This document shows positions 1-64,000 of a DNA stretch of 64,000 nt, one piece after another. The stretch spans positions 1-64,000 of the forward strand of contig REBU01000063.1 in the NCBI GenBank assembly GCA_007692585.1, in the 5' to 3' direction. The DNA comes from Paracoccaceae bacterium. Its GTDB lineage: Bacteria; Pseudomonadota; Alphaproteobacteria; Rhodobacterales; Rhodobacteraceae. Within the stretch, counting starts at the first letter, position 1; the number at the start of each line of letters is the position of its first letter. A model generated the notes under the pieces. It worked only from the letters and a program-made list of their open reading frames with translations. It was not told the origin of the DNA and ran no database searches. A program made the position numbers and the translations under genes.

Positions 1-853
1 TGAAAACAAAAAGCTTGTAGCCCTCGACATTGTAGCCAAGAAAGCGCACGCGGGCCTCGTTGTCGCGAATGGCGCGGATGACCGAGCCGAATTTGCCCGA
101 CACGATCCAGGCGAAAAGCAGATAGCCTGCCCCCAGCGCAAAGCTTGATGCCCAGAAGAACCACATCGATATCACCGATTGCGGCACATGCAGGAAGCCG
201 GGGATGTTCTGCAGCCCCGACAGCCCGTTATTGCCGCGCAGGCCCGTGTCGTTCTGAAACAGGTAGAGCGACAGCGCAAGCGTCATGGCCTGCGTCAGGA
301 TCGACAGGTAGACGCCCGTGACGCGGCTGCGAAAGGCCAGCCAGCCGAAGACCAGCGCCAAGAGCCCCGGCACCAGCACGATCATCGCAAGCTGAAAGGG
401 CAGCGAGCCCGCGAAACTCCAGATCAGCGGCAAGTCGGAACTGCCCACGACCCCGAAGATCTGGGCAGCGACGGCTTCGGACACTTCCAGTTCAGTGGGC
501 GGGATCGTGCCCCGGCCAAGGCTCTCGCGGATATTGATCTCGGTGCGCGCATACATCAGCCACATGCCGATGGCGTAACCGCCAAGCCCGAAGAAGGCGA
601 AATGCCCAAGGCTCAGGATCCCGCAATAGCCCCAGACCACATCCATCGCGATGGCGATCAGGCACAGGCACAGCGTCATGCCAAGGATCTTGACCAGATT
701 GGTGGAGATCACCCCGATGCCAAAGCCCTCTGACAGAACCGTGACCCCGATGGTGAAGATTCCCAGAAGCGCCATGAACCACATCACAGACGGGTTCGAG
801 ATCAGGAAACTGCGCTTGGTGGCGGTTGTGCTGCGGGGAATGTCGAAGGGCAT
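1..853 (-). CDS. urtC: Urea ABC transporter permease UrtC (C-terminus outside window)
   Basis: This is the second membrane permease of the UrtABCDE high-affinity urea importer (LivM type). I translated the minus strand from the ATG at 853. The protein begins MPFDIPRSTT, enters a hydrophobic segment near residues 20-45, and carries family-typical stretches such as GYCGILSLGHFAFFGLGGYA. The frame stays open to the left edge, so about 284 residues are visible and the end is missing. It starts 4 nt after the urtB stop, so the two are one transcript. urtD and urtE are expected further left, by analogy. Confidence 0.93.
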   Translation of the reverse strand, partial: MPFDIPRSTTATKRSFLISNPSVMWFMALLGIFTIGVTVLSEGFGIGVISTNLVKILGMTLCLCLIAIAMDVVWGYCGILSLGHFAFFGLGGYAIGMWLMYARTEINIRESLGRGTIPPTELEVSEAVAAQIFGVVGSSDLPLIWSFAGSLPFQLAMIVLVPGLLALVFGWLAFRSRVTGVYLSILTQAMTLALSLYLFQNDTGLRGNNGLSGLQNIPGFLHVPQSVISMWFFWASSFALGAGYLLFAWIVSGKFGSVIRAIRDNEARVRFLGYNVEGYKLFVF

Positions 854-857
854 GGCG

Positions 858-2822
858 TCAGTCTCCGGCAGCGCGGCCCTTCAGGGCGACGATACCCTTG
901 GGGCGGAACTGGATGAACAGGATGATGAACAGCACCATGAAGGTCTGCGCAGCCAGCGTATTGGCCGGGTTGAACCACTCGATGCCCTTTTGCAGGAAAC
1001 CGATCAGAGTGGCGCCTGCCAGCGTGCCAAAGACCGAACCAACGCCCCCCACGACCACAGTCATGAAGCTCTGCACGATGTAATTCGCGCCCATCTCTGA
1101 CGTGACCTGCGCCACCAGCCCGATGGCCACGCCTGCGACACCGGCGATGCCCGACCCCAGCCCGAAGGTCAGCATGTTGATGCGGTCAGGATTGATGCCC
1201 ATGCTGGCCGCCATGCCGGGGTTTTGCGTCACCGCGCGGACTTCCAGCCCCAGCCGCGTGCGGTTCAGGATATAGAGCAGCATCAGCAGGAACCCCAGCG
1301 CCATCACGAAAATCGCCACCCGGATCGAGGCCACCGAAACCACATCATTGACCTGAATGGCGCCCGCCAGCCAATCGGGGGCCGTCAGCGGCCGCGCCTG
1401 CGTGCCGAAGATATTCTTGGCCAGCTGTTGCAGCGCAATCGAGATGCCAAAGGTCGCCAGAAGCGTCTCCAGCGGGCGGGTGTAGAGATGACGGATCACC
1501 AGCCGCTCCATCGCCACCCCGGCCGCGAAAGTGACCGCAAAGGCCAGCGGCAGGGCAATGACCAGCGACGTGGTGTAGTTGGGGATCACGGTCTGGACGA
1601 CATAGCCGGTATAGGCCCCCATCATGATGAATTCGCCATGCGCCATGTTGATCACGCGCATCACCCCGAAGGTGATGGCAAGGCCAATCGCGGCCAGAAA
1701 GAAGATTGACGCGAGCGAAAGCGCATCAAGCGAGATACTGACGAATTGCCACAGCGAAATCGCCGTCCGCGTGCTGTCGAGACTGTCACGTGCAGCGTCG
1801 GTCACCGCCGCATCAGGCTCCAGATAGGCGTCGAAAAAGACGTATGCTGCGACGGCTTCGCGCATATCAGCCTCGGTCACCAAGGGCGCGACGGTGCCCG
1901 CCTCCTCCAGCGCGCGGTAAGCCTCGAGGCGCATCTCGTCCGTGGTCAGCAGATGCACGGGCACACCACCGACAGTGCCATCGACCACATTCGCACGCAG
2001 CACGTCGCGAATGGCATTTCGGCCCGGACGCGGCGGAACCAACCCGGCATCCGAAAGTGTCGCATAAGCGGCGATCAGGTCCATATCCTCGCCCGGCGTG
2101 CGGATCCGCGCGACATTCGTGCCTGCGGGGATTTCAGGGGCGAAATCAGCGCGGGTCTGCAGGGTCTGGTTCAGAACCCGGCGCGCTTCCGTGCTGATGT
2201 CACCACGCAGACCCTCGATCGCGTCAATCCGCGTGGCGCTATCAGTCGCAAAACGCGCATTCAGCAGGTCCAGAAGCCGGTCCATGCGCTGGATGATGCT
2301 GGGGTCTTCCTCGGCGTCTCTCGCTTCGGTCAAGGGTTCGATCTGCTCGATATCAGGGCTGCGCGCGATGCTGGCAAGCGCGGCAATGCGCCGGTCAGGA
2401 TCTGGATGGGTCAGCTCGTAACTGACCAGCGCGGAATTGATCTCGCGCCGGACCCCGGCATTGGGCCGGATCTGGCTCAACTCGCGGCTGCTGACAGTCG
2501 CGACCGGCGCGCGCGTGTCGATATCGATCAGCGTCTGCATCCGGTCGGGCGCATCTTCAGTGTAGAAAAACAACCCATCCGCATCGCGCACGGACACCTC
2601 GCGGTCGCCCCATGCGCGCAGGAAATCGACCGTGCCGGGCGCGTCAGCCTGCAACAGCGCCGCAAGCACCCGTGGCACCGTCGCCCGCGACGGCTGGGCC
2701 ACCTCCGCTTGCACCGTTTGCAGCGCATCTTGCAGCGGCGAGGGGCTGGTGTCCTGCGCATACGACGGCCCGAACAGGACGGCTGCGACAAGAAATGCCA
2801 CCAGAGGCAGTAGGCGCGGCAT
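858..2822 (-). CDS. urtB: Urea ABC transporter permease UrtB
   Basis: This is a LivH-type permease of the urea importer, 654 residues. It starts with a signal-peptide-like segment (MPRLLPLVAFLVAAVLFGPSYAQ). A soluble region of about 330 residues follows, containing a HEAT-like stretch near residues 145-190 (IAALASIARSPDIEQIEPL). The multi-span permease domain occupies roughly residues 365-645 and includes GVMRVINMAHGEFIMMGAY, the usual LivH-type start of the domain. The long periplasmic N-terminal extension is characteristic of UrtB and separates it from amino-acid LivH proteins of about 290 residues. It lies between urtA and urtC on the same strand. Confidence 0.95.
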   Translation of the reverse strand: MPRLLPLVAFLVAAVLFGPSYAQDTSPSPLQDALQTVQAEVAQPSRATVPRVLAALLQADAPGTVDFLRAWGDREVSVRDADGLFFYTEDAPDRMQTLIDIDTRAPVATVSSRELSQIRPNAGVRREINSALVSYELTHPDPDRRIAALASIARSPDIEQIEPLTEARDAEEDPSIIQRMDRLLDLLNARFATDSATRIDAIEGLRGDISTEARRVLNQTLQTRADFAPEIPAGTNVARIRTPGEDMDLIAAYATLSDAGLVPPRPGRNAIRDVLRANVVDGTVGGVPVHLLTTDEMRLEAYRALEEAGTVAPLVTEADMREAVAAYVFFDAYLEPDAAVTDAARDSLDSTRTAISLWQFVSISLDALSLASIFFLAAIGLAITFGVMRVINMAHGEFIMMGAYTGYVVQTVIPNYTTSLVIALPLAFAVTFAAGVAMERLVIRHLYTRPLETLLATFGISIALQQLAKNIFGTQARPLTAPDWLAGAIQVNDVVSVASIRVAIFVMALGFLLMLLYILNRTRLGLEVRAVTQNPGMAASMGINPDRINMLTFGLGSGIAGVAGVAIGLVAQVTSEMGANYIVQSFMTVVVGGVGSVFGTLAGATLIGFLQKGIEWFNPANTLAAQTFMVLFIILFIQFRPKGIVALKGRAAGD

Positions 2823-2853
2823 GGGCAGGATCTTTCTGTGGGGATGGGAAAGT

Positions 2854-2880
2854 CAGGGTGCATGCCATGCACGCACCCTG
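2854..2880 (-). promoter_or_regulatory. Intercistronic hairpin between urtA and urtB
   Basis: Perfect 8-bp arms CAGGGTGC (2854-2861) and GCACCCTG (2873-2880) enclose an 11-nt loop in the 69-nt gap between urtA and urtB. An alternative palindrome GTGCATG-C-CATGCAC lies inside. There is no T-run, so it is more likely a 3' mRNA-stabilising or attenuating hairpin than a full terminator. Such elements often keep binding-protein mRNA in excess over permease mRNA; that role is inferred here. Confidence 0.6.
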
Positions 2881-2891
2881 CACGCCGCGTC

Positions 2892-4175
2892 TCAGTAGTT
2901 CGAGGTCAGCTGGACACAGGTTTCCGTGGCCGTGTCGAACATTCCGCATTCCAGCGTTTCCCAGTCGCTGGTCAATGTGGCCGATTCCGTCAGGAAGGGC
3001 GACCAGGCTTCACCGGGGATTTCCTCGGTCTGGCTGATCACATCGAACTGCCCATCGGCGCGGATTTCACCGATCAGCACCGGCTTCGACAGGTGATGGT
3101 TCACATTCATCACCGCTGTCCCGCCGGTCAGGTTCGGGAATTCCTGCCCCCACATCTCTGCGCGGACCGCGTCTACATCGGTCGTGCCTGCGGCTTCAAC
3201 GGCGTTCACCCACATGTTGAAGCCGATGTAATGGGCCTCCATCGGGTCATTGGTCACGCGGTTCGTATCTCCGATGAACTCATGCCAGGTGGCGATGAAT
3301 TCCTCATTCTCGGGCGTGTCGACCGACATGAAGTAATTCCACGCCGCCAGATGCCCGACCAGGCGCGAGGTATCCAGGCCAGAGAGCTCCTCCTCACCCA
3401 CCGAGAACGCCACCACGGGGATATCGTCCGCGCTCACACCCTGGGCTGCGAGTTCGGTGTAAAAGCCGATATTCGCGTCGCCATTGATGGTCGAGATGAC
3501 GCCCACCTGCTTGCCGCCCGCACCCAGCCCGATCACATCCGAAACGATTGTGGACCAGTCCGCGTGACCGAAGGGAGTGTAATTCACGAAAATATCTTCC
3601 GGCGCGATGCCTTTGGAAATCAGATAGGCCTCAAGGATCGCATTCGTGGTGCGCGGATAGACGTAATCCGTGCCCAGGAGCGCGAAGCTCTCGACGCCCA
3701 GCTCCTCCAGGAAGTAATCCACCGCCGGGATCGCCTGCGTGTTCGGCGCGGCGCCCGTGTAGAAGACGTTGCGCGAGCTTTCCTGCCCTTCATACTGCAC
3801 CGGATAGAACAGCAGCCCGTTCAGCTCTTCAAGCACCGGCAACATGGCCTTGCGGCTGACCGAGGTCCAGGCCCCGAAGATCACATCAACCTCGTTCACG
3901 GTCAGCAACTGCCGCGTCAATTCCGCGAAAAGCGGCCAGTCCGAGGCCGGGTCGACGACCACGGCTTCCAGCTGACATCCCAGCACGCCACCTGCTTCAT
4001 TTTGCTGGGCGATCAGCATCAGCATCACGTCGCGCAAGGTGGTTTCCGAAATCGCCATGCTGCCCGAAAGCGAGTGCAGCACACCGACCTTGATCGTGCA
4101 ATCCTGTGCGGCAGCAGGGGCGGCAGAGAACAGGGCAGCGGTGGCGGCCGAGGCGAGAAGCGTTCTTTTGATCAT
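2892..4175 (-). CDS. urtA: Urea ABC transporter substrate-binding protein UrtA
   Basis: This is the periplasmic urea receptor (branched-chain amino-acid/amide-binding superfamily). It has a Sec signal peptide (MIKRTLLASAATAALFSAAP, cleavage near AAAQ-D). The mature N-terminus contains IKVGVLHSLSGSMAISE, typical of UrtA. The protein has 427 residues from the chosen start. I placed the start at 4175 because AGGAG sits 10 nt upstream; an in-frame ATG at 4184 lies almost on top of that site, and a longer frame reaches 4313 without support. It is the first gene of the leftward urt operon. Nitrogen control is usual for this system, but I cannot point to a definite NtrC site. Confidence 0.93.
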   Translation of the reverse strand: MIKRTLLASAATAALFSAAPAAAQDCTIKVGVLHSLSGSMAISETTLRDVMLMLIAQQNEAGGVLGCQLEAVVVDPASDWPLFAELTRQLLTVNEVDVIFGAWTSVSRKAMLPVLEELNGLLFYPVQYEGQESSRNVFYTGAAPNTQAIPAVDYFLEELGVESFALLGTDYVYPRTTNAILEAYLISKGIAPEDIFVNYTPFGHADWSTIVSDVIGLGAGGKQVGVISTINGDANIGFYTELAAQGVSADDIPVVAFSVGEEELSGLDTSRLVGHLAAWNYFMSVDTPENEEFIATWHEFIGDTNRVTNDPMEAHYIGFNMWVNAVEAAGTTDVDAVRAEMWGQEFPNLTGGTAVMNVNHHLSKPVLIGEIRADGQFDVISQTEEIPGEAWSPFLTESATLTSDWETLECGMFDTATETCVQLTSNY

Positions 4176-4571
4176 GCGATGCATACTCCTGTGATGCGTG
4201 TGCATGCCTCGGGGGTCGGGCTTGATCGCTGTCATCATGCGCCCCATATCCCCTAGACAACAGTTATTCTGTTGCGCATGTCCGGCGGGCAGCATCTGCC
4301 AGGATCGACCCATCGGACATGCAAGTTATTCGGTTTCAGCACGCGTCTTATCGCGTGGCGCGCCCCCTCTGACAATTTGCGCCGCCGCACCAACAGGCCC
4401 GAACCACCCCTGACTGCCTGTTTCATGTGCAACACAAGGGCGATGTGCTTTCTAATTAAGCGCCGCGCAAAGCCTGGCCGCTTGCTTGACGGCACAGCCG
4501 GGGATCACTAGCGTCACCTGAGCAAATCTGCGCAACAGCGCGACACAGACCCGAAACTCTGGGAGAAGCCC
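4176..4571. promoter_or_regulatory. Divergent intergenic region upstream of urtA
   Basis: This 396-bp gap lies between divergent urtA and the methyltransferase gene and must hold the urt promoter. The one clear signal is a perfect inverted repeat CAACAG-TTATT-CTGTTG at 4258-4274, about 84 nt upstream of the urtA start, a plausible regulator site. I see no RNA gene and no convincing coding frame. Confidence 0.45.
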
Positions 4572-5276
4572 ATGAAATACAATGATGTTCCGGGCTGGTT
4601 CAATCCGATCGATCAGGCTGGCTTCGCCTGGACATTGGAGTATCAGAACCAGATCGGCCAGCACGGCGATCTGCTGGAACTGGGCACGTTCAAAGGCAAG
4701 AGCGCGATTCTGATGGGCCAGAAACTGAAATCGGGCGAAACGCTGACCGTCTGTGATCTGTTTGAAGATGTAACCGGATGGAGCGGGGCCGCAGAGAGCG
4801 AAAAGGCGTTTTTCAGCACGCAAACCCCGTCCCGCCAGAGCTTCGAGCAGAATTATCTCGCCTTCCACCACGCCTTGCCTGTCATCGTGCAAGGTCCGAC
4901 CAGCACCATCGGCGATCATGTCGCGCCCGAAACCTGCCGCTTCGTGCATATCGACGCCTCGCATGTCTATGACAATGTCATCGCGGACACCGCGTCCGCG
5001 CGCGCGGCGCTGCAGGAAAATGGCGTCGTCGTCTTCGATGATTACCGCAAGGCCCAGACCCTCGGGACCGCCGCCGCCGTCTGGGAGGCGGTGCTCAATC
5101 ACGGGCTTGCGCCGATTTTCGCCACGGATTTCAAGCTCTATGCGACATGGGGCGACCCGGAGCCGATCCGCGATGCGATCATCGCCCGCGCGCGCGACGC
5201 CAATTGGTGCCGCACCGGCGCGCCTGTCGCGATCCGCAACCACAGCCTGGTGCGACTGGCGCGCAACGGCACCTGA
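4572..5276 (+). CDS. Class I SAM-dependent methyltransferase
   Basis: This 234-residue protein fits the Methyltransf_24-type class I fold. The SAM-binding motif I is LLELGTFKGKSAILMG near residues 36-51. A conserved acidic segment FVHIDASHVYDNV lies near residues 124-136, and VVFDDYRK follows near 157. These resemble small-molecule or macrocin-type O-methyltransferases, but the substrate cannot be told from the sequence. A GGGAGAAG ribosome-binding site precedes the ATG. It lies 50 nt upstream of the ABC-F gene on the same strand, so co-transcription is possible. Confidence 0.75.
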   Translation: MKYNDVPGWFNPIDQAGFAWTLEYQNQIGQHGDLLELGTFKGKSAILMGQKLKSGETLTVCDLFEDVTGWSGAAESEKAFFSTQTPSRQSFEQNYLAFHHALPVIVQGPTSTIGDHVAPETCRFVHIDASHVYDNVIADTASARAALQENGVVVFDDYRKAQTLGTAAAVWEAVLNHGLAPIFATDFKLYATWGDPEPIRDAIIARARDANWCRTGAPVAIRNHSLVRLARNGT

Positions 5277-5326
5277 CATGCATCCCGGCCCTTGACGCGC
5301 GCCGCGCAAGCGGGCAGGTGCAGGCC

Positions 5327-7180
5327 ATGTTGCAAATTCAAGACCTGTCCTTCTCGATCAATGGCCGCCCCCTGTTTGAAGGGGCGTCAGTCAATATCCC
5401 AACGGGCCACAAGGTCGGCCTCGTAGGCCGCAATGGGGCGGGCAAGACGACACTGTTTCGGCTGATCCGGGGCGAATTGGCGCTGGAAGGCGGCGCAGTC
5501 TCGTTGCCCTCGCGCGCGCGGGTGGGCGGTGTGGCGCAGGAAGTGCCCTCATCCGCGACCTCGCTGATCGACACGGTGTTGGCCGCCGACACCGAACGCG
5601 CGAGCCTCATGGCCGAGGCCGAGACCACCACCGACCCCGCGCGCATCGCCGCTGTGCAGACGCGGCTGGCCGATATCGACGCCTGGTCGGCCGAAGGCCG
5701 CGCCAGTGCGATCCTGAAAGGGCTGGGCTTCGACGCTGAAGCGCAGCTGCGCCCGTGCTCGGATTTCTCGGGCGGCTGGCGGATGCGGGTGGCGCTGGCG
5801 GGCGTGCTGTTCGCGCAGCCCGACCTGCTGCTGCTCGACGAACCGACGAACTATCTCGATCTGGAAGGCGCGCTCTGGCTGGAAAGCTATCTGGCGAAAT
5901 ACCCCCACACGATCCTGATCATCAGCCATGACAGGGGCCTTCTGAACCGCGCGGTCGATCACATCCTGCATCTCGAAGACCGCAGCCTGACGCTTTACGC
6001 AGGCGGCTATGACACATTCGCGCGCACCCGCGCCGAGCAACGCGCCGTTCTGGCCGCCGAGGCGCAAAAAGTCTCGACCCAGCGCGCGCATATGCAGAAA
6101 TTCGTCGACCGTTTCCGCGCCAAGGCCAGCAAGGCCAAACAGGCGCAATCGCGGCTGAAAATGCTCGAAAAACTGACGCCGATCACGCCTCCGTCAGAAG
6201 CCGCGCGGCATGTCTTCAGCTTCCCCGCGCCCGAGGAACTTTCGCCGCCCATCCTGCGCCTCGAAGGGGTCTCGGTCGGCTATGGCGGCCCGCCTGTGCT
6301 GCGCGGCCTGGATCTGCGCATCGATCAGGACGACCGTATCGCGCTTCTGGGGCGCAATGGCGAAGGCAAATCGACCCTGTCCAAACTGCTGGCCGAGAAG
6401 CTTGCGGGCAATGGACAAGTCACGCGGGCGTCGAAACTGCGCGTGGGCTATTTCGCGCAGCATCAGGTCGACGAGCTGGAACTCGACGAAACGCCCCTGC
6501 AGCACATCCAGCGCATGCGCCCGGGCGAGATGCCGCCCCGCCTGCGCGCGCGCCTTGCGGGCTTCGGGCTGATGGCCGAGCAGGCGGAAACGGTCGTGCG
6601 CAAACTGTCGGGCGGGCAAAAAGCGCGGCTGTCGCTGCTCTTGGCGACGCTGGATGCGCCGCATATGCTGATCCTCGACGAGCCGACGAACCACCTCGAT
6701 ATCGAGAGCCGCGAAGCGTTGGTCGAAGCGCTCACGGCCTATACAGGCGCGGTGGTGCTGGTCAGCCATGACATGCACCTGTTGTCACTGGTCGCAGACC
6801 GGCTCTGGCTGGTGTCAGGCGGGCATGTGCGCCCCTATGACGGCGATCTTGACGCCTATCGCGATTTCCTGCTGTCAGCGAATACCAAACCCGCGCGCGA
6901 AAAACCCGCGCCCAAGGCCAAACCGCGCGCCACGCGCGAAGACATCGCCGTGCTGCGCAGTGAAGTGCGCAAGGCCGAAGCGCGGGTCGAAAAGCTCGAA
7001 GACATGCGCAACAAACTGGCGAAGAAACTCGCGGACCCGGAACTTTATGAGGACAGCCGCAGCGGCGATCTGCGGGTCTGGCAGGCGAAATATGCCGAAG
7101 TGATGGACGCGCTCGACCGCGCCGAAGCCCTTTGGGTCAAGGCGCAGGAAACACTGGACGCGGCCCTGTCAGCCGCGTGA
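5327..7180 (+). CDS. ABC-F family ATPase (YheS/Uup-like)
   Basis: This is a soluble twin-ATPase protein of 617 residues with no membrane segments. Domain 1 has Walker A GRNGAGKTT (about residues 35-43), signature FSGGWRMR and Walker B LLLLDEPTNYLDL. A basic ABC-F linker (residues about 240-290, with KASKAKQAQSRLKMLEKL) follows. Domain 2 has GRNGEGKST, LSGGQKARLSLLL and MLILDEPTNHLDI. A charged coiled coil closes the protein (about 535-617). The family acts on ribosomes, or in tolerance to transposition and antibiotics, rather than in transport. The start at 5327 was chosen because homology begins at MLQIQDLSF; the longer frame overlaps the previous gene. Confidence 0.92.
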   Translation: MLQIQDLSFSINGRPLFEGASVNIPTGHKVGLVGRNGAGKTTLFRLIRGELALEGGAVSLPSRARVGGVAQEVPSSATSLIDTVLAADTERASLMAEAETTTDPARIAAVQTRLADIDAWSAEGRASAILKGLGFDAEAQLRPCSDFSGGWRMRVALAGVLFAQPDLLLLDEPTNYLDLEGALWLESYLAKYPHTILIISHDRGLLNRAVDHILHLEDRSLTLYAGGYDTFARTRAEQRAVLAAEAQKVSTQRAHMQKFVDRFRAKASKAKQAQSRLKMLEKLTPITPPSEAARHVFSFPAPEELSPPILRLEGVSVGYGGPPVLRGLDLRIDQDDRIALLGRNGEGKSTLSKLLAEKLAGNGQVTRASKLRVGYFAQHQVDELELDETPLQHIQRMRPGEMPPRLRARLAGFGLMAEQAETVVRKLSGGQKARLSLLLATLDAPHMLILDEPTNHLDIESREALVEALTAYTGAVVLVSHDMHLLSLVADRLWLVSGGHVRPYDGDLDAYRDFLLSANTKPAREKPAPKAKPRATREDIAVLRSEVRKAEARVEKLEDMRNKLAKKLADPELYEDSRSGDLRVWQAKYAEVMDALDRAEALWVKAQETLDAALSAA

Positions 7181-7195
7181 CAGCAAGGCATGAAA

Positions 7196-7224
7196 AAAGG
7201 CCATCCCCGCGCGGGATGGCCTTT
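7196..7224. terminator. Bidirectional terminator between ABC-F gene and hup
   Basis: A 12-bp perfect stem AAAGGCCATCCC / GGGATGGCCTTT has a CGCGC loop and lies 16 nt after the ABC-F stop. A-rich and T-rich flanks allow termination in both directions between these convergent genes. Confidence 0.85.
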
Positions 7225-7244
7225 GACTTCGGCACTGGCCGCAA

Positions 7245-7535
7245 TCAGCTGTTGACCGCGTCTTTCAGGGCCTTGGCGATGGTCACCTTCACAGCCTTGT
7301 CAGCGGCTTTGGTCATCGTCTCACCCGTCGACGGGTTGCGGACCTGACGCTCGGGGCGCGCGCGGCACATCACCTTGCCGATACCGGGCACGGTGATCGC
7401 GCCACCAGCGGAAACTTCGGCCATGACGATTTCTGCCAGCGAATCCAGCGCCGCATTGGCCGTCTTCTTGTCAGCGCCCATCTTCTCGGAAAGCGCAGCG
7501 ACAAGCTGCGTCTTGGTCATTGGCTTCGTGGTCAT
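7245..7535 (-). CDS. hup: HU family DNA-binding protein
   Basis: This 96-residue histone-like nucleoid protein matches the usual size of HU. Its N-terminal part (KTQLVAALSEKMGADKKTANAAL) forms the helical dimer body. The DNA-binding arm contains GIGKVMCRARPERQVRNPSTGE, the family RxxRxxRNPxTGE signature in slightly altered form. GAGGAG 6 nt before the ATG at 7535 supports the start. It is monocistronic, with the shared terminator downstream. Confidence 0.93.
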   Translation of the reverse strand: MTTKPMTKTQLVAALSEKMGADKKTANAALDSLAEIVMAEVSAGGAITVPGIGKVMCRARPERQVRNPSTGETMTKAADKAVKVTIAKALKDAVNS

Positions 7536-7680
7536 CTGTTACTCCTCAAGGAAATGAAGGACTCTCTACAACTGTCCCTGTGATGTTTTCGACGCGCATG
7601 TAGCCTTGTTTTACAGGGCATGGCAATTCCCCAAAGCGCTGCATTCACCATATTTTTGCACCCGGACGTTGAAAATGCCA

Positions 7681-9162
7681 CTACAGGAACGCGGTTTCGT
7701 TGAAGGAGCGCAGTTTCCGGCTGTGGATCTTCTCCAGCGGCATCTCGCGCAGAAGCTCCATCGCCCTGATCCCGATCTGCAGATGCCGCGCAACCTGCGT
7801 CTTGTAGAAGCTCGACGCCATGCCGGGCAGCTTCAGCTCACCATGCAGCGGCTTGTCGGACACGCAAAGCAGCGTGCCATAGGGCACGCGGAAACGGTAG
7901 CCATTCGCGGCAATCGTCGCACTTTCCATGTCCAGCGCAATCGCGCGCGACTGGCTCAGGCGCTGGACCGGACCGGAATGGTCGCGCAATTCCCAGTTGC
8001 GATTGTCGATCGTGGCAACGGTCCCTGTGCGCATGATCCGTTTCAGCGCATAGCCTTCCAGCTCGGTCACTTGCGCCACCGCGTCCTGCAGCGCGATCTG
8101 GATCTCGGCCAGCGCCGGGATCGGCACCCAGCGCGGCAGATCGGCATCGAGCACATTGTCTTCGCGCAAATACGCATGCGCCAGCACGAAATCGCCCAGC
8201 GCCTGGCTGTTGCGCAGCCCTGCGCAATGACCGACCATCATCCAGGCATGCGGCCGCAGCACGGCGATGTGGTCCGTCGCCGTCTTGGCATTGGACGGCC
8301 CCACCCCGATATTGACCAGCGTGATGCCCGCCCCATGCGCGCGTTTCAGGTGATAGGTCGGCATCTGCGGCAGGCGCGGCAGCGCGGGCAGTGGGGCGTC
8401 GGCATCTGTGATCTCGACATTGCCGGGGGCAACGAAAGCGGTGTAACCACTGGTCGGATCACGCAGCTGCGCCCGGGCGAAGGCTTCGAATTCATCGACA
8501 TAGAACTGGTAATTCGTGAACAGGATGAAATTCTGGAAATGCTCGGGCTGGGTCGCTGTGTAATGCGCCAGCCGCGCCAGCGAATAATCCACGCGCTGCG
8601 CCGAAAACAGCGACAGCGGGCGCGAGCCGTCCTCGTTCAGACTGCGGTCGCCATTGACGATATCGTCATTCGTGGTCGCCAGATCCGGCACGTCAAACAG
8701 ATCGCGCAGCGATAGCGCCATTTCGCCATTTTCCGGCAGGCTGACATCTCCGCGCCCGGCCATGGCGAAATGCAGCGGGATGGGCGTATCCGATGGCCCG
8801 ATGGTGACCGCGACCGCGTGGTTCTGGATCAGCAGACCGATCTGCTGGCGCAGGTAATGGCGAAACAGCACCGGCTGCGTGATCGTCGAGGCGTAGATCC
8901 CCGGCTCGGTCACATGGCCGAAGCTCAACCGCGAGTCGATCTGGTCATAGCGCATCGTGGCGAAACGAATTTCAGGGTAGAATGCGCGAAAGCGCGAACG
9001 CGGCAGCTCACCTGCGGCCAGCCGGTTGAAGGCATCGATCAGGAAATCCGTGGCACGGGCGTAAAGCGCCTGCAGATGGGCAACCGCAGCATCCGCATCC
9101 GTGAAGCTCTGCGGTGCGACAGGCTCCGGGGTCTGGAATGGCAAGCTGGTCTCTTTGGTCAT
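7681..9162 (-). CDS. amn: AMP nucleosidase
   Basis: This enzyme hydrolyses AMP to adenine and ribose 5-phosphate in purine salvage. The 493-residue product has the Amn layout: an N-terminal AMP nucleosidase domain (about 25-175, with YPEIRFATMRYDQIDSRLSF) and a C-terminal PNP/UDP-phosphorylase-type catalytic domain (about 270-480, with LVNIGVGPSNAKTATDHIAV and ALDMESATIAANGYRFRVPY). The DMES segment is the usual nucleoside-binding site of that superfamily. I chose the ATG at 9162, preceded by an AGGA, over an upstream in-frame start without homology. The gene is transcribed toward hup. Confidence 0.93.
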   Translation of the reverse strand: MTKETSLPFQTPEPVAPQSFTDADAAVAHLQALYARATDFLIDAFNRLAAGELPRSRFRAFYPEIRFATMRYDQIDSRLSFGHVTEPGIYASTITQPVLFRHYLRQQIGLLIQNHAVAVTIGPSDTPIPLHFAMAGRGDVSLPENGEMALSLRDLFDVPDLATTNDDIVNGDRSLNEDGSRPLSLFSAQRVDYSLARLAHYTATQPEHFQNFILFTNYQFYVDEFEAFARAQLRDPTSGYTAFVAPGNVEITDADAPLPALPRLPQMPTYHLKRAHGAGITLVNIGVGPSNAKTATDHIAVLRPHAWMMVGHCAGLRNSQALGDFVLAHAYLREDNVLDADLPRWVPIPALAEIQIALQDAVAQVTELEGYALKRIMRTGTVATIDNRNWELRDHSGPVQRLSQSRAIALDMESATIAANGYRFRVPYGTLLCVSDKPLHGELKLPGMASSFYKTQVARHLQIGIRAMELLREMPLEKIHSRKLRSFNETAFL

Positions 9163-9280
9163 GGCATCATCCTGAAAGGCGGTATTGCCCGCGACAGTGC
9201 CACCGCCGTCGCAGCGGGGCAAGCACCCGCAGCGCAAAATCGCGCTTTCCCCGCTCGGCCCGATGCACTAGCTTGACGCC

Positions 9281-10216
9281 ATGACAACAGCTTATCTCAC
9301 GCATCCCGACGCCCAGCGCCATCTCACGCCCCTAGGCCATCCCGAACAGGTGGCGCGCATGGCCGCGATTGCGCAAGCGCTGGACCATCCCGATTTCGCA
9401 GCCCTCAAGCGCTTTGACGCGCCCCTGGCAGAGGACGCGCAGCTCGCGCTCAGCCATCCCGACCGCTATATCGACCGCATCCGCAAGGCGATCCCGGCAG
9501 GCGGGATCTACCAGCTGGACGCCGATACCCATGTCTCCACCGGCTCATTCGACGCCGCCCGCCGCGCGGTCGGCGGGGCCTGCCATGCGGTCGATCTGGT
9601 GCTCGGAGCCGAGGTCGCCAATGCCTTCGTCGCAATGCGCCCGCCCGGCCACCATGCCGAACGCGAAACACCGATGGGGTTTTGTCTGTTCGGAACCGTG
9701 GCCATCGCCGCGCGCCACGCGATGGAGGCCCATGGCCTGAGCCGCGTCGCCGTTGTCGATTTCGACGTCCATCACGGCAATGGCACGCAGGATCTGCTCT
9801 GGGATGAAGCACGCGCCTTTTTCGTGTCCAGCCACCAGATGCCGCTCTGGCCCGGCTCTGGTCGCCCCGACGAACGCGGCGCGCATGGCAATGTGCTCAA
9901 TGTGCCGCTGGCGCCGGGCACCGATGGCGCGGCCTTCCGACGCATCTATGAAGACATGGTGCTGCCGCAACTCGACCGCTTCGCGCCCGAACTGATCCTG
10001 GTGTCCGCCGGGTTTGACGCGCATCGCGACGACCCGCTGGCGCAGCTTTCCCTTGTCGAGCAGGATTTCGCCTGGGTCACCGGCGCGCTTTGCGATATTG
10101 CCGCGCGCCATTGCGCCGGGCGGCTGGTCTCCTGCCTCGAAGGGGGCTATGACCTGCCCGCGCTGGGGGCGAGTGTCGCCGCGCATATCCGCGTGTTGAT
10201 GGAGAAGGGCGCATGA
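9281..10216 (+). CDS. Histone deacetylase family (AcuC/APAH-like) amidohydrolase
   Basis: This is a zinc-dependent deacetylase of the arginase/deacetylase superfamily, 311 residues. The catalytic features are visible: RPPGHHAE with the His pair at about 124-125, the metal-binding DFDVHHGNGT (Asp162, His164) and SAGFDAH (Asp246). The likely substrate is a small acetylated molecule such as an acetylpolyamine, but the sequence does not decide this. It overlaps xseB by 4 nt (ATGA), so it leads an operon with xseB, ispA and dxs, an arrangement common in Rhodobacteraceae. Confidence 0.9.
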   Translation: MTTAYLTHPDAQRHLTPLGHPEQVARMAAIAQALDHPDFAALKRFDAPLAEDAQLALSHPDRYIDRIRKAIPAGGIYQLDADTHVSTGSFDAARRAVGGACHAVDLVLGAEVANAFVAMRPPGHHAERETPMGFCLFGTVAIAARHAMEAHGLSRVAVVDFDVHHGNGTQDLLWDEARAFFVSSHQMPLWPGSGRPDERGAHGNVLNVPLAPGTDGAAFRRIYEDMVLPQLDRFAPELILVSAGFDAHRDDPLAQLSLVEQDFAWVTGALCDIAARHCAGRLVSCLEGGYDLPALGASVAAHIRVLMEKGA

Positions 10217-10452
10217 ACGACAAACCCGTATCCGAGATGACTTTCGAGGAAGCCCTGCGCGGTCTGGAAGAGATCGTGACCCGGCTGGAACGCGGTGATG
10301 TGCCGCTCGACCAGTCGATCACGCTCTATGAGCGCGGGGCGGAGTTGAAGAAACATTGCGAAGCGCGACTGAACGCGGCGCAGATGCGCGTCGAGGCCAT
10401 TCGCCTGTCCGAAGACGGCACGCCCAAAGGCACGGAGCCCTTCACCGCATGA
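10213..10452 (+). CDS. xseB: Exodeoxyribonuclease VII small subunit
   Basis: This is the small subunit of exonuclease VII, which degrades single-stranded DNA together with XseA. The 79-residue length is normal. MTFEEALRGLEEIVTRLERG and the segment LDQSITLYERGAELKKHCE are the hallmark of the XseB family and form a helical hairpin. It is translationally coupled by ATGA overlaps to the deacetylase gene before it and to ispA after it. xseA is not in the window. Confidence 0.93.
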   Translation: MNDKPVSEMTFEEALRGLEEIVTRLERGDVPLDQSITLYERGAELKKHCEARLNAAQMRVEAIRLSEDGTPKGTEPFTA

Positions 10453-11324
10453 GCGATTTTGCTGCCGCACTGGCCGCGCTCGCGCCCCGGATCGAAGCGC
10501 GCTTGCAGGCGGAAATCGCCAGCCTGCCCGCAAGTGGCGTGCGCGACGCCATGGCCTACGGGGCGCAGGGCGGCAAGAAACTGCGCGGCTTTCTGGTGGT
10601 GGATTCCGCGCGGCTGCATGGCATCGGCCCCGGTATGGCCCTGCAGGCCGCCGCCGCCATTGAGGCGATCCACGCCTATTCCCTGATCCATGACGACCTG
10701 CCCGCGATGGATGACGACGACCTGCGTCGCGGCCAGCCCACAGTGCATGTCAAATGGAGTGAGGCGACCGCGATCCTTGCAGGCGACGCGCTGCAGACGC
10801 TGGCCTTCGGGCTTCTGGCACGCGCGGATGCCGCGCCCACGGCGGCCGCGCGGCTGGACCTCGTGGCCTCGCTCGCGCAGGCCTCGGGCGGGGCGGGGAT
10901 GGTGCTGGGTCAGGCGCTCGACATTGCCGCTGAAACTTCGGCCACGCCGCTCACACTGGACGCCATCACCGCGCTGCAGGCGGGCAAAACCGGCGCGCTG
11001 ATCGAATGGGCGGCCTGCGCAGGCGCGCGGATGGCAGGCGCAGACCCGGCACCGCTGGCGCGCTATGCCCGCGCGCTGGGGCTGGCTTTCCAGATCGCCG
11101 ATGACATCCTCGACATCGAAGGCGACGCGGCGCTGGCGGGCAAAAGGCTGCAAAAGGACGAAGCGGCTGGCAAAGCCACCTTCGTGTCGCTGCTGGGGAT
11201 GGAGCGGGCCAAAGCCCGCGCCCGCGATCTGGTGGCCGAGGCCGAAGCCGCGCTTGCCGTTTACGGTACGCAGGCGCATTTGTTGCAAGGCGCTGCACAA
11301 TTCGTTATCGCACGGCAAAGCTGA
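10449..11324 (+). CDS. ispA: Polyprenyl (farnesyl) diphosphate synthase
   Basis: This enzyme condenses isopentenyl diphosphate with allylic diphosphates to make farnesyl (or geranylgeranyl) diphosphate. The product has 291 residues. The first aspartate-rich motif is in [19 protein letters not shown] (about residues 78-96), and the second is in [13 protein letters not shown] (about 214-226). [10 protein letters not shown] is the substrate-binding motif. The ATG at 10449 overlaps the xseB stop and matches the homologous N-terminus; the longer upstream frame lies inside xseB. Together with dxs it supplies precursors for quinones and carotenoids. Confidence 0.94.
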
Positions 11325-11356
11325 GCAGCACTGCACGGCGAAGGGGGAACGCAACC

Positions 11357-13273
11357 ATGCCCAACACACCGCTTCTCGACCGGGTGCAGATCCCCGCAGA
11401 TCTCAAGCGCCTGAGCGACCGCGAGCTGCACCAGATCGCCGATGAGCTGCGCGCCGAGACGATTGCCGCCGTATCGGAAACCGGCGGGCATCTGGGCGCA
11501 GGGCTTGGGGTCGTCGAGCTGACCGTCGCGCTGCATGCCGTCTTCGACACGCCGCGCGACCGGCTGATCTGGGACGTGTCGCATCAATGCTATCCGCACA
11601 AGATCCTGACGGGCCGGCGCGACCGTATCCGCACGCTGCGCCAGAAAGACGGGCTGTCGGGCTTCACCAAACGCTCCGAGTCGCCCTATGACCCGTTCGG
11701 CGCGGCGCATAGCTCCACCTCGATTTCCGCCGCACTGGGCTTCACCATGGCGCGCGAATTGGGGGGCACGCCAGAACCCGCGCTTGGCGATGCGATTGCC
11801 GTCATTGGCGACGGCGCGATCAGCGCAGGCATGGCGTTTGAAGCGCTCAACAATGCAGGCCATCTGGGCAAGCGCATTTTCGTCGTGCTCAATGACAATG
11901 ACATGTCGATTGCGCCCCCCACCGGCGCGATGTCGAGCTATCTCTCGCGCCTCTATGCCGACAAGCCGGTGCAGGAGATCAAACAGGCCATGAAGGGCGC
12001 GCTGTCGCTCCTGCCCGAGCCGTTTCAGGAAGGCGCGCGGCGCGCGAAAGACCTGCTCAAGCATGCGACCATCGGCGGGACCATGTTCGAGGAGCTGGGG
12101 TTCAACTATCTCGGCCCGATTGACGGGCATGACCTTGATCAGCTTCTCTGGGTCTTCCGCACCCTGCGCGAACGCGCAGATGAGCCGATGCTGATCCATG
12201 TCCTGACCAAGAAGGGCAAGGGCTATGCGCCCGCCGAAGGGTCGGCCGATCGCGGCCATGCGCGGGCGAAATTCGATCTGGTCACCGGCAAGCAGCAAAA
12301 GCCGCCCTCCAACGCGCCGAGCTACACCCGCGTCTTTGCCGACAGCCTGATCGCCGAAGCCAGGCGCGACGACAAGATCGTGGCCGTGACAGCCGCCATG
12401 CCCGACGGCACCGGGCTGGACCTGTTTGCCAAACATTTCCCCCAGCGCATGTTCGACGTCGCGATTGCCGAGCAGCATGGCGTGACCTTCTGCGCGGGGC
12501 TGGCCGCAGGCGGGATGAAACCCTTCTGCGCGATGTATTCGACCTTTCTGCAGCGCGGCTATGATCAGGTCGTGCATGACGTCGCGATCCAGCGCCTGCC
12601 GGTGCGGTTCGCGATTGACCGCGCGGGGCTGGTGGGCGCGGATGGCGCGACGCATGCAGGCAGTTTCGACGTGGCTTACCTCGCCAATCTACCGGGGTTT
12701 GTGGTCATGGCCGCTGCGGATGAAGCCGAGCTAGTGCATATGGTTGCCACAGCCGTCGCCCATGACGACGGCCCCATCGCCTTCCGCTTCCCACGCGGCG
12801 AAGGCGAAGGGGTCGAGCTGCCGGAACGCGGCCAGCCGCTGGAGATCGGCAAAGGCCGGATGATCCGCGAAGGCAGTCGCGTGGCGATCCTCTCCTTCGG
12901 CACGCGGCTTGGGGAAGTGCTGCGCGCCTGCGAAAGCCTTGCCGCGAAAGGCATTACCCCCACTGTCGCCGATGCGCGTTTCGCCAAACCGCTCGACCAC
13001 GAGCTGATCCTGCGGCTGGCCGCCGAGCATGAAGGGCTGATCACCATCGAAGAAGGCGCCGTGGGCGGGTTCGGCAGCCATGTCGCGCAGCTTCTGGCCG
13101 ATGAAGGCGTCTTCGACCATGGGCTGAAATTCCGCTCCATGGTGCTGCCCGATATCTTCATCGATCAGGCCAGCCCCCGCGACATGTATGACGTGGCCGC
13201 AATGAACGCCCCGCAGATCGAAGCGAAAGTGCTCGACCTGCTGGGCGTCGCGCAACTGGGCAAGCGGGCCTGA
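11357..13273 (+). CDS. dxs: 1-deoxy-D-xylulose-5-phosphate synthase
   Basis: This is the first enzyme of the MEP isoprenoid pathway. It joins pyruvate and glyceraldehyde 3-phosphate using thiamine diphosphate. The 638 residues are full length. The ThDP-binding motif [18 protein letters not shown] lies near residues 151-168. [15 protein letters not shown] and [13 protein letters not shown] (catalytic Glu) are conserved, and a transketolase C-terminal domain follows from about residue 500. AGGGGGAAC precedes the ATG. It is the last gene of the deacetylase-xseB-ispA-dxs run and converges on the thioredoxin-fold gene. Confidence 0.96.
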
Positions 13274-13283
13274 TCTACCCGGC

Positions 13284-13838
13284 TCAGGCGGCTTTCCACT
13301 TGATCGAACAGCCGATGCTCGGGCTCTGTTCGCGCGGGCCTTGCCCTGTGGCCGCGATCTTAACCATCGCCTCGAACAACTCGCGCGGCGCGTCCGGCGG
13401 GCTGGGATTGCGCCCTGACGCATCGATCCGCCCGCGATACTGCAATTCCCCGGCGGCATTCAGCCCGAAGAAATCGGGCGTGCATTCCGCCCCCCAGGCG
13501 CGCGCGACCTCTTGCGCCTCGTCATGCAGATAGGGGAAGGGAAAGCCCTCGGCCTCGGCCAGCGCCTTCATCTTCGGGAAACTGTCCGCCGGGTAGGCGC
13601 GCGCATCATTCGCGCAGATCGCCGCCACCCCGATCCCATGCGCGCGCAACTCCTGCGCGTCGCGGATGATCCGGTCGAGCACGGCCAGCACATAGGGGCA
13701 ATGGTTGCAGATGAACATGACCAGCGTGCCGTTCGGCCCTGCCACATCAGACAGGCTATAGCTCTGCCCATCCGTCGCGGGCAGCGTGAAACCCGGCGCT
13801 TTCCAGCCGAAATCGCAGACAGGGGGCGTGGCGGCCAT
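13284..13838 (-). CDS. Thioredoxin-fold (AhpC/TSA-like) protein at the end of the xyl operon
   Basis: This 184-residue redoxin-like protein has the sequence LVMFICNHCPYVLAVLDRI near residues 36-54, a CxxC-type site (CNHC). AWGAECTPDFFGL, with the cis-Pro segment, lies near 113-125. No signal peptide is visible, so it is probably cytoplasmic. The ATG at 13838 has GAGG 9 nt upstream. It begins 10 nt after the xylA stop and is probably co-transcribed with the xylose genes, although no role in xylose use is known to me. Its partner protein is unknown. Confidence 0.8.
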   Translation of the reverse strand: MAATPPVCDFGWKAPGFTLPATDGQSYSLSDVAGPNGTLVMFICNHCPYVLAVLDRIIRDAQELRAHGIGVAAICANDARAYPADSFPKMKALAEAEGFPFPYLHDEAQEVARAWGAECTPDFFGLNAAGELQYRGRIDASGRNPSPPDAPRELFEAMVKIAATGQGPREQSPSIGCSIKWKAA

Positions 13839-13848
13839 GATCTTTTCC

Positions 13849-15150
13849 TCACATGAAGCGGTTGACGAGGTTTTCCAACTTCTCCTGTTTGCCAGAGCGG
13901 GGCTGCGGGTCAACCCCCTGCGCCAGAACATCGGCTGTGATCTGCGCCAGATCACTGCGCAACATCGCCTGCGCCTCCGCCGTGTTCCAGCCCGCATAGC
14001 GCGCCCCGCGCGCCGCTTCCAGCCGCCCGTCTTCCAGCATCAAAGCCGCCGCCCGGAAGCCGCGCGCGCAGACATCCATCGCGCCTGCATGTGCCACGAT
14101 CAGATCTTCCGCATCCAGCGACTGGCGGCGCAGCTTGGCGTCGAAATTCGTGCCGCCCGTGGTGAAACCGCCCGCGCGCAGAATCTCGTAATAAGCCATG
14201 GCGACTTCGGGCATGTTGTTGGGGAACTGGTCTGTGTCCCAACCCGACTGGTAATCATTGCGGTTCATGTCGATGGAGCCGAACACCCCAAGACTTGCCG
14301 CCATCGCGATCTCATGCTCGAAACTATGGCCTGCAAGGATCGCATGGCCCTGTTCGATATTCACCTTGACCTCGCGCTCCAGCCCGAATTTCTGCAAGAA
14401 GCCGTAAACCGTCGCCACATCGTAATCATATTGATGCTTCGTCGGCTCCTGCGGTTTCGGCTCGATCAGGATCGCGCCCTTGAAGCCGATCTTGTGCTTG
14501 TACTCGACCACCATCGACAGGAACCGTCCCATCTGCTCGCGCTCGCGGGCGAGGTCCGTGTTCAAAAGCGTCTCATAGCCCTCGCGCCCGCCCCAGAGGA
14601 CGTAATTCTCGCCCGCCAGCCGGTGCGTGGCATCCATGCAGGTCTTGACGGTGGCCGCACTGATAGCAAACACCTCCGGGTCGGGGTTGGTCGCGGCCCC
14701 CGCCATGTAGCGGCGATGGCTGAACAGATTGGCCGTCCCCCAGAGCAGTTTCGGCCCGCCCGCCGCCATCTTCTCGGCGAAATACTCGGTCATTTCTTCC
14801 AGATTGCGGGTGTTTTCCGCGAAACTCGCGCCTTCGGGGCGCATATCGGCGTCATGGAAGCAGAAAAACGGCACATTCAGGATGCGAAACATCTCGAAAG
14901 CCACATCGGCTTTCAGTTTCGCGTGCTCCATCGTATCGCCAAACCACGGACGCAGGAACGTCTGCCCGCCAAACGGATCGCCGCCGGGCCATGCGAAATT
15001 ATGCCAGTAGCAGACCGCGAAGCGCAGATGATCCTCCATGCGCCGCCCGAGGATGATCTCGTCAGGGTTGTAATGGCGGAAGGCGAAATCGGCGTCACTG
15101 TCCGGCCCCTGATAGGTAAGCGCGGGGATGCCTGCGAAAAAATCGGTCAT
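13849..15150 (-). CDS. xylA: Xylose isomerase
   Basis: This enzyme converts D-xylose to D-xylulose. The 433-residue length and the N-terminal insert place it in the class II (long) family. Visible signatures are [16 protein letters not shown], the catalytic His segment [13 protein letters not shown] (about 94-106), the metal-site segment [18 protein letters not shown] and the late [10 protein letters not shown]. Its start overlaps the xylB stop by 4 nt (ATGA), so the two are translationally coupled. Confidence 0.97.
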
Positions 15151-16586
15151 GTCAGATCCTTGATGGCTGTTTGTGCGGCCTTGAAGCGCGCATGTGTGTC
15201 TGTGAAGGCTTGGGTCAGGCCCGGCTGAGGGGCGATTTCACGCGCGATGGGCGGCAGAGGCATGGCCTCAGCGCCGGCACCTGTCGCAGCCATCAGCCCC
15301 AGCCGCGCGGCCCCCAGCGCCGCGCCATAATCGCCCGCTTCGGGCACGAGGATCGGCAGGTCCATCGCAGTCGCCAGCGCCGAAAGCCAGTAGTCCGACC
15401 GCGCGCCCCCCCCTGCCGCGATCAGCGTCTCCAGCCGCGTGCCGGTCGCGGCCAGCGCGTCCTGACAGTCCTTCAGCGCGAAGACGACGCCTTCGAGCAC
15501 CGCGCGGGTCGCGGCCTCGCGGTCGGTCGCGTGCTCCAACCCGACAAAAGCCCCGCGAATACTGGCGGAATTGAGCGGCGTGCGCTCGCCACCCAAGTAA
15601 GGCAGGAACAGTGCGCGGCCAGGGGCTTGCAGCGGCCCCAGATCGGCCGTCAGCGCGGCAGGCGTGTCCCCTGCGATCCGCGCAAACCAGTTCAGCGCGT
15701 CGGTGGCAGCAAGGATCACCCCCATCTGGTGCCATGTGCCGGGAAGCGCGTGGCAGAAGCTGTGCACCGCCGTCTCCGGCGCAGGCGCATAGCCGTCTGT
15801 CGCGGCGAAAAGCACCCCCGAGGTGCCGAGGCTTACAAACCCCTGCCCGCCCCGCGCGACGCCGAGGCCAATGGCGGTCGCCGCATTATCGCCCGCCCCA
15901 CCTGCGACCGGGATGCCAGCGGTCAGCCCGAACTCCTGCGCCAAATCCGCGCGCACATGACCCGACACGCCCGCGCCTTCGACCAGTGTTGGCATCTGGT
16001 CGCGTGTCATGCCAGACGCCGCCAGCAAGTCATCCGACCAGTCCCGCGCGCCGATATCCAGCCAGCTTGTGCCTGCCGCATCCGACTTTTCCGCGACATG
16101 GCCGCCCGTCAGCCAAAGCCGCAGATAATCCTTCGGCAAGAGCACCTTGGCCGCGCGCGCAAACAGATCTGGCTCATGCCGCGCCATCCAGACGAGTTTT
16201 GGCGCGGTGAAGCCCGGAAAGACGATATTGCCGCTGATCGCGCGAAACTGCGGGTCCGCGTCGAGCGCTGCGGCCTGCGCATGCGCGCGGGTGTCGTTCC
16301 ACAGGATGCAGGGGCGCAGCACGCGGTCGGACACATCCAGCACCGTCGCGCCATGCATCTGGCCCGACAGCCCGATGCCCGCAATCGCCGCCATGTCGAT
16401 CTGACTAGCGAGTGCGCGCAAAACGCCCTCTGCCGCTGTGATCCAATGGGCGGGGTCTTGCTCCGACCAGCCGGGATGGGGCCGCGCGACACTCAGCGGC
16501 GCGCTGGCCTCTGCCACCACAACCCCGCCATCGTCAATCACCAGCCCTTTCAGGCCGGATGTCCCAAGATCCAGTCCCAGATACAT
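15147..16586 (-). CDS. xylB: Xylulokinase
   Basis: This enzyme phosphorylates D-xylulose to xylulose 5-phosphate for the pentose phosphate pathway. It is a 479-residue FGGY-family kinase. The N-terminal phosphate loop is [29 protein letters not shown] follows near residue 80, and the C-terminal ATP-site segment [11 protein letters not shown] lies near 390. The ATG at 16586 shares one base with the xylG stop (TGATG); a GTG directly before it is the alternative start. It sits between the transporter genes and xylA. Confidence 0.95.
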
Positions 16587-17332
16587 CACGCAGCCTTTTC
16601 CGGCTTCTTGCCCATGATGATCATCGACAGAATGTCGTCTTCGGTCACATCCTCGACCCGCTCCGTGCCAATCAGCTGGCCGTTTTTCATCACCGACACC
16701 CGGTCACAAAGCTCCATCATCTCGCGCGTGTCATGGCTGATCAGGAAAATCCCAAGGCCCTGCGCCTTCAACTCCTTGATCAGATCGGCGACCATCTTGG
16801 TTTCATGCACGCCCAGCGCCGCTGTCGGCTCATCCATGATCAGGATCCGTGCGTTGAAATAGACCGCGCGCGCAATCGCCACGGATTGCCGCTGGCCCCC
16901 GGAGAGCGCGCTCACCGGCTCTGCGATCTTGCGGAAATTGGGGTTCAGCCGCGCCATGATCTTGCGCGTCTCGGACTCCATCCGGCTGTCATCGAGAAAG
17001 CCGAACATGGTGCGCAACTCCCGCCCCAGAAACAGATTCGCAGGCGCAGGCAGGTTATCGGCGAGCGCGAGCGTCTGGTGGATCGTCTCGATATTATAGG
17101 CACGCGCGTCGCGGGGGCTGTTGATCGTGGCCTTTTTGCCGTCGATCCAGATCTCGCCACTATCGGCGCGATACGCCCCCGACAGGATCTTGATCAGCGT
17201 CGATTTGCCCGCGCCATTATGGCCCAGAAGCCCCACGACTTCACCGGGATAAAGGTCCAGCGACACATCATCAACCGCCTGCACACCGCCGAAAGCGATC
17301 GAGAGATTGCGGATATCTACAAGTGGCGTCAT
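16586..17332 (-). CDS. xylG: Xylose ABC transporter ATP-binding protein (short, single domain)
   Basis: This ATPase powers the xylose importer. It has Walker [13 protein letters not shown], signature [14 protein letters not shown], Walker [13 protein letters not shown] and the H-loop [10 protein letters not shown]. At 248 residues it has a single nucleotide-binding domain. Classical XylG/RbsA ATPases are tandem proteins of about 500 residues, so this one resembles the short FrcA-like ATPases of alphaproteobacteria and probably works as a homodimer. It starts 3 nt after the xylH stop. Confidence 0.9.
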
Positions 17333-17335
17333 GGC

Positions 17336-18643
17336 TTATCCTTTCCCGGTGCGGCGGCGATAGATGATGTCGATCAGCACCGCGAGCACGAGCACCCCGC
17401 CCACGACGATATTCTGCAAGGGCGCATCGACGCCGACCATCGCCATGCCCGATTGCAGCGATTGCATGATCAACGCGCCCAAAATCGCGCCATAGATCGT
17501 GCCCAGACCGCCCGCGAGCGCTGTGCCGCCGATGACAGCTGCCGCAATCACGCGCAACTCGTCCAGCGTGCCGATATCGTTGGAATGGTTCGTCAACCGG
17601 GCCGAGGCCACCACCGCCGAGATCGCGCAGAGCGCGCCCATGATGGCGAAGACCTTGACCGTCAGCAGCCGCGTATTGATTCCCGACAGCTCCGCCGCCT
17701 GCGGATTGCCGCCCGCCGCGAAGATATAGCGCCCCAGCCGCGTCTTGCGCGCCACGATGGTCATCACGACCGCCACGACGATCAGCAGCAGCACCGAAAT
17801 CGGCAGGCCGTAAACTTCCGTATAGCCCTCGGGCATGACCTCGCCGCGCGCCTCGAATTCGCGGCGCAGACGGGCGACGGGCACTTCATAGGAATTCAGG
17901 ATCTTGATGAAGCCCAGAATCGCGCCCGCAATGATCCCCCCCAGCGCAAATTCAGCCCAGAGCGGCTTGACAGGAAACCCATGGCTGAGCTTGTCGCGCC
18001 GCTTCACCCAGAGCGCGCCCAGAGCGGCCAGCGTGGCGACGATCCCCAGCACCCAGGACCAGAACTCGCCCAGCGTGCCATTGATGCCGCCGAACATCTG
18101 AAATGTCGGGTCCAGCGGGCCAATCGTCTGCCCATTGGTCAGATACCAGCCGACATTGCGCCAGATCAGCAAGCCGCCCAAAGTCACAATAAAGGCCGGG
18201 ATCAGCAGATAGCCCGTCAGCCAGCCCTGAAACGCCCCGATCACCGCGCCTGTCACCAGCCCTGCGCCAATCGCCAGCCAGGGGATCATCGGATGCCCCA
18301 GCGGCAGGCCCAGATATTGCGGCAGCCACGCGGTCTGCATCATCGCCATGACCGCCGAACAGGTCGCCAGAAGTGCCCCCACCGACAGGTCAATGTGGCG
18401 CGTGACGATGACGAAAACCATGCCAGTCGCCATGATCGCCACGCTGACGCTCTGAATCGTCAGGTTGAAGATATTGCGCGGGGTCAGAAAGCGGCCATCG
18501 GTCAGCAGGTTGAAGACAACCAGCACAGCGATGAAAGCGCCGATCATGCCCAACAGGCGCGTGTCCAGTTCCAGCGTATCGGCAAGCCGGGGGCGGGCCG
18601 GTGCCTTGGATTTGGCAGCGGCAGAGGTGTCAGAGGTGTTCAT
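17336..18643 (-). CDS. xylH: Xylose ABC transporter permease
   Basis: This is the membrane permease of the xylose importer (BPD_transp_2 family), 435 residues with about ten hydrophobic segments. A long polar insert of roughly 60 residues between membrane segments (about 240-300, with VARLRREFEARGEVMPEG) is usual for alphaproteobacterial XylH. The C-terminal GGTALAGGLGTIYGAILGAL is the conserved ABC-contact region. The N-terminal 30 residues are Ala/Ser/Lys-rich and cytoplasmic. It lies between xylF and xylG on the same strand. Confidence 0.93.
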   Translation of the reverse strand: MNTSDTSAAAKSKAPARPRLADTLELDTRLLGMIGAFIAVLVVFNLLTDGRFLTPRNIFNLTIQSVSVAIMATGMVFVIVTRHIDLSVGALLATCSAVMAMMQTAWLPQYLGLPLGHPMIPWLAIGAGLVTGAVIGAFQGWLTGYLLIPAFIVTLGGLLIWRNVGWYLTNGQTIGPLDPTFQMFGGINGTLGEFWSWVLGIVATLAALGALWVKRRDKLSHGFPVKPLWAEFALGGIIAGAILGFIKILNSYEVPVARLRREFEARGEVMPEGYTEVYGLPISVLLLIVVAVVMTIVARKTRLGRYIFAAGGNPQAAELSGINTRLLTVKVFAIMGALCAISAVVASARLTNHSNDIGTLDELRVIAAAVIGGTALAGGLGTIYGAILGALIMQSLQSGMAMVGVDAPLQNIVVGGVLVLAVLIDIIYRRRTGKG

Positions 18644-18679
18644 GGGAAATATCCTGCCTTGGGGCGGGGAAACGCATCA

Positions 18680-18704
18680 GGGGCGCGCAACGCGCGCACG
18701 CCCC
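18680..18704 (-). promoter_or_regulatory. Intercistronic GC hairpin between xylF and xylH
   Basis: GGGGCG (18680-18685) pairs with CGCCCC (18699-18704), and further GCGCG/CGCGC pairing is possible inside. It lies in the 77-nt gap just after xylF. It has no T-run, so it probably stabilises the xylF message or weakens read-through into xylH. Confidence 0.5.
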
Positions 18705-18720
18705 CAGCGTCAGATCAGGC

Positions 18721-19746
18721 TTACTCGCAGGGCGCAGGGCCGCCGCTTACGCCCTGGCAGAGCGCTTCCAGGCTGATCCAGCCTGCATCAACCACCAGCG
18801 ACAGATTATCAGCTGTCACAGGCACCGGCTCAAGGAACATCGACACCATTTCCGTGCCAGCGGGCGAGGTCCACATGCCTGCGCCTTCGATATCCGTCAT
18901 CGCAGCGCCACCGGCCAGTTGCACGGCGATTTCAGCCGCATTGCGCCCCAGATCGCGCGCATCTTTCCACACGCTGACCGTCTGCGTGCCCAGCGCGATG
19001 CGGTTCAGCGCCGCGTGATCGCCATCCTGCCCGGACACCGGAATGCCCTGCATCCCCTGCGCGGTCAGCGCGGCCACAGCCCCGCCCGCCGTGCCGTCAT
19101 TCGACGCCACGACCGCATCCACATTGTTGTCCTGCGCGGTCAGGATCTGCTCCATGTTGCGCTGCGCATTCGCGGGCAGCCAGGCATCTGTATAGGCCTC
19201 ACCAACGATCACGATATCGCCTGCATCAATCGCGGCCTGCAGCACTTCCTGCTGGCCACCGCGCAGAAAATCGGCGTTCGGGTCCGTGGGCGAGCCCTTG
19301 ATCATCACATAGTTGCCGCTCGGTGCCTGCTCCAGCACAGCGCGGGCCTGCATCCGTCCGACTTCGACATTGTCAAAGGTCAGGTAGAAGGCGCGGCTGT
19401 CCTCGATCAGGCGGTCATAGGCGACAACGGGAATACCCTCATCGGCGGCGGCCTGCACAGCCGGTCCAATCGCGGCGGCGTCCTGCGCCAGAACGATCAG
19501 CGCATCCACGCCCTGAGCGATCAGGCTTTCAATGTCGGACAGCTGCTTGGACGCGGAAGATTGCGCATCGGCTGACACATAGCTCGCGCCAGCTGCATCA
19601 AGCGCGGCGCGGATCGCGGCCTCGTCCGTCTGCCAGCGCTCTTCCTGAAAATTCGACCAGCTCACACCGATGGTCAGCGAATCGGCCCATGCCGCCGAGC
19701 TGAAGCCGAGCGTCGCGGCAATTGCCGCGGTCATGATCTTGTTCAT
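18721..19746 (-). CDS. xylF: D-xylose ABC transporter substrate-binding protein
   Basis: This is the periplasmic sugar receptor of the xylose importer (periplasmic-binding-protein-4 / RbsB-like family), 341 residues. A Sec signal (MNKIMTAAIAATLGFSSAAW, cut near A-D) is followed by SLTIGVSWSNFQEERWQTDE, the start typical of XylF. GVDALIVLAQDAAAIGPAVQ and VVASNDGTAGGAVAAL are sugar-pocket segments of the family. It is the first gene of the leftward xylF-H-G-B-A operon, divergent from the ROK regulator. Confidence 0.94.
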   Translation of the reverse strand: MNKIMTAAIAATLGFSSAAWADSLTIGVSWSNFQEERWQTDEAAIRAALDAAGASYVSADAQSSASKQLSDIESLIAQGVDALIVLAQDAAAIGPAVQAAADEGIPVVAYDRLIEDSRAFYLTFDNVEVGRMQARAVLEQAPSGNYVMIKGSPTDPNADFLRGGQQEVLQAAIDAGDIVIVGEAYTDAWLPANAQRNMEQILTAQDNNVDAVVASNDGTAGGAVAALTAQGMQGIPVSGQDGDHAALNRIALGTQTVSVWKDARDLGRNAAEIAVQLAGGAAMTDIEGAGMWTSPAGTEMVSMFLEPVPVTADNLSLVVDAGWISLEALCQGVSGGPAPCE

Positions 19747-19828
19747 GTGTTCCTCCCTAGAACGTGGTCGGGCCGAATCGTTTTTTGGCGGCCTGATCCC
19801 ACAACAATGCCATCTATTTTTCAGCTGT

Positions 19829-19841
19829 CAAATTTAATTTG
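19829..19841. promoter_or_regulatory. Candidate operator for the ROK (XylR-type) regulator
   Basis: A perfect inverted repeat CAAATT-T-AATTTG lies in the AT-rich gap between divergent xylF and the ROK gene. A related copy (CGAATTTAATCTT, 10 of 13 matching) starts at 19934, just before the ROK ribosome-binding site. The pair is well placed to control both directions. That the ROK protein binds here is inferred. Confidence 0.55.
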
Positions 19842-19961
19842 CGCGATCTGATAAGATTATTGCGGATTTCAGTCGCCCAATCGCTTTTATCCTTGCAAGA
19901 CTCGCGATTTCGCCGCTTTATTACTTCAGCCAGCGAATTTAATCTTGGACGGGAGGCCAGG

Positions 19962-21272
19962 ATGACCCCGCATGACATTCACCCCCGGCCTGCATCGCCG
20001 CACACAGCCCTGCAGGGCTGCGGCCCGCTTCTGACGGATCTGACCGGAACGACAGGCGCCATGTCGCGCCCCTTGCGGCAGGCGCTGTTCGAATTCGTCC
20101 GCGCATATGGCAGCACCACCCGCGCCGAGATGGGCCGCAGACTGGGCGTCAGCGCGGCCTCTGTCAGTGCCGTGACCAGCGACCTGATCACCGAGGGGTT
20201 CCTGCGCGAAACCGCCGATCCCGACACGCCCGACACAGACCCCCCGCGCAGCGCGCGCGGGCGTCCGCCGGTCAGCCTGCAGGTCGCCGCCGAGGCTCAT
20301 CACGTCATCGGCGTCAAGCTCGGCGATCTGCGCCATACGGCGGTGCTCAGCGATTTCGCAGGCCAGCGCATCGCGGATCTGAGCCTGCCGACCCGCCCCC
20401 ACCGCAAGAGCGCCGCGATCCTGATCGCCGAAGCCCGCGCGCTGATCGACCAGTTGCTGGCGCAGCAGGGCATGTCGCGCGCGCAGATCCGCTGTGTGGG
20501 TCTGGGCATGGCGGGCATGGTCGATTACGCCACGGGCAACGTGCCTTGGTCGCCCATGCTGGATGCGCCGGGACTGGGCCTGCGCGCACAGTTCGAAGCG
20601 GCGTTGGGCGTGCCCGCTTATCTCGACAATGACGCCAATCTGCTGACCCTGGCAGAGCTGTGGTTCGGCGGCGGGCGCGGCAAATCCGATTTCGCCGTGG
20701 TCACGATCGAACATGGCGTCGGCATGGGGCTGGTCCTGTTCAACCAGCTCTACCGGGGCGCGCGCGGGATGGGGATGGAGCTGGGCCATACCAAGGTCCA
20801 GCTCGACGGGGCGCTGTGCCGCTGCGGCAAGCGCGGCTGTCTGGAAGCCTATGTCGCCGATTACGCGCTGGCCCGCGAAGCCGCAACCGCGCTTGATCAG
20901 CACGCCAGCTTCTCGGACAGCCCGCTGGCCCTGCTCGAAGATCTGTTCGCAGAGGCCCGGCGCGGCAATGAAGCGGCACTGTCGATCTTCCGCCGCGCCG
21001 GGCGCTATCTGGCGCTGGGCCTGTCCAATGTCGCGCAGATGTTCGACCCGGAAGTGATCATCCTCGCAGGTGGGCGGATGCAATATGACTACCTCTACGC
21101 GCGCGAAGTGCTGGCCGAAATGCAGGCCATGACGCTGACCGGCGCACGCGCGCCCGCCCGCGTCGAAATCCACGCCTGGGGCGATCTGGTCTGGGCGCAG
21201 GGGGCCGTGGCGCTGGCGCTCGGGCAATTGACCGACGATCTGCTGGGCGCGCAGCGGCAGGGCGCCGCATGA
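19962..21272 (+). CDS. ROK family transcriptional regulator (XylR-type repressor)
   Basis: This is a 436-residue ROK regulator. The N-terminal winged helix-turn-helix (about residues 30-75) includes TTRAEMGRRLGVSAASVSAV. The ROK domain follows, with the zinc-binding motif CRCGKRGCLEAY (about 285-296) and the sugar-kinase-like YLDNDANLLTLAELWFGG. GGGAGG sits 5 nt before the ATG at 19962; the longer upstream frame has no homology. Divergence from xylF points to xylose or xylulose sensing and repression of the xyl operon. Its 3' end overlaps the next gene by 4 nt. Confidence 0.88.
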   Translation: MTPHDIHPRPASPHTALQGCGPLLTDLTGTTGAMSRPLRQALFEFVRAYGSTTRAEMGRRLGVSAASVSAVTSDLITEGFLRETADPDTPDTDPPRSARGRPPVSLQVAAEAHHVIGVKLGDLRHTAVLSDFAGQRIADLSLPTRPHRKSAAILIAEARALIDQLLAQQGMSRAQIRCVGLGMAGMVDYATGNVPWSPMLDAPGLGLRAQFEAALGVPAYLDNDANLLTLAELWFGGGRGKSDFAVVTIEHGVGMGLVLFNQLYRGARGMGMELGHTKVQLDGALCRCGKRGCLEAYVADYALAREAATALDQHASFSDSPLALLEDLFAEARRGNEAALSIFRRAGRYLALGLSNVAQMFDPEVIILAGGRMQYDYLYAREVLAEMQAMTLTGARAPARVEIHAWGDLVWAQGAVALALGQLTDDLLGAQRQGAA

Positions 21273-22759
21273 GGGCGCTTGCAGCGCTCCTGCTCACCGC
21301 AAGCGCCGCGCATGCAGACCCCCTGCCGCGCTTCGATGATGTGAGCGCGCGCATCCCCACCCATGTCTATACGGGCGGATGGGAGCATTTCGTGGGCGGC
21401 GGGGTCGCCGCGCTGGATTGCTCCGGCAACGGCCTGCCCGATCTGGTGCTGGCGGGCGGCACGTCGGACGCGCTTCTCCTGCGCAACGAAGGCGCAATGG
21501 CCTTCACCCCCGAACCCCTGCCCATCACCGGCATGACCGGCGCCTATCCCATAGACATTGACGGCGACGGGCAGCTCGATCTGTTCATCCTGCGCGTCGG
21601 GCCGAACATGGTGCTGCGCGGTCTTGGCGATTGCGCCTTCGAGGACGCGACCGAAGCGCTGGGCCTTGATCCGGGCGATGCCTGGTCCACCGCCTTCACC
21701 GCCTGGTGGGCACCCGGTGCGCCCCGCCCCACGCTGTTTGTCGGCAATTACGTCGACCGCAACGACCCGACAGGGCCGTTCTTCGCCTGCGACGACAATC
21801 AACTCCTGACCCCCGACGGCACCGGCTGGCGCGCCACCCCCCTCAGCCCCGGTTTCTGCCCGCTCTCGGCGCTCGCCGCCCGTGACGCCCGCGACCGGCT
21901 GACGCTGCGGCTCTCGAACGACCGGCACTACTATGTGCGCGGCGGGGCCGAGCAGATGTGGGACATTGCCGAACAGCGTTTTCTGGGGCCTGAGGATGGC
22001 TGGGGCGACTGGCAGCTCTGGGGCATGGGCATCGCCAGCCGCGACATCACCGGCAACGGGCTGGCGGATGTGTATCTGACCTCCATGGCCGATCAGATGC
22101 TGCAACTGGCGCAACCGGGTGGCAGCTACAGCGTCGCGCCCTATGCGATGGGCCATACCGCGCACCGGCCCGCGACAGGCGATGATGGCCGCCCTTCGAC
22201 CGGCTGGCACGCGCAATGGGGCGATGTGACGAATAACGGGCGCGCGGATCTGTTCGTGGCCAAGGGCAATGTCGATCAGATGCCCGATCTGGCGATGGCT
22301 GATCCCAACACGCTGCTGATCCAGGGGCAAGATGGACGCTTCACCGAAGTCTCCGACCGCGCAGGCATCGCAGACCCCGAACGCAGCCGGGGCGCGGCGC
22401 TGATTGACCTGACGGGCGACGGGCGGCTGGATCTGGTCGTGGTGAACCGCCGCGCGCCTGCGCGGCTCTACCGCAATGTGACCGAGGGAACCGGCAACTG
22501 GCTGGCGGTCGATCTGCGCCAGAGCGGCGCGAATACCTTCGCCATCGGCTCGCGGGTCACCGTGACCACGGATCAGGGCGCGCAATGGCAAGAGGTCAGC
22601 ATCGGCGGTGGCCATGCGGGCGGCCATCTGGGGCCGCTGCATTTCGGTCTGGGCCATGCCAGCGAAGCGCAGCTGCATGTGATCTGGCCCGACGGGCAGG
22701 AAAGCCACAAAATTGCCACCAGTCTTAACCGCCGCGTAACCTTGATGCGCGAAGATTGA
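21269..22759 (+). CDS. Secreted FG-GAP/VCBS repeat protein with ASPIC/UnbV domain (CRTAC1 family)
   Basis: This 496-residue protein has a short signal peptide (MRALAALLLTASAAHA). Several FG-GAP/VCBS calcium-loop repeats follow, for example DIDGDGQLDLFIL (about 93-105), DITGNGLADVYL, VTNNGRADLFVA and DLTGDGRLDLVVV. The C-terminal ASPIC/UnbV segment contains AIGSRVTVTTDQG and WPDGQ. A beta-propeller exported to the periplasm or surface is expected. Its function is unknown. The start overlaps the ROK stop by 4 nt (ATGA), so it is translationally coupled to a sugar regulator, which is unusual for this family. Confidence 0.85.
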   Translation: MRALAALLLTASAAHADPLPRFDDVSARIPTHVYTGGWEHFVGGGVAALDCSGNGLPDLVLAGGTSDALLLRNEGAMAFTPEPLPITGMTGAYPIDIDGDGQLDLFILRVGPNMVLRGLGDCAFEDATEALGLDPGDAWSTAFTAWWAPGAPRPTLFVGNYVDRNDPTGPFFACDDNQLLTPDGTGWRATPLSPGFCPLSALAARDARDRLTLRLSNDRHYYVRGGAEQMWDIAEQRFLGPEDGWGDWQLWGMGIASRDITGNGLADVYLTSMADQMLQLAQPGGSYSVAPYAMGHTAHRPATGDDGRPSTGWHAQWGDVTNNGRADLFVAKGNVDQMPDLAMADPNTLLIQGQDGRFTEVSDRAGIADPERSRGAALIDLTGDGRLDLVVVNRRAPARLYRNVTEGTGNWLAVDLRQSGANTFAIGSRVTVTTDQGAQWQEVSIGGGHAGGHLGPLHFGLGHASEAQLHVIWPDGQESHKIATSLNRRVTLMRED

Positions 22760-22800
22760 GGTCCGGGGCAATCCCGCCCCCGACCACAGGAGCCGCACAG

Positions 22801-24006
22801 ATGCCGCAGCCGAAATCCGTCCTTGTCACTGGCGCAGGGTTCAGCGGAGCAGTGGTTGCGCGGGCGCTGGCCGAAGCGGGCCATCTTGTGACCGTGATCG
22901 ACGCGCGCGACCATGTGGCAGGCAATTGCCACACGGCGCGCGACCCTGAAACCGGGGTAATGGTGCATCATTACGGCCCGCATATCTTCCACACCGATGA
23001 TGCGCAGGTCTGGGACTATGTCAGCGCCCATGCGCAGATGATGCCCTATCGCCATCAGGTGAAAGCCCGCGTGGGTGGCCGGGTCTATTCCCTTCCGATC
23101 AACCTGCACACGATCAACCAGTTCTACGGCATCTCGCTCTCGCCGGCCGAGGCCCGCGCCTTCATCACGGCCCAGTCGCGCGGGGCCCCTGTCCAGTCCT
23201 TTGAGGATCAGGGCCTGCGCTTCATCGGCCCCGCGCTCTACGACGCCTTCTTTCGCGGCTATACGCGCAAGCAATGGGGGGTTGACCCCACCCGCCTGCC
23301 CGCCTCGATCCTCAAACGTCTGCCCTTGCGCTTCACCTATGACGACAATTACTTCGCGCACAGGTTTCAGGGCATCCCGCGCGACGGCTACACGCCGCTC
23401 GTCGCCTCGATCCTCAAACACCCGCGCATTGCACTGCGACTGAAGACACGCGCGGAGGATGTCGATACCAGCGCTTACGATCATCATGTCTATACAGGCC
23501 CACTCGACCGATATTTCGGCCACAGGCTGGGGCGGCTCAGCTATCGCAGCCTGCGCTTCGAACATGAGCGCGTGGCGGCACCCCATCAGGGCACAGCCGT
23601 GATGAATTACTGCGATGCGGATATCCCTTTCACCCGGATCACCGAACATATGTATTTCGCGCCCTGGGAAGCTGCGGGGTTCACGCGCTCGGTGATCACG
23701 CGCGAATACAGCCACAGCGCGGGGCGCGACGATATCCCCTATTACCCGGTGCGGCTTCTGGACGACAAATCGCTGCTCGCGCGCTATGATGCGCTCGCCC
23801 GCGCCACGCCCGGCGTGACCTTTCTGGGGCGGCTGGGGACATATGCCTATCTCGACATGGATGTGGCGATCCGGCGCGCGCTCGATGTCGGCCAGCATCT
23901 GACACAGGCTTTCGCGCGCGACCAAAGCCCGCAGGTCTTCGTCCACCCGCTCTGCGCCTCCGAAAGCGCTGCATCCGACCCGCGCCCGGTCATCGCAGCC
24001 GAATAG
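22801..24006 (+). CDS. glf: UDP-galactopyranose mutase
   Basis: This flavoenzyme converts UDP-galactopyranose to UDP-galactofuranose for surface polysaccharides. The 401-residue product starts with a Rossmann FAD motif, VLVTGAGFSGAVVARALAEA. It continues with GPHIFHTDDAQVWDYV (about residues 59-74), the family YTRKQWG segment, and MNYCDADIPFTRITEHMYF with the usual active-site Arg and Tyr. AGGAG lies 8 nt before the ATG at 22801. It is 41 nt downstream of the FG-GAP gene. No glycosyltransferase or polysaccharide genes are adjacent. Confidence 0.93.
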   Translation: MPQPKSVLVTGAGFSGAVVARALAEAGHLVTVIDARDHVAGNCHTARDPETGVMVHHYGPHIFHTDDAQVWDYVSAHAQMMPYRHQVKARVGGRVYSLPINLHTINQFYGISLSPAEARAFITAQSRGAPVQSFEDQGLRFIGPALYDAFFRGYTRKQWGVDPTRLPASILKRLPLRFTYDDNYFAHRFQGIPRDGYTPLVASILKHPRIALRLKTRAEDVDTSAYDHHVYTGPLDRYFGHRLGRLSYRSLRFEHERVAAPHQGTAVMNYCDADIPFTRITEHMYFAPWEAAGFTRSVITREYSHSAGRDDIPYYPVRLLDDKSLLARYDALARATPGVTFLGRLGTYAYLDMDVAIRRALDVGQHLTQAFARDQSPQVFVHPLCASESAASDPRPVIAAE

Positions 24007-24386
24007 CGCGCGCGGCCCAGGTAAAATTCCCGCTGCGACCGCGCATCTCGCCCGGCGCGCTGCGGCTCTGCATGATCACAGGCGCGGCCATAGCCGGAAC
24101 GCAGCAGCGATCACAGCAGGACAACGCCTGCGCGCGACCGAGCAGACTGCCCCCATCCTTTGGTCTAATTGCGCGACAGGGTGATTCGCTGTTCTCTGTC
24201 GGCAACCAAAAAGCCGTGCCATCTGTTCCAATGGTTCGGCCAAACTGGCCCGGACCAGAGGCGCTCTGCCGCAATGACATGGCAGAAATCGCTTCGCGGC
24301 CAGGGTGATGCGCGTCTGACCCCGGTCAGGCACAGACGACTTACCAAGCCGTCACGAGGAGGCGGCATATTCAGGAGGAAGACCCA
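24007..24386 (+). promoter_or_regulatory. Leader region upstream of the aldehyde dehydrogenase gene
   Basis: This 380-bp gap has no convincing coding frame. It must carry the aldehyde dehydrogenase promoter. An inverted repeat CTGACC-CC-GGTCAG at 24316-24329 lies 57 nt before the start codon and could be an operator. A strong AGGAGG-type ribosome-binding site follows near 24374. I cannot assign a regulator. Confidence 0.4.
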
Positions 24387-25907
24387 ATGAACCAGATGAC
24401 CCAAGCTGATTTCCGCACATCATCGCCTTTCCGCGAGCGCTATGGCAATTTCATCGGTGGCAAATTCGTCGAGCCCGTGAACGGGCGCTACATGGACAAC
24501 ATCACGCCGATCACCGGCCAGAAAGTCTGCGAAGTCGCACGCTCGGACGCCGCTGACATCGAACTCGCGCTCGATGCCGCACATGCCGCGAAGGACGCCT
24601 GGGGCAAGACCTCTGCGACCGAGCGCTCGAACATCATTCTGCGCATCGCCGACCGTCTGGAGCAAAACCTCGACCTGCTGGCCGCCGCCGAGACATGGGA
24701 TAACGGCAAGCCCATCCGCGAGACGACCAATGCCGATATCCCGCTGGCCGTGGACCATTTCCGCTATTTCGCGGGCGTGTTGCGCGGGCAGGAAGGCACC
24801 ATGTCGCAGATCGACAATGACACGGTCGCCTATCACTTCCAGGAACCGCTCGGCGTTGTCGGCCAGATCATCCCGTGGAACTTCTCGATCCTGATGGCGG
24901 CATGGAAACTCGCCCCGGCCCTGGCCGCGGGCAACTGCATCGTCCTCAAGCCCGCCGAGCAGACCCCGGCGGCAATCCTTGTGCTGGCGGAGCTGATCGC
25001 AGACCTGCTGCCTGCCGGTGTGCTGAACATCGTAAACGGTCTGGGCGCGGAAACCGGCGATGCGCTGGCGCGTTCGAACCGGATCGCCAAGATCGCCTTC
25101 ACCGGCTCGACCGCGACAGGCCGCAAGATCATGGAAGCCGCAACCGTCAACCTGATCCCGGTCACGCTGGAACTGGGCGGCAAGTCGCCGAACATCTTCT
25201 TCTCCGACATCATGGCGCAGGATGATGCGTTCCTCGACAAGGCCGTGGAAGGGTTCGTGCTCTTTGCCTTCAACCAGGGCGAAGTCTGCACCTGCCCGAG
25301 CCGCGCGCTCATTCAGGAAGACATCTACGAGGAATTCATCGCGCGCTGCATCGCACGGGTGAAAGCCATCAAGCAGGGCGACCCGCGCGACATGAACACG
25401 ATGCTGGGCGCGCAGGCCTCCAAGCAGCAGCATGACAAGATCATGTCCTATTTCACCATCGGTGTGGAAGAAGGCGCGGAAGTGCTGACCGGTGGCGCCT
25501 CGGCCAAGATGGACGGCGATCTCGAAGGCGGCTTCTACATCGAGCCCACGATCTTCAAGGGCCACAACAAGATGCGCGTGTTCCAGGAAGAAATCTTCGG
25601 CCCGGTCGTGTCGGTGACGACCTTCAAGACCGAAGAAGAAGCGCTCGCAATCGCCAATGACACGATGTACGGCCTCGGCGCGGGTGTCTGGACCCGCGAC
25701 GGCACGCGCGCCTACCGCTTTGGCCGCGCAATCGAAGCAGGCCGCGTCTGGGTGAACAACTACCACGCTTACCCGGCGCATGCGGCTTTCGGCGGCTACA
25801 AGCAGTCGGGCATCGGGCGCGAAAACCACCGCATGATGCTGGATCACTACCAGCAGACCAAGAACATGCTGGTCAGCTACAACCCCAACAAGCTCGGCTT
25901 CTTCTAA
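24387..25907 (+). CDS. NAD(P)-dependent aldehyde dehydrogenase (AcoD/ExaC-like)
   Basis: This 506-residue aldehyde dehydrogenase resembles the acetaldehyde/AcoD group, which oxidises short aldehydes to acids. [20 protein letters not shown] is the cofactor-site segment. FTGSTATGR (about residues 233-241), the catalytic Glu in [12 protein letters not shown] (about 265) and the nucleophilic Cys in [12 protein letters not shown] (about 302) are all present. The C-terminal end [10 protein letters not shown] is typical of this subgroup. It converges on the glyoxylate cluster and is separated from it by a terminator. The real substrate is not determined by the sequence. Confidence 0.9.
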
Positions 25908-25928
25908 GCCTTGCGGGACTGATCAAAG

Positions 25929-25955
25929 CGCCGCCCCCCCTCACCGGGGGCGGCG
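25929..25955. terminator. Bidirectional terminator
   Basis: A 10-bp perfect stem CGCCGCCCCC / GGGGGCGGCG has a TCACC-containing loop and is followed by a short T-containing tail. It lies between the convergent aldehyde dehydrogenase and mct genes. Confidence 0.75.
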
Positions 25956-25962
25956 TCTTGCA

Positions 25963-27207
25963 TTACTCGGCAGCCTTCGCAAACACCCCGTTCAGGCGCG
26001 GCCCGGTGACAATACCCTCGTCAAACAGCGCGCCGATTTCCCCCGATTGCAGCCCGGCCACATCCGCGAGCACTTCTTCAGTATGCGCGCCCAATGCGGG
26101 GGCCGGGACCGGGGCCTGCCGCGCGATCTCGGAGAAGCTGAGCGGCGAGGCAGGGGTCGGGTAGCTACCGATCCCCGGCTGATCGACCATATGAAACATC
26201 GGGTTTTCGGTCGACAGGTCCGGGTCTTCGCGCACTGCTTCCGCGAAGCTGCGGAACTGTGACCAAGTGACCCCGCCCGCGTCGAAGCTCTTCGCGAAAT
26301 CCGCAACCTTGTGGCTTGCGAAAAACGGCGCCAGCACTTCCGTGATCACCGCCCGGTGACGGAAGCGTGCGCCCTCATGGGCAAGGCTTTCGCCCAGACG
26401 GGCCTCCAGTGCCGCCATGGCGTCAACGGTCCCCGTGGCCTTCACCAGCCCCCGCCACTGCCGGTCGGTCAGCCCGATCACCATGACGCGCGCGCCATCG
26501 CCGCAGATGAAATCCTGCCCATAGCCGCCATAAAGCGCATTGCCGTATTTGGGCCGGTCGGTGCCGTTCACCGCCACTTCCCCGATGATCCCCAGATTGC
26601 CCAGCATCGCCGCCGCCGCATCTTTCAGCGAAAACAGCACTTCCTGCCCCTGGCCCGTGCGCAGCCGGTGACGCTCTGCCGCCAGAAGCGCCGTCACGGC
26701 CATGTTGCCTGCGATGCAGTCCCATGCGGGCAGCACATGGGCCACAGGCTCGCTCGACCCCTCCGGCCCGGTCGCGGTGGGAAAGCCCAAAGACGGATTG
26801 ACCGAATAATCCACTGCCGCGCGCCCATGCCGGTCGCCCAGTAGTGCCACCATCACCAGATCGTCACGATGTCGCGAAAGGGTTTCATGATCCATCCAGC
26901 CACGCACGCGCAGATTGGTCAGAAACAGCCCCGCATCGTCGCCCGGCGCGGTGATGATCCGCGTGATCAGCTCGCGCCCCTTTGGCGATTTCATATCGAC
27001 CGCGACGGATTTCTTGCCCTTGTTCAGCCCGGCCCAGAACAGGCTCTGCCCATCCCCGGTCACAGGCCAGCGCGCCGAGTCGAGGCCCCCTTCGATCCGA
27101 TCAAAACGGATCACTTCGGCCCCCATCTGCGCCAGCGTCATGCCCGCGAGCGGGATCGCCACAAAAGCCGAGCCCTCGACCACGCGCATCCCTTTGAGAA
27201 TTCCCAT
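25963..27207 (-). CDS. mct: Mesaconyl-CoA C1-C4 CoA transferase (2-methylfumaryl-CoA isomerase)
   Basis: This is a family III CoA transferase, 414 residues. It moves CoA within mesaconyl-CoA from C1 to C4. The whole sequence resembles Chloroflexus Mct as I remember it, including EGSAFVAIPLAGMTLAQMGA, RWPVTGDGQSLFWAGLNKGK, HVLPAWD and the C-terminal VDQPGIGSYPTPASPL. Asp163 in the PAWD segment matches the expected catalytic Asp. The start at 27207 begins the homology and lies 4 nt after the meh stop. It is the last gene of the leftward cluster. A different CaiB-type activity is possible but less likely with meh adjacent. Confidence 0.85.
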   Translation of the reverse strand: MGILKGMRVVEGSAFVAIPLAGMTLAQMGAEVIRFDRIEGGLDSARWPVTGDGQSLFWAGLNKGKKSVAVDMKSPKGRELITRIITAPGDDAGLFLTNLRVRGWMDHETLSRHRDDLVMVALLGDRHGRAAVDYSVNPSLGFPTATGPEGSSEPVAHVLPAWDCIAGNMAVTALLAAERHRLRTGQGQEVLFSLKDAAAAMLGNLGIIGEVAVNGTDRPKYGNALYGGYGQDFICGDGARVMVIGLTDRQWRGLVKATGTVDAMAALEARLGESLAHEGARFRHRAVITEVLAPFFASHKVADFAKSFDAGGVTWSQFRSFAEAVREDPDLSTENPMFHMVDQPGIGSYPTPASPLSFSEIARQAPVPAPALGAHTEEVLADVAGLQSGEIGALFDEGIVTGPRLNGVFAKAAE

Positions 27208-27211
27208 CGCC

Positions 27212-28096
27212 TCATCCCTCCCATTCAAATCGGGCTTGCAGCCCTTGGTGACCGGCTTCGGCCACAGTGCAGAGCCTGAGCGCCCCCGGCCCGTCCGCTT
27301 CGGCTTGCAGATGCAATTGCCCGTCAAACATCGGATGCACACCGCGGAAGCTGAACCGCGTGGGCGTGGCCCCGGTGTGGCGCATCGCCGCTTCCATCAG
27401 CAGCGTCGCCTGCATCGGCCCATGCACGACCAGGCCGGGATAGCGTTCTGCCCCGGTCGCATAGTCACGGTCGTAATGGATGCGATGCGCATTATAAGTC
27501 GCAGCCGAATAGCGAAACAGCCGCACCGGGCCGACCTCGACCGGTTCGCTGAAAATCGGGGCCTCCGGGGCCGGGATCGCACGCGGCGCGCGGAAGCTGT
27601 CGGGGATCGGCAGATAGACGATATCCTGTTCCTCGCGGATCTGCGCGCCGCCCTCGCCGCGCAGGTCATGGCCCACACGCACGAAGGCCATGTCGCCGGT
27701 GTGGCCTGTCTTGAAATCGACGCTCAGGATTTCCGAGCGTTTGGTGATCGTCTCGCCAATGGCAAAACGGCCCTTGAAGGACAGCTTCCCCCCCGCCCAC
27801 ATGCGCCGGTTGAAGGGCAGAGGCGGCAGGAACCCCCCGAGCTTGGGGTGACCATCCGTCGCGATCTCTGCAATCGGCACGAATTCGGGAAAGGCCACCC
27901 AATGCCACAGCACCGGCAGCACCGCGCCTGTGTGAATCGGCGGTTGGGGGGCGGCTGGATGTCCCAGCGCCCCCATGACCATGCCTGCAAATTCCGGGCT
28001 GACCGCGCCTGTGCGGCTCTCGACCCGCCCGACCCAGGATTGCGCCTGCTCAGGCGTCGCGGCTTCGCCCGTCATGGGCGCGTCGGGTTTGCTCAT
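27212..28096 (-). CDS. meh: Mesaconyl-C4-CoA hydratase (3-methylfumaryl-CoA hydratase)
   Basis: This is a double hot-dog (MaoC-like/FAS1-type dehydratase) protein of 294 residues, which adds water to mesaconyl-C4-CoA to give citramalyl-CoA. Typical segments are GGFLPPLPFNRRMWAGG (about 87-103), EEQDIVYL (about 155-162) and the hydratase motif in the second half, YNAHRIHYDRDYA followed by YPGLVVHGPMQATLL. It overlaps mtkB by 4 nt and is followed 4 nt later by mct, so the two are co-translated. Together they form the glyoxylate-branch pair known from the 3-hydroxypropionate bi-cycle. Confidence 0.82.
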   Translation of the reverse strand: MSKPDAPMTGEAATPEQAQSWVGRVESRTGAVSPEFAGMVMGALGHPAAPQPPIHTGAVLPVLWHWVAFPEFVPIAEIATDGHPKLGGFLPPLPFNRRMWAGGKLSFKGRFAIGETITKRSEILSVDFKTGHTGDMAFVRVGHDLRGEGGAQIREEQDIVYLPIPDSFRAPRAIPAPEAPIFSEPVEVGPVRLFRYSAATYNAHRIHYDRDYATGAERYPGLVVHGPMQATLLMEAAMRHTGATPTRFSFRGVHPMFDGQLHLQAEADGPGALRLCTVAEAGHQGLQARFEWEG

Positions 28097-28989
28097 GCGG
28101 CTTGCCTCACGCCCAGGACGCGGGCGATGGTTTCGCCCATGGCCGACGGGGTAGGCGCGACCGTGATGCCCGCCGCCGACAGGATTTCCACCTTTTCCTG
28201 CGCCGATTCCCCAAAGGCCGAGATGATCGCCCCCGCATGGCCCATCTTGCGGCCCTTGGGTGCCGACAGCCCCGCGATATAGGCCACGACCGGTTTCGTC
28301 ATGTGATCGCGCGCATAGGCCGCCGCCTCAGCTTCCTGCGGGCCGCCGATTTCACCGATCATCATCACCGCGTCTGTGTCAGGGTCATTCTCGAACAGCT
28401 CCAGAATATCGCGGAAGCTCGACCCATTGATCGGATCACCGCCGATACCGACCGAGGTCGACACACCGATGCCCAAGCTTTTCATCTGGCTGGCGGCCTC
28501 ATAGCCCAGCGTGCCCGACCGGCCCACGATGCCCACGCGACCGGGCAGGTAGATCGCGGGCGGCATGATCCCCATGAACCCCTTGCCGGGCGAGATCACA
28601 CCGGCGCAATTCGGCCCGATGAAGCGCATCTTGCGCGCGGCCGGGAAGCGACGCAGGAAGCGCTTGACCTTCATCATGTCCTGCGAGGGGATGCCATCGG
28701 TCACGCAGACCGCGAATTCCAGCCCGGCTTCCGCCGCTTCCATGATCGCATCCGCCGCACCGGGCGGCGGCACGAAAACGAGCGAGGCTTGCGCGCCCAC
28801 GGCTTCGACCGCTTCCGCGACCGTGTTGAAGATCGGGCGGCCCAGCACGGTTTCACCACCGCGACCGGGGGTCACACCGCCCACGACATTGGTGCCGTTC
28901 CTGATCATGTCTTCGGCATGGAACTGGCCGATGCGGCCCGACATGCCCTGGACGATGATGCGCGTATCTTCTTGAATCAGAATAGACAT
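28093..28989 (-). CDS. mtkB: Malate-CoA ligase (malate thiokinase) alpha subunit
   Basis: This is the CoA-binding and phospho-His subunit of an ADP- or GDP-forming acyl-CoA ligase, 298 residues. The N-terminal CoA-binding domain has IVQGMSGRIGQFHAEDMI and GGVTPGRGG. The phosphorylated His lies in GRKMGHAGAIIS (about residue 252). The sequence is closer to the Methylobacterium MtkB I remember than to SucD, and the neighbours (mclA, sgaA) support malate as substrate. Succinate-CoA ligase activity remains possible. GGAG precedes the ATG at 28989, which is 12 nt after the mtkA stop. Confidence 0.85.
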   Translation of the reverse strand: MSILIQEDTRIIVQGMSGRIGQFHAEDMIRNGTNVVGGVTPGRGGETVLGRPIFNTVAEAVEAVGAQASLVFVPPPGAADAIMEAAEAGLEFAVCVTDGIPSQDMMKVKRFLRRFPAARKMRFIGPNCAGVISPGKGFMGIMPPAIYLPGRVGIVGRSGTLGYEAASQMKSLGIGVSTSVGIGGDPINGSSFRDILELFENDPDTDAVMMIGEIGGPQEAEAAAYARDHMTKPVVAYIAGLSAPKGRKMGHAGAIISAFGESAQEKVEILSAAGITVAPTPSAMGETIARVLGVRQAA

Positions 28990-29001
28990 TTTCAGGCTCC
29001 T

Positions 29002-30171
29002 TCAGGCAGCAAGGCTGGGGCGGGATTTGACAGCCGTGGCAGCCGCCTCGGCCAATGTGTCAGCCGAAATCAGCGGCAGGCCGGAGTCGTTGATGATCCG
29101 GCGGCCTTCCTCGACATTGGTGCCGGCCAGACGCACCACGACCGGCAGCGTCAGTTTCAGCTCGCGGTAAGCCTGCACCACCCCCGACGCGACCCAGTCA
29201 CAGCGATTGATGCCCGCGAAGATATTGACCAGGATCACCGACACATTCGGGTCCGACAGCACGGTGCGAAAGGCCGCGACAACCCGCTCCGGGCTTGCGC
29301 CGCCACCGATATCGAGGAAATTCGCAGGCTCGCCCCCCGCCAGCGTGATCATGTCCATCGTCGCCATTGCCAGCCCCGCGCCATTGATGATGCAGCCGAT
29401 ATCGCCCTCAAGCCCAACATAGCTCAGCCCATGTTCAGCGGCGGCATCCTCGCGCGGGTCTTCCTGGCCGGGATCACGCAGCGCGGCCACTTCGGGGCGG
29501 CGGAACAGCGCGTTGGTGTCAAAGCTCATCTTCGCATCCAGCGCGATCAGATCGCCGTCACGCTTGATCACCAGCGGGTTGATTTCAACCATCGTCGCAT
29601 CAAGATCGCGGAACGCCCGGTAGCAGGCGCGCAGCACTGTCGCGAATTGGCCGACCTGCTTGCCGGTGAAGCCCAGCTTGAAGGCCAGTTCGCGCGACTG
29701 GAAGGGCAAAAGCCCCATCGCGGGGTCGATCACCATGCGGATCAGCGCGTCGGGCTGTTCTTCGGCCAGATCCTCGATCTCCATGCCGCCTTCGCGCGAC
29801 GCCACGATCATGATGCGCTCGGACTTGCGGTCCAGCACCAGACCCAGATAAATTTCCTTCGCGATATCCGTGGCTTCCTCGACCAGCAGACGATGCACCG
29901 GCTTGCCATTGGCGTCGGTCTGCTTGGTCACCAGATTGCGCCCCAGCAGCGACAGCGCGAAGGCGCTGACCTCGGCCTCATTGCGGCAAAGCTTCACACC
30001 GCCCGCAGCACCCCGCCCGCCCGCATGGACCTGCGCCTTGACGATAACGGGGAAACCCAGCTTGCGCGCTTCATGCATCGCCTGTTCGGGCGCGAAGGCG
30101 ATGCCGCCTTGCGGCACCGGCATGCCGATCCGCCCCAGAAGCTCCTTGGCCTGATGTTCGTGAATATCCAT
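29002..30171 (-). CDS. mtkA: Malate-CoA ligase (malate thiokinase) beta subunit
   Basis: This is the ATP-grasp subunit that activates malate to malyl-CoA, 389 residues. [20 protein letters not shown] opens the ATP-grasp domain, and [10 protein letters not shown] lies near residue 46. The segment [20 protein letters not shown] is characteristic of MtkA; SucC usually reads NALYR here. The ligase domain contains [13 protein letters not shown] and [14 protein letters not shown]. It is spaced 12 nt from both mclA and mtkB. Together with MclA it converts malate to acetyl-CoA and glyoxylate, the serine-cycle step. Confidence 0.87.
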
Positions 30172-30183
30172 GCTCCGATCTCC

Positions 30184-31158
30184 TTATTCGGCGGCTTTGG
30201 CAGGCGTGCCGCGCGCGGCAATCGCATCGGCCAGCGACAGCACATTCATCGCCATCTTCTCGGAGGCCGCGTCGATCATCTTGCCATCAAGCGCGGCCGC
30301 GCCCTTGCCCTCGGCCTCGGCCTTGCGCAATTCCTCGATGATGCGGCGTGCACGGGTGACCTCGACCTCGGGCGGGCTGAAGACCGTATTCGCCATCTCG
30401 ATCTGGCTGGGATGAATGGCCCATTTGCCCTCGAACCCCAGCGCGGCGGCGCGTTCCGCCGCCGCGATATAGCCATCGGGATCAGCGAAATCACCGAACG
30501 GGCCATCAAGCGCGCGCAGCCCGTAGGCGCGGCAGGAAATGATCATCCGCGACAGCGACGCATGCCACTGATCGCCCGGATAGGCCGGGTTCAGCCCGCC
30601 GATATTGACCGTGCGCGCCCGCATCGAGGCCGCGTAATCCGCCACCCCGAAATGCAGCGCTTCCAGCCGCGAGTCCGACGTCGCCGCATAGCGCGCGATC
30701 TCCTCGACATTGGCCATGCCCAGCGCCGTCTCGATCAGCGCCTCCAGCCCGACGCGCCGGGTCAGCCCGCAAGCCTGCTCAATCTGGTTGACCATCGCAT
30801 CGACCATATAAAGGTCGGACACGACGCCCAGTTTCGGGATCAGCAGCATATGCACGCGGTCGCCCGCCTGCTCCATCACATCGACCACATCGCGGTACAT
30901 ATATTGCGTGTCCAACCCGTTGATGCGCACGCTGACGGTCTTGCCCTTGGCTTCCCAGTCAATATCGTTCAGCGCCGCAATCGCATTCTTGCGCGCCTGC
31001 GCCTTCTCAGGCGGGGCGACCGCGTCTTCGAGGTCGAGAAACACCACATCCGCCGCACTTTCAGCGGCTTTTTCGATCATCGTGACATTGGACGCGGGCA
31101 CGGCCAGCGTCGAGCGCTGCAGGCGCTGCATGCGAAGGGGGAAAAGCGAATGGCTCAT
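30184..31158 (-). CDS. mclA: L-malyl-CoA/beta-methylmalyl-CoA lyase
   Basis: This CitE-like lyase of 324 residues cleaves malyl-CoA to acetyl-CoA and glyoxylate. Homologues also act on beta-methylmalyl-CoA and, in Chloroflexus, citramalyl-CoA. The TIM-barrel Mg2+ site is shown by VVFLDLEDAVAP (about 38-49) and LEALIETALGMANVEEIA (about 142-159). FGVADYAASMRAR and GFEGKWAIHPSQIE are further family signatures. It resembles the Methylobacterium serine-cycle MclA more than the Rhodobacter Mcl1 I remember. It lies 12 nt after sgaA and 12 nt before mtkA. Confidence 0.88.
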   Translation of the reverse strand: MSHSLFPLRMQRLQRSTLAVPASNVTMIEKAAESAADVVFLDLEDAVAPPEKAQARKNAIAALNDIDWEAKGKTVSVRINGLDTQYMYRDVVDVMEQAGDRVHMLLIPKLGVVSDLYMVDAMVNQIEQACGLTRRVGLEALIETALGMANVEEIARYAATSDSRLEALHFGVADYAASMRARTVNIGGLNPAYPGDQWHASLSRMIISCRAYGLRALDGPFGDFADPDGYIAAAERAAALGFEGKWAIHPSQIEMANTVFSPPEVEVTRARRIIEELRKAEAEGKGAAALDGKMIDAASEKMAMNVLSLADAIAARGTPAKAAE

Positions 31159-31170
31159 GAGGGTCGGTCC

Positions 31171-32370
31171 TTATTCAGCGGCTATGGCAAGGGCGGGGGC
31201 GGGGACATGGGCTGCGAAAACCTGTTGCGCGGCCGCAAGCCCCGCCCCCAGATCGACCCGCGCGCCGGCGGCTTTCAGCGACAGTTCAGCAATCCCGAGC
31301 GCGGTCAGACACATGCCCTCGTTCAGATCGCCCAGGTGACCGATGCGGAAAGCCCGGCCCGCCAGCGGCCCGAGGCCCCCGCCGAAATGCGTGTTGTAGC
31401 GGTTGCGGGCGATGTCGATCACCTCGCGCGCATCCACATCCTGCGGTGTGCGGATCGCGGTCACCGTGTCAGAGGCGAAAATCCGGTGCTCGGCCACAGT
31501 CTGCAGCCCCATCGCGGCCACACCCGCGCGGACGCCCTCGGCCAGACGGTGATGGCGGGCGAAGACATTGCCCAGACCCTCCGCCTGCAACCGCGCAAGC
31601 GCGGCGCGCAACCCATGCAGCAGCTGCGCAGGCGGGGTGAAGCAGAACGAACCGGCCTCATGCGCGTTCAGCATCGCCCGCAGGTCCAGAAAACTGCGCG
31701 GCAAGCTGCTGTCCTCCATCGCGGCAATTGCGCGCGGACTGGCAGCAAGGATGCCCAGACCCGCCGGGCACATCAGCCCTTTCTGGCTGCCCGCGATCGC
31801 CAGATCGACGCCCCAGGCGTCCATCTCGAAGCGGATCGAGCCGATGGAAGACACGCCATCGACAAACAGCAGCGCATCATGGAAACACGCATCCATCGCG
31901 TGCCGCACGCCCGCCACATCCGACGTGACGCCAGTCGCAGTCTCGTTATGGGTGACGAACACCGCCTTGATCTCGCCATGACGATCCGCACCCAGACGGC
32001 GCTCGATCTCGCGCACAGGGCAAGGCGCGCCCCAGGCCACGTCAATCGCCTCGACCCGCAGCCCCAGCGCCTGGGCCATCTGCGCCCAGAGCGTCGAGAA
32101 CTGCCCATGCCGCGCCATCAGCACCTTGTCACCGGGCGAAAGCGTGTTGACGATGGCCGCTTCCCAGGCGGCGGTGCCAGAGCCGGGCAGCAGGGCGATC
32201 CGGGCCGTGCGCGTGCCGAAGACCGGCTTCAACCCGTCCAGCACTGGCTGCAACAGCGCCGCGAAATCAGGCGCGCGGTGGTCCTGCATCGGCACGATCA
32301 TCGCGCGCTGAACATCAGCGGGCACATTGGTCGGGCCGGGAATGAAAAGATGGGCAGTGCCAGTCTGCAT
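31171..32370 (-). CDS. sgaA: Serine-glyoxylate aminotransferase
   Basis: This is a class V PLP aminotransferase of 399 residues that makes glycine from glyoxylate with serine as amino donor. FIPGPTNVP opens the protein, GSGTAAWEAAIVNTL lies near 64-78, VTHNETATGVTSD near 142-154, and the PLP Lys sits in AGSQKGLMCPAG (about 195). RIGHLGDLNE closes the active site. The family also includes aspartate-glyoxylate aminotransferase (BhcA), but no bhcBCD genes are present here. It is the first gene of the cluster; its ribosome-binding site (AGGGAGGA) lies in the loop of a strong hairpin. Confidence 0.86.
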   Translation of the reverse strand: MQTGTAHLFIPGPTNVPADVQRAMIVPMQDHRAPDFAALLQPVLDGLKPVFGTRTARIALLPGSGTAAWEAAIVNTLSPGDKVLMARHGQFSTLWAQMAQALGLRVEAIDVAWGAPCPVREIERRLGADRHGEIKAVFVTHNETATGVTSDVAGVRHAMDACFHDALLFVDGVSSIGSIRFEMDAWGVDLAIAGSQKGLMCPAGLGILAASPRAIAAMEDSSLPRSFLDLRAMLNAHEAGSFCFTPPAQLLHGLRAALARLQAEGLGNVFARHHRLAEGVRAGVAAMGLQTVAEHRIFASDTVTAIRTPQDVDAREVIDIARNRYNTHFGGGLGPLAGRAFRIGHLGDLNEGMCLTALGIAELSLKAAGARVDLGAGLAAAQQVFAAHVPAPALAIAAE

Positions 32371-32401
32371 GGTTGTATCCTCCCTGATATTACAACCATG
32401 C
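32367..32401 (-). promoter_or_regulatory. Hairpin enclosing the sgaA ribosome-binding site and start codon
   Basis: Perfect 11-bp arms GCATGGTTGTA (32367-32377) and TACAACCATGC (32391-32401) enclose a 13-nt loop. In the minus-strand mRNA the loop carries the Shine-Dalgarno AGGGAGGA and the 3' arm carries the ATG at 32370-32368. The structure could gate translation of the first gene of the cluster; as DNA it could also be a protein-binding site. Both roles are inferred. Confidence 0.65.
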
Positions 32402-32441
32402 CAGAGCGTCTGCGCTTGCTGCCAATGAAACCGGGTTCTGC

Positions 32442-32461
32442 TGTAAATGCGAGAGTTTACA
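32442..32461. promoter_or_regulatory. Inverted repeat, candidate ScfR-type operator 1
   Basis: TGTAAA (32442-32447) and TTTACA (32456-32461) are separated by 8 nt in the 158-bp divergent gap between sgaA and the regulator gene. The half-sites are the same as in the second site at 32482. Confidence 0.6.
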
Positions 32462-32481
32462 GAAATGATTTTTAGTTATAT

Positions 32482-32494
32482 TGTAAACTTTACA
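32482..32494. promoter_or_regulatory. Palindrome, candidate ScfR-type operator 2
   Basis: TGTAAA-C-TTTACA is a perfect 13-bp palindrome centred 41 nt before the regulator start codon. RamB/PccR-family proteins are known to bind TTTGCAAA-like repeats, and TTTACA/TGTAAA is a close variant. Autoregulation plus control of sgaA is the likely use (inferred). Confidence 0.6.
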
Positions 32495-32528
32495 TTCTGA
32501 ATCACGTTATGCCCGCGAGAGTGCCGCC

Positions 32529-33935
32529 ATGCGCAAGACCTTCATCGGACCCCGCCTGCGCCGCTTGCGGCAGGACGCTGGCGAAACCCAAAGCGCCATG
32601 GCCAAAAGGCTAGGGATTTCATCGGCTTATGTGAATCTGCTGGAAAACAACCAGCGCTCGGTTTCGGTGACGATCCTGTTGCGGGTGTTCGAGCAATATG
32701 GTGTCGACTGGCATGACATTTCGGATGAAGGCACCAGCGCGCGGCTGGCCGATCTGCGCGGCGCGCTGCAAGACCCGCTCTTTGACGATACCCGCCCCGA
32801 TCTGCACGAATTGCGCGCCGCGCAGAATCACGCGCCCACGCTGATGGAAGCCTTCCTGCGCCTGCACCGCGCCTATCACAGCGCGACCGACCAGCTCATG
32901 GCGCTCGCCGCCCATCCCGGCGAGGCCGAGCCGATCTTCAACGCCTCGGCCGAAGGGGCCGTGCATCACTTCTTCCGCCGACAGCGCAATTACTTCCCGT
33001 CGCTGGAACGCGCCGCGACAGAACTTTGGGGCCATGAGGCCCCCGCAACCGATGACCTTTATGCCGCGCTCAAGACCCGCCTGAACCTGCGCCACGGCAT
33101 CACGGTGCGCGTCGTCCATGTCAGCGCCCTGCCCAAGACATTGCGCCAGTATTCTCAGGCCCGCGCCGAAGTCCTGCTGTCGGAAGCGCTCGATCATCCC
33201 AACCGGGTGTTTCAGCTGGTGCATGTGCTGGGGCTGATCGAATGCCGCACAATCCTCGAATCGCTGCTCGACAGCTCGGGAATCGAGGATGAACAGGGCC
33301 GCGTGCGCTGCAAGGTCGAGCTCGCCAATTACTTCGCGGCTGCCGCGCTGATGCCCTATGACGACTTTCTGACCGAGGCGCGCAACTCGAAATACGATTT
33401 CGACTATCTCGCGACCCGCTTCGGCGTCAGCTTCGAACAGGCCTGCCACCGCGCCACGGCCCTGCAACGCGAAGGCGCGCAGGGCGTGCCGTTCTTCTTT
33501 CTGCGCCTCGACAAGGCAGGCAATGTCACCAAACGCTTCAATGCCACCGATTTTCATCTGGCCGAATATGGCGGGGCCTGCCCGAAACTCGATGTGCACA
33601 TGACCTTCCGGCTGCCGGGCCGGATCGTGTCGCAAGTGGTAGAAATGCCTGACAGTTCACAATATTTCGTCTTCGCCCGCACTGTCGACCGACCGACTTT
33701 TGAACGCCACGGCCAGGACAACCGGCTGGCAGTCGCCATGGGCTGCACCATCGGGCATGCAACGGAAATCGGCTACGCCGAAGGGATCGCGCTGAACGGG
33801 GCGCAGGCCACCCCCATCGGGATCAACTGCCGCATCTGCCCGCGCGCAGGCTGCGAACAACGCGCCCATCAGGCCAGCGTGCTCAAGACCGCCGTTGACG
33901 AAAGCCGCCGCGGCGCCACGCGCTATGATGCCTGA
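32529..33935 (+). CDS. ScfR/RamB/PccR-type short-chain acyl-CoA metabolism regulator
   Basis: This 468-residue regulator has an N-terminal XRE helix-turn-helix (about 8-62, with RLGISSAYVNLLENNQRSVS). The central IrrE-like domain has lost the HExxH protease motif (FQLVHVLGLIE, about 229-239). The C-terminal DUF2083-type region ends with a Cys cluster, CRICPRAGCEQRA (about 436-448). Homologues (PccR, RamB) sense short-chain acyl-CoA and control propionate or acetate genes. Its divergence from sgaA makes it the likely regulator of the malyl-CoA/mesaconyl-CoA cluster. Direction of control is not known. Confidence 0.88.
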   Translation: MRKTFIGPRLRRLRQDAGETQSAMAKRLGISSAYVNLLENNQRSVSVTILLRVFEQYGVDWHDISDEGTSARLADLRGALQDPLFDDTRPDLHELRAAQNHAPTLMEAFLRLHRAYHSATDQLMALAAHPGEAEPIFNASAEGAVHHFFRRQRNYFPSLERAATELWGHEAPATDDLYAALKTRLNLRHGITVRVVHVSALPKTLRQYSQARAEVLLSEALDHPNRVFQLVHVLGLIECRTILESLLDSSGIEDEQGRVRCKVELANYFAAAALMPYDDFLTEARNSKYDFDYLATRFGVSFEQACHRATALQREGAQGVPFFFLRLDKAGNVTKRFNATDFHLAEYGGACPKLDVHMTFRLPGRIVSQVVEMPDSSQYFVFARTVDRPTFERHGQDNRLAVAMGCTIGHATEIGYAEGIALNGAQATPIGINCRICPRAGCEQRAHQASVLKTAVDESRRGATRYDA

Positions 33936-34000
33936 GCGACACAACTTATGGTGGTCCTGCGCGATTAATATCACCTTCACCTTCGCAAAGTAGGCTTCAT

Positions 34001-34046
34001 CGCTAAGATGCGCGGAGCTGGGTCACAAATTCGCTGCATCTCAGCG
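34001..34046. repeat. Imperfect inverted repeat upstream of the hybrid kinase gene
   Basis: CGCTAAGATGC (34001-34011) and GCATCTCAGCG (34036-34046) pair at 10 of 11 positions around a 24-nt spacer, 35 nt before the kinase start. It could be an operator or a 5' leader hairpin; nothing else in the 145-bp gap stands out. Confidence 0.35.
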
Positions 34047-34080
34047 TTCTGATACGGACCAGGGGCATGATTCGCAGGCT

Positions 34081-36747
34081 ATGACAGACTATTTTGACCT
34101 CTCGCCTGATCCTGGCGCTTTCCTGACGGCAGATGGCCGCTTTGAAGCCGTCAATCGTCGCTGGATCACAGCGCTGGGCTGGAGCGCCCAGGCCCTGATC
34201 GAACGTGTGTTTTGCGATCTTGTGCACCCCGAAGACCGCGCGACCCTGAAATCCGTGCTCAGCGGACTGACCGCAGACTATCCCCATGTCCGATGCGGCG
34301 CGCGCCTGCTGCGGGCGAATGGGGGCTGGCAGCCGCTTGATCTCAGCCTGCGGAAATATCTCGATACGGGGCACACAGCGATCACGGCACGCCATGTCAC
34401 ACCCGACCACGCAAGGCTGCGCATGGCTCTCGAAGCGCTGCCGGACGGATTCATTCTCTATGACGCGGAAAACCGCCTTCTGACCTGCAACACCCGGTTT
34501 CGCGAACTGTTCGACCCGATCGCCCACATCCTGCATCCCGGCGCCTCTCTGGCCGACGTGCTCAGCGCCATGATTGCAAAACGGGTTTTCCCGGATGCAG
34601 ACGGGCAGGAAAAGGCATGGTTCGATCATTATGCCAAGCCACCGCCAGACACAGGCCTCGAATACGAAGTGCGTTTTCACGGCGAACGCTGGCTGCGCGT
34701 CAATGAACGCCGCACACCCGACGGCGGGCGTGTGGCGCTGTGTATCGACATCACGCAGCAGGTCAAAAGCCGTATCCGCACGAAAACCGCCGAAGCCGCA
34801 GCACATAGCGCGCGCGAAAGACTGACCGCCGCAATCGAAGCGCTGGAAGATGGCTTTGTTCTCTGTGATGCCGAAGACCGGCTGATCCTGTGCAACCGGC
34901 GCTACAAGGAAATCCACGCGCCGATCCGCGATCTGATCACGCCGGGCGTCCATTATGGCGAAATCCTGCGCGCCGGGCTGAAACATCAGCTCTTTCCGGA
35001 TGCCGTCGGGCACGAGGAAGACTGGTATGCCCGCAACATCGCCACGCCCCCACCAGACGGGCATGAACTGGAAGTCGGCCTTCAGGATGGCCGCTGGATC
35101 CGCGTGGTGGAACGGCCCACCCCCGAAGGCGGGCGCGTCGGACTGCGGATCGACATCACCCATCAGGTCGAAAGCCGCCACCGCGCCGAGCTCGCCGAAG
35201 CCGATGCCCGCGCTGCCCGTGAACGGCTCAGCTCCGCAATCGAAGCGCTGGAAGACGGTTTCGTGCTCTTTGACGCGGAGGACCGATTGGTGATGTGCAA
35301 CCGGAAATATCGCGAAACCTATCCGGCCGCGGCCTCGGTCATGCAACCCGGCACCCGATTCGAAACGATCCTGCGCACCAGTGCCGAAAATGGCGAGATC
35401 GCCGATGCGGTCGGACGCGTCGATGACTGGCTTGCCGCCCGGCTCCAACAGCACAGCGCGGCATCCGGTACGTTCGAGCAGCATCTCAATGACGGGCGCG
35501 TGTTGCGGATCTACGAGACCCAGACCGCTGATGGCGGCCGCGTAGGACTGCGAATCGATGTCACCGAACTGCACCAGGCCCGCCAGCGCGCCGAAGCCGC
35601 CAGCCGCGCGAAATCGCATTTCCTGTCCAATATGAGCCACGAGATCCGCACGCCGCTCAATGCGGTGCTGGGTATGGCCGATCTGCTGGCCGAATCTCCT
35701 CTCGCGCCCGATCAGCAGGACATGCTCAACACGATCCGCGACTCCGGCTGGAGCCTCTTGTCACTCATCAATGATATCCTCGACCTCGCGCGGGTGGAGG
35801 CCGGCAAACTGACGCTGGAAGAAGAACCCTTCGTTCCCGCCGATCTGATCGACAGGATCATCGCGCTGCACGGCGCCAATGCCCGCAGCAAGACCGTCAC
35901 GCTCAGCGTCGATCAGACCCCCGAGACCTGCCTCGCGCGGCTGGGCGATGCATCACGCATCGCCCAGATCCTGCATAATGTGATCGGCAATGCAGTGAAA
36001 TTCACCGATCAGGGCGAGATCCGCCTGACTGTAGATGCGCGTAGCGCTGAGGCCATCATTTTCCGCGTTGCCGATACCGGAATCGGGATGACCGATGAAC
36101 AGCTGACACGGATTTTCGACCCGTTCGAGCAGGCCGAAGCTGGCACCACCCGCCGTTTCGGCGGCACCGGGCTGGGGATGTCCATCGTTCAGCGCCTGGT
36201 GCGCATGATGAATGGTCAGATCACGGTCACAAGCGCGCTCTCGCAAGGCACCACCATCACGATCCGCCTTGGCCTGCCGATGACAGAACAGACTCTCAAA
36301 CGGCCACGCAAGCCCGAAGGCGCTGCCGGGCCCGGTCTGATCAACCTCGCCAACTGTCATATCCTCGTTGTCGATGACAATGCCGCCAATCGCAAGATCC
36401 TCGCGGCGTATCTGGGAAAGCTGCGGCTGACTGCGGAATTTGCGGTCAACGGCGCGGAAGCCTGCGCGCTGTGGCAAAACACAGCATACGATCTGATCCT
36501 TATGGATATCTCAATGCCAGTCATGGGCGGGGTCGAAGCGCTTGGCGAAATGCAGAAACTGAGCAAGGCCACAGGCCGCCCGAGCCCCAAAGTGATCGCC
36601 GTGACCGCGAATGTCATGCATGAGCAGGTCGCACAATACCGCGCTCAGGGGTTCATCGACATCATCCACAAGCCGATCCGTTTCAGCGATCTGAAAGCTA
36701 CATTGCGCCGCCATACAACAGAAACCCAGTCCCGCATCAGCGTGTAA
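34081..36747 (+). CDS. Multi-PAS hybrid sensor histidine kinase
   Basis: This soluble 888-residue hybrid kinase has no membrane segment. A first PAS lies at about 1-115. Three PAS repeats begin near residues 118, 258 and 385, each with a form of AIEALEDGFVLCDAEDRL. The HisKA domain has the phospho-accepting His in SHEIRTPLNAVLG (about 519). The ATPase domain (about 630-745) has NAVKF, DTGIGM and GGTGLGM. A receiver domain (about 770-885) has VVDDN and the phospho-Asp in LILMDISMP. No response regulator lies next to it, so its output partner is unknown. The input is presumably cytosolic. Confidence 0.9.
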   Translation: MTDYFDLSPDPGAFLTADGRFEAVNRRWITALGWSAQALIERVFCDLVHPEDRATLKSVLSGLTADYPHVRCGARLLRANGGWQPLDLSLRKYLDTGHTAITARHVTPDHARLRMALEALPDGFILYDAENRLLTCNTRFRELFDPIAHILHPGASLADVLSAMIAKRVFPDADGQEKAWFDHYAKPPPDTGLEYEVRFHGERWLRVNERRTPDGGRVALCIDITQQVKSRIRTKTAEAAAHSARERLTAAIEALEDGFVLCDAEDRLILCNRRYKEIHAPIRDLITPGVHYGEILRAGLKHQLFPDAVGHEEDWYARNIATPPPDGHELEVGLQDGRWIRVVERPTPEGGRVGLRIDITHQVESRHRAELAEADARAARERLSSAIEALEDGFVLFDAEDRLVMCNRKYRETYPAAASVMQPGTRFETILRTSAENGEIADAVGRVDDWLAARLQQHSAASGTFEQHLNDGRVLRIYETQTADGGRVGLRIDVTELHQARQRAEAASRAKSHFLSNMSHEIRTPLNAVLGMADLLAESPLAPDQQDMLNTIRDSGWSLLSLINDILDLARVEAGKLTLEEEPFVPADLIDRIIALHGANARSKTVTLSVDQTPETCLARLGDASRIAQILHNVIGNAVKFTDQGEIRLTVDARSAEAIIFRVADTGIGMTDEQLTRIFDPFEQAEAGTTRRFGGTGLGMSIVQRLVRMMNGQITVTSALSQGTTITIRLGLPMTEQTLKRPRKPEGAAGPGLINLANCHILVVDDNAANRKILAAYLGKLRLTAEFAVNGAEACALWQNTAYDLILMDISMPVMGGVEALGEMQKLSKATGRPSPKVIAVTANVMHEQVAQYRAQGFIDIIHKPIRFSDLKATLRRHTTETQSRISV

Positions 36748-36860
36748 CCTCCCTGTCGGCCAGCACAGGGCAGAGCGCGATCGTCGTCAAGCGGCTTCAG
36801 ATCATTTGCCGCACGCCCTGAGACAGGCGCACAGCATCCTTCGGGCGCGGCCCCGCCATC

Positions 36861-38210
36861 TCAGACAGCGACCGAATGTCGGGCCGTGCTGCTTGGCAGA
36901 TATGCGTCAAATGCCGCCGCCGCCAGACGCACCAATGGCCGCCCGAGCGCCGTCATGTGCAGCTGCGCGCCCGCCAGCGTCAACAGCCCGTCGGCCTGCA
37001 TCTCCTCCAGCGCAGGCCGCGCATCCTCCCACCAGCCCGCAGCTGCGTCATGTTTCGCGCTGATGGCCGCGACATCGACATGGCCATCGCACATCAGCCG
37101 CTCGATCACCTCAGCGCGCAGCCGGTCATCCTCAATGAAGGGCAGGCCCTTGCCGACAGGCAGCCGTCCTTCCAGCACCGCGCGCGACCACGCCCCGGTT
37201 TCCGCGATATTCTGCACATAGCCCGACGGCGTGCGCCCGATGGAGGTCGCGCCAAGCGCCACCAGCGTTTCGGCCTGATCGGTCGTGTAGCCCTGGAAAT
37301 TGCGCCGCATCCGACCCTCGCGCGCGGCCACGGCCAACCCGTCATGGGGCAGCGCGAAATGATCGAGCCCGATGGCCAGATACCCCGCCGCTTCCAACGC
37401 CTCGGCGGCAGCCTGCGCCTGCGCGTGCCGCGCCTCTGCGCCGGGCAGGGCGTCGTCTTCGATCATGCGCTGGTTCTTGGCCATCCAGGGCACATGCGCA
37501 TAGCCAAACAGCGCAATACGATCCGGGCGCATTTCCGCACTCAGCCGCACTGTCTCAACGAGGCTATCGACCGTCTGATGCGGCAGCCCATAGATCAGGT
37601 CGAAATTGATCCCCGACACGCCCGCCGCGCGCAACTGCTCGACCGACTGGCGCACCATCGCCGGTGGCTGCACCCGGTTGATCGCCTTTTGCACCCGCAT
37701 ATCAAATTCCTGCACGCCAAAACTGGCGCGGGTAAACCCCAGCGCGCCGATCTGCGCGGCCATGTCAGCCGTCAGCGTGCGCGGATCGCTTTCGATGGCG
37801 ATCTCGGCATCAGGCGCGAAATCCCAATGCGCGCGGACCTCGGCCATCAGCATCGCCAGATCCTCCGGCGACAATGCAGTGGGCGTGCCCCCGCCCCAGT
37901 GCAGATGCGAAATCGTCATCCGCCCCGGCAGGGCAGCGGCGGTCAGCGCGATCTCACGGCGCAGCGTCGCGGCATACTCCGCAACCGGCTCGTAGCGCGC
38001 GGCGAGCTTCATGTTGCAGCCGCAATACCAGCACATCTGGCGGCAAAACGGCACATGCAGATAGAGCGAGACCGGTGCCGCAGGGTCAAGCCGCGCCAGC
38101 CAGTCGCGATAGCGCGCCTCAGCGAAATCCTTCTGGAAATGGGGCGCCGTCGGGTAACTGGTATAACGCGGCGTCGCGCGGCTGGCATAGCGGTCGAGAA
38201 CGGAGCTCAT
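36861..38210 (-). CDS. hemN: Oxygen-independent coproporphyrinogen III oxidase
   Basis: This radical-SAM enzyme decarboxylates coproporphyrinogen III under low oxygen in heme or bacteriochlorophyll synthesis. The 449-residue product has the 4Fe-4S site HVPFCRQMCWYCGCN (about 50-64) and HWGGGTPTAL (about 106-115). The HemN-specific FGYAHVPW and GLDHFALP segments are present. I placed the start at 38210 (MSSVLDRYA), as the upstream extension has no homology. An FNR-type box lies about 100 nt upstream, which fits anaerobic induction. hemW, a related but different protein, is at 60.6 kb. Confidence 0.94.
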   Translation of the reverse strand: MSSVLDRYASRATPRYTSYPTAPHFQKDFAEARYRDWLARLDPAAPVSLYLHVPFCRQMCWYCGCNMKLAARYEPVAEYAATLRREIALTAAALPGRMTISHLHWGGGTPTALSPEDLAMLMAEVRAHWDFAPDAEIAIESDPRTLTADMAAQIGALGFTRASFGVQEFDMRVQKAINRVQPPAMVRQSVEQLRAAGVSGINFDLIYGLPHQTVDSLVETVRLSAEMRPDRIALFGYAHVPWMAKNQRMIEDDALPGAEARHAQAQAAAEALEAAGYLAIGLDHFALPHDGLAVAAREGRMRRNFQGYTTDQAETLVALGATSIGRTPSGYVQNIAETGAWSRAVLEGRLPVGKGLPFIEDDRLRAEVIERLMCDGHVDVAAISAKHDAAAGWWEDARPALEEMQADGLLTLAGAQLHMTALGRPLVRLAAAAFDAYLPSSTARHSVAV

Positions 38211-38310
38211 GAAGCGGCCTTTCGGGTTGAACCCCCCATGGATGCGGCTCAGTCGCGGGGGTTTTTCGGATCTTTCACGAAAGAGTAGTCTCTGATGTGT
38301 CAATTCACAT

Positions 38311-38324
38311 TGACATGCATCAAA
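38311..38324. promoter_or_regulatory. FNR/FnrL-type binding site upstream of hemN
   Basis: TTGACATGCATCAA matches the FNR consensus TTGAT-N4-ATCAA at 9 of 10 defined positions. It lies in the 120-bp gap upstream of hemN, a known target of FnrL in Rhodobacter. Binding is inferred. Confidence 0.7.
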
Positions 38325-38330
38325 TGCGGC

Positions 38331-39452
38331 TCAGCGCCCGAAAATCGCTTCGGCCTCGGCCCGGCCCTTGGGCTGCAGCACCAACAAGCCGCCATCACGC
38401 GCGATCAACCCGCGATCATGCGCGCGCAGCACGACCGCGCGGGCGCGCGGCTCCGACCAGCGCAGATGCGACACCAGCGCGCGCAGGGTGTTTTCCTCGG
38501 CCATCGCGGGGGTGCCTGCATGGGTGAACAGATGCGCGACCAGCGCCCGGCAATCGTGATCCAGCCGCATCACCCGCCGCTGCATCGCCTGCGCGACCAC
38601 CCCCCGCCCCGGCGCGAAGAACAGTGCCAGCGCGAACCAGACGCCCGTCATGCTGGCCATCATCCCACCGATCGACACGTTCCAGCGCAACGCCAGCACA
38701 TAGCCCAGACCACAAGCCGCGATCGACAGTGCCACGGCCAGCACCAGCATCAGCCACAGCCGCCGGGTCAGCAGATAGGCCGTCGCAGGCGGCACGATGA
38801 CAAAAGCGATGAACAGGATCGCGCCCACCGCGTCAAAGGCCGCGACCGCTGTGACACTGGTCAGCGTCAGGACCGCGTAATGCAGCACCCCCGGCAGGAA
38901 GCCCAGCGCCGCCGCCAGTCCGGGGTCGAAACTCGCCAGTTTCAGCTCTTTCCAGAACAGCATCACAAAGCCCAGATTGACGACCAGCACCACCCCCAGC
39001 GTCACGACTGCAACCGGGACCGCCACGCCTGCCAGCTGCCAGGTGGTCAGCCAGACAAAGCCGATCTCGCCCAAGAGCACTGTGTCCACATCGATATGCA
39101 CATTGCGCGCATGGATCGAGATCAGGATCACGCCGGCGGCAAACAGCGCGGGAAAGACCAGCCCGATCGCAGCATCCATCTTCACCAGCCGCGAACGCGC
39201 CAGCGCCTCGGTCAGCACCACGGTCAGCACACCCGTCAGGGCCGCGCCCAGCACCTGCACAGGGCCGGAGCTTTGCCCGGTCAGAAGCCAGACCGTGATG
39301 ATCCCGAAGACGATGGAATGGCTGATCGCATCGGTCAGCATCGCATTGCCGCGCAGCACCAGAAACGTGCCAAGGATCGCGGCTGAACTGCCTGTCAGCA
39401 CGCCCGTCAGCACGATCATGGCCGGGATGGAGGCAAAGACTTCCGCGATCAT
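38331..39452 (-). CDS. sitD: Manganese/iron ABC transporter permease SitD
   Basis: This is an ABC-3 family metal permease of 373 residues. About eight membrane segments fill residues 1-280, including GTFLVLRGNAMLTDAISHSIV, the usual family motif. A soluble C-terminal domain of about 90 residues (with ENTLRALVSHLRWSEPRARAVV) resembles a winged helix and is seen in long MntC/MntD-type permeases. The ATG at 39452 overlaps the sitC stop by 4 nt. It is the last gene of sitABCD, read leftward. Confidence 0.87.
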   Translation of the reverse strand: MIAEVFASIPAMIVLTGVLTGSSAAILGTFLVLRGNAMLTDAISHSIVFGIITVWLLTGQSSGPVQVLGAALTGVLTVVLTEALARSRLVKMDAAIGLVFPALFAAGVILISIHARNVHIDVDTVLLGEIGFVWLTTWQLAGVAVPVAVVTLGVVLVVNLGFVMLFWKELKLASFDPGLAAALGFLPGVLHYAVLTLTSVTAVAAFDAVGAILFIAFVIVPPATAYLLTRRLWLMLVLAVALSIAACGLGYVLALRWNVSIGGMMASMTGVWFALALFFAPGRGVVAQAMQRRVMRLDHDCRALVAHLFTHAGTPAMAEENTLRALVSHLRWSEPRARAVVLRAHDRGLIARDGGLLVLQPKGRAEAEAIFGR

Positions 39453-40579
39453 CGCGACGGCTCCGCAGGGGCACCCGACAGGGCGCGGGCCTCGGCATGG
39501 CCAGCTTCGGTCAATTCCCAATGCGGGCTTGGATCGGGCGGCTGGTGGGCCGTGCGGATCAGGCCCCGGCGCTCCAGCGCGGCCAGCCGCGCAGGCGCAG
39601 GCATTGCGCCCAGCGCCGTGGCCAGCACTCCGCGCGCAACCCTGTGGGCAGGGTCGTCATGGTCGCGCGCGACGCTTTGCAGCGCCGCCAGCACGCGCCC
39701 GTCGCTGATCCGCGCCCGCGCGCGACGCGCGGCCATGGCCTGCCAGACCAGCCCCCGCCCCGGCGCGAGCAGCAGCGACAAGATAACGACGACTGTCGCG
39801 ACCAGCACCACGACCGGCCCTGTCGCCAATCCCCGCGTCGTCGCGCTGATCAGCGCGCCCGCCGCACCCGCGCCTGCGCCGATCAGCGCCGAAAGCCCCA
39901 CCATCGCGCCGAGGCTTCGCGTCCATTGCCGCGCCGCTGCTGCAGGCGCGATCAGAAGCGCGACCATCAGCACCACGCCCACCAGCTGCAACCCGACCAC
40001 GATGGCCAGCGCGACCATGACCGTCAGCACCGCTTCCAGCAGCGTCACCCTGAACCCCTGCGCGCGGGCGAAATCGGGATCGAAGCTGACCAGTTTGAAT
40101 TCCTTCCACAGCGCCAGCACCAGCCCCAGCGCCACAAGGCCCACCCCGCCCATGATCCACAGATCCGCAGGCTGGATCGCCGCGGCCTGCCCGAACAGAA
40201 AGGTCATCAACCCCAGACTGCCCGCCCCGCCCTGCCCCTGAATGACCGTCACCAGCACCACGCCGACTGCGAAAAACACGCTCAGCACGATGCCCAGCGC
40301 GGCGTCTGTTTTTAGCTGCGTGCGCCGGATGATCAGCATCATGCACAAGGCCGCCAGCGCGCCTGTCACGAAGGCGCCCAGCATCACCGCGCCCAGATTG
40401 CGCCCGCCCGCGATCAGAAAGCCCAGACAGACCCCCGGCAGCGCCGCATGGCTGAGCGCATCGCCCAGCAGGCTCTGACGCCGCAGCACGGCAAACGCGC
40501 CGAGCATCCCCGAAATCGCGCCCAAGAGCGCCGCGCCCAAAAGCACGGTCTGCACAATCGCGCTCGACGCGAGGCCCAT
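39449..40579 (-). CDS. sitC: Manganese/iron ABC transporter permease SitC
   Basis: This is the second ABC-3 family permease, 376 residues, with GAFAVLRRQSLLGDALSHAALPG (about 27-49) and eight or nine hydrophobic segments up to about residue 275. It has a cytoplasmic tail of about 95 residues (ARISDGRVLAALQSVARDHDD onward), probably a winged helix. It pairs with SitD to form the membrane pore. The ATG at 40579 shares one base with the sitB stop (TGATG); a GTG just before it is the alternative start. Confidence 0.87.
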   Translation of the reverse strand: MGLASSAIVQTVLLGAALLGAISGMLGAFAVLRRQSLLGDALSHAALPGVCLGFLIAGGRNLGAVMLGAFVTGALAALCMMLIIRRTQLKTDAALGIVLSVFFAVGVVLVTVIQGQGGAGSLGLMTFLFGQAAAIQPADLWIMGGVGLVALGLVLALWKEFKLVSFDPDFARAQGFRVTLLEAVLTVMVALAIVVGLQLVGVVLMVALLIAPAAAARQWTRSLGAMVGLSALIGAGAGAAGALISATTRGLATGPVVVLVATVVVILSLLLAPGRGLVWQAMAARRARARISDGRVLAALQSVARDHDDPAHRVARGVLATALGAMPAPARLAALERRGLIRTAHQPPDPSPHWELTEAGHAEARALSGAPAEPSR

Positions 40580-41349
40580 CACGGCGCAGCGCCCGCCGGG
40601 TCCGCGATCAGGGCCAGATGCCGCCCATAGGCCGCGCGCAGATTTTCCGGCGTATACGTCTCGCGCACCGGACCTTGCGCGATGATCCGGATATTGAGCA
40701 TCACCATCCAGTCGAAATAGCTCTGCACCGTGGTCAGGTCGTGATGCACCACGATGACCGTGCGCCCTGCATCGCGCAGTCGTTTCAACAGCGCGATGAT
40801 CACCGCTTCAGTCGCCGCATCGACACCCGCCATCGGCTCATCCAGGATCAGGATCGGCGCATCCTGCACCAGCGCGCGGGCCAGGAAAACACGCTGTTGC
40901 TGGCCCCCCGACAACTGGCTGATCTGGCGATCCGCATAATCCTGCATCCCCACTTCCGCCAGTGCCGCCAGCGCGCGGGCGCGGGCGTCGCGACCGGGCC
41001 GCCGGAACCAGCCGAGGCTGCGATAGAGCCCCATTTCCACCACATCGCGCGCATTGGTCGGAAAATCCCAGTCGACACTGTGGCGTTGCGGCACATAGCC
41101 GATCTGGCCGCGCATCTGCGCCACGGGTCGGCCCAGAAAGCGCACATGCCCGGCCACCGGGCGCACCAAGCCCAGCGCGGCCTTGATCAGCGTCGATTTG
41201 CCCGCGCCGTTCGGCCCGATGATCGCACACATCACCCCCGGCGGAATATCCAGATCGATATCCCACAGCGCAGGCGTGTCGCCATAACTGACCGTCAGAT
41301 CCTCGACATGGAGCGCCTGATCGGGTTCGTGCAACTGGTCTTCACGCAT
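40579..41349 (-). CDS. sitB: Manganese/iron ABC transporter ATP-binding protein SitB
   Basis: This is the ATPase of the metal importer, 256 residues. It has Walker [15 protein letters not shown] (about 43-56), a Q-loop with YVPQRHSVDWDFP (a family signature), signature QLSGGQQQRVFLARAL and Walker B ILILDEPMAGVD. GGGAG lies 5 nt before the ATG at 41349. It follows sitA by 14 nt and precedes sitC in the same transcript. Confidence 0.91.
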   Translation of the reverse strand: MREDQLHEPDQALHVEDLTVSYGDTPALWDIDLDIPPGVMCAIIGPNGAGKSTLIKAALGLVRPVAGHVRFLGRPVAQMRGQIGYVPQRHSVDWDFPTNARDVVEMGLYRSLGWFRRPGRDARARALAALAEVGMQDYADRQISQLSGGQQQRVFLARALVQDAPILILDEPMAGVDAATEAVIIALLKRLRDAGRTVIVVHHDLTTVQSYFDWMVMLNIRIIAQGPVRETYTPENLRAAYGRHLALIADPAGAAP

Positions 41350-41363
41350 GCGATCTCCCGGTT

Positions 41364-42344
41364 TCAGGGCGCAAGCCCCCATGTCACCGCCCAATCCTGC
41401 AGCGCGTCAGGCCAGTCGGGCAGCATGCCCCCCAGCGCTTCGGTCACGATCTGCGTATTGGCGCGGATCATTCCGATATAGGTGCCCTCCGGCGTGCCGT
41501 CATCCCCCATCGCATCCGAGAAGAGCGCCCCGCCGATCTCGACATCATGACCCAGACTGCGCACTTCCGCCACCAAGGCTTCGATGGTGCGCGGATTGAT
41601 CGTCGTTTCCACGAAAACCGCCGGGACATTGCGCTCGACAACGAAAGCCGCCACAGCGCGGATATCCCCGATACTCGCTTCAGATTCGGTCGAAATCCCC
41701 TCGATGGCCTCGCTGGCTTCCATCCCGTAGGCATCGGCGAAATAGTGGAATGCGTCATGCGCGGTGACCAGAATCCGCTGGCCCTCGGGGATCGAGGCGA
41801 TGGCCTCTGCGACCCAGCCATGCAGCGCATCAAGCTGTGCGTCGAGCTGCGCCACCCGCGCGGCCATCATTTCCGCACAATCGGGGCGCTGCTCGGCAAT
41901 GGCGTCGGCAATCACCGGTGCGATCTGCGCCCAGCGGCTGACATCCATCCACAGATGCGGATCGACCGCGCCCGCCTCATCGGGGTCTTCCAGCAGATCC
42001 GCCGCGTCAAAACTGGCACGCAACAGACCCAGCGTCGGCGTGCGGCTGCTGAACCCGGCCAGCACTTCGGCCAGCCGCGCCTCCAGCGCAGGATCGACAT
42101 AGAGCACCAGCTCCGCGTCTGACAGCTTCGCGACATCCGAAGGCGTCGCGCGGTAGGAATGGGGATCACTGCCAGCGCCCAGAAGTGCGCTGACCCGCGC
42201 GCAGTCCCCGGCCACATCCGCCGCAACATCCGCGACCATTCCGACCGTCGCAAGCACGTTCAAGGGCGCAGCTTGTGCGCCTGCCACCGCGGATAACGTG
42301 ACCGCGGCCGCCATCCCGGCCATCTGCAGAGTAGTCCTCGCCAT
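41364..42344 (-). CDS. sitA: Manganese/iron ABC transporter substrate-binding protein SitA
   Basis: This is a cluster A-I metal receptor, 326 residues, with a signal peptide (MARTTLQMAGMAAAVTLSAV, cut near AQA-A). The metal ligands appear as SDPHSYRATPSD (first His, about residue 62), DPHLWMDV (second His), TAHDAFHYFADAYGM and ETTINPRTIEAL. The His-rich loop of zinc-type ZnuA proteins is absent, so Mn(II) or Fe(II) is the likelier cargo. A Mur-like box sits 42 nt upstream of the start. It is the first gene of sitABCD. Confidence 0.89.
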   Translation of the reverse strand: MARTTLQMAGMAAAVTLSAVAGAQAAPLNVLATVGMVADVAADVAGDCARVSALLGAGSDPHSYRATPSDVAKLSDAELVLYVDPALEARLAEVLAGFSSRTPTLGLLRASFDAADLLEDPDEAGAVDPHLWMDVSRWAQIAPVIADAIAEQRPDCAEMMAARVAQLDAQLDALHGWVAEAIASIPEGQRILVTAHDAFHYFADAYGMEASEAIEGISTESEASIGDIRAVAAFVVERNVPAVFVETTINPRTIEALVAEVRSLGHDVEIGGALFSDAMGDDGTPEGTYIGMIRANTQIVTEALGGMLPDWPDALQDWAVTWGLAP

Positions 42345-42385
42345 CTATCCCCCAAAAAGATGAAGTGATTCGTGCTGGCAGCATA

Positions 42386-42406
42386 TGCAAATGCGAAGCG
42401 TTTGCA
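42386..42406. promoter_or_regulatory. Mur/Fur-like operator upstream of sitA
   Basis: TGCAAA-TGCGAAGCG-TTTGCA is an imperfect 21-bp palindrome with perfect 6-bp outer arms and further GC/GC symmetry inside. It resembles the Mur (manganese-responsive Fur) boxes of alphaproteobacteria and lies where a repressor of sitABCD would act. The regulator is inferred. Confidence 0.6.
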
Positions 42407-42610
42407 AGAAGATCTGCCAAAAACCTGCCCATCTGCAAGATTCGCCCGCATTCCAGAGTTGGACCGCCTGATAAATGACCGAAAATCTGCGCGAGTAATT
42501 TCATTCCAACGCAACTATAAGTTTACATATCGTTACTGGAATGACACAATTTACAGGCACACTTCTCAGGGAAGGCAGTTGAATTGCCTTGCCAAAAAGG
42601 GAATAGCCCA

Positions 42611-42742
42611 ATGCACGACCTGCTTTCTGTCTTTGCAACGCTTTACAGTTACCTGATCCTGTCCTTGGTCCTCGCTCTGGTCTTCGGCTTCAGAATCCAT
42701 GCAACCGAGCGCGACAGATCGGCCAGAAACGTTAACCACTGA
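42611..42742 (+). CDS. Possible small single-span membrane protein (43 aa)
   Basis: An ATG frame encodes 43 residues: MHDLLSVFATLY, then a strongly hydrophobic stretch (SYLILSLVLALVFGF), then a charged tail (RIHATERDRSARNVNH). This one-helix layout is typical of small membrane proteins. GGGA lies 9 nt before the ATG, a hairpin (AAGGCA/TGCCTT at 42572-42590) sits upstream, and a weak GAGC-GAA-GCTC hairpin with T5 follows the stop. The rest of the 498-bp gap (42345-42842) holds the Mur-like box, an AT-rich stretch and nothing else I can support. No homologue is recognised, and the call is tentative. Confidence 0.35.
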   Translation: MHDLLSVFATLYSYLILSLVLALVFGFRIHATERDRSARNVNH

Positions 42743-42842
42743 GCGAAGCTCGCCTTTTTCACCCGCGATCTGACGCCGGTCTTCGGTCGCCTCGCCACTG
42801 TCCAACACCAAACCCGCGTCGTTGCCCATGCCGCAGACCCGT

Positions 42843-44189
42843 TCAGCCCGGGCGCGCGATCCCCGCGTCGTCATGCCAAGCACAGACCAGCGGATGCAAG
42901 GCCACCTGCGCCTGCAAACGCTGCGCAAGAAGGAACATGCCGCCGATCTTGCGATGCAGAAACAGCAGATCAGCGGGCGGCACATGCCAGAAATCGCGCG
43001 CCTGCCCCAATGCCTGCCCGGCCTGCGCAAGATCCGCAATCAGTGTCGAGCGCCCAAAATCATAGGCCGATTCCTGCCTTAGAGGCATGCTCGCCTGCAG
43101 CGCGAGATCCGTGATCAGCGCCTGACGCGCCTCCGGATGGGACGCGCTGAAATAACCGATCTCGATCATCCGGGCGCGGGTCGCGTCGTGGTCGCAGGCC
43201 AGAAGCGCGCCAAGCAACGCACGGTAGCGCGCGGCAACCTCGGCGCTGATCGACCGCGCCGCGCCAAAATCCAGCAGCACGATCCGCCCATCCGGCGCCA
43301 GCCGGTAATTGGCGAAATTCGGATCCGTCTGCATGTGTCCCAACGCAAAAATCTCGCGCAGGACCAGCGAGATCAGATCACGCGCCGCCTGATCGCGCTG
43401 AACTTGCGGCGCGGCCACAAGCGCGTCAATCGGCTGGCTGTCGATGAAATCCATCGCCAGAATGCGCGCCGTGGACAAAGGCGCATGGAAACGCGGCACA
43501 ATGAAGGCCGGATCATCGGCCAGCGCCGCGCCATAGGCTGAAAGCGCCGCCGCCTCGCGGGTGTAATCCGCCTCGTCATGCAGCTGCGCCCGCCCTTCAG
43601 CCAGCAAGGGCGCAATATCGAGGTCGCGCGGCAAGATACCGGGCATGCGCAGCAACCGCCCCAAAGTCGCAATATCGCTGTCGATGCTCGCGGCGACGCC
43701 CGGAAACTGCACCTTGACCGCCAGCTCCTGCCCGTCGCGCAACACGGCGCGGTGCACCTGCCCGATCGACGCTGCGGCAATCGGCTGCACGTCGAAACGC
43801 TGAAACTGCCGCGCCCAGTCCGGCCCCCATTCGGCGCTGAGCACGGCCTTCAACTGGCGCGGCGGCATCGCAGGCGCAGCCGCCTGCAACCGGCCCAGGA
43901 TCGCGGTCAGTTCAGGCGGCAGCACCAGCCCGTTTTCCATCGACAGCATCTGCCCCAGCTTCATCGCGGCGCCCCGCAGATGCGCAAGCCCGCCCGCCAG
44001 CCGCAGCGCATTGGCCGGGCTCAGCGCCGCCTGCGCCAGATCGGGGCGGTTGCCGCGCAGCATCTGCGCCACTGCCCCGCCCAGCGTCGCGCCGATCATG
44101 CCCCCTGCCACCCGCCCCATATGCAGGTTGCGCGACAAGGCACGTTCAGGAACAGGGCGCGGCAGAAATTCAGTCATGCACCGGGACAT
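42843..44189 (-). CDS. AarF/ABC1/UbiB-like protein kinase family protein
   Basis: This 448-residue member of the ABC1/ADCK atypical kinase family is linked to ubiquinone synthesis. The KxGQ motif lies in AMKLGQMLSMENG (about 75-87), the Ala-rich nucleotide loop in AAASIGQVHRAVL (about 138-150), and the kinase Lys in LAVKVQFPG. DPNFANYRL and LLDFGAARSIS contain the metal-binding residues. No C-terminal membrane pair typical of UbiB proper is visible, so it may be a paralogue. Two ATGs (44189, 44177) are possible and neither has a clear ribosome-binding site. Confidence 0.85.
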   Translation of the reverse strand: MSRCMTEFLPRPVPERALSRNLHMGRVAGGMIGATLGGAVAQMLRGNRPDLAQAALSPANALRLAGGLAHLRGAAMKLGQMLSMENGLVLPPELTAILGRLQAAAPAMPPRQLKAVLSAEWGPDWARQFQRFDVQPIAAASIGQVHRAVLRDGQELAVKVQFPGVAASIDSDIATLGRLLRMPGILPRDLDIAPLLAEGRAQLHDEADYTREAAALSAYGAALADDPAFIVPRFHAPLSTARILAMDFIDSQPIDALVAAPQVQRDQAARDLISLVLREIFALGHMQTDPNFANYRLAPDGRIVLLDFGAARSISAEVAARYRALLGALLACDHDATRARMIEIGYFSASHPEARQALITDLALQASMPLRQESAYDFGRSTLIADLAQAGQALGQARDFWHVPPADLLFLHRKIGGMFLLAQRLQAQVALHPLVCAWHDDAGIARPG

Positions 44190-44228
44190 GGAGCGCAGCT
44201 GCCCGAAATCCAGAGCAGCCGCGCAAGA

Positions 44229-44900
44229 TCAGCCCAGATAATCGCTGACCAACAGCCGCCAGGGCGCGACATCTTCGACAACCTCCGCGAACCGCGGCAG
44301 GGGCGGGTCAAAGAGGTTGTCAGTCACATCATCATTGACCGAACTGACCTCGCCGATCAGGCAGCGCGCGCCCTCCGCCCAGAAGGCATGCCAATCGCCG
44401 GGGCGCAGCGTGACGCTTTCGCCGGTGCGCAGGACCAGCTTGCCCCCCGCCGCGACATCCCGCACGATCCCATCGCACATGACCGACACACCGGCCTCAG
44501 GGTCACGCGCGCCATCGGGCTGCGAGCCGAACAATTCCACCACCAGACGCCCGCCACTGCGGTTGATAATGTCCTCTGTCTTCACCAGATGCCTGTGCAT
44601 GGGGCTGAGCTGGTCAACCTCCGAAATCAGAAGCTTCTCGGCATAGACCATCCCGCGCCCGGCACGCAGCTCGGCCTCGGTCCCGTTGCGCAGCGTGAAC
44701 AGCGCAAGCCCCAGCCGCGCGAAATCGCCGCGATTGTAATCCGTCACATCCCAGCCAAGCCGCCGGGCCCTGATCTCGGCATGATCGCCCGCGCTGAGCG
44801 CGGCAGGGTCCAGATGCGCGAAAGGCGGCAGCGCCACCCCCTGCGCCCGGATGAAATCATCGGCGGCGCGCAGGATATCGTTGATCTGGGAACGTTGCAT
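44229..44900 (-). CDS. D-lyxose (D-mannose-type) ketol-isomerase family protein
   Basis: This cupin-fold sugar isomerase has 223 residues. It shows AEKLLISEVDQLSPMHRHLVKTED-type metal-site segments (about 95-115) and WHAFWAEGARCLIGEVSSVNDD (about 172-193). The His and Glu residues there match the manganese site expected in D-lyxose isomerases. I chose the ATG at 44900 because GGAGG lies 6 nt upstream; earlier in-frame ATGs overlap that site. If active on lyxose it would yield D-xylulose, the substrate of XylB in this window. It may share a transcript with the kinase-like gene that follows. Confidence 0.75.
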   Translation of the reverse strand: MQRSQINDILRAADDFIRAQGVALPPFAHLDPAALSAGDHAEIRARRLGWDVTDYNRGDFARLGLALFTLRNGTEAELRAGRGMVYAEKLLISEVDQLSPMHRHLVKTEDIINRSGGRLVVELFGSQPDGARDPEAGVSVMCDGIVRDVAAGGKLVLRTGESVTLRPGDWHAFWAEGARCLIGEVSSVNDDVTDNLFDPPLPRFAEVVEDVAPWRLLVSDYLG

Positions 44901-44920
44901 GACCATCCTCCGAAAACTCA

Positions 44921-44948
44921 AAAACCCCCGCCAAAGGGCAGGGGTTTT
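44921..44948 (-). terminator. Terminator downstream of tRNA-Asp
   Basis: AAAACCCC (44921-44928) and GGGGTTTT (44941-44948) form a stem with extra CC/GG pairs inside. On the minus strand the stem ends in a T-run, just after the tRNA gene. Confidence 0.75.
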
Positions 44949-44953
44949 GAAAA

Positions 44954-45030
44954 TGGCGCGGTTGACGGGGCTCGAACCCGCGACCCCCGGCGTGACAGGC
45001 CGGTACTCTAACCAACTGAGCTACAACCGC
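44954..45030 (-). tRNA. tRNA-Asp (anticodon GTC)
   Basis: The minus strand folds as a complete tRNA of 77 nt including an encoded CCA. The acceptor stem is GCGGTTG/CAACCGC with a G discriminator. The D-arm contains AGCTCAGTTGGTTAGAG, the anticodon loop is CCTGTCACG with GTC at 44996-44994, and the T-arm contains GGGTTCGAGCCC. The sequence matches tRNA-Asp. Confidence 0.97.
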
Positions 45031-45097
45031 GCGATGCAGGCGATCTACGCAATCCGCCCAGCCACGTCAAGCCCAAAGCGCAAAGAAAACCGCGCGA

Positions 45098-45832
45098 TCA
45101 GTCCTGACGCTGGGCTGTGCGTGAGCGCAGTGCCACATAGGCCAGCACGCCCAGATAAATCAGATCCGCCATGACCAGCGTCGCCCATGTCCGCATCACC
45201 AGCAGGCCCGCGAAAGCACTCATCCCGACCAGCACCCAGACCGCATTTTCGCGCGCGATCCGGATGCCTTTCAGCGACGGCGTGGGCAGGCGCGAGACCA
45301 TCAACAGCCCCACCCCTGCCAGATAGAGCGCCACCACTATCGGTGCGCGTGCCGGATCAACCAGCCCTGACAGCCCCAGAAACACGGGCAAAAGCCCCAG
45401 CATCGCCCCCGCAGGCGCCGGAACCCCCACGAAATGGCGCGCGGGCGCATCATCGGGTGCCGCGCGCGAGATATTGAACCGCGCCAGCCGCAGACAACCG
45501 CAAACCGCGAAGATCAGCACGAAAATCCAGCCCAACCCCGCCATCGGCCCTGACAGCGCATAGCCAAAGACCAGAAAGCCCGGCGCGACCCCGAAGCTGA
45601 CGAAATCCGCGAAACTGTCCAGCTCTGCGCCGAAAGAGCTCGCCGCATTCAGCTTGCGCGCCAGCATCCCGTCGAACCCGTCCATGATGGCCGCGAAAAT
45701 GATCAGCGCGGCGGCCAGCTCGAACCGTTCGTCGAAGGTGAAGCGAATCGCACTCAGACCCGCACACATGCCCAGAATCGTCACCAGATTGGGGACAAGC
45801 TGCAGCAGCGGCAGGCGGTCGCGCGGAGCCAT
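45098..45832 (-). CDS. pssA: CDP-diacylglycerol-serine O-phosphatidyltransferase
   Basis: This membrane enzyme makes phosphatidylserine from CDP-diacylglycerol and serine. The 244-residue product carries the CDP-alcohol phosphotransferase signature from about residue 51 to 73 (DGFDGMLARKL, then FGAELDSFADF), with the conserved Asp residues. About seven hydrophobic segments follow. The ATG at 45832 lies one base after the psd stop; a longer frame would need a TTG start. It forms a two-gene phosphatidylethanolamine operon with psd. Confidence 0.94.
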   Translation of the reverse strand: MAPRDRLPLLQLVPNLVTILGMCAGLSAIRFTFDERFELAAALIIFAAIMDGFDGMLARKLNAASSFGAELDSFADFVSFGVAPGFLVFGYALSGPMAGLGWIFVLIFAVCGCLRLARFNISRAAPDDAPARHFVGVPAPAGAMLGLLPVFLGLSGLVDPARAPIVVALYLAGVGLLMVSRLPTPSLKGIRIARENAVWVLVGMSAFAGLLVMRTWATLVMADLIYLGVLAYVALRSRTAQRQD

Positions 45833-45833
45833 C

Positions 45834-46532
45834 TCAGCGGGGTTCCGCAATCCGGCGCGGCTCGGCGCTGGTCAGATCCGCGATCACGGTTTCGGCGGAA
45901 ATCATCGTCTGGCCCAGCGCGACCAGCGGCGCGACGCCTTCGGGCAGATAGACATCGACGCGGCTGCCGAAGCGGATCATCCCGAACCGCGCCCCGGTTT
46001 GCAGATCCGAGCCTTCCTCGACCTCGCACAGGATCCGCCGCGCCACCAGCCCGGCGATCTGCACAACCGCGATCTTGCGCCCGTCGGCCATCTCGATCGC
46101 CATCGAATTGCGTTCATTATCCACACTCGCCTTGTCGAGCGAGGCATTCAGGAACTTCCCCGGCCGGTAAGCGATCTTCGCGATGCGCCCACCAATCGGC
46201 ATGCGGTTCACATGGCAGTTGAACACATTCATGAAGACCGAAACCCGCGTCAAGGGCGCGTCGCCCATCTCCAGCTCGGCAGGCGGCACGGCGGGCTCGA
46301 TCAGCGAGATTACCCCATCGGCAGGGCTGACCATCAGGCCCTCGCGGATCGGCGTCTGCCGCTCCGGGTCGCGGAAGAAGTAGTAACACCAGACCGTCAG
46401 GCCCACCCCAATCCAACCCAAAGGCTCCGCGATCAGGAACAAGAGCACCGTCACACCTGCGAAAATGCTGATGAACTTGTAGCCTTCCTTGTGAATCGGC
46501 TTCACCACGGTCGAAAGCATGTCCTGTGCCAT
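45834..46532 (-). CDS. psd: Phosphatidylserine decarboxylase proenzyme
   Basis: This enzyme decarboxylates phosphatidylserine to phosphatidylethanolamine. The 232-residue length fits the short proenzyme class. Two hydrophobic segments lie near residues 20-55. The self-cleaving Gly-Ser that forms the pyruvoyl group is in [13 protein letters not shown] (about residues 185-197). [11 protein letters not shown] is a further family signature. It lies directly before pssA on the minus strand. Confidence 0.95.
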
Positions 46533-46550
46533 TCATGGCCTCCTTGAACC

Positions 46551-47675
46551 CTAAAGCGGGGCAATATCACCCTGCGCCCGCTGCGCATGAAACTCCGCCA
46601 CGAAAGCGCTCAGCGTGCCTGCGGCAATCGCGTCGCGCAGCCCCTGCATCAGCCGCTGGTAATACCGCAAGTTGTGCCAGGTCAAAAGCATCGAGCCGAT
46701 GATCTCGTCGGATTTGATCACATGATGCAGATAGGCGCGGCTGTAGCCCGTGCAGGCGGGGCAATCGCACGCCTCTTCCAGCGGGCGCGGATCATCGCGG
46801 TGGCGGGCGTTGCGCAGGTTCACTGACCCGCGCGCGGTCCAGCCCTGCCCGGTCCGCCCGGAGCGCGAGGGCAGCACGCAGTCGAACATATCGACACCGC
46901 GTTCCACCGCACCGACAATATCATCGGGCTTGCCCACCCCCATCAGATAGCGCGGCTTGTCCTCGGGCAGTTGGCCGGGCGCATAGTCGAGCACGCCAAA
47001 CATCGCCTCCTGCCCCTCGCCCACGGCCAGACCGCCAATCGCGTAGCCATCAAATCCGATGGCGCGCAGCGCCTCGGCGCTCTCGGCGCGCAGATCCGGC
47101 TCCAGCCCGCCCTGCTGGATGCCGAACAGCGCATGTCCGGGCCGGTCGCCAAAGGCATCGCGCGAGCGCTGCGCCCAGCGCATCGATAGCTGCATCGAGG
47201 CCGCAATCGCCGCGCGATCCGCAGGCAGTGCCGGACATTCGTCGAAACACATCACGATATCCGAGCCCAAAAGCCGCTGGATTTCCATCGACCGCTCTGG
47301 CGTCAGCAGATGCTTGGAGCCGTCAATGTGGCTCGCAAAGCGCACCCCTTCCTCGGTCAGCTTGCGCAAAGACGCCAGCGACATGACCTGAAACCCGCCT
47401 GAATCCGTCAGGATCGGCCGGTCCCAGTTCATGAAGCGGTGCAGGCCCCCCAGCGCCGCGATCCGCTCGGCGGTGGGGCGCAGCATCAGATGATAGGTAT
47501 TGCCCAGCAGGATATCCGCGCCTGTCTCGCGCACGGAGCCGGGCAGCATCGCCTTCACTGTCGCCGCCGTGCCCACAGGCATGAAAGCGGGCGTGCGGAT
47601 CTCGCCCCTCGGTGTGGCGATCACGCCCGTGCGCGCGCGCCCGTCGCGGGCCGATATGTCAAAGCGAAATCTCAT
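46551..47675 (-). CDS. tgt: Queuine tRNA-ribosyltransferase
   Basis: This enzyme swaps guanine 34 for a queuine precursor in tRNAs with GUN anticodons, including the tRNA-Asp found nearby. The 374-residue product has the substrate Asp in [13 protein letters not shown] (about 88-100), the catalytic Asp in [13 protein letters not shown], and the zinc site [16 protein letters not shown] near residues 305-320. The start at 47675 (MRFRFDISA) begins the homology. It lies 18 nt upstream of psd on the same strand. Confidence 0.95.
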
Positions 47676-47757
47676 CCGCGCCCCTTGCCCGATCTCGGGG
47701 CCAAAGCCAAGCCCCTGCCAATTTCTTGCCGAAAATCCGCACTCGTCCGCAGCCCGC

Positions 47758-48360
47758 TCAGCGTGACCTGCGCAGATAAACATAATACGCCCCTGCCCCG
47801 CCATGGCGCAGATGCGCCTCGCGGATCTCCAGCACCACAGGCCCCAGCGGCGCCATGCGCAGCCATTGCGGCACGTCATGTTTCAACGCGCCCTGCCTGC
47901 GCGGGATCGGGCCGTCATCCGCGACCGTCTTGCCCTTGCCGGTGATCACCAAAACCAGCCGCAACCCCGCCGCATGGGCGCGCAGGATGAACCCGTTCAG
48001 CGCCCCATGCGCCTGCGCAAGCGTCATGCCATGCAGATCGATCCGCGCCTCCGGGTCCAGCCGTCCGCGGCTCATCTTCTGGAACTGCCGCTTGTCCATC
48101 TTCACCGGCACCGCGGCCAGCCGCTCTGACAGCGGATGCGCCAGATCATGCCCCGGCGGTGGCCCCTTGGGGTTGGGCCGAAGCCGCGCGCTGTGCAGAT
48201 CGGGCTTCGGCGTCACTGGCGCGGGGGGCGTGGGTTCGGGCACTGTCGGCGTCGCCGCAGGAGCAAAGCGCGGCATGACATGCAAAGGCCGCGTGGTCTG
48301 CACCACACGGCCCCAGATCTCGCGATCCTCAGAACTGAGATCCCGGCGCTTTCGCGTCAT
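47758..48360 (-). CDS. Smr domain protein
   Basis: This 200-residue protein has a Pro-rich, low-complexity N-terminal half and a C-terminal Smr (MutS2-type) domain at about 105-198. The domain motifs are [22 protein letters not shown] and [16 protein letters not shown], the expected DLHG, TGxG and GGxGxxxV-type elements. Smr domains are endonuclease or nucleic-acid-binding modules; the role of this one is unknown. It overlaps the Tim44-like gene by 4 nt, so they are co-translated. Confidence 0.88.
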
Positions 48361-49025
48361 TCTCCCGTGGCCACCAGCTTCCAGTTGGGGCTGTCCGAGG
48401 ACATGTCACGCGCGAAGGTCCAGACATCCTTCTGACGCTTGATCTCGTTGGGATCGCCCTCGATCACCTCACCCGTCTCGGCATTGCGCACCACCGAGGT
48501 CAGCTCGCCGAGGAACTTGATCGTGATCTCGCCCTCTTTCGTGTCCTCATCAAACTGCGCCTCGATCAGATCCAGCTCGCGCAGCCCCACGAAAGTCGCG
48601 TCCACCCGCAGCCCTTCGCGCTCGCGCAGCTGCACGACTTCGTCAAAGCTGTTGAACACATCGCGCGACAGAAACGGCAGGATCGAATCCAGATCCGAGG
48701 ACTCAAACGCCATCAGGATCATCTCATAAGCCCCGCGCGCGCCCTGCAGGAACTCGCCCACGCTGAAATCAGGATCAATCGCCTTCATGCGCGCCAGAGC
48801 CTTGGCCATATCCGAGCCTTCCGGGACGTGATCCGTGATATCCGTATCAGGCCCACCCTCGATCACCTCGAAGCGGCGCTTCACGGGCGCATCGGGGCTG
48901 GTCCCTGCGCGCGGCAGGGGATTTTGCTCGAAACCATCGCGCGATCCCAGCACCGCACGCAGGCGCAGGATCAAAAAGACGGCTATACCCGCAAGAATAA
49001 GAAGCTGGATCACGGCTGGTTCCAT
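48357..49025 (-). CDS. Tim44-like domain protein
   Basis: This 222-residue protein has one N-terminal membrane helix (VIQLLILAGIAVFLILRL, about 5-22), then a linker and a Tim44/TimA-like domain (about 80-220, with DFSVGEFLQGARGAYEMILMA). Homologues are inner-membrane proteins of alphaproteobacteria related to mitochondrial Tim44. Its location beside fxsA and secB fits a membrane or export role. GAGGAAAC precedes the ATG at 49025. Confidence 0.88.
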   Translation of the reverse strand: MEPAVIQLLILAGIAVFLILRLRAVLGSRDGFEQNPLPRAGTSPDAPVKRRFEVIEGGPDTDITDHVPEGSDMAKALARMKAIDPDFSVGEFLQGARGAYEMILMAFESSDLDSILPFLSRDVFNSFDEVVQLREREGLRVDATFVGLRELDLIEAQFDEDTKEGEITIKFLGELTSVVRNAETGEVIEGDPNEIKRQKDVWTFARDMSSDSPNWKLVATGE

Positions 49026-49131
49026 TGTTTCCTCGGCCCGGAATTGGTAAGTCGGCACTCGTGCCTATGTAAGGTGCGATCTGTGGCAAGTCCACCTTAC
49101 CCTGTCAGAACAACCAAAAGAAGGCGAGTAT

Positions 49132-49596
49132 ATGCGAATTCTTCTCGGGATTCTTCTGGTTCCGCTGATCGAAATCGTGCTTTTTGTGCAGATCGGTGGT
49201 CAGATTGGCGTGATCGGCACCCTCGCCTGGGTGTTTCTCACAGGCGCGCTGGGCCTGGTGCTGATGCGGCTGGAGCCGCATCGCAACGCCCATGACCTGC
49301 GCGCAGCCCTTGCCGCCGACCAAAGTCCCGCCAGCCCCATGGCCCATTCCGCCCTGCGCATGATGGCCGCCGTCCTGCTGGTCGTGCCGGGTTTTTTCAC
49401 AGACGCATTGGGCGCCCTCGCCCTCATCCCGGCGCTGCGCCACGCGATCCTGACCCGCATCTTCTCGGCGCTCAAGGCAAGCCACGCGCGCAGCGAGACC
49501 GTGATCATCGAAGGCGAATACGAACGCGCCCCCGAGCCCGGCCCCGGGCAGGCACCCCAACAGCCCCGGCTGAACAGCGAGGAAAAGCGGGATTGA
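49132..49596 (+). CDS. fxsA: FxsA family membrane protein
   Basis: This 154-residue inner-membrane protein starts with MRILLGILLVPLIEIVLFVQIG, typical of FxsA. Three or four hydrophobic segments end near residue 105, with the conserved LLVVPGFFTDALGAL near 83-97, and a polar Pro-rich tail follows. FxsA of E. coli overcomes phage T7 exclusion by F; the general role is unclear. AAGGCGAG precedes the ATG. It is divergent from the Tim44-like gene and 66 nt upstream of secB. Confidence 0.9.
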   Translation: MRILLGILLVPLIEIVLFVQIGGQIGVIGTLAWVFLTGALGLVLMRLEPHRNAHDLRAALAADQSPASPMAHSALRMMAAVLLVVPGFFTDALGALALIPALRHAILTRIFSALKASHARSETVIIEGEYERAPEPGPGQAPQQPRLNSEEKRD

Positions 49597-49662
49597 GCCA
49601 CTGGCCCCGCGCTGATACAAGCCCCGCCAACCGATAATGACCCAACCGTCAGGAGCTTCACC

Positions 49663-50187
49663 ATGACCGAGACCGAAACCCAGGGCAACGGTGCCCAGCC
49701 CGCCGCCGCACAGCCGCCCAAAGTGAATATGCGCATCCTTGCGCAATACATGCGCGATCTGTCCTTTGAAAACGTGGCCGCCCAGAAAAAACTGCAAGGC
49801 GCGAATGTGCAGCCTGATATTCAGGTGCAGGTCAGCCTCGACGCCAATAAGCGCGAAGTTGAAAATCAGTATGATGTCGCAACCAAGTTCAAGATCACGT
49901 CGAAAAACAAGACCGACGATCAGGTGCTGTTCATCATCGAGCTGGATTATGTCGGCCTGTTCCTGATCGAAGGCGTCCCGCAGGAACAGCTGCACCCCTT
50001 CCTGCTGATCGAATGCCCGCGCATGATCTTCCCCTTCGCGCGCCGCATCATTTCCGACGTGACCCGCGATGGTGGCTTCCCCCCGCTGAACCTCGACACT
50101 GTGGATTTTCTGGCGCTCTACAAGCAGGAATTGCAGCGCCAGGCCGCATTGAAAGCCCAGAGCACCGACGCGCCCATCGCCAACTGA
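49663..50187 (+). CDS. secB: Protein-export chaperone SecB
   Basis: This cytoplasmic chaperone holds preproteins unfolded and hands them to SecA. The 174-residue length is normal for alphaproteobacteria. RILAQYMRDLSFENVAAQ opens the fold, YVGLFLIEGVP lies near 102-112, and the conserved CPRMIFPFARRIISDVTRDG near 126-145 is followed by FPPLNLDTVDF. AGGAG lies before the ATG. A strong terminator follows the gene. Confidence 0.96.
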   Translation: MTETETQGNGAQPAAAQPPKVNMRILAQYMRDLSFENVAAQKKLQGANVQPDIQVQVSLDANKREVENQYDVATKFKITSKNKTDDQVLFIIELDYVGLFLIEGVPQEQLHPFLLIECPRMIFPFARRIISDVTRDGGFPPLNLDTVDFLALYKQELQRQAALKAQSTDAPIAN

Positions 50188-50192
50188 TCCCG

Positions 50193-50217
50193 AAAAGCCC
50201 CCGCCACGGGGGCTTTT
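50193..50217. terminator. Bidirectional terminator between secB and dnaQ
   Basis: A 10-bp perfect stem AAAAGCCCCC / GGGGGCTTTT has a GCCAC loop and T-rich ends on both strands. It sits between the convergent secB and dnaQ genes and ends next to the dnaQ stop. Confidence 0.9.
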
Positions 50218-50910
50218 TCATCCCGCGCGATACTTCGCCCAGACAGCATTTTCGCCCAGCGAGGCCACAAAGGCGGAATGCGCTTCTGCTTCGGCCTCTG
50301 TCAGGCGCGATGGCAGGGGCGCGGGCCTGCGCGGCAGCGGCTTGCGGCCGGCCCCGCTCTCGGCATGTGAGGCCGCGCTCGACAGCGCAAAATCGGGTTG
50401 CTGCCCGCCCAGCAATTCCAGATAGACCTCGGCCAGGATCTCGCTGTCCAGAAGGGCGCCGTGCTTCTCGCGCGCGGAATTGTCGATCCCGAAGCGCCGG
50501 CACAGCGCATCAAGCGAGGCCGGCGCGCCGGGAAACTTCTTGCGCGCCAGCATCAGCGTGTCAAACGCCTGCTCTGGCGGCAGCAACCGCCGCCCGGCCC
50601 AATCCAGCTCGGCATTCAGGAATTTCATATCGAAACTGGCATTATGGATCACCAGCCGCGCATCGCCGACGAATTCCAGAAACGCATCGACAATCGCGCC
50701 GAATTTCGGCTGATCGCGCAGGAAATCATCGCCCAGACCATGCACCTCGAACGCCTCTTTCGGCATCGGACGCTCCGGGTTGATATACTGGTGAAAAGTC
50801 CGGCCCGTCGGCATCAGATTGACCAGCTCCACCGCGCCGATCTCGACGATCCGATGGCCCTCGCTCGGTTCAAACCCGGTGGTTTCTGTGTCGAGCACCA
50901 ATTCGCGCAT
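50218..50910 (-). CDS. dnaQ: DNA polymerase III epsilon subunit (proofreading exonuclease)
   Basis: This is the 3'-5' exonuclease of the replicative polymerase, 230 residues. The three exonuclease motifs are clear: VLDTETTGFEP (DxE, about 5-15), VIHNASFDMKFLN (about 86-98) and KHGALLDSEILAEVYLEL with the His and Asp of motif III (about 147-164). It is followed on the leading side by coaE, with 4 nt between them. A dnaQ-coaE-aroE-maf run next to the origin is normal for this order. Confidence 0.95.
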   Translation of the reverse strand: MRELVLDTETTGFEPSEGHRIVEIGAVELVNLMPTGRTFHQYINPERPMPKEAFEVHGLGDDFLRDQPKFGAIVDAFLEFVGDARLVIHNASFDMKFLNAELDWAGRRLLPPEQAFDTLMLARKKFPGAPASLDALCRRFGIDNSAREKHGALLDSEILAEVYLELLGGQQPDFALSSAASHAESGAGRKPLPRRPAPLPSRLTEAEAEAHSAFVASLGENAVWAKYRAG

Positions 50911-50914
50911 CTGC

Positions 50915-51490
50915 TTACCCCTGCAATCGTTCCACCAGATCTTGCACAGCCGCCCGCGCGCTGTCCATATCTGTTGTCTCGATCACGAAATCCGCGCGGG
51001 CGCGTTTCTGCGCATCAGGCATCTGCCGCGCAAGGATCGCGTCCAGCTGCGCGGCATCCATCCCCGGTCGCGCCAAGACCCGCGCGCGCTGAACCGCTTC
51101 AGGCGCGCTGACGACCAGCACGCCATCCACATCCGCACCCACCTCGAACAGAAGCGGAATATCCAGCACCACCAGCGGCCCCGTCACGCCCGCCACAAAT
51201 TCCGCGCGATCCGCCGCCACCAGCGGATGCACCACGGCTTCGAGCGCAGGCAACGCGCCCTTGTCCCGCGCGATCCAGTCTTTCAGCGCCCCACGATCAA
51301 TGCCGCCATCAACCACCGCTTGCGGACAAAGCGCGCCAACCGGCCCGACAGCCGCACCCCCCGGCGCGTAAAGGCGATGCACCGCCGCATCGGCATCCCA
51401 GACCGGCACGCCCAGCGCTCGGAAAAACCCCGCGGTCGTGCTCTTGCCCATCCCGATGGAGCCTGTCAGCCCCAGCCGATAGGGCCTCAT
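50915..51490 (-). CDS. coaE: Dephospho-CoA kinase
   Basis: This enzyme catalyses the last step of coenzyme A synthesis. The 191-residue product starts with the P-loop [18 protein letters not shown] (about 6-23). [14 protein letters not shown] near 29-42 and [11 protein letters not shown] near 107-117 are family signatures, and the lid region [16 protein letters not shown] follows. It overlaps aroE by 4 nt. Confidence 0.95.
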
Positions 51491-52308
51491 GCGCCCAGCA
51501 CCGCGCGGCGCAATGCGTCGGTCACTTGCGGCTTGCCTCCGAACCAGCGCGCGAAACCCGGCGCGGCCTGATGCAAGAGCATGCCCAGCCCATCAACAAC
51601 CCTGAGCCCGCGCGCCCGCGCATCGCGGAGCAAGGGCGTCTCCAAAGGCGTGTAAACAATATCCGTCACCAGCGCCCTTTCAGGCAATCCCGCCAGCGGC
51701 ATCTCAAGCGCGCCCTGCCCGGCCATGCCCAGCGATGTCGTGTTGACCAAAAGCCCCAGATCGCCCAGCGCCTGCGACCGCGCGTCCCAATCCACAACTG
51801 TCAGCCCGAATTCCGCCGCCAGCGCGTCAGCGCGCGCCCGCGTGCGATTGGTGATGCGGATCTCCGGCGCGCCCGCATCCTGCAAGGCCACGATGATCGC
51901 CCGCGCCGCGCCCCCGGCCCCAAGGATCAACGCCGCGCCCTGATCTGCGCGCCAATCCGGTGCGTTCTGGCGCAGATTGGCCATGAAGCCGTAACCATCC
52001 GTATTATCTGCAACACTCCGCCCGCCTTCGAAACTGAGCGTATTCGCGGCCCCGATGCGCGCGGCGATATCGCTCACCTCATCCGCCAGCGCGAGCGCTG
52101 CTTCCTTATGCGGGATCGTCACATTCGCGCCGACAAATCCCATCGCAGGCATGGCCCGCAGCACCTGTGCCAGATCGCCCGGTTCCACATGCAGCGGCAC
52201 ATAATGGCCCGCAATTCCGTAGTCGCGCAGCCATGTTCCATGCAGCACAGGCGAGCGGCTATGCCCCACCGGGCAACCGATGACCCCGGCCAAAGGTATC
52301 TTGCTCAT
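51487..52308 (-). CDS. aroE: Shikimate dehydrogenase
   Basis: This NADPH-dependent enzyme reduces 3-dehydroshikimate to shikimate in aromatic amino-acid synthesis. The 273-residue product has the substrate-site segments [14 protein letters not shown] (about 11-24) and [10 protein letters not shown] (catalytic Lys near 67), and NTDGYGFM near 104. The NADP Rossmann motif is [14 protein letters not shown], with the NRTRARA discriminator after it. It overlaps maf and coaE by 4 nt each. Confidence 0.95.
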
Positions 52309-52898
52309 CCCTCAATCTCCCCCCGCAGGGCCAGATAATTCAACAATTCCAACAGCGGCAAGCCCAGAATCGTGAAGTAATCGCCCTGTATCTGCGCGAA
52401 TAGCCGCACGCCTTCGGCTTCCAGCATATAGCCGCCGACCGAGGCGCTGATCGCAGGCCAGTTGCGCGCCAGATAGCTGTCCAGATACGCATCCGAGAAA
52501 TTGCGCATCGTCAGCCGCGCGACACCCACATGCCGCCAGACAGGTGCGCCCTCATGATAGAGCACCGCCGCTGATAACAGCTGATGCGTCGCGCCCCGCA
52601 GCGCCAGAAGCTGCGCACGCGCCGCTTCCAGCGTGGCGGGCTTTTCATGGATCACCCCTTTATGCGCAAGCACCTGATCACAGCCCAGAACCAGCTGGCC
52701 CGGATGCCGCGCCCCAACCTTCAGCGCTTTGCTTTCCGCCAGCGCATCCGCAATGTCGCGCGGGCTTGCCCCTTCGACCAGCAGCGCCGCACGGATTGCC
52801 GCTTCATCGACGCGCGCGGGCTGAATTTCGACCACAAGACCCGCGTTCTGCAGCATGTCGCGCCGACTGGCAGAGCTGGAAGCGAGGATAAGCGTCAT
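52305..52898 (-). CDS. Maf family nucleotide pyrophosphatase (YceF-like)
   Basis: This house-cleaning NTP pyrophosphatase has 197 residues. The phosphate-binding [10 protein letters not shown] (about 8-17) and the acidic motif VLGCDQVL (about 70-77) are visible; GCDQ instead of ADT points to the YceF (7-methyl-GTP) subgroup. [14 protein letters not shown] and [13 protein letters not shown] close the fold. The ATG at 52898 begins the homology; the longer frame runs into the origin region. It is the leading gene of maf-aroE-coaE-dnaQ, directly beside the putative origin. Confidence 0.9.
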
Positions 52899-53278
52899 GT
52901 GAGTAACCCTGTGCAAAACTGGCCGGACAGATCGAGGACGGGGCAGGGGATAAGCCACGGTTTGCGCCGTGCTGCCATGTTGTCCCCGCTCGCGCAAGCG
53001 TCGCGCCATACTTTCCCACATGGGACAACTCGCAGAACGCAGATGTGCAAAACTTGTAGCTGAATTTTAACTTAAGGAAATATTCATAGTTTGTTCCTTA
53101 CTAACTCATTGTTTATATTTAAAAATCTTTCTATACGAAAAGCTCATTCGAATTTCTGGCCTGTGGATAAACCTGTGCACAGAAAAATTATCCCCATATC
53201 CACAGCCCCTACTAACAACAACATTCCTTCTTTTATCTTCTTAATTTAAAGAAGAAGGGCACGGGAAAAGAGGCAAAG
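52899..53278. other. Putative chromosomal replication origin (oriC)
   Basis: This 380-bp gap between divergent maf and hemJ is sharply AT-rich from about 53060 to 53260. It holds a perfect DnaA box TGTGGATAA (53162-53170) and near-boxes at 53188-53196, 53196-53204 and 52945-52953. A repeated TGTGCAAAACT occurs at 52910 and 53044. The AT-rich stretch near 53060-53140 could be the unwinding element. CTTCTT-AATTTA-AAGAAG at 53237-53254 is an inverted repeat. Neighbouring rho, mnmG, parAB and two parS sites fit the origin region of alphaproteobacteria. Origin activity is inferred. Confidence 0.75.
53162..53204. promoter_or_regulatory. DnaA-box cluster
   Basis: TGTGGATAA at 53162-53170 is the exact reverse complement of TTATCCACA. 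TTATCCCCA (53188-53196) and ATATCCACA (53196-53204) each match the consensus at 8 of 9 positions. The three lie within 43 bp, inside the AT-rich gap. Confidence 0.8.
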
Positions 53279-53716
53279 ATGCTGGGTGAGTTCTATCTCT
53301 GGATCAAGGCGCTGCACATCATGGCCGTCATCAGCTGGATGGCAGGGTTGTTCTACCTGCCACGCTTGTTCGTCTACCATGTCGAACGCTCTGAAGGCGC
53401 ACAGATGCATGATGTCTTTGCCACAATGGAGCTGAAACTCCTGAAGGTGATCATGAACCCCGCCATGATCGTCGCCTGGGGCACAGGGCTTGCCATGGTC
53501 GCGATCCCCGGTGTCGTGACCTGGGCGGCCATCTGGCCCTGGACCAAATTCGCAGGGCTGATCGGCATGACCTGGTTCCATATCTGGTGCGCCCGCCGCC
53601 GTCGTATCTTTGCCGCAGGAGATAACACCCTATCAGGCCGCGATTACCGGATGATGAACGAAGTCCCGACCGTTATGATGGTGCTCATCGTCCTGTCAGT
53701 GATCGTGAAATTCTAG
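53279..53716 (+). CDS. hemJ: Protoporphyrinogen IX oxidase HemJ
   Basis: This 145-residue inner-membrane protein oxidises protoporphyrinogen IX in heme synthesis. Four hydrophobic segments are visible. The conserved His lies in YLWIKALHIMAVISWMAGLF (about 5-24), and YLPRLFVYHVE, LKVIMNPAMIVAW and a Trp-rich WAAIWPWTKF segment follow, all typical of HemJ. AGAGG lies before the ATG. It is the first gene to the right of the putative origin. Confidence 0.9.
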   Translation: MLGEFYLWIKALHIMAVISWMAGLFYLPRLFVYHVERSEGAQMHDVFATMELKLLKVIMNPAMIVAWGTGLAMVAIPGVVTWAAIWPWTKFAGLIGMTWFHIWCARRRRIFAAGDNTLSGRDYRMMNEVPTVMMVLIVLSVIVKF

Positions 53717-53835
53717 CCCGGATTGACTCGCGCGGGTGTTGCGCCTATACGGGCGGCAGCGGTGCCGTCCGGCAGTCCGCGTCTCATTTCATATGACCAT
53801 CCTTGCCCCGGCCCTGCTGGCCAGAGAGATCCATC

Positions 53836-55137
53836 ATGTCCGACCTGCTGCTTGATGACCGCCCCGAGGTCACGGAAACCCTCAACCTCGCAGAATTGAA
53901 GGTCAAGAGCCCGGCCGAATTGCTCGCCATGGCCGAAGAGCTGGAAATCGAGAACGCGCCGTCGATGCGCAAGGGCGAGATGATGTTCTCGATCCTGAAG
54001 GAACGCGCCGAAGATGGCTGGATCATCTCGGGCGAAGGCGTGCTGGAAGTGTTGCAGGACGGCTTCGGCTTCCTGCGCGCCCCGGAAGCGAATTACCTGC
54101 CCGGCCCGGACGATATCTACGTCTCGCCTGACATGATCCGGCACTATTCCCTGCGCACAGGCGACACGATCGAAGGTGTGATGCAGGCCCCGGCCGAAAA
54201 CGAGCGCTATTTCGCGATCACCAAAGTCACACAGATCAATTTCGACAGCCCCGAACGCGCCCGCCACAAGGTCCATTTCGACAACTTGACGCCGCTCTAC
54301 CCGGATGAACGTCTGTGGATGGAAACCAGCGACCCAGCGACCAAGGACCGTTCGGCCCGGATCATCGATATTGTCTCGCCCTTGGGCAAGGGCCAGCGCG
54401 CGTTGATCGTGGCCCCGCCGCGCACGGGTAAGACCGTGCTCTTGCAAAACATCGCCCATAGCATTGAGAAGAACCATCCCGAGTGTTACCTCATCGTGCT
54501 CCTGATCGACGAGCGCCCGGAAGAAGTCACCGACATGCAGCGCTCGGTCAAGGGCGAGGTTATCGCCTCGACCTTCGACGAACCTGCCACCCGTCATGTG
54601 GCCGTCGCTGAAATGGTCATCGAAAAAGCCAAGCGGCTGGTCGAACACAAGCGCGATGTCGTGATCCTGCTCGATTCGATCACGCGCCTAGGCCGCGCCT
54701 TCAACACGGTCGTGCCTAGCTCGGGCAAGGTGCTGACCGGCGGTGTGGATGCCAACGCGCTGCAACGCCCCAAGCGCTTCTTTGGCGCGGCGCGCAACAT
54801 CGAAGAAGGTGGGTCGCTGACCATCATCGCGACAGCGCTGATCGACACAGGCTCGCGTATGGACGAGGTGATCTTCGAGGAATTCAAAGGGACCGGCAAC
54901 TCGGAAATCGTGCTCGACCGCAAGATCTCTGACAAGCGCGTTTTCCCGGCCATCGACATCCTGAAATCCGGCACAAGGAAAGAGGATCTGCTGATCGAGA
55001 AAACCGATCTGCAAAAAACCTTCGTGCTGCGCCGCATCCTGAACCCGATGGGGACGACAGACGCGATCGAATTCCTGATCTCCAAGCTGAAACAGACCAA
55101 GACCAACAGCGATTTCTTCGATTCCATGAATTCCTGA
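53836..55137 (+). CDS. rho: Transcription termination factor Rho
   Basis: This hexameric RNA helicase ends transcription at Rho-dependent sites. The 433-residue product has the N-terminal RNA-binding cold-shock-like domain (about 55-130, with [22 protein letters not shown]) and the ATPase domain. Walker A is [12 protein letters not shown] (about 193-204), Walker B is [11 protein letters not shown], and the Q-loop/R-loop segment [20 protein letters not shown] is present. The start at 53836 matches the homologous MSDLLLDD. It is followed 1 nt later by mnmE. Confidence 0.97.
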
Positions 55138-55138
55138 C

Positions 55139-56425
55139 ATGGACACGATTTTCGCACTGGCCTCGGCCCGTGGGAAATCGGGCGTCGCAACTCTCCGGCT
55201 GTCCGGCCCGCGCGCACATGCGGTCGCGCAGGCCATTGCGGGCGATCTTCCGGCACCACGCACCACCGCATTGCGCGTCTTTCGCAATGCGGCAGGCGAG
55301 CGGCTCGACAAGGGCCTGCTGGTCATTTTCCCCAGTGGCGGAAGTTTTACGGGCGAAGATGTGGCCGAACTGATGGTTCATGGCAGCCTGGCGACGATCA
55401 GCGCATTGGAAACCTGTCTGGCGCAGGACCATGGGTTGCGATTGGCGGACCCCGGTGAATTCACCCGCCGCGCGCTGGAAAACGGCGTGATGGACTTGAC
55501 CCAGGTCGAAGGGCTGAGCGATCTTCTGGAGGCTGAAACCGAAAGCCAGCGCAAACAGGCGTTGCGCGTGCTCGATGGGGCCATCGGGCAGATGGTCACG
55601 GCATGGCGCCTGCATCTGCTGAAAGCGGCGGCACTGGTCGAGGTCTCGATTGATTTTGTCGAAGAAGATATCGGCAATTTTGACGCCCAGATCCTGGCGG
55701 AACTGGAAGCTGTTGCGCGCGGGATCGCGCGCGAAATCGCGGGGCAGGGCGGACGCGAGCGGGTCCAGACCGGGTTCGAAGTCGCACTTGTTGGCGCGGT
55801 GAATGCCGGGAAATCGACATTGCTCAACGCACTGGCAGGGCGCGATGCAGCGATCACCTCTGACATTGCCGGGACCACGCGCGACGTGATCGAGCTGCGC
55901 ATGGATGTGCACGGGTTCGCAGTGACTTTTCTGGACACAGCCGGGTTGCGCGACACGGATGAACACATCGAATCGATTGGTATAGCCCGCGGGCAGAAAC
56001 GCGCAAATGAAGCAGATATCCGCATTATATTGCGGGAGGGTCCGAATTCGCCACCACCTGTAGACGTTCGGTCCGGGGATATCGTGCTTGTCGGGAAGGC
56101 CGACTTGTATCCAGACGTAGAAAACGGCATTTCCGGTATAAGCGGGCAGGGGTTAGATGGGCTTCTTTCGCGGATTGCGGGCATACTCGCAGGGCGCGTG
56201 GCGCAAGACGGCGTGACCGTGCGTCGTCGGCACTTGCAGGCACTTCAGAATGCCGAGATTCCACTTTCAGAGGCGATTGAAAAACTGCGCTCAGGCGCGT
56301 ATATCTCTGAGCTTGTCGCCGCTGATATTCGTGCCGTGATCACGGCCCTGGATGTCTTGATCGGCAAGATCGACGTCGAGGATTTACTGGGCGATATCTT
56401 CGCGTCTTTCTGTATCGGGAAGTAG
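55139..56425 (+). CDS. mnmE: tRNA modification GTPase MnmE
   Basis: With MnmG this GTPase builds the cmnm5 group on wobble uridine 34. The 428-residue product has the N-terminal formyl-THF-binding domain ([22 protein letters not shown]), a helical domain, and an inserted G domain (about 215-355). G1 is [10 protein letters not shown]2 is [10 protein letters not shown] and G3 is DTAGLRDT. The G4 motif is GKAD rather than the usual NKxD. The protein ends in CIGK, the conserved C-terminal Cys motif. It directly precedes mnmG, and a parS site spans the junction. Confidence 0.94.
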
Positions 56426-56427
56426 GA

Positions 56428-58299
56428 GTGTTTCACGTGAAACATTATGATGTCATCGTTGTCGGCGGCGGTCACGCAGGCGTCGAAGCCGCATCTGCCG
56501 CGGCTCGCATGGGCGCATCAACTGCATTGATTACCTTCCGCGCGGAAGATATCGGTGTCATGTCCTGCAACCCGGCGATCGGTGGGCTTGGCAAAGGGCA
56601 CCTGGTGCGTGAAATCGACGCGCTCGACGGGATCATGGGCCGCGCTGGCGATTACGCCGCGATCCAATACCGTTTGCTCAATCGTTCCAAGGGCCCGGCG
56701 GTTCAGGGGCCGCGCGTGCAGGCTGACCGCAAACGCTTCCGCGACTTCGTGTCGAAGGAAGTAGGGCAAATTGCAGGTTTGGACCTGATCACCGCCGAGG
56801 TCACCGCGCTCTGTCTGATAGGCGAGGCCGTCACCGGCGTTCGCATCAATGGTGATACGGAGGTCACGGCGAAAACTGTCGTGCTGACCACCGGCACATT
56901 TCTCGGCGGGAAGGTCTTCATCGGCGATCAAAGTTTTCCGGCCGGTCGAATGGGCGATAAGGCGTCGAATATCCTGTCGCAGCAGCTCCGCAGTCTTGAC
57001 TTGCCGATCGGTCGCTTGAAAACCGGAACGCCGCCGCGCCTGGATCGCAACACCATCGATTGGGAGAGCCTTGAACAGCAGCCCGGCGATGTCCACCCAG
57101 AGTATCTCAGCTTCCTGACGCAGCACACCATTGCCCCGCAAGTCAGTTGTGCGATCACTCACACCAACTCTCAAACGCATGAGATCGTTCGTGAAAACCT
57201 GGCAAAATCAGCAATGTATGGTGGTCACATTGACGGTGTCGGCCCGCGCTACTGCCCGTCTATCGAAGATAAGATCACGCGCTTCGCAGATAAAGAATCG
57301 CACCAGATCTTCCTAGAGCCAGAAGGGCTTGATGACGACACGATTTATCCGAACGGAATCTCGACTTCGCTGCCAGCAGACGTCCAAGAGTCTTATGTCC
57401 GCACGATCCGGGGATTGGAGCAGGTTCGTATAATCCAGCCGGGTTATGCGATCGAATACGATTTCATAGACCCCCGGTCCTTGACGACCGGTCTGCGTTT
57501 GAAGGCGCTCGACGGGCTCTACCTTGCCGGGCAAATTAACGGAACGACGGGCTATGAAGAAGCAGGTGCGCAAGGGATAGTCGCGGGTATGAACGCCGCG
57601 CGTGCAGCTTTGGAGCTGGAGCCGGTATTGTTCAGTCGCGCGGAATCATACATAGGCGTCATGATTGATGACCTGACGCTGCGCGGCGTCACAGAACCGT
57701 ATCGCATGTTTACATCGCGGGCTGAGTATCGCCTGTCTTTGCGCGCAGATAACGCTGACCAGCGACTGACTCCGCTTGGGATATCTGTAGGTTGCGTTGG
57801 CAATGTGCGCCGAAAAGTGTTCGAAGATAAATGCGCGCGGCTGGAGGCGGCTAAGGCGCAGATGCGTGGGCATGTCTTCACGCCACAGGATTTGATGGCT
57901 GCGGGACATAAAGTTAGCGCTGACGGGGTCAAGCGCGACGCGCTGACGCTGATGGGGCTCCCGGGTTTTGACTTTGCGACGCTAACCGTCTTGGCGCCGG
58001 AGTTGTCTGTGATTGAACCAGAAATCCGGACCCAGATCGCGCGCGAGATGGTCTATCACTCATATCTCGTTCGCCAAGAGGCGCAAATCCGCGTGCTTCA
58101 GGCCGATGAACAACGCAAGATTCCAGCGGATTTCGATTACAGTGCGGTGAGCGGTTTATCCCGCGAGTTGTCTGAAAAGCTGTCGAGAGCTCGGCCCGAA
58201 ACCCTAGGGCAGGCGTCGCGAATTGATGGAATGACGCCTGCAGCGCTGGTCCTGCTCCTGTCGCGGTTACAGATTGCGCAGCGGCGCGTCGCGTCATGA
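56428..58299 (+). CDS. mnmG: tRNA uridine 5-carboxymethylaminomethyl modification enzyme MnmG
   Basis: This FAD-dependent partner of MnmE has 623 residues. The FAD motif is [15 protein letters not shown] (about 8-22), and [23 protein letters not shown] and [20 protein letters not shown] are family signatures. The C-terminal helical domain binds MnmE. The frame opens with GTG at 56428 (MFHVKH); AGGAG overlaps that codon and is better spaced for a second GTG at 56437, so the true start may be 3 codons later. The first codons coincide with a perfect parS site. Confidence 0.95.
56429..56444. other. parS site 1 (ParB-binding centromere)
   Basis: TGTTTCACGTGAAACA is the full 16-bp palindromic parS consensus recognised by chromosomal ParB proteins. 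It lies across the first codons of mnmG, about 2.5 kb before parA and 3.2 kb right of the putative origin. Confidence 0.93.
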
Positions 58300-58913
58300 C
58301 CGTGGCAATGGACACTGGGTTGAATGTTTCACGTGAAACATTGACGGCGCTTGAAAGCTATGCGGCGCTGCTGGAGAAGTGGAATGCGCGTATCAATTTG
58401 GTTGCGCCATCAACAATTCCTGACCTTTGGCAGCGCCACATTCTGGATTCGTCACAGCTTTTCGATCTTGCCCCGGTCGATTCGCGCCTATGGGTCGATC
58501 TTGGATCTGGCGGCGGGCTGCCCGGGATTGTTTGCGCGATCCTTGCAAAGGAAAAAAAGCCCCTTTGTCGTTTCACTCTGATCGAAAGCGATAAGCGCAA
58601 AGCGGCGTTTCTGATGACCGCAGCGCGCGAATTATCGCTGGAAGTGGAGGTTATTGCCAAGCGGGTTGAGCAAGTCCCGGCGCTTGGCGCGGACGTGGTT
58701 TCAGCCCGGGCTCTGGCTCCGATGCCACAGTTGCTACCGCTTGTTGCGCGGCATTTGGCGGAAACGGGCGTTGCGTTGCTGCCGAAGGGCAAATCACATG
58801 CGGAGGAGCTTGCAGCGGCGCGGTTGGAGTGGCAGTTTGAAGCAACAAGCCATGATAGCAAGACCAATGCTTCTGCGCGGATACTTACCTTGAAGGGATT
58901 GAAACGTGGGTGA
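58296..58913 (+). CDS. rsmG: 16S rRNA (guanine-527-N7) methyltransferase RsmG
   Basis: This SAM-dependent enzyme methylates G527 of 16S rRNA. The 205-residue product has the SAM motif [19 protein letters not shown] (about 65-83), [14 protein letters not shown] and [14 protein letters not shown], as in the GidB family. Its ATG overlaps the mnmG stop by 4 nt. The codons for NVSRETL at residues 10-16 are written by a parS site. The 3' end overlaps parA by 8 nt. Confidence 0.94.
58325..58340. other. parS site 2 (ParB-binding centromere)
   Basis: A second perfect TGTTTCACGTGAAACA, flanked by A and T to give an 18-bp palindrome, lies inside the 5' coding part of rsmG, about 570 bp before parA. Confidence 0.93.
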
Positions 58914-59721
58914 CCGACACAGCACCAGGATCATCGCCATAGCGAACCAGAAGGGCGGTGTTGGCAAGACGACGACGGCGATCAACCTTTCTGCAGCGCT
59001 GGCGGAGCAAGGCCAGAACACTTTGCTGATCGATCTTGACCCGCAGGGCAACGCGTCTACAGGGCTGGGGCTGAGGCTGGATCAGCGCAAGAACACGACC
59101 TATGATCTGCTGTTTGGCGAGACCCAAGCTCGCAATATCATTGTTGAAACGGCGAATCCCGGCTTGTCGATTGTGCCCGCGACGACGGATTTGTCGTCTG
59201 CGGATATTGAGTTGATGTCGCGGACACGACGGAGCTTCCTGCTGCAGGATGCGCTGCGGCAGGCGGATATTGTCGAACGGCAGTTTGACTATATCCTGAT
59301 TGACTGTCCGCCCTCGCTGAACCTGTTGACGCTGAACGCGATGGTCGCCGCCCAGTCGGTTCTCGTGCCCTTGCAGGCAGAGTTCTTTGCGCTGGAGGGG
59401 TTGTCGCAATTGATGCTGACAGTCCGTGAATTGCGCGAGACGGCGAATTCCGGTCTGCGGATTGAGGGCGTTTTGCTGACCATGTATGATCGGCGCAACA
59501 ACCTTGCGCAGCAGGTTGAGGCAGATGCCCGCGGGAATATGGGCGATCTGGTGTTCAAGACCATGATCCCGCGTAATGTCCGACTGAGCGAAGCGCCATC
59601 CTTTGCCGTGCCAGTGCTGACCTATGATCCGCAATCCAAGGGGGCAGTGGCCTATCGTGAGCTTGCGGCGGAATTGTTGATCAAACATAACAAGTTAGAG
59701 AACGAAGGGGCGGTCGGGTGA
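58906..59721 (+). CDS. parA: Chromosome partitioning ATPase ParA
   Basis: This Walker-type ATPase moves ParB-parS complexes toward the cell pole. The 271-residue product has the deviant Walker A motif NQKGGVGKTTTAINLS (about 14-29), IDLDPQGNAS near 43-52 and DYILIDCPPSLNLL near 125-138. The GTG start at 58906 has AAGGGA 7 nt upstream and lies within the end of rsmG. It overlaps parB by one base. Confidence 0.95.
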   Translation: MGDRHSTRIIAIANQKGGVGKTTTAINLSAALAEQGQNTLLIDLDPQGNASTGLGLRLDQRKNTTYDLLFGETQARNIIVETANPGLSIVPATTDLSSADIELMSRTRRSFLLQDALRQADIVERQFDYILIDCPPSLNLLTLNAMVAAQSVLVPLQAEFFALEGLSQLMLTVRELRETANSGLRIEGVLLTMYDRRNNLAQQVEADARGNMGDLVFKTMIPRNVRLSEAPSFAVPVLTYDPQSKGAVAYRELAAELLIKHNKLENEGAVG

Positions 59722-60599
59722 TGGAACGGAAACCGGAACGCAGAGGGCTGGGGCGCGGGTTATCGGCGCTGATGGCGGATGTCTCGACCGAGACAGTGGT
59801 GGAAGCCGAGCCTCGAGGTCGGGAGCAGCGGTTGCCGGTCGAAAAGCTGGTGCCGAACCCCGATCAGCCGCGGCGGCATTTTGATGAGACGGCGCTTGCA
59901 GAACTGGCGGTTTCGATCCGCGAGAAGGGGGTGATCCAGCCTCTGATCGTGCGCTTGAAGGGCGAGAGCTACGAGATTGTGGCCGGTGAGCGGCGCTGGC
60001 GTGCGGCGCAGCGGGCGCAAGTGCATGATGTGCCTGTGATTATTCGCGAATTTACCGATACGGAAGTATTGGAAATCGCCATCATCGAAAATATCCAGCG
60101 CGCGGATTTGAATCCGATTGAAGAAGCGATGGGCTATCGTGCCTTGATCGAGCGCTTTGGGCATACGCAGGAAAAGCTGTCGGAAGCGATGGGCAAGAGC
60201 CGGTCGCATATTGCCAATCTGCTGCGGCTTTTGAACCTGCCGGACGATGTGCAGGCAATGCTGCGCGAGGGAAAGCTGACGGCGGGCCATGCGCGGGCGC
60301 TGATCACGGCGGACGATCCGTCGATGTTGGCGCGCAAGGTGGTCTTGGAAGGCTTGTCCGTGCGTCAGACAGAAACGCTGACCAAAGCGCCAGAAGCGTC
60401 GAAGAAAGCGGCCAAGAAGCGGGTGCATGAGAAGGATGCCGATACGCGGGCCCTGGAGAACGACCTGTCGGCAGCTTTGGGGATGAAGGTCACGGTCGAT
60501 TACGATGGCGGTGGCAAAGGCCGCGTGACGGTTGAATACCGCTCGATGGAAGATCTGGATCGTTTATGTTCGACACTGGGGAATCCGGTCAGAGCATGA
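59721..60599 (+). CDS. parB: Chromosome partitioning protein ParB
   Basis: This CTP-dependent clamp binds parS and spreads along DNA. The 292-residue product has an N-terminal ParA-interaction segment (RRGLGRGLSALMAD), the CTPase/ParB domain (about 35-130, with PNPDQPRRHF, GERRWRAAQRA and EIAIIENIQRADLNPIEEA), the parS-recognising helix-turn-helix (about 150-180, KLSEAMGKSRSHIANLLRLL) and a C-terminal dimer domain. The ATG at 59721 overlaps the parA stop. Its last 11 nt overlap the end of hemW on the other strand. Confidence 0.95.
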   Translation: MERKPERRGLGRGLSALMADVSTETVVEAEPRGREQRLPVEKLVPNPDQPRRHFDETALAELAVSIREKGVIQPLIVRLKGESYEIVAGERRWRAAQRAQVHDVPVIIREFTDTEVLEIAIIENIQRADLNPIEEAMGYRALIERFGHTQEKLSEAMGKSRSHIANLLRLLNLPDDVQAMLREGKLTAGHARALITADDPSMLARKVVLEGLSVRQTETLTKAPEASKKAAKKRVHEKDADTRALENDLSAALGMKVTVDYDGGGKGRVTVEYRSMEDLDRLCSTLGNPVRA

Positions 60600-61743
60600 G
60601 CGCGCGCAACAGGGCGTTCAGTACCGGGCGGCCTGTGTCTGTCGCTTGAATATGGGTGGTGGAGTGGGTGAGCAAGCCCTGGTCGATCAGCTCCCTGATG
60701 CGGTCCTCAGGCAGGGGCGATCCGTTAAGCTGTTGATATCGCTCAAGATATGTGCCCTCGGTCAGGCGCAGGCTCATCATCAGGTATTCGGTGGCTTGCT
60801 CATCGCGGGGGATCGTTTCGCGCGGGTTTTCGCCATGTCCCTGGGTTGCAATCTGGTCGAGCCAGGCTTGCGGCATGAGCGGCGTCGAGGTCGCAAGCCG
60901 CTCGCCGCCGAGCGTCAAGCGGCCATGCGCGCCGGGGCCGATTCCCGCGTAATCACCGCCGCGCCAGTAGATCAGGTTATGGCGGGACTGCGCGCCGGGG
61001 CGGGCGTGGTTGGAGATCTCATAGGCGGGCAAGCCATGGGCGGCGCAGATCTCTTGGGTGAGCAGATACATGTCGGCGGCGATGTCGTCCTCGGGCAGAC
61101 CCTTCAGGCCACCCGCGGCGTGCCGGGTGCCGAAAGCCGTGCCTTGCTCGATGGTCAGTTGATAGAGCGAGAGGTGATCGACCGCCATCGACAGCGCTTC
61201 GTTGAGTTCACTGGCCCATGCCTCGGGGGTCTGGTGCTGGCGGGCGTAGATCAGGTCGAAACTGACGCGGGCGAAGGCGTCGCGGGCGATGTCGAAGGCG
61301 CGGCGGGCGTCGGTGGCGCTGTGCAGGCGGCCGAGGCGTTTGAGATCAGTGTCGTTGAGGGCCTGAATGCCCATCGAGATGCGATTGACGCCCGCATCGG
61401 CGAAGGCGCGGAAGCGAGTGGCCTCGACGCTGCCGGGATTGGCTTCAAGCGTGATCTCAAAGTCATTGGCTTGGGTCCAGCGCGCGCGGATGCGGGCGAT
61501 CAGGGCGGCCACAAGGTCGGGGTCCATCAGCGAGGGCGTGCCGCCGCCGAAAAACACGGTGTTCAGCAGGCGGCCTTGGGTCTGGGCGGCGATGCGGTCG
61601 ATTTCCGAGAGATAGGCGCGCGTCCAGGCGGCTTGGTCGATCTGGGCTGAAACATGCGAGTTGAAGTCGCAATAGGGGCATTTGGACTGGCAAAACGGCC
61701 AATGAATATAGAGGCCGAAGCCTGCGTTTTGCCAGTCCTGCAT
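60589..61743 (-). CDS. hemW: Radical SAM heme chaperone HemW
   Basis: This HemN-like radical-SAM protein inserts heme into target proteins rather than oxidising coproporphyrinogen. The 384-residue product has the 4Fe-4S motif HWPFCQSKCPYCDFNSH (about 14-30); the single Cys after CPYC, without the extra Cys of HemN, marks HemW. FFGGGTPSLM, GVNRISMGIQ and the C-terminal LRLTEGTYLERYQ are further signatures. It converges with parB and lies 4 nt after ridA. Confidence 0.93.
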   Translation of the reverse strand: MQDWQNAGFGLYIHWPFCQSKCPYCDFNSHVSAQIDQAAWTRAYLSEIDRIAAQTQGRLLNTVFFGGGTPSLMDPDLVAALIARIRARWTQANDFEITLEANPGSVEATRFRAFADAGVNRISMGIQALNDTDLKRLGRLHSATDARRAFDIARDAFARVSFDLIYARQHQTPEAWASELNEALSMAVDHLSLYQLTIEQGTAFGTRHAAGGLKGLPEDDIAADMYLLTQEICAAHGLPAYEISNHARPGAQSRHNLIYWRGGDYAGIGPGAHGRLTLGGERLATSTPLMPQAWLDQIATQGHGENPRETIPRDEQATEYLMMSLRLTEGTYLERYQQLNGSPLPEDRIRELIDQGLLTHSTTHIQATDTGRPVLNALLRALML

Positions 61744-61747
61744 CAGC

Positions 61748-62122
61748 TCAGCCCTTGAAGGCGGTGACTTCGATCTCGATCAGCATTTCGGGCTTGATCA
61801 GGCCCGCGATGACCATGGTCGCGGCGGGGCGGACCTCGCCCATGGCCGCGCCGAGGGCGGGCGTGACCTCCTCCATCAGGGCCGCGTCCGTGAGCGTGTA
61901 TTGCACGCGCACGATGTCGTCGGGGGTGAAACCGGCCTCGTCCAGCACCTTGAAGATGGTGGCGAAGCAATTGCGGGCCTGATCGGCGACGTTTTCGGGC
62001 ATGGTCATGGTGGCGTAGTCATAGCCAGTGACGCCCGAGACGAAGCACCAGCCACCTTTGACGATGGCGCGGCTGTAGCCGAGGGTTTTTTCAAAAGGCG
62101 AGCCGGTGGAGATGCGTTTCAT
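61748..62122 (-). CDS. RidA family protein
   Basis: This 124-residue member of the Rid/YjgF family usually hydrolyses reactive enamine or imine intermediates. The trimeric fold is indicated by FVSGVTGYDYATM, QARNCFATIFKVLDEAGFTPDDIV and the C-terminal RPAATMVIAGLIKPEMLIEIEVTA, where the Arg (about 99) and Glu (about 117) line the active site. The subgroup substrate is unknown. It lies between rdgB and hemW. Confidence 0.87.
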   Translation of the reverse strand: MKRISTGSPFEKTLGYSRAIVKGGWCFVSGVTGYDYATMTMPENVADQARNCFATIFKVLDEAGFTPDDIVRVQYTLTDAALMEEVTPALGAAMGEVRPAATMVIAGLIKPEMLIEIEVTAFKG

Positions 62123-62198
62123 TGTGTGATCCTTGCGTGAGGGGCCGTCCGGGCGACGCTTGGGCGGCTTTGAGAGGGTTTAGGGCAAGAAAATGGGC

Positions 62199-62807
62199 TC
62201 ATTCGAAGCAGTGCTGCATCAGCGCGTTCAGGGCCGCGCCGCGATGCGAGAGGGCGTTTTTCTCGGCATGGGACATTTCAGCGAAAGTGCGCGTCTCGCC
62301 TGCGGGTTGGAACATGGGGTCGTAGCCATGGCCGTCCTGACCGCGCCGGGGCCAGACAAGGGTGCCATTGGCGTGGCCCTCGAACACTTCGTCATGGCCA
62401 TCGGGCCAGGCGAGCACAAGCGTGCAGCAGAAGCGGGCGTGCCAGGGCTGGGGCGCGTCTGCCGCGACCAGCTTGGCGTGGGTTTTCTCCATCGCCATGA
62501 TGAAATCGCGGCCATGCGGGGTTTCGGCCCAGTCGGCGGTGTAGACACCGGGGGCGCCGTCAAGGGCTGCGACCTCCAGCCCGGAATCGTCGGCGAGGGC
62601 GGGCAGGCCGGTCGCGCGCGCGGCGGCATGGGCTTTCAGGCGCGCGTTCTCAACGAAGGTTGTGCCGGTTTCGTCGGGTTCGGGCAGGTTGTGTTCCTTG
62701 GCCGAGGTGACGGTGATGCCGAGCGGCGTGAGGAGTTCGCGAAACTCCTCCAGCTTGCCCGCGTTATGGGTCGCGATCAGCAGGGTTTTGCTGTCGAAGC
62801 GTCTCAT
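62199..62807 (-). CDS. rdgB: XTP/dITP pyrophosphatase
   Basis: This enzyme removes non-canonical purine triphosphates such as dITP and XTP. The 202-residue product has the substrate loop [18 protein letters not shown] (about 10-27), [25 protein letters not shown] (about 70-94) with the metal-binding Asp pair, and [10 protein letters not shown] near 166-175. Its ATG overlaps the rph stop by 4 nt, a common gene pair. Confidence 0.95.
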
Positions 62808-63517
62808 GCGATGGCGGCTTTCTGGGCCTTGACCAGTTCGGCCACGCCTTTTTCCGCGAGCGTCAGAAGCTGGTCGAGTTCACCGCGCGAGAAAGTCGCG
62901 CCCTCGGCGCTCATCTGCACTTCGACGAGGCGACCGGAGCCCAAGAGGATGAAATTGCCGTCCACGCCTGCCGTGCTGTCTTCGGCATAGTCGAGATCGA
63001 GCACTGGCTGTCCCGCATAGATCCCGCAGGAGATGGCGGCGAGATGGTCGGTGATCGGGTCGGACACGACATCGCCCGCTTTCAGAAGCTTGTTGACTGC
63101 CAGACGCAGCGCGACCCAGCCGCCGGTGATCGCGGCGCAGCGGGTGCCGCCATCGGCCTGGATGACGTCGCAATCAATGGTGATCTGACGCTCGCCCAAG
63201 GCGCTGCGGTCGACGCAGGCGCGCAAGGCCCGCCCGATCAGGCGCTGGATTTCCACTGTGCGGCCCTGCTGCTTGCCGGACGCGGCTTCGCGTTTCATCC
63301 GGGTGTTCGTGGAGCGCGGCAACATGCCGTATTCGGCAGTGACCCAGCCAAGCCCGGTATTGCGCAGGAAGGGCGGTGTGCGGTCGTCAATGGAGGCGGT
63401 GCAGATCACTTTCGTGTCGCCCATCGCGATCAGGCAGGAGCCTTCGGCGTGGCGCGTCACATGAGGCTCGATTGAAATTTCGCGTAAGCTGTCTAGATTT
63501 CTGCCGGAAGGGCGCAT
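62804..63517 (-). CDS. rph: Ribonuclease PH
   Basis: This phosphorolytic exoribonuclease trims tRNA 3' ends. The 237-residue product starts [19 protein letters not shown] and has [18 protein letters not shown] (about 33-50), [14 protein letters not shown] (about 66-79) and the phosphate-site segment [19 protein letters not shown]. The start at 63517 has GAGG about 8 nt upstream and begins the homology. It is divergent from hrcA. Confidence 0.96.
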
Positions 63518-63651
63518 GGATTTACCTCGTTTAAAGTCCTTGCCTCGATACAAGGGCGAGGGCGCGGGATGCAAGCGGGATTGCCCTTGATCCTTTGGGG
63601 ATTTTGCAGTCCTGTGAGCGCTGCGCCTGATTTGTTGTGTCGGAATGTTCC

Positions 63652-64000
63652 ATGGCCAAACCTGTTGATGCCCGCCAGTTGATGTCCGAAATGAATGACC
63701 GCTCGCGCGAAGTGTTTCGCCGGGTGGTGGAAGGCTATCTGCATTCGGGCCAACCGGTCGGCTCGCGCAGTCTGACGCGGGACATGAGCGAGAAGGTCTC
63801 GGCGGCGACGGTGCGCAATGTGATGCAGGATCTGGAATATCTGGGCCTGCTGGACAGTCCGCATGTGTCGGCCGGTCGGGTGCCGACGAATATGGGGCTG
63901 CGGCTGTTTGTCGATTCGCTGCTGGAGGTCGCGCCGCTGGATGAGGGCGACCGCGAGAAGCTGGATTCGACGCTGGGCAGCAATGAGCGCGATGTGGCGA
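63652..64000 (+). CDS. hrcA: Heat-inducible transcription repressor HrcA (C-terminus outside window)
   Basis: I translated the plus strand from the ATG at 63652. About 116 residues are visible before the right edge. The N-terminal winged helix-turn-helix is clear in [46 protein letters not shown] and [19 protein letters not shown], all HrcA signatures. HrcA represses groESL/dnaK-type operons at CIRCE elements; grpE is often next but is not in the window. The 134-bp gap to rph holds no clear CIRCE. Confidence 0.93.

Follow-up and report, generated by a model that had tools for sequence, protein, structure and literature searches.

A malate thiokinase operon with a candidate carbon-conserving branch from mesaconyl-CoA to pyruvate in an anoxygenic phototroph of the Rhodobacterales

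Why should genes for splitting malate, of the kind found in the serine cycle, share an operon with genes of the mesaconyl-CoA branch of the 3-hydroxypropionate bi-cycle? The question is raised by a 64,000-nucleotide stretch of DNA (the window, positions 1 to 64,000 of contig REBU01000063.1) from a Paracoccaceae bacterium. Our profile, residue, tree and neighbourhood data suggest that the operon probably adds to central metabolism a carbon-conserving route from mesaconyl-CoA to pyruvate in an anoxygenic phototroph.

The operon and its regulator

On the minus strand at 25963-32370 the reading frames lie in the order SgaA, MclA, MtkA, MtkB, Meh and Mct with gaps, in that order, of 12, 12, 12, -4 and 4 nt, exactly the six leftward genes and spacings listed in a first-pass annotation. 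That annotation had called them one operon, which our tblastn analysis of gene order supports, since the order recurs in other loci and is thus not due to chance: all six genes and the divergent regulator occur in 16 of 55 other fetched loci, and incomplete versions in six further loci (L055, L076, L081, L082, L084 and L089). MclA is absent from three Mtk operons (L081, L196 and L201), SgaA is absent or fragmentary in L082, L084 and L089, and Meh was not found by tblastn in the fetched locus L076. A G+C-rich inverted repeat directly after the Mct stop (25930..25954, minus strand), read from the sequence, is a candidate operon end; it has no T run and was not reported by a terminator scan.

Profile searches and PDB matches agree with the gene identities first proposed. 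SgaA, the first gene (31171..32370, minus strand), encodes a class V aminotransferase of the serine/aspartate--glyoxylate type (Pfam Aminotran_5), its best PDB match being a serine--glyoxylate aminotransferase (PDB ID 6pk1, E 5e-101). Against the BhcA model it reaches 517.5 bits, below the cut-off of 650, and so by SgaA, the one gene tested, the β-hydroxyaspartate cycle is not indicated; because SgaA proteins from two further Mtk clusters (L194 and L200) score higher, at 556.8 and 577.5, such a score is not specific to BhcA. MclA (30184..31158, minus strand) is a malyl-CoA lyase of M. extorquens type, with best match to the malyl-CoA/β-methylmalyl-CoA lyase 5ugr (E 4e-111), which we take to be the M. 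extorquens enzyme, and a further match to 4l9y (E 6e-86); in a lyase tree it groups with 5ugr and with the Mcl1 of its own genome. MtkA, the malate--CoA ligase (malate thiokinase) beta subunit (29002..30171, minus strand), scores 649.6 bits on NF010647 (cut-off 604), and 12 nt downstream MtkB, the alpha subunit (28093..28989, minus strand), exceeds the cut-offs of two succinate--CoA ligase alpha models, the combination by which we recognise a malate thiokinase.

Meh (27212..28096, minus strand; Pfam FAS1_DH_region) is a mesaconyl-C4-CoA hydratase-like protein by predicted function. Its sole PDB matches at E 0.001 are to itaconyl-CoA hydratase (8khg, E 9e-53; 8huc, E 6e-52), it matched no NCBIfam model, and in a midpoint-rooted tree the deep node does not order Meh with respect to itaconyl-CoA hydratase and Chloroflexus-type Meh, the last two points weighing against our main reading. 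Meh lies beside Mct in 50 of 51 other kept Mct genomes (within 37 nt in 49, and at 801 nt in L098).

Mct (25963..27207, minus strand) starts at the ATG at 27207, the mechanical reading frame beginning upstream at a GTG (27342). Its best PDB matches are 7xkg (E 1e-155) and 8apq (E 1e-152), and it shares 58% identity with the intramolecular enzyme of Chloroflexus. On TIGR04253 it scores 541.8 bits over the whole model, below the equivalog cut-off of 725, which none of 390 genomes of the order passes and which compares with 870.6 for Roseiflexus Mct; by the curated rule the protein is Mct-like, and we name it Mct on homology and residues. It retains Leu43, Arg47, Tyr136 and Asp165 (L42, R46, Y134 and D163 in its own numbering), residues taken from PMC9813914, which in the part available gives position 43 as Leu or Ile in intramolecular enzymes. 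In 51 Rhodobacterales rows this position is Leu in 43 and Met in 8, and in Smt/CaiB rows it is Asp in 10 of 11, with a gap in the remaining one. As Asp165 (11/11) and Arg47 (9/11) are common to the Smt/CaiB rows, only Tyr136 and Leu43 discriminate. Against the main reading stand the sub-cut-off score and the cork site, where Phe101, Ile74 and Arg75 differ and the operon protein reads Met, Lys, Leu and Arg; the cork-site positions vary also among 40 other named rows. A quick tree of 64 rows separates Mct from CaiB-type rows (SH-aLRT 99), with long branches flagged by the tool between the outgroup rows and L099. By alignment and tree, then, Mct does not fall among unrelated CaiB enzymes, one of the tests that the first-pass annotation had set.

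Divergent from the operon lies a ScfR/RamB-type short-chain acyl-CoA regulator (32529..33935, plus strand; Pfam ScfRs, Peptidase_M78 and HTH), which scores 361.5 bits on NCBIfam RamB, below its cut-off of 700. Between the two we find a putative operator, TGTNAR-N4-YGCR-N3-ACA (32442..32461, minus strand), a pattern present in 27/27 regulator-operon intergenic regions and 0/200 shuffled sets, although composed after inspection of these same sequences. The protein might sense a short-chain acyl-CoA and act at this conserved site, both ligand and site being predicted. Before Meh without a preceding MtkB the pattern was found in 0/85 regions, those of five split genomes (see below) included, and the separated halves are therefore not visibly co-regulated.

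Distribution and phototrophy

Of 52 Meh-Mct genomes, 23 have the pair fused to the Mtk module, in some cases incompletely. More often in Rhodobacterales the pair has no adjoining Mtk module (29/52), and 19 of these 29 genomes have MtkA over the cut-off nowhere. Five further Meh-Mct genomes show a split form in which ScfR-SgaA-(MclA)-MtkAB stands alone with its operator retained. Isolates carry both arrangements: Roseibaca ekhonensis and Mameliella alba the whole operon (L113 and L115), and Marivita species the pair (L122 and L183). Photosynthesis (puf) genes occur in 43/52 Meh-Mct genomes and 118/336 others (p 1e-10; genus level p 3e-5), as computed without species-tree correction, and within genera the link is weak (209 of 5000 shuffles). 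The concentration of Meh-Mct in photosynthetic relatives hints at a light-powered, carbon-sparing and possibly CO2-adding route.

Elsewhere, Mct-Mcl-Mch occur together in 7 of 80 named loci, and in 4 of these 7 are preceded by CaiB-type proteins that we read as Smt (23-26% identity to Mct); such Smt-like proteins also precede Meh-lyase-Mct in 5 of 12 loci. In 5 of the 80 Meh-Mct is followed by a CitE-type lyase, and the two lyases tested match RipC/Ccl best, below cut-off. These neighbourhoods suggest that malate activation was joined to the Meh-Mct branch at least twice, on one side by Smt-like proteins and on the other by the unrelated Mtk. In Ca. Accumulibacter phosphatis (L185) a ccr-ecm-mcd cluster adjoins Meh/Mct/Mcl/Mch, and in a Rhizobiales MAG (L140) Ccr lies about 2 kb from Meh.

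Supply of mesaconyl-CoA and direction of flow

The first-pass annotation made its route depend on a source of mesaconyl-C1-CoA elsewhere in the genome, and such a source is at hand. In the genome we found Ccr, Ecm/Mcm, Mcd, Mch and Mcl1- and Mcl2-type paralogues, along with pyruvate carboxylase and genes for a reaction centre; RuBisCO gave no match. Of the pathway enzymes Ccr alone exceeds a curated cut-off specific to it, whereas the names Ecm, Mcl1 and Mcl2 were assigned by reading. Mch (with Mcl2 on C45, apart from the operon) passes PF19315 at 57.9 bits; Mcd shows 42% identity to a protein of Accumulibacter that was itself read as Mcd. The ethylmalonyl-CoA pathway set (Ccr, Ecm, Mcd, Mch and Mcl) is thus present, and mesaconyl-C1-CoA should therefore be available. 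All 54 TIGR04253-matching genomes are Ccr-positive, but with 368/390 positive overall, this co-occurrence is weak evidence. The second-cycle set of the bi-cycle (Mct, Meh, Mcl, Mch and a malate activator, here MtkAB and not Smt) is also present; the genome is not classed as a bi-cycle member, second-cycle genes alone being considered. The separate Mcl paralogues mean that a single lyase need not serve three steps, as had been proposed.

From these genes we infer the activities and the direction of flux as follows. Mct would convert mesaconyl-C1-CoA to mesaconyl-C4-CoA by an internal shift of CoA, Meh would hydrate this to (S)-citramalyl-CoA, and a CitE-type lyase (MclA or another genomic Mcl) would yield pyruvate and acetyl-CoA. 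Mesaconyl-C1-CoA might come directly from the ethylmalonyl-CoA pathway (Ccr, Ecm and Mcd), from glyoxylate and propionyl-CoA with Mcl and Mch working in reverse, or from both; MtkAB and MclA would split malate into acetyl-CoA and glyoxylate at the expense of ATP, and SgaA could turn glyoxylate into glycine. The proposed route has no decarboxylating step. The net conversion first suggested, malate plus propionyl-CoA to two acetyl-CoA plus pyruvate, makes chemical sense and parallels the arrangement in Chloroflexus; our best reading of the operon is as a form of the 3-hydroxypropionate glyoxylate-salvage cycle in which malate thiokinase activates malate. Propionyl-CoA and glyoxylate as the input are weakened by the many genomes in which Meh-Mct lacks Mtk, which make direct feeding from the ethylmalonyl-CoA pathway at least as likely.

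It is quite conceivable, if short of an even chance, that the operon does salvage only, as in Chloroflexus, converting glyoxylate and propionyl-CoA to pyruvate and acetyl-CoA while the ethylmalonyl-CoA pathway lends only Mch. Available passages of PMC9802188 name it glyoxylate salvage and stress a shared operon, and the adjacency of Mct, Mcl and Mch described above, with Smt-like proteins before Mct in four loci, agrees with this, as does a propionyl-CoA-carboxylase-like frame (named from its start only) that directly precedes Meh-lyase-Mct at two loci of Rhodoplanes. However, a tblastn query placed Mch near the operon in 0/55 loci, and Meh-Mct so often stands apart from Mtk (29/52), with no MtkA over cut-off in 19/52. 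Glyoxylate for salvage could derive from malate, glycolate or purines. That the four upstream genes serve serine-cycle methylotrophy, assimilating C1 units with Meh-Mct incidental, we think unlikely. Meh-Mct genomes do hold other MtkAB-MclA clusters, with SgaA in L194, L195 and L200 and with MclA on the opposite strand and no SgaA match in L197, L203 and L204, and two of three clusters whose frames were inspected (L197 and L200) have a gene read as hydroxypyruvate reductase; the ScfR-linked operon has none. Moreover, complete ScfR-linked loci resemble the present operon more (SgaA 57-66%, MclA 77-83%, MtkA 73-77%) than those other clusters do (54-55%, 59-74% and 62%), and one genome, G075, carries both kinds.

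Use of itaconate or mesaconate is slightly less probable still. Mct would then act intermolecularly on an external C5 diacid, with Meh as itaconyl-CoA hydratase and MclA/Ccl as citramalyl-CoA lyase, a scheme in keeping with the nearest solved structure to Meh, with hydration of mesaconyl-C4-CoA by itaconyl-CoA hydratase too (as stated in the part of PMC12290011 available) and with a Meh-Mct-Ccl-like order akin to the itaconate cluster. Yet the likeness of Mct to the intramolecular enzyme, Leu at position 43 included, speaks against it, and MtkAB and SgaA would have no role in itaconate breakdown. The faintest prospect is reverse flow as in the citramalate cycle, from pyruvate and acetyl-CoA through citramalyl-CoA and mesaconyl-C1-CoA to glyoxylate and propionyl-CoA (Mch and Mcl). 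That cycle, according to the portion of PMC8307300 available, has been reported in Rhodospirillum rubrum and suggested for R. sphaeroides 2R, but the experiment there used a 200-fold excess of pyruvate, and in our genome MtkAB already gives a way from malate to glyoxylate while Ccr, Ecm and Mcd reach mesaconyl-C1-CoA.

Our preferred branch to pyruvate admits a more speculative extension, which we hold to be a modest chance: that RuBisCO-less Rhodobacterales phototrophs naturally convert acetyl-CoA, CO2 and 2 NADPH to pyruvate, driven by light, by way of Ccr, Mcd, Mct, Meh and a citramalyl-CoA lyase, and so run in nature the route that PMC10521678 puts forward as a design. If true, in genomes that have both, as the present one does, the Mtk operon and pyruvate carboxylase could close a cycle that turns two CO2 into glyoxylate, and into glycine via SgaA, with acetyl-CoA regenerated.

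Comparison with known systems

CO2 fixation in some aerobic anoxygenic phototrophs proceeds without RuBisCO, and in Dinoroseobacter shibae it is credited to the ethylmalonyl-CoA pathway (cited in the excerpts of PMC6052148 and PMC10674011). Our genome shares the feeder set of the R. sphaeroides-type pathway (Ccr, Ecm, Mcd, Mch, Mcl1 and Mcl2), which in its textbook form terminates at glyoxylate and propionyl-CoA; phototrophy-linked Meh-Mct would be a second exit, direct to pyruvate with carbon kept. A synthetic scheme, the rGPS-MCG cycle, reportedly includes malate cleavage, and its topology is said to be that of the glyoxylate-forming, acetyl-CoA-regenerating cycle proposed here. It was run in the test tube with Ccr and a second carboxylase (PMC10176493), and the 'reductive citramalyl/ethylmalonyl-CoA pathway', from acetyl-CoA and CO2 to pyruvate via Ccr, mesaconyl-CoA and citramalyl-CoA, is a paper design (PMC10521678); the genes of our putative route, in contrast, are found in natural genomes, and the Meh-Mct pair would offer such designs a natural enzyme source.

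As to novelty, none of the literature matches listed describes the operon for Rhodobacterales, as first supposed, but its components are less new: Mct-type genes are mentioned for Alphaproteobacteria (in parts of PMC9802188) and enzymes of the 3-hydroxypropionate cycle for an aerobic phototroph (in parts of PMC10674011). The itaconate/methylsuccinate cluster likewise has a class III CoA transferase, a hydratase of the same family and a CitE-type lyase, with the last two steps identical, whereas Mct here is of the intramolecular type. The sga-mtkAB-mclA module of the serine cycle accounts for 4/6 genes, with MclA on the same branch as 5ugr; unlike that module, ours has no hydroxypyruvate reductase gene and is linked to Meh-Mct and ScfR. 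Similar to the second cycle of the Chloroflexus/Roseiflexus bi-cycle, Mct, Meh, a malyl-CoA lyase and a malate activator form one cluster. However, where malate is activated there by succinyl-CoA:malate CoA transferase (Smt), as the available parts of the Chloroflexus accounts have it, the operon here carries the ATP-dependent thiokinase MtkAB, Mch lies elsewhere with Mcl2, and the cluster includes in addition an aminotransferase and a RamB-like regulator.

The operon and its predicted mesaconyl-CoA enzymes

The six leftward genes sgaA-mclA-mtkA-mtkB-meh-mct (25963-32370) form an operon that is real and conserved, and we read it from sequence as what would be a variant of the 3-hydroxypropionate glyoxylate salvage equipped with malate thiokinase (MtkAB), in phototrophs that carry the ethylmalonyl-CoA pathway. 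The genes and spacings proposed in the first-pass annotation match the reading frames in the window. MtkA scores above the malate--CoA ligase cut-off in a family search, MtkB is a succinate--CoA-ligase alpha homologue, the nearest known structures to MclA and SgaA are malyl-CoA lyase 5ugr and serine--glyoxylate aminotransferase 6pk1, respectively, and Meh resembles itaconyl-CoA hydratase (8khg). Mct is nearest to the two known Mct structures, 7xkg and 8apq (PMC9813914). The divergent regulator (32529-33935, + strand) has the C-terminal domain of the short-chain acyl-CoA regulators (ScfR), with RamB nearest in NCBIfam, below cut-off. A terminator scan downstream of Mct found none, and an ExaC acetaldehyde dehydrogenase gene (24387-25907, + strand; 925.7 bits against an NCBIfam cut-off of 900) is convergent with the operon; as a source of acetate or acetyl-CoA it may bear on the pathway. 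Since gidA-, parAB- and rho-like genes occur in the same stretch, the window probably lies on the chromosome. A plasmid search gave 24 records, every one below 60% identity (22 bear a CoA or acyl-CoA transferase annotation, two have no feature). Xylose isomerase-, sugar kinase- and sugar ABC transporter-like genes occupy 13849-19746 (- strand); these, like gidA, parAB, rho, Smt, propionyl-CoA carboxylase, hydroxypyruvate reductase and the Mcd of a Ca. Accumulibacter locus (L185), are named by reading.

Window Mct is 58% identical to the Chloroflexus enzyme, and its D163, R46, Y134 and L42 align with Asp165, Arg47, Tyr136 and Leu43 of the reference, which PMC9813914 gives as catalytic, substrate-binding and intramolecular-type positions. 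None of Asp165, Arg47 and Tyr136 varies across 51 Rhodobacterales rows, and position 43 is occupied by Leu (43 rows) or Met (8 rows); in the Smt/CaiB rows (n=11) Asp165 is found in 11, Arg47 in 9 and Tyr136 in only 1, while position 43 holds Asp in 10 rows and is gapped in the remaining one. The adenine-site residues Ile74, Arg75 and Phe101 drift. A quick 64-row tree places the Rhodobacterales Mcts inside an Mct group that also takes in Chloroflexota, Accumulibacter and Gemmatimonadota, and separates them from Smt/CaiB with a support of 99. The clustering with unrelated CaiB enzymes that the first-pass annotation gave as counting against its reading was thus not seen for Mct; the Meh tree does not fix its deep branch order. 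Counting against the Mct assignment, the curated TIGR04253 cut-off is passed by 0/390 genomes of the order, and window Mct too is below it. A second Mct-like group (loci L099, L100, L101 and L102; 40-42% identity) keeps Asp165, Arg47 and Tyr136 and has no Meh alongside; two genomes (G151, G021) hold both kinds of gene. In one RuBisCO-bearing genome (G273; L098:2946-5828) a divergent Mct (48%) and Meh stand 801 nt apart, with long branches in both trees.

The host genome comprises 3.26 Mb in 116 contigs and is ~98% complete. Among the best 80 of 564 confirmed matches, window Mct is closest to that of a Natronohydrobacter MAG (91%), pointing to a host of the Roseibaca/Natronohydrobacter type; bacteria of this type are found in soda and salt lakes. 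We found two Photo_RC matches in the genome and no RuBisCO at E 1e-40. It encodes Ccr (621.7 bits against a cut-off of 378.55), two B12 mutases (one reads as Ecm-like), an Mcd (42% identity over 544 positions to the Ca. Accumulibacter ccr-ecm cluster protein read as Mcd), an Mch-family protein adjoining an Mcl2-type gene (contig C45), an Mcl1-type gene (C29) and a pyruvate carboxylase domain in a 1161-residue frame (C109). With Ccr, the Ecm-like mutase, Mcd and the Mch/Mcl genes present, the source of mesaconyl-C1-CoA on which the first-pass annotation had made its branch depend thus exists. Its further suggestion of one lyase serving three C-C steps is unnecessary, because the genome has four HpcH/HpaI-family members.

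Distribution and gene neighbourhoods

TIGR04253 matches at E <=1e-80 occur in 54/390 sampled genomes of the order (33/139 genera), and we fetched 55 further loci. The Meh-linked type comprises 52 genomes including the window, 23 fused with the Mtk module and 29 with Meh-Mct apart; of the fused ones, the window and 16 further loci have the full set of seven genes, and 6 are incomplete or at contig ends. Two genomes with a 40-42% Mct-like gene and no Meh (G297, G361) are left out of these 52, though within the 54, and the 52 include G318 (L076) though no Meh was found beside its Mct, G273 despite the 801 nt between its Meh and a 48% Mct, and, as fused, G291 (L055), whose contig ends within the operon and whose MtkA match is on another contig. 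The G318 locus (L076:4759-10248) reads SgaA-MclA-MtkA-MtkB-Mct with no Meh or ScfR found, and either its Meh is elsewhere in the genome or the operon is decaying. Within the Meh-Mct genomes MtkA is above cut-off in 33/52, namely the 23 fused and 10 others, five of which have a ScfR-SgaA-(MclA)-MtkAB operon elsewhere, with the putative operator (L196, L198, L199, L201, L202), and five a different MtkAB-MclA cluster (L194, L195, L197, L200, L203). Because ScfR is directly 5' of Meh-Mct without Mtk genes in two of the 80 named loci (L110, L155; best 80 of 564), and because class I Mcts are scattered across the quick Mct tree, we read this as a joined operon whose first half was apparently shed or lost on several occasions while Meh-Mct was retained.

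Among these best 80 of 564 confirmed matches a Meh match is present in 67. The order Mct-Mcl-Mch is seen in seven of the 80 (L170, L171, L175, L176, L179, L184, L185), with Smt-like proteins 5' in four (L170, L175, L179, L184); Meh-lyase-Mct in twelve (Competibacteraceae, Rhodoplanes, Hyphomonadaceae and others), with Smt-like proteins 5' in five (L142, L146, L148, L157, L161); and Meh-Mct followed by a CitE-type gene in five (L126, L127, L129, L131, L140). Lyase families were compared for two of the last five loci (L129, L140), where RipC/Ccl scores best in both, and for two Meh-lyase-Mct loci (L160, L146), where citE leads and RipC follows, in each case below cut-off, as are the lyase-family scores of window MclA. 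In Rhodovibrio sodomensis (L114) Meh-Mct faces an opposite-strand MtkB-MtkA 1.4 kb away. Two loci are genomic links of the ethylmalonyl-CoA pathway to the branch: L185, where 2-9 kb separate Meh/Mct/Mcl/Mch from a ccr-ecm-mcd cluster, and L140, whose Ccr is ~2 kb from Meh on the opposite strand with two ORFs between. The former (Ca. Accumulibacter phosphatis, L185:1-18200) has ccr-ecm-mcd, Meh, Mct, Mcl, Mch and, by reading, 2-oxoacid:ferredoxin oxidoreductase-like ORFs side by side, along with a 485-residue protein that gives a weak lyase match alone. In Rhodoplanes (L164:3838-5859, L165:5311-7494) a biotin-carboxylase-type ORF directly 5' of Meh-lyase-Mct reads as propionyl-CoA carboxylase alpha.

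Putative operator and association with phototrophy

Between regulator and operon (32442-32461) lies a putative operator, TGTNAR-N4-YGCR-N3-ACA-RC, present in 27/27 intergenic regions between the regulator and the operon (one genome or more being represented twice) and in 0/200 shuffled sets, a descriptive result and no independent test, as the pattern was fitted to these same sequences from related genomes. The 27 regions include two loci with only Meh-Mct after the regulator. Before Meh without a preceding MtkB the pattern was found in 0/85 regions, the five split genomes included (29 order-sample loci and 56 named loci, the latter from several phyla, with some genomes shared and some contig-end cuts). 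One more match in the 64 kb (42628-42647, - strand) is away from recognised partner genes and may be chance. Control by PpsR was set aside, the spacing here being TGT-N14-ACA against the TGT-N12-ACA that we take to be the PpsR site.

Of three traits compared across the order sample (Ccr, puf and RuBisCO), puf was tested second, with 388/390 genomes kept after leaving out two without a listed genus. Photo_RC occurs in 161/390 genomes, and in 43/52 Meh-Mct genomes versus 118/336 others of known genus (Fisher odds ratio 8.8, p 1.4e-10, species tree not accounted for). The link is seen per genus (25/31 versus 41/107, p 3e-5), in single-genome genera (9/10 versus 21/63, p 0.001), when a single drawn genome represents each genus (median p 5e-5), and in both the fused (19/23) and the Meh-Mct-apart class (24/29). 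Inside genera it is only weakly supported: within-genus shuffling, with 4 informative genera, gave 40.5 +/- 1.2 versus 43 observed, and 209/5000 shuffles reach 43. RuBisCO, counted at E <1e-120 (51 genomes, leaving out a broken match at E 3e-96 in G188 and weaker RuBisCO-like matches), is not significantly depleted in Meh-Mct genomes (3/52 versus 48/336, p 0.12) or among puf-positive ones (2/43 versus 14/118, p 0.24).

Pathway readings and known systems

The Chloroflexus enzymes, as PMC9813914 and PMC3832036 describe them, convert mesaconyl-C1-CoA to mesaconyl-C4-CoA, (S)-citramalyl-CoA and finally pyruvate and acetyl-CoA. Mesaconyl-C1-CoA could be fed into such a branch by Ccr-Ecm-Mcd or from glyoxylate and propionyl-CoA via Mcl and Mch, with MtkAB-MclA presumably contributing malate cleavage. 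The lack of MtkA in 19/52 genomes and the Meh-Mct-Ccl-like loci speak for the ethylmalonyl-CoA feed; that the branch is repeatedly paired with malate activation speaks for glyoxylate salvage. On this genomic evidence the two can be compatible with each other. Four other readings were set aside: an itaconate cluster, as Mct is of the Leu43 type; a pure serine cycle, the operon being without a reductase and one genome (G075) having a second Mtk cluster; a beta-hydroxyaspartate cycle, SgaA falling under the BhcA cut-off and two other SgaAs scoring higher; and a citramalate cycle in reverse, a 200-fold excess of pyruvate having been used in PMC3832036.

PMC9802188 gives 2-methylfumaryl-CoA isomerase as earlier detected in Actinobacteriota, Alpha- and Gammaproteobacteria, and PMC6052148 refers to Dinoroseobacter shibae as fixing CO2 by the ethylmalonyl-CoA pathway. 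In the open-licence literature, mostly at listing level, we found neither an operon joining Mtk to Meh-Mct nor the occurrence of Meh-Mct in Rhodobacterales described, nor its link to phototrophy. A bolder reading, in which RuBisCO-less phototrophs would themselves run a designed route from acetyl-CoA and CO2 to pyruvate, lends itself to testing in culture. Malate cleavage and citramalyl-CoA are reportedly used too in the rGPS-MCG synthetic cycle. According to PMC10176493 this cycle uses PEPC and CCR. PMC12290011 treats the stretch from mesaconyl-C4-CoA to pyruvate as a synthetic-pathway module. The Ccr-Ecm-Mcd feed has its counterpart in a designed module, for which PMC10521678 gives acetyl-CoA + HCO3- + 2 NADPH + UQ -> pyruvate at -39 +/- 9 (no unit given).
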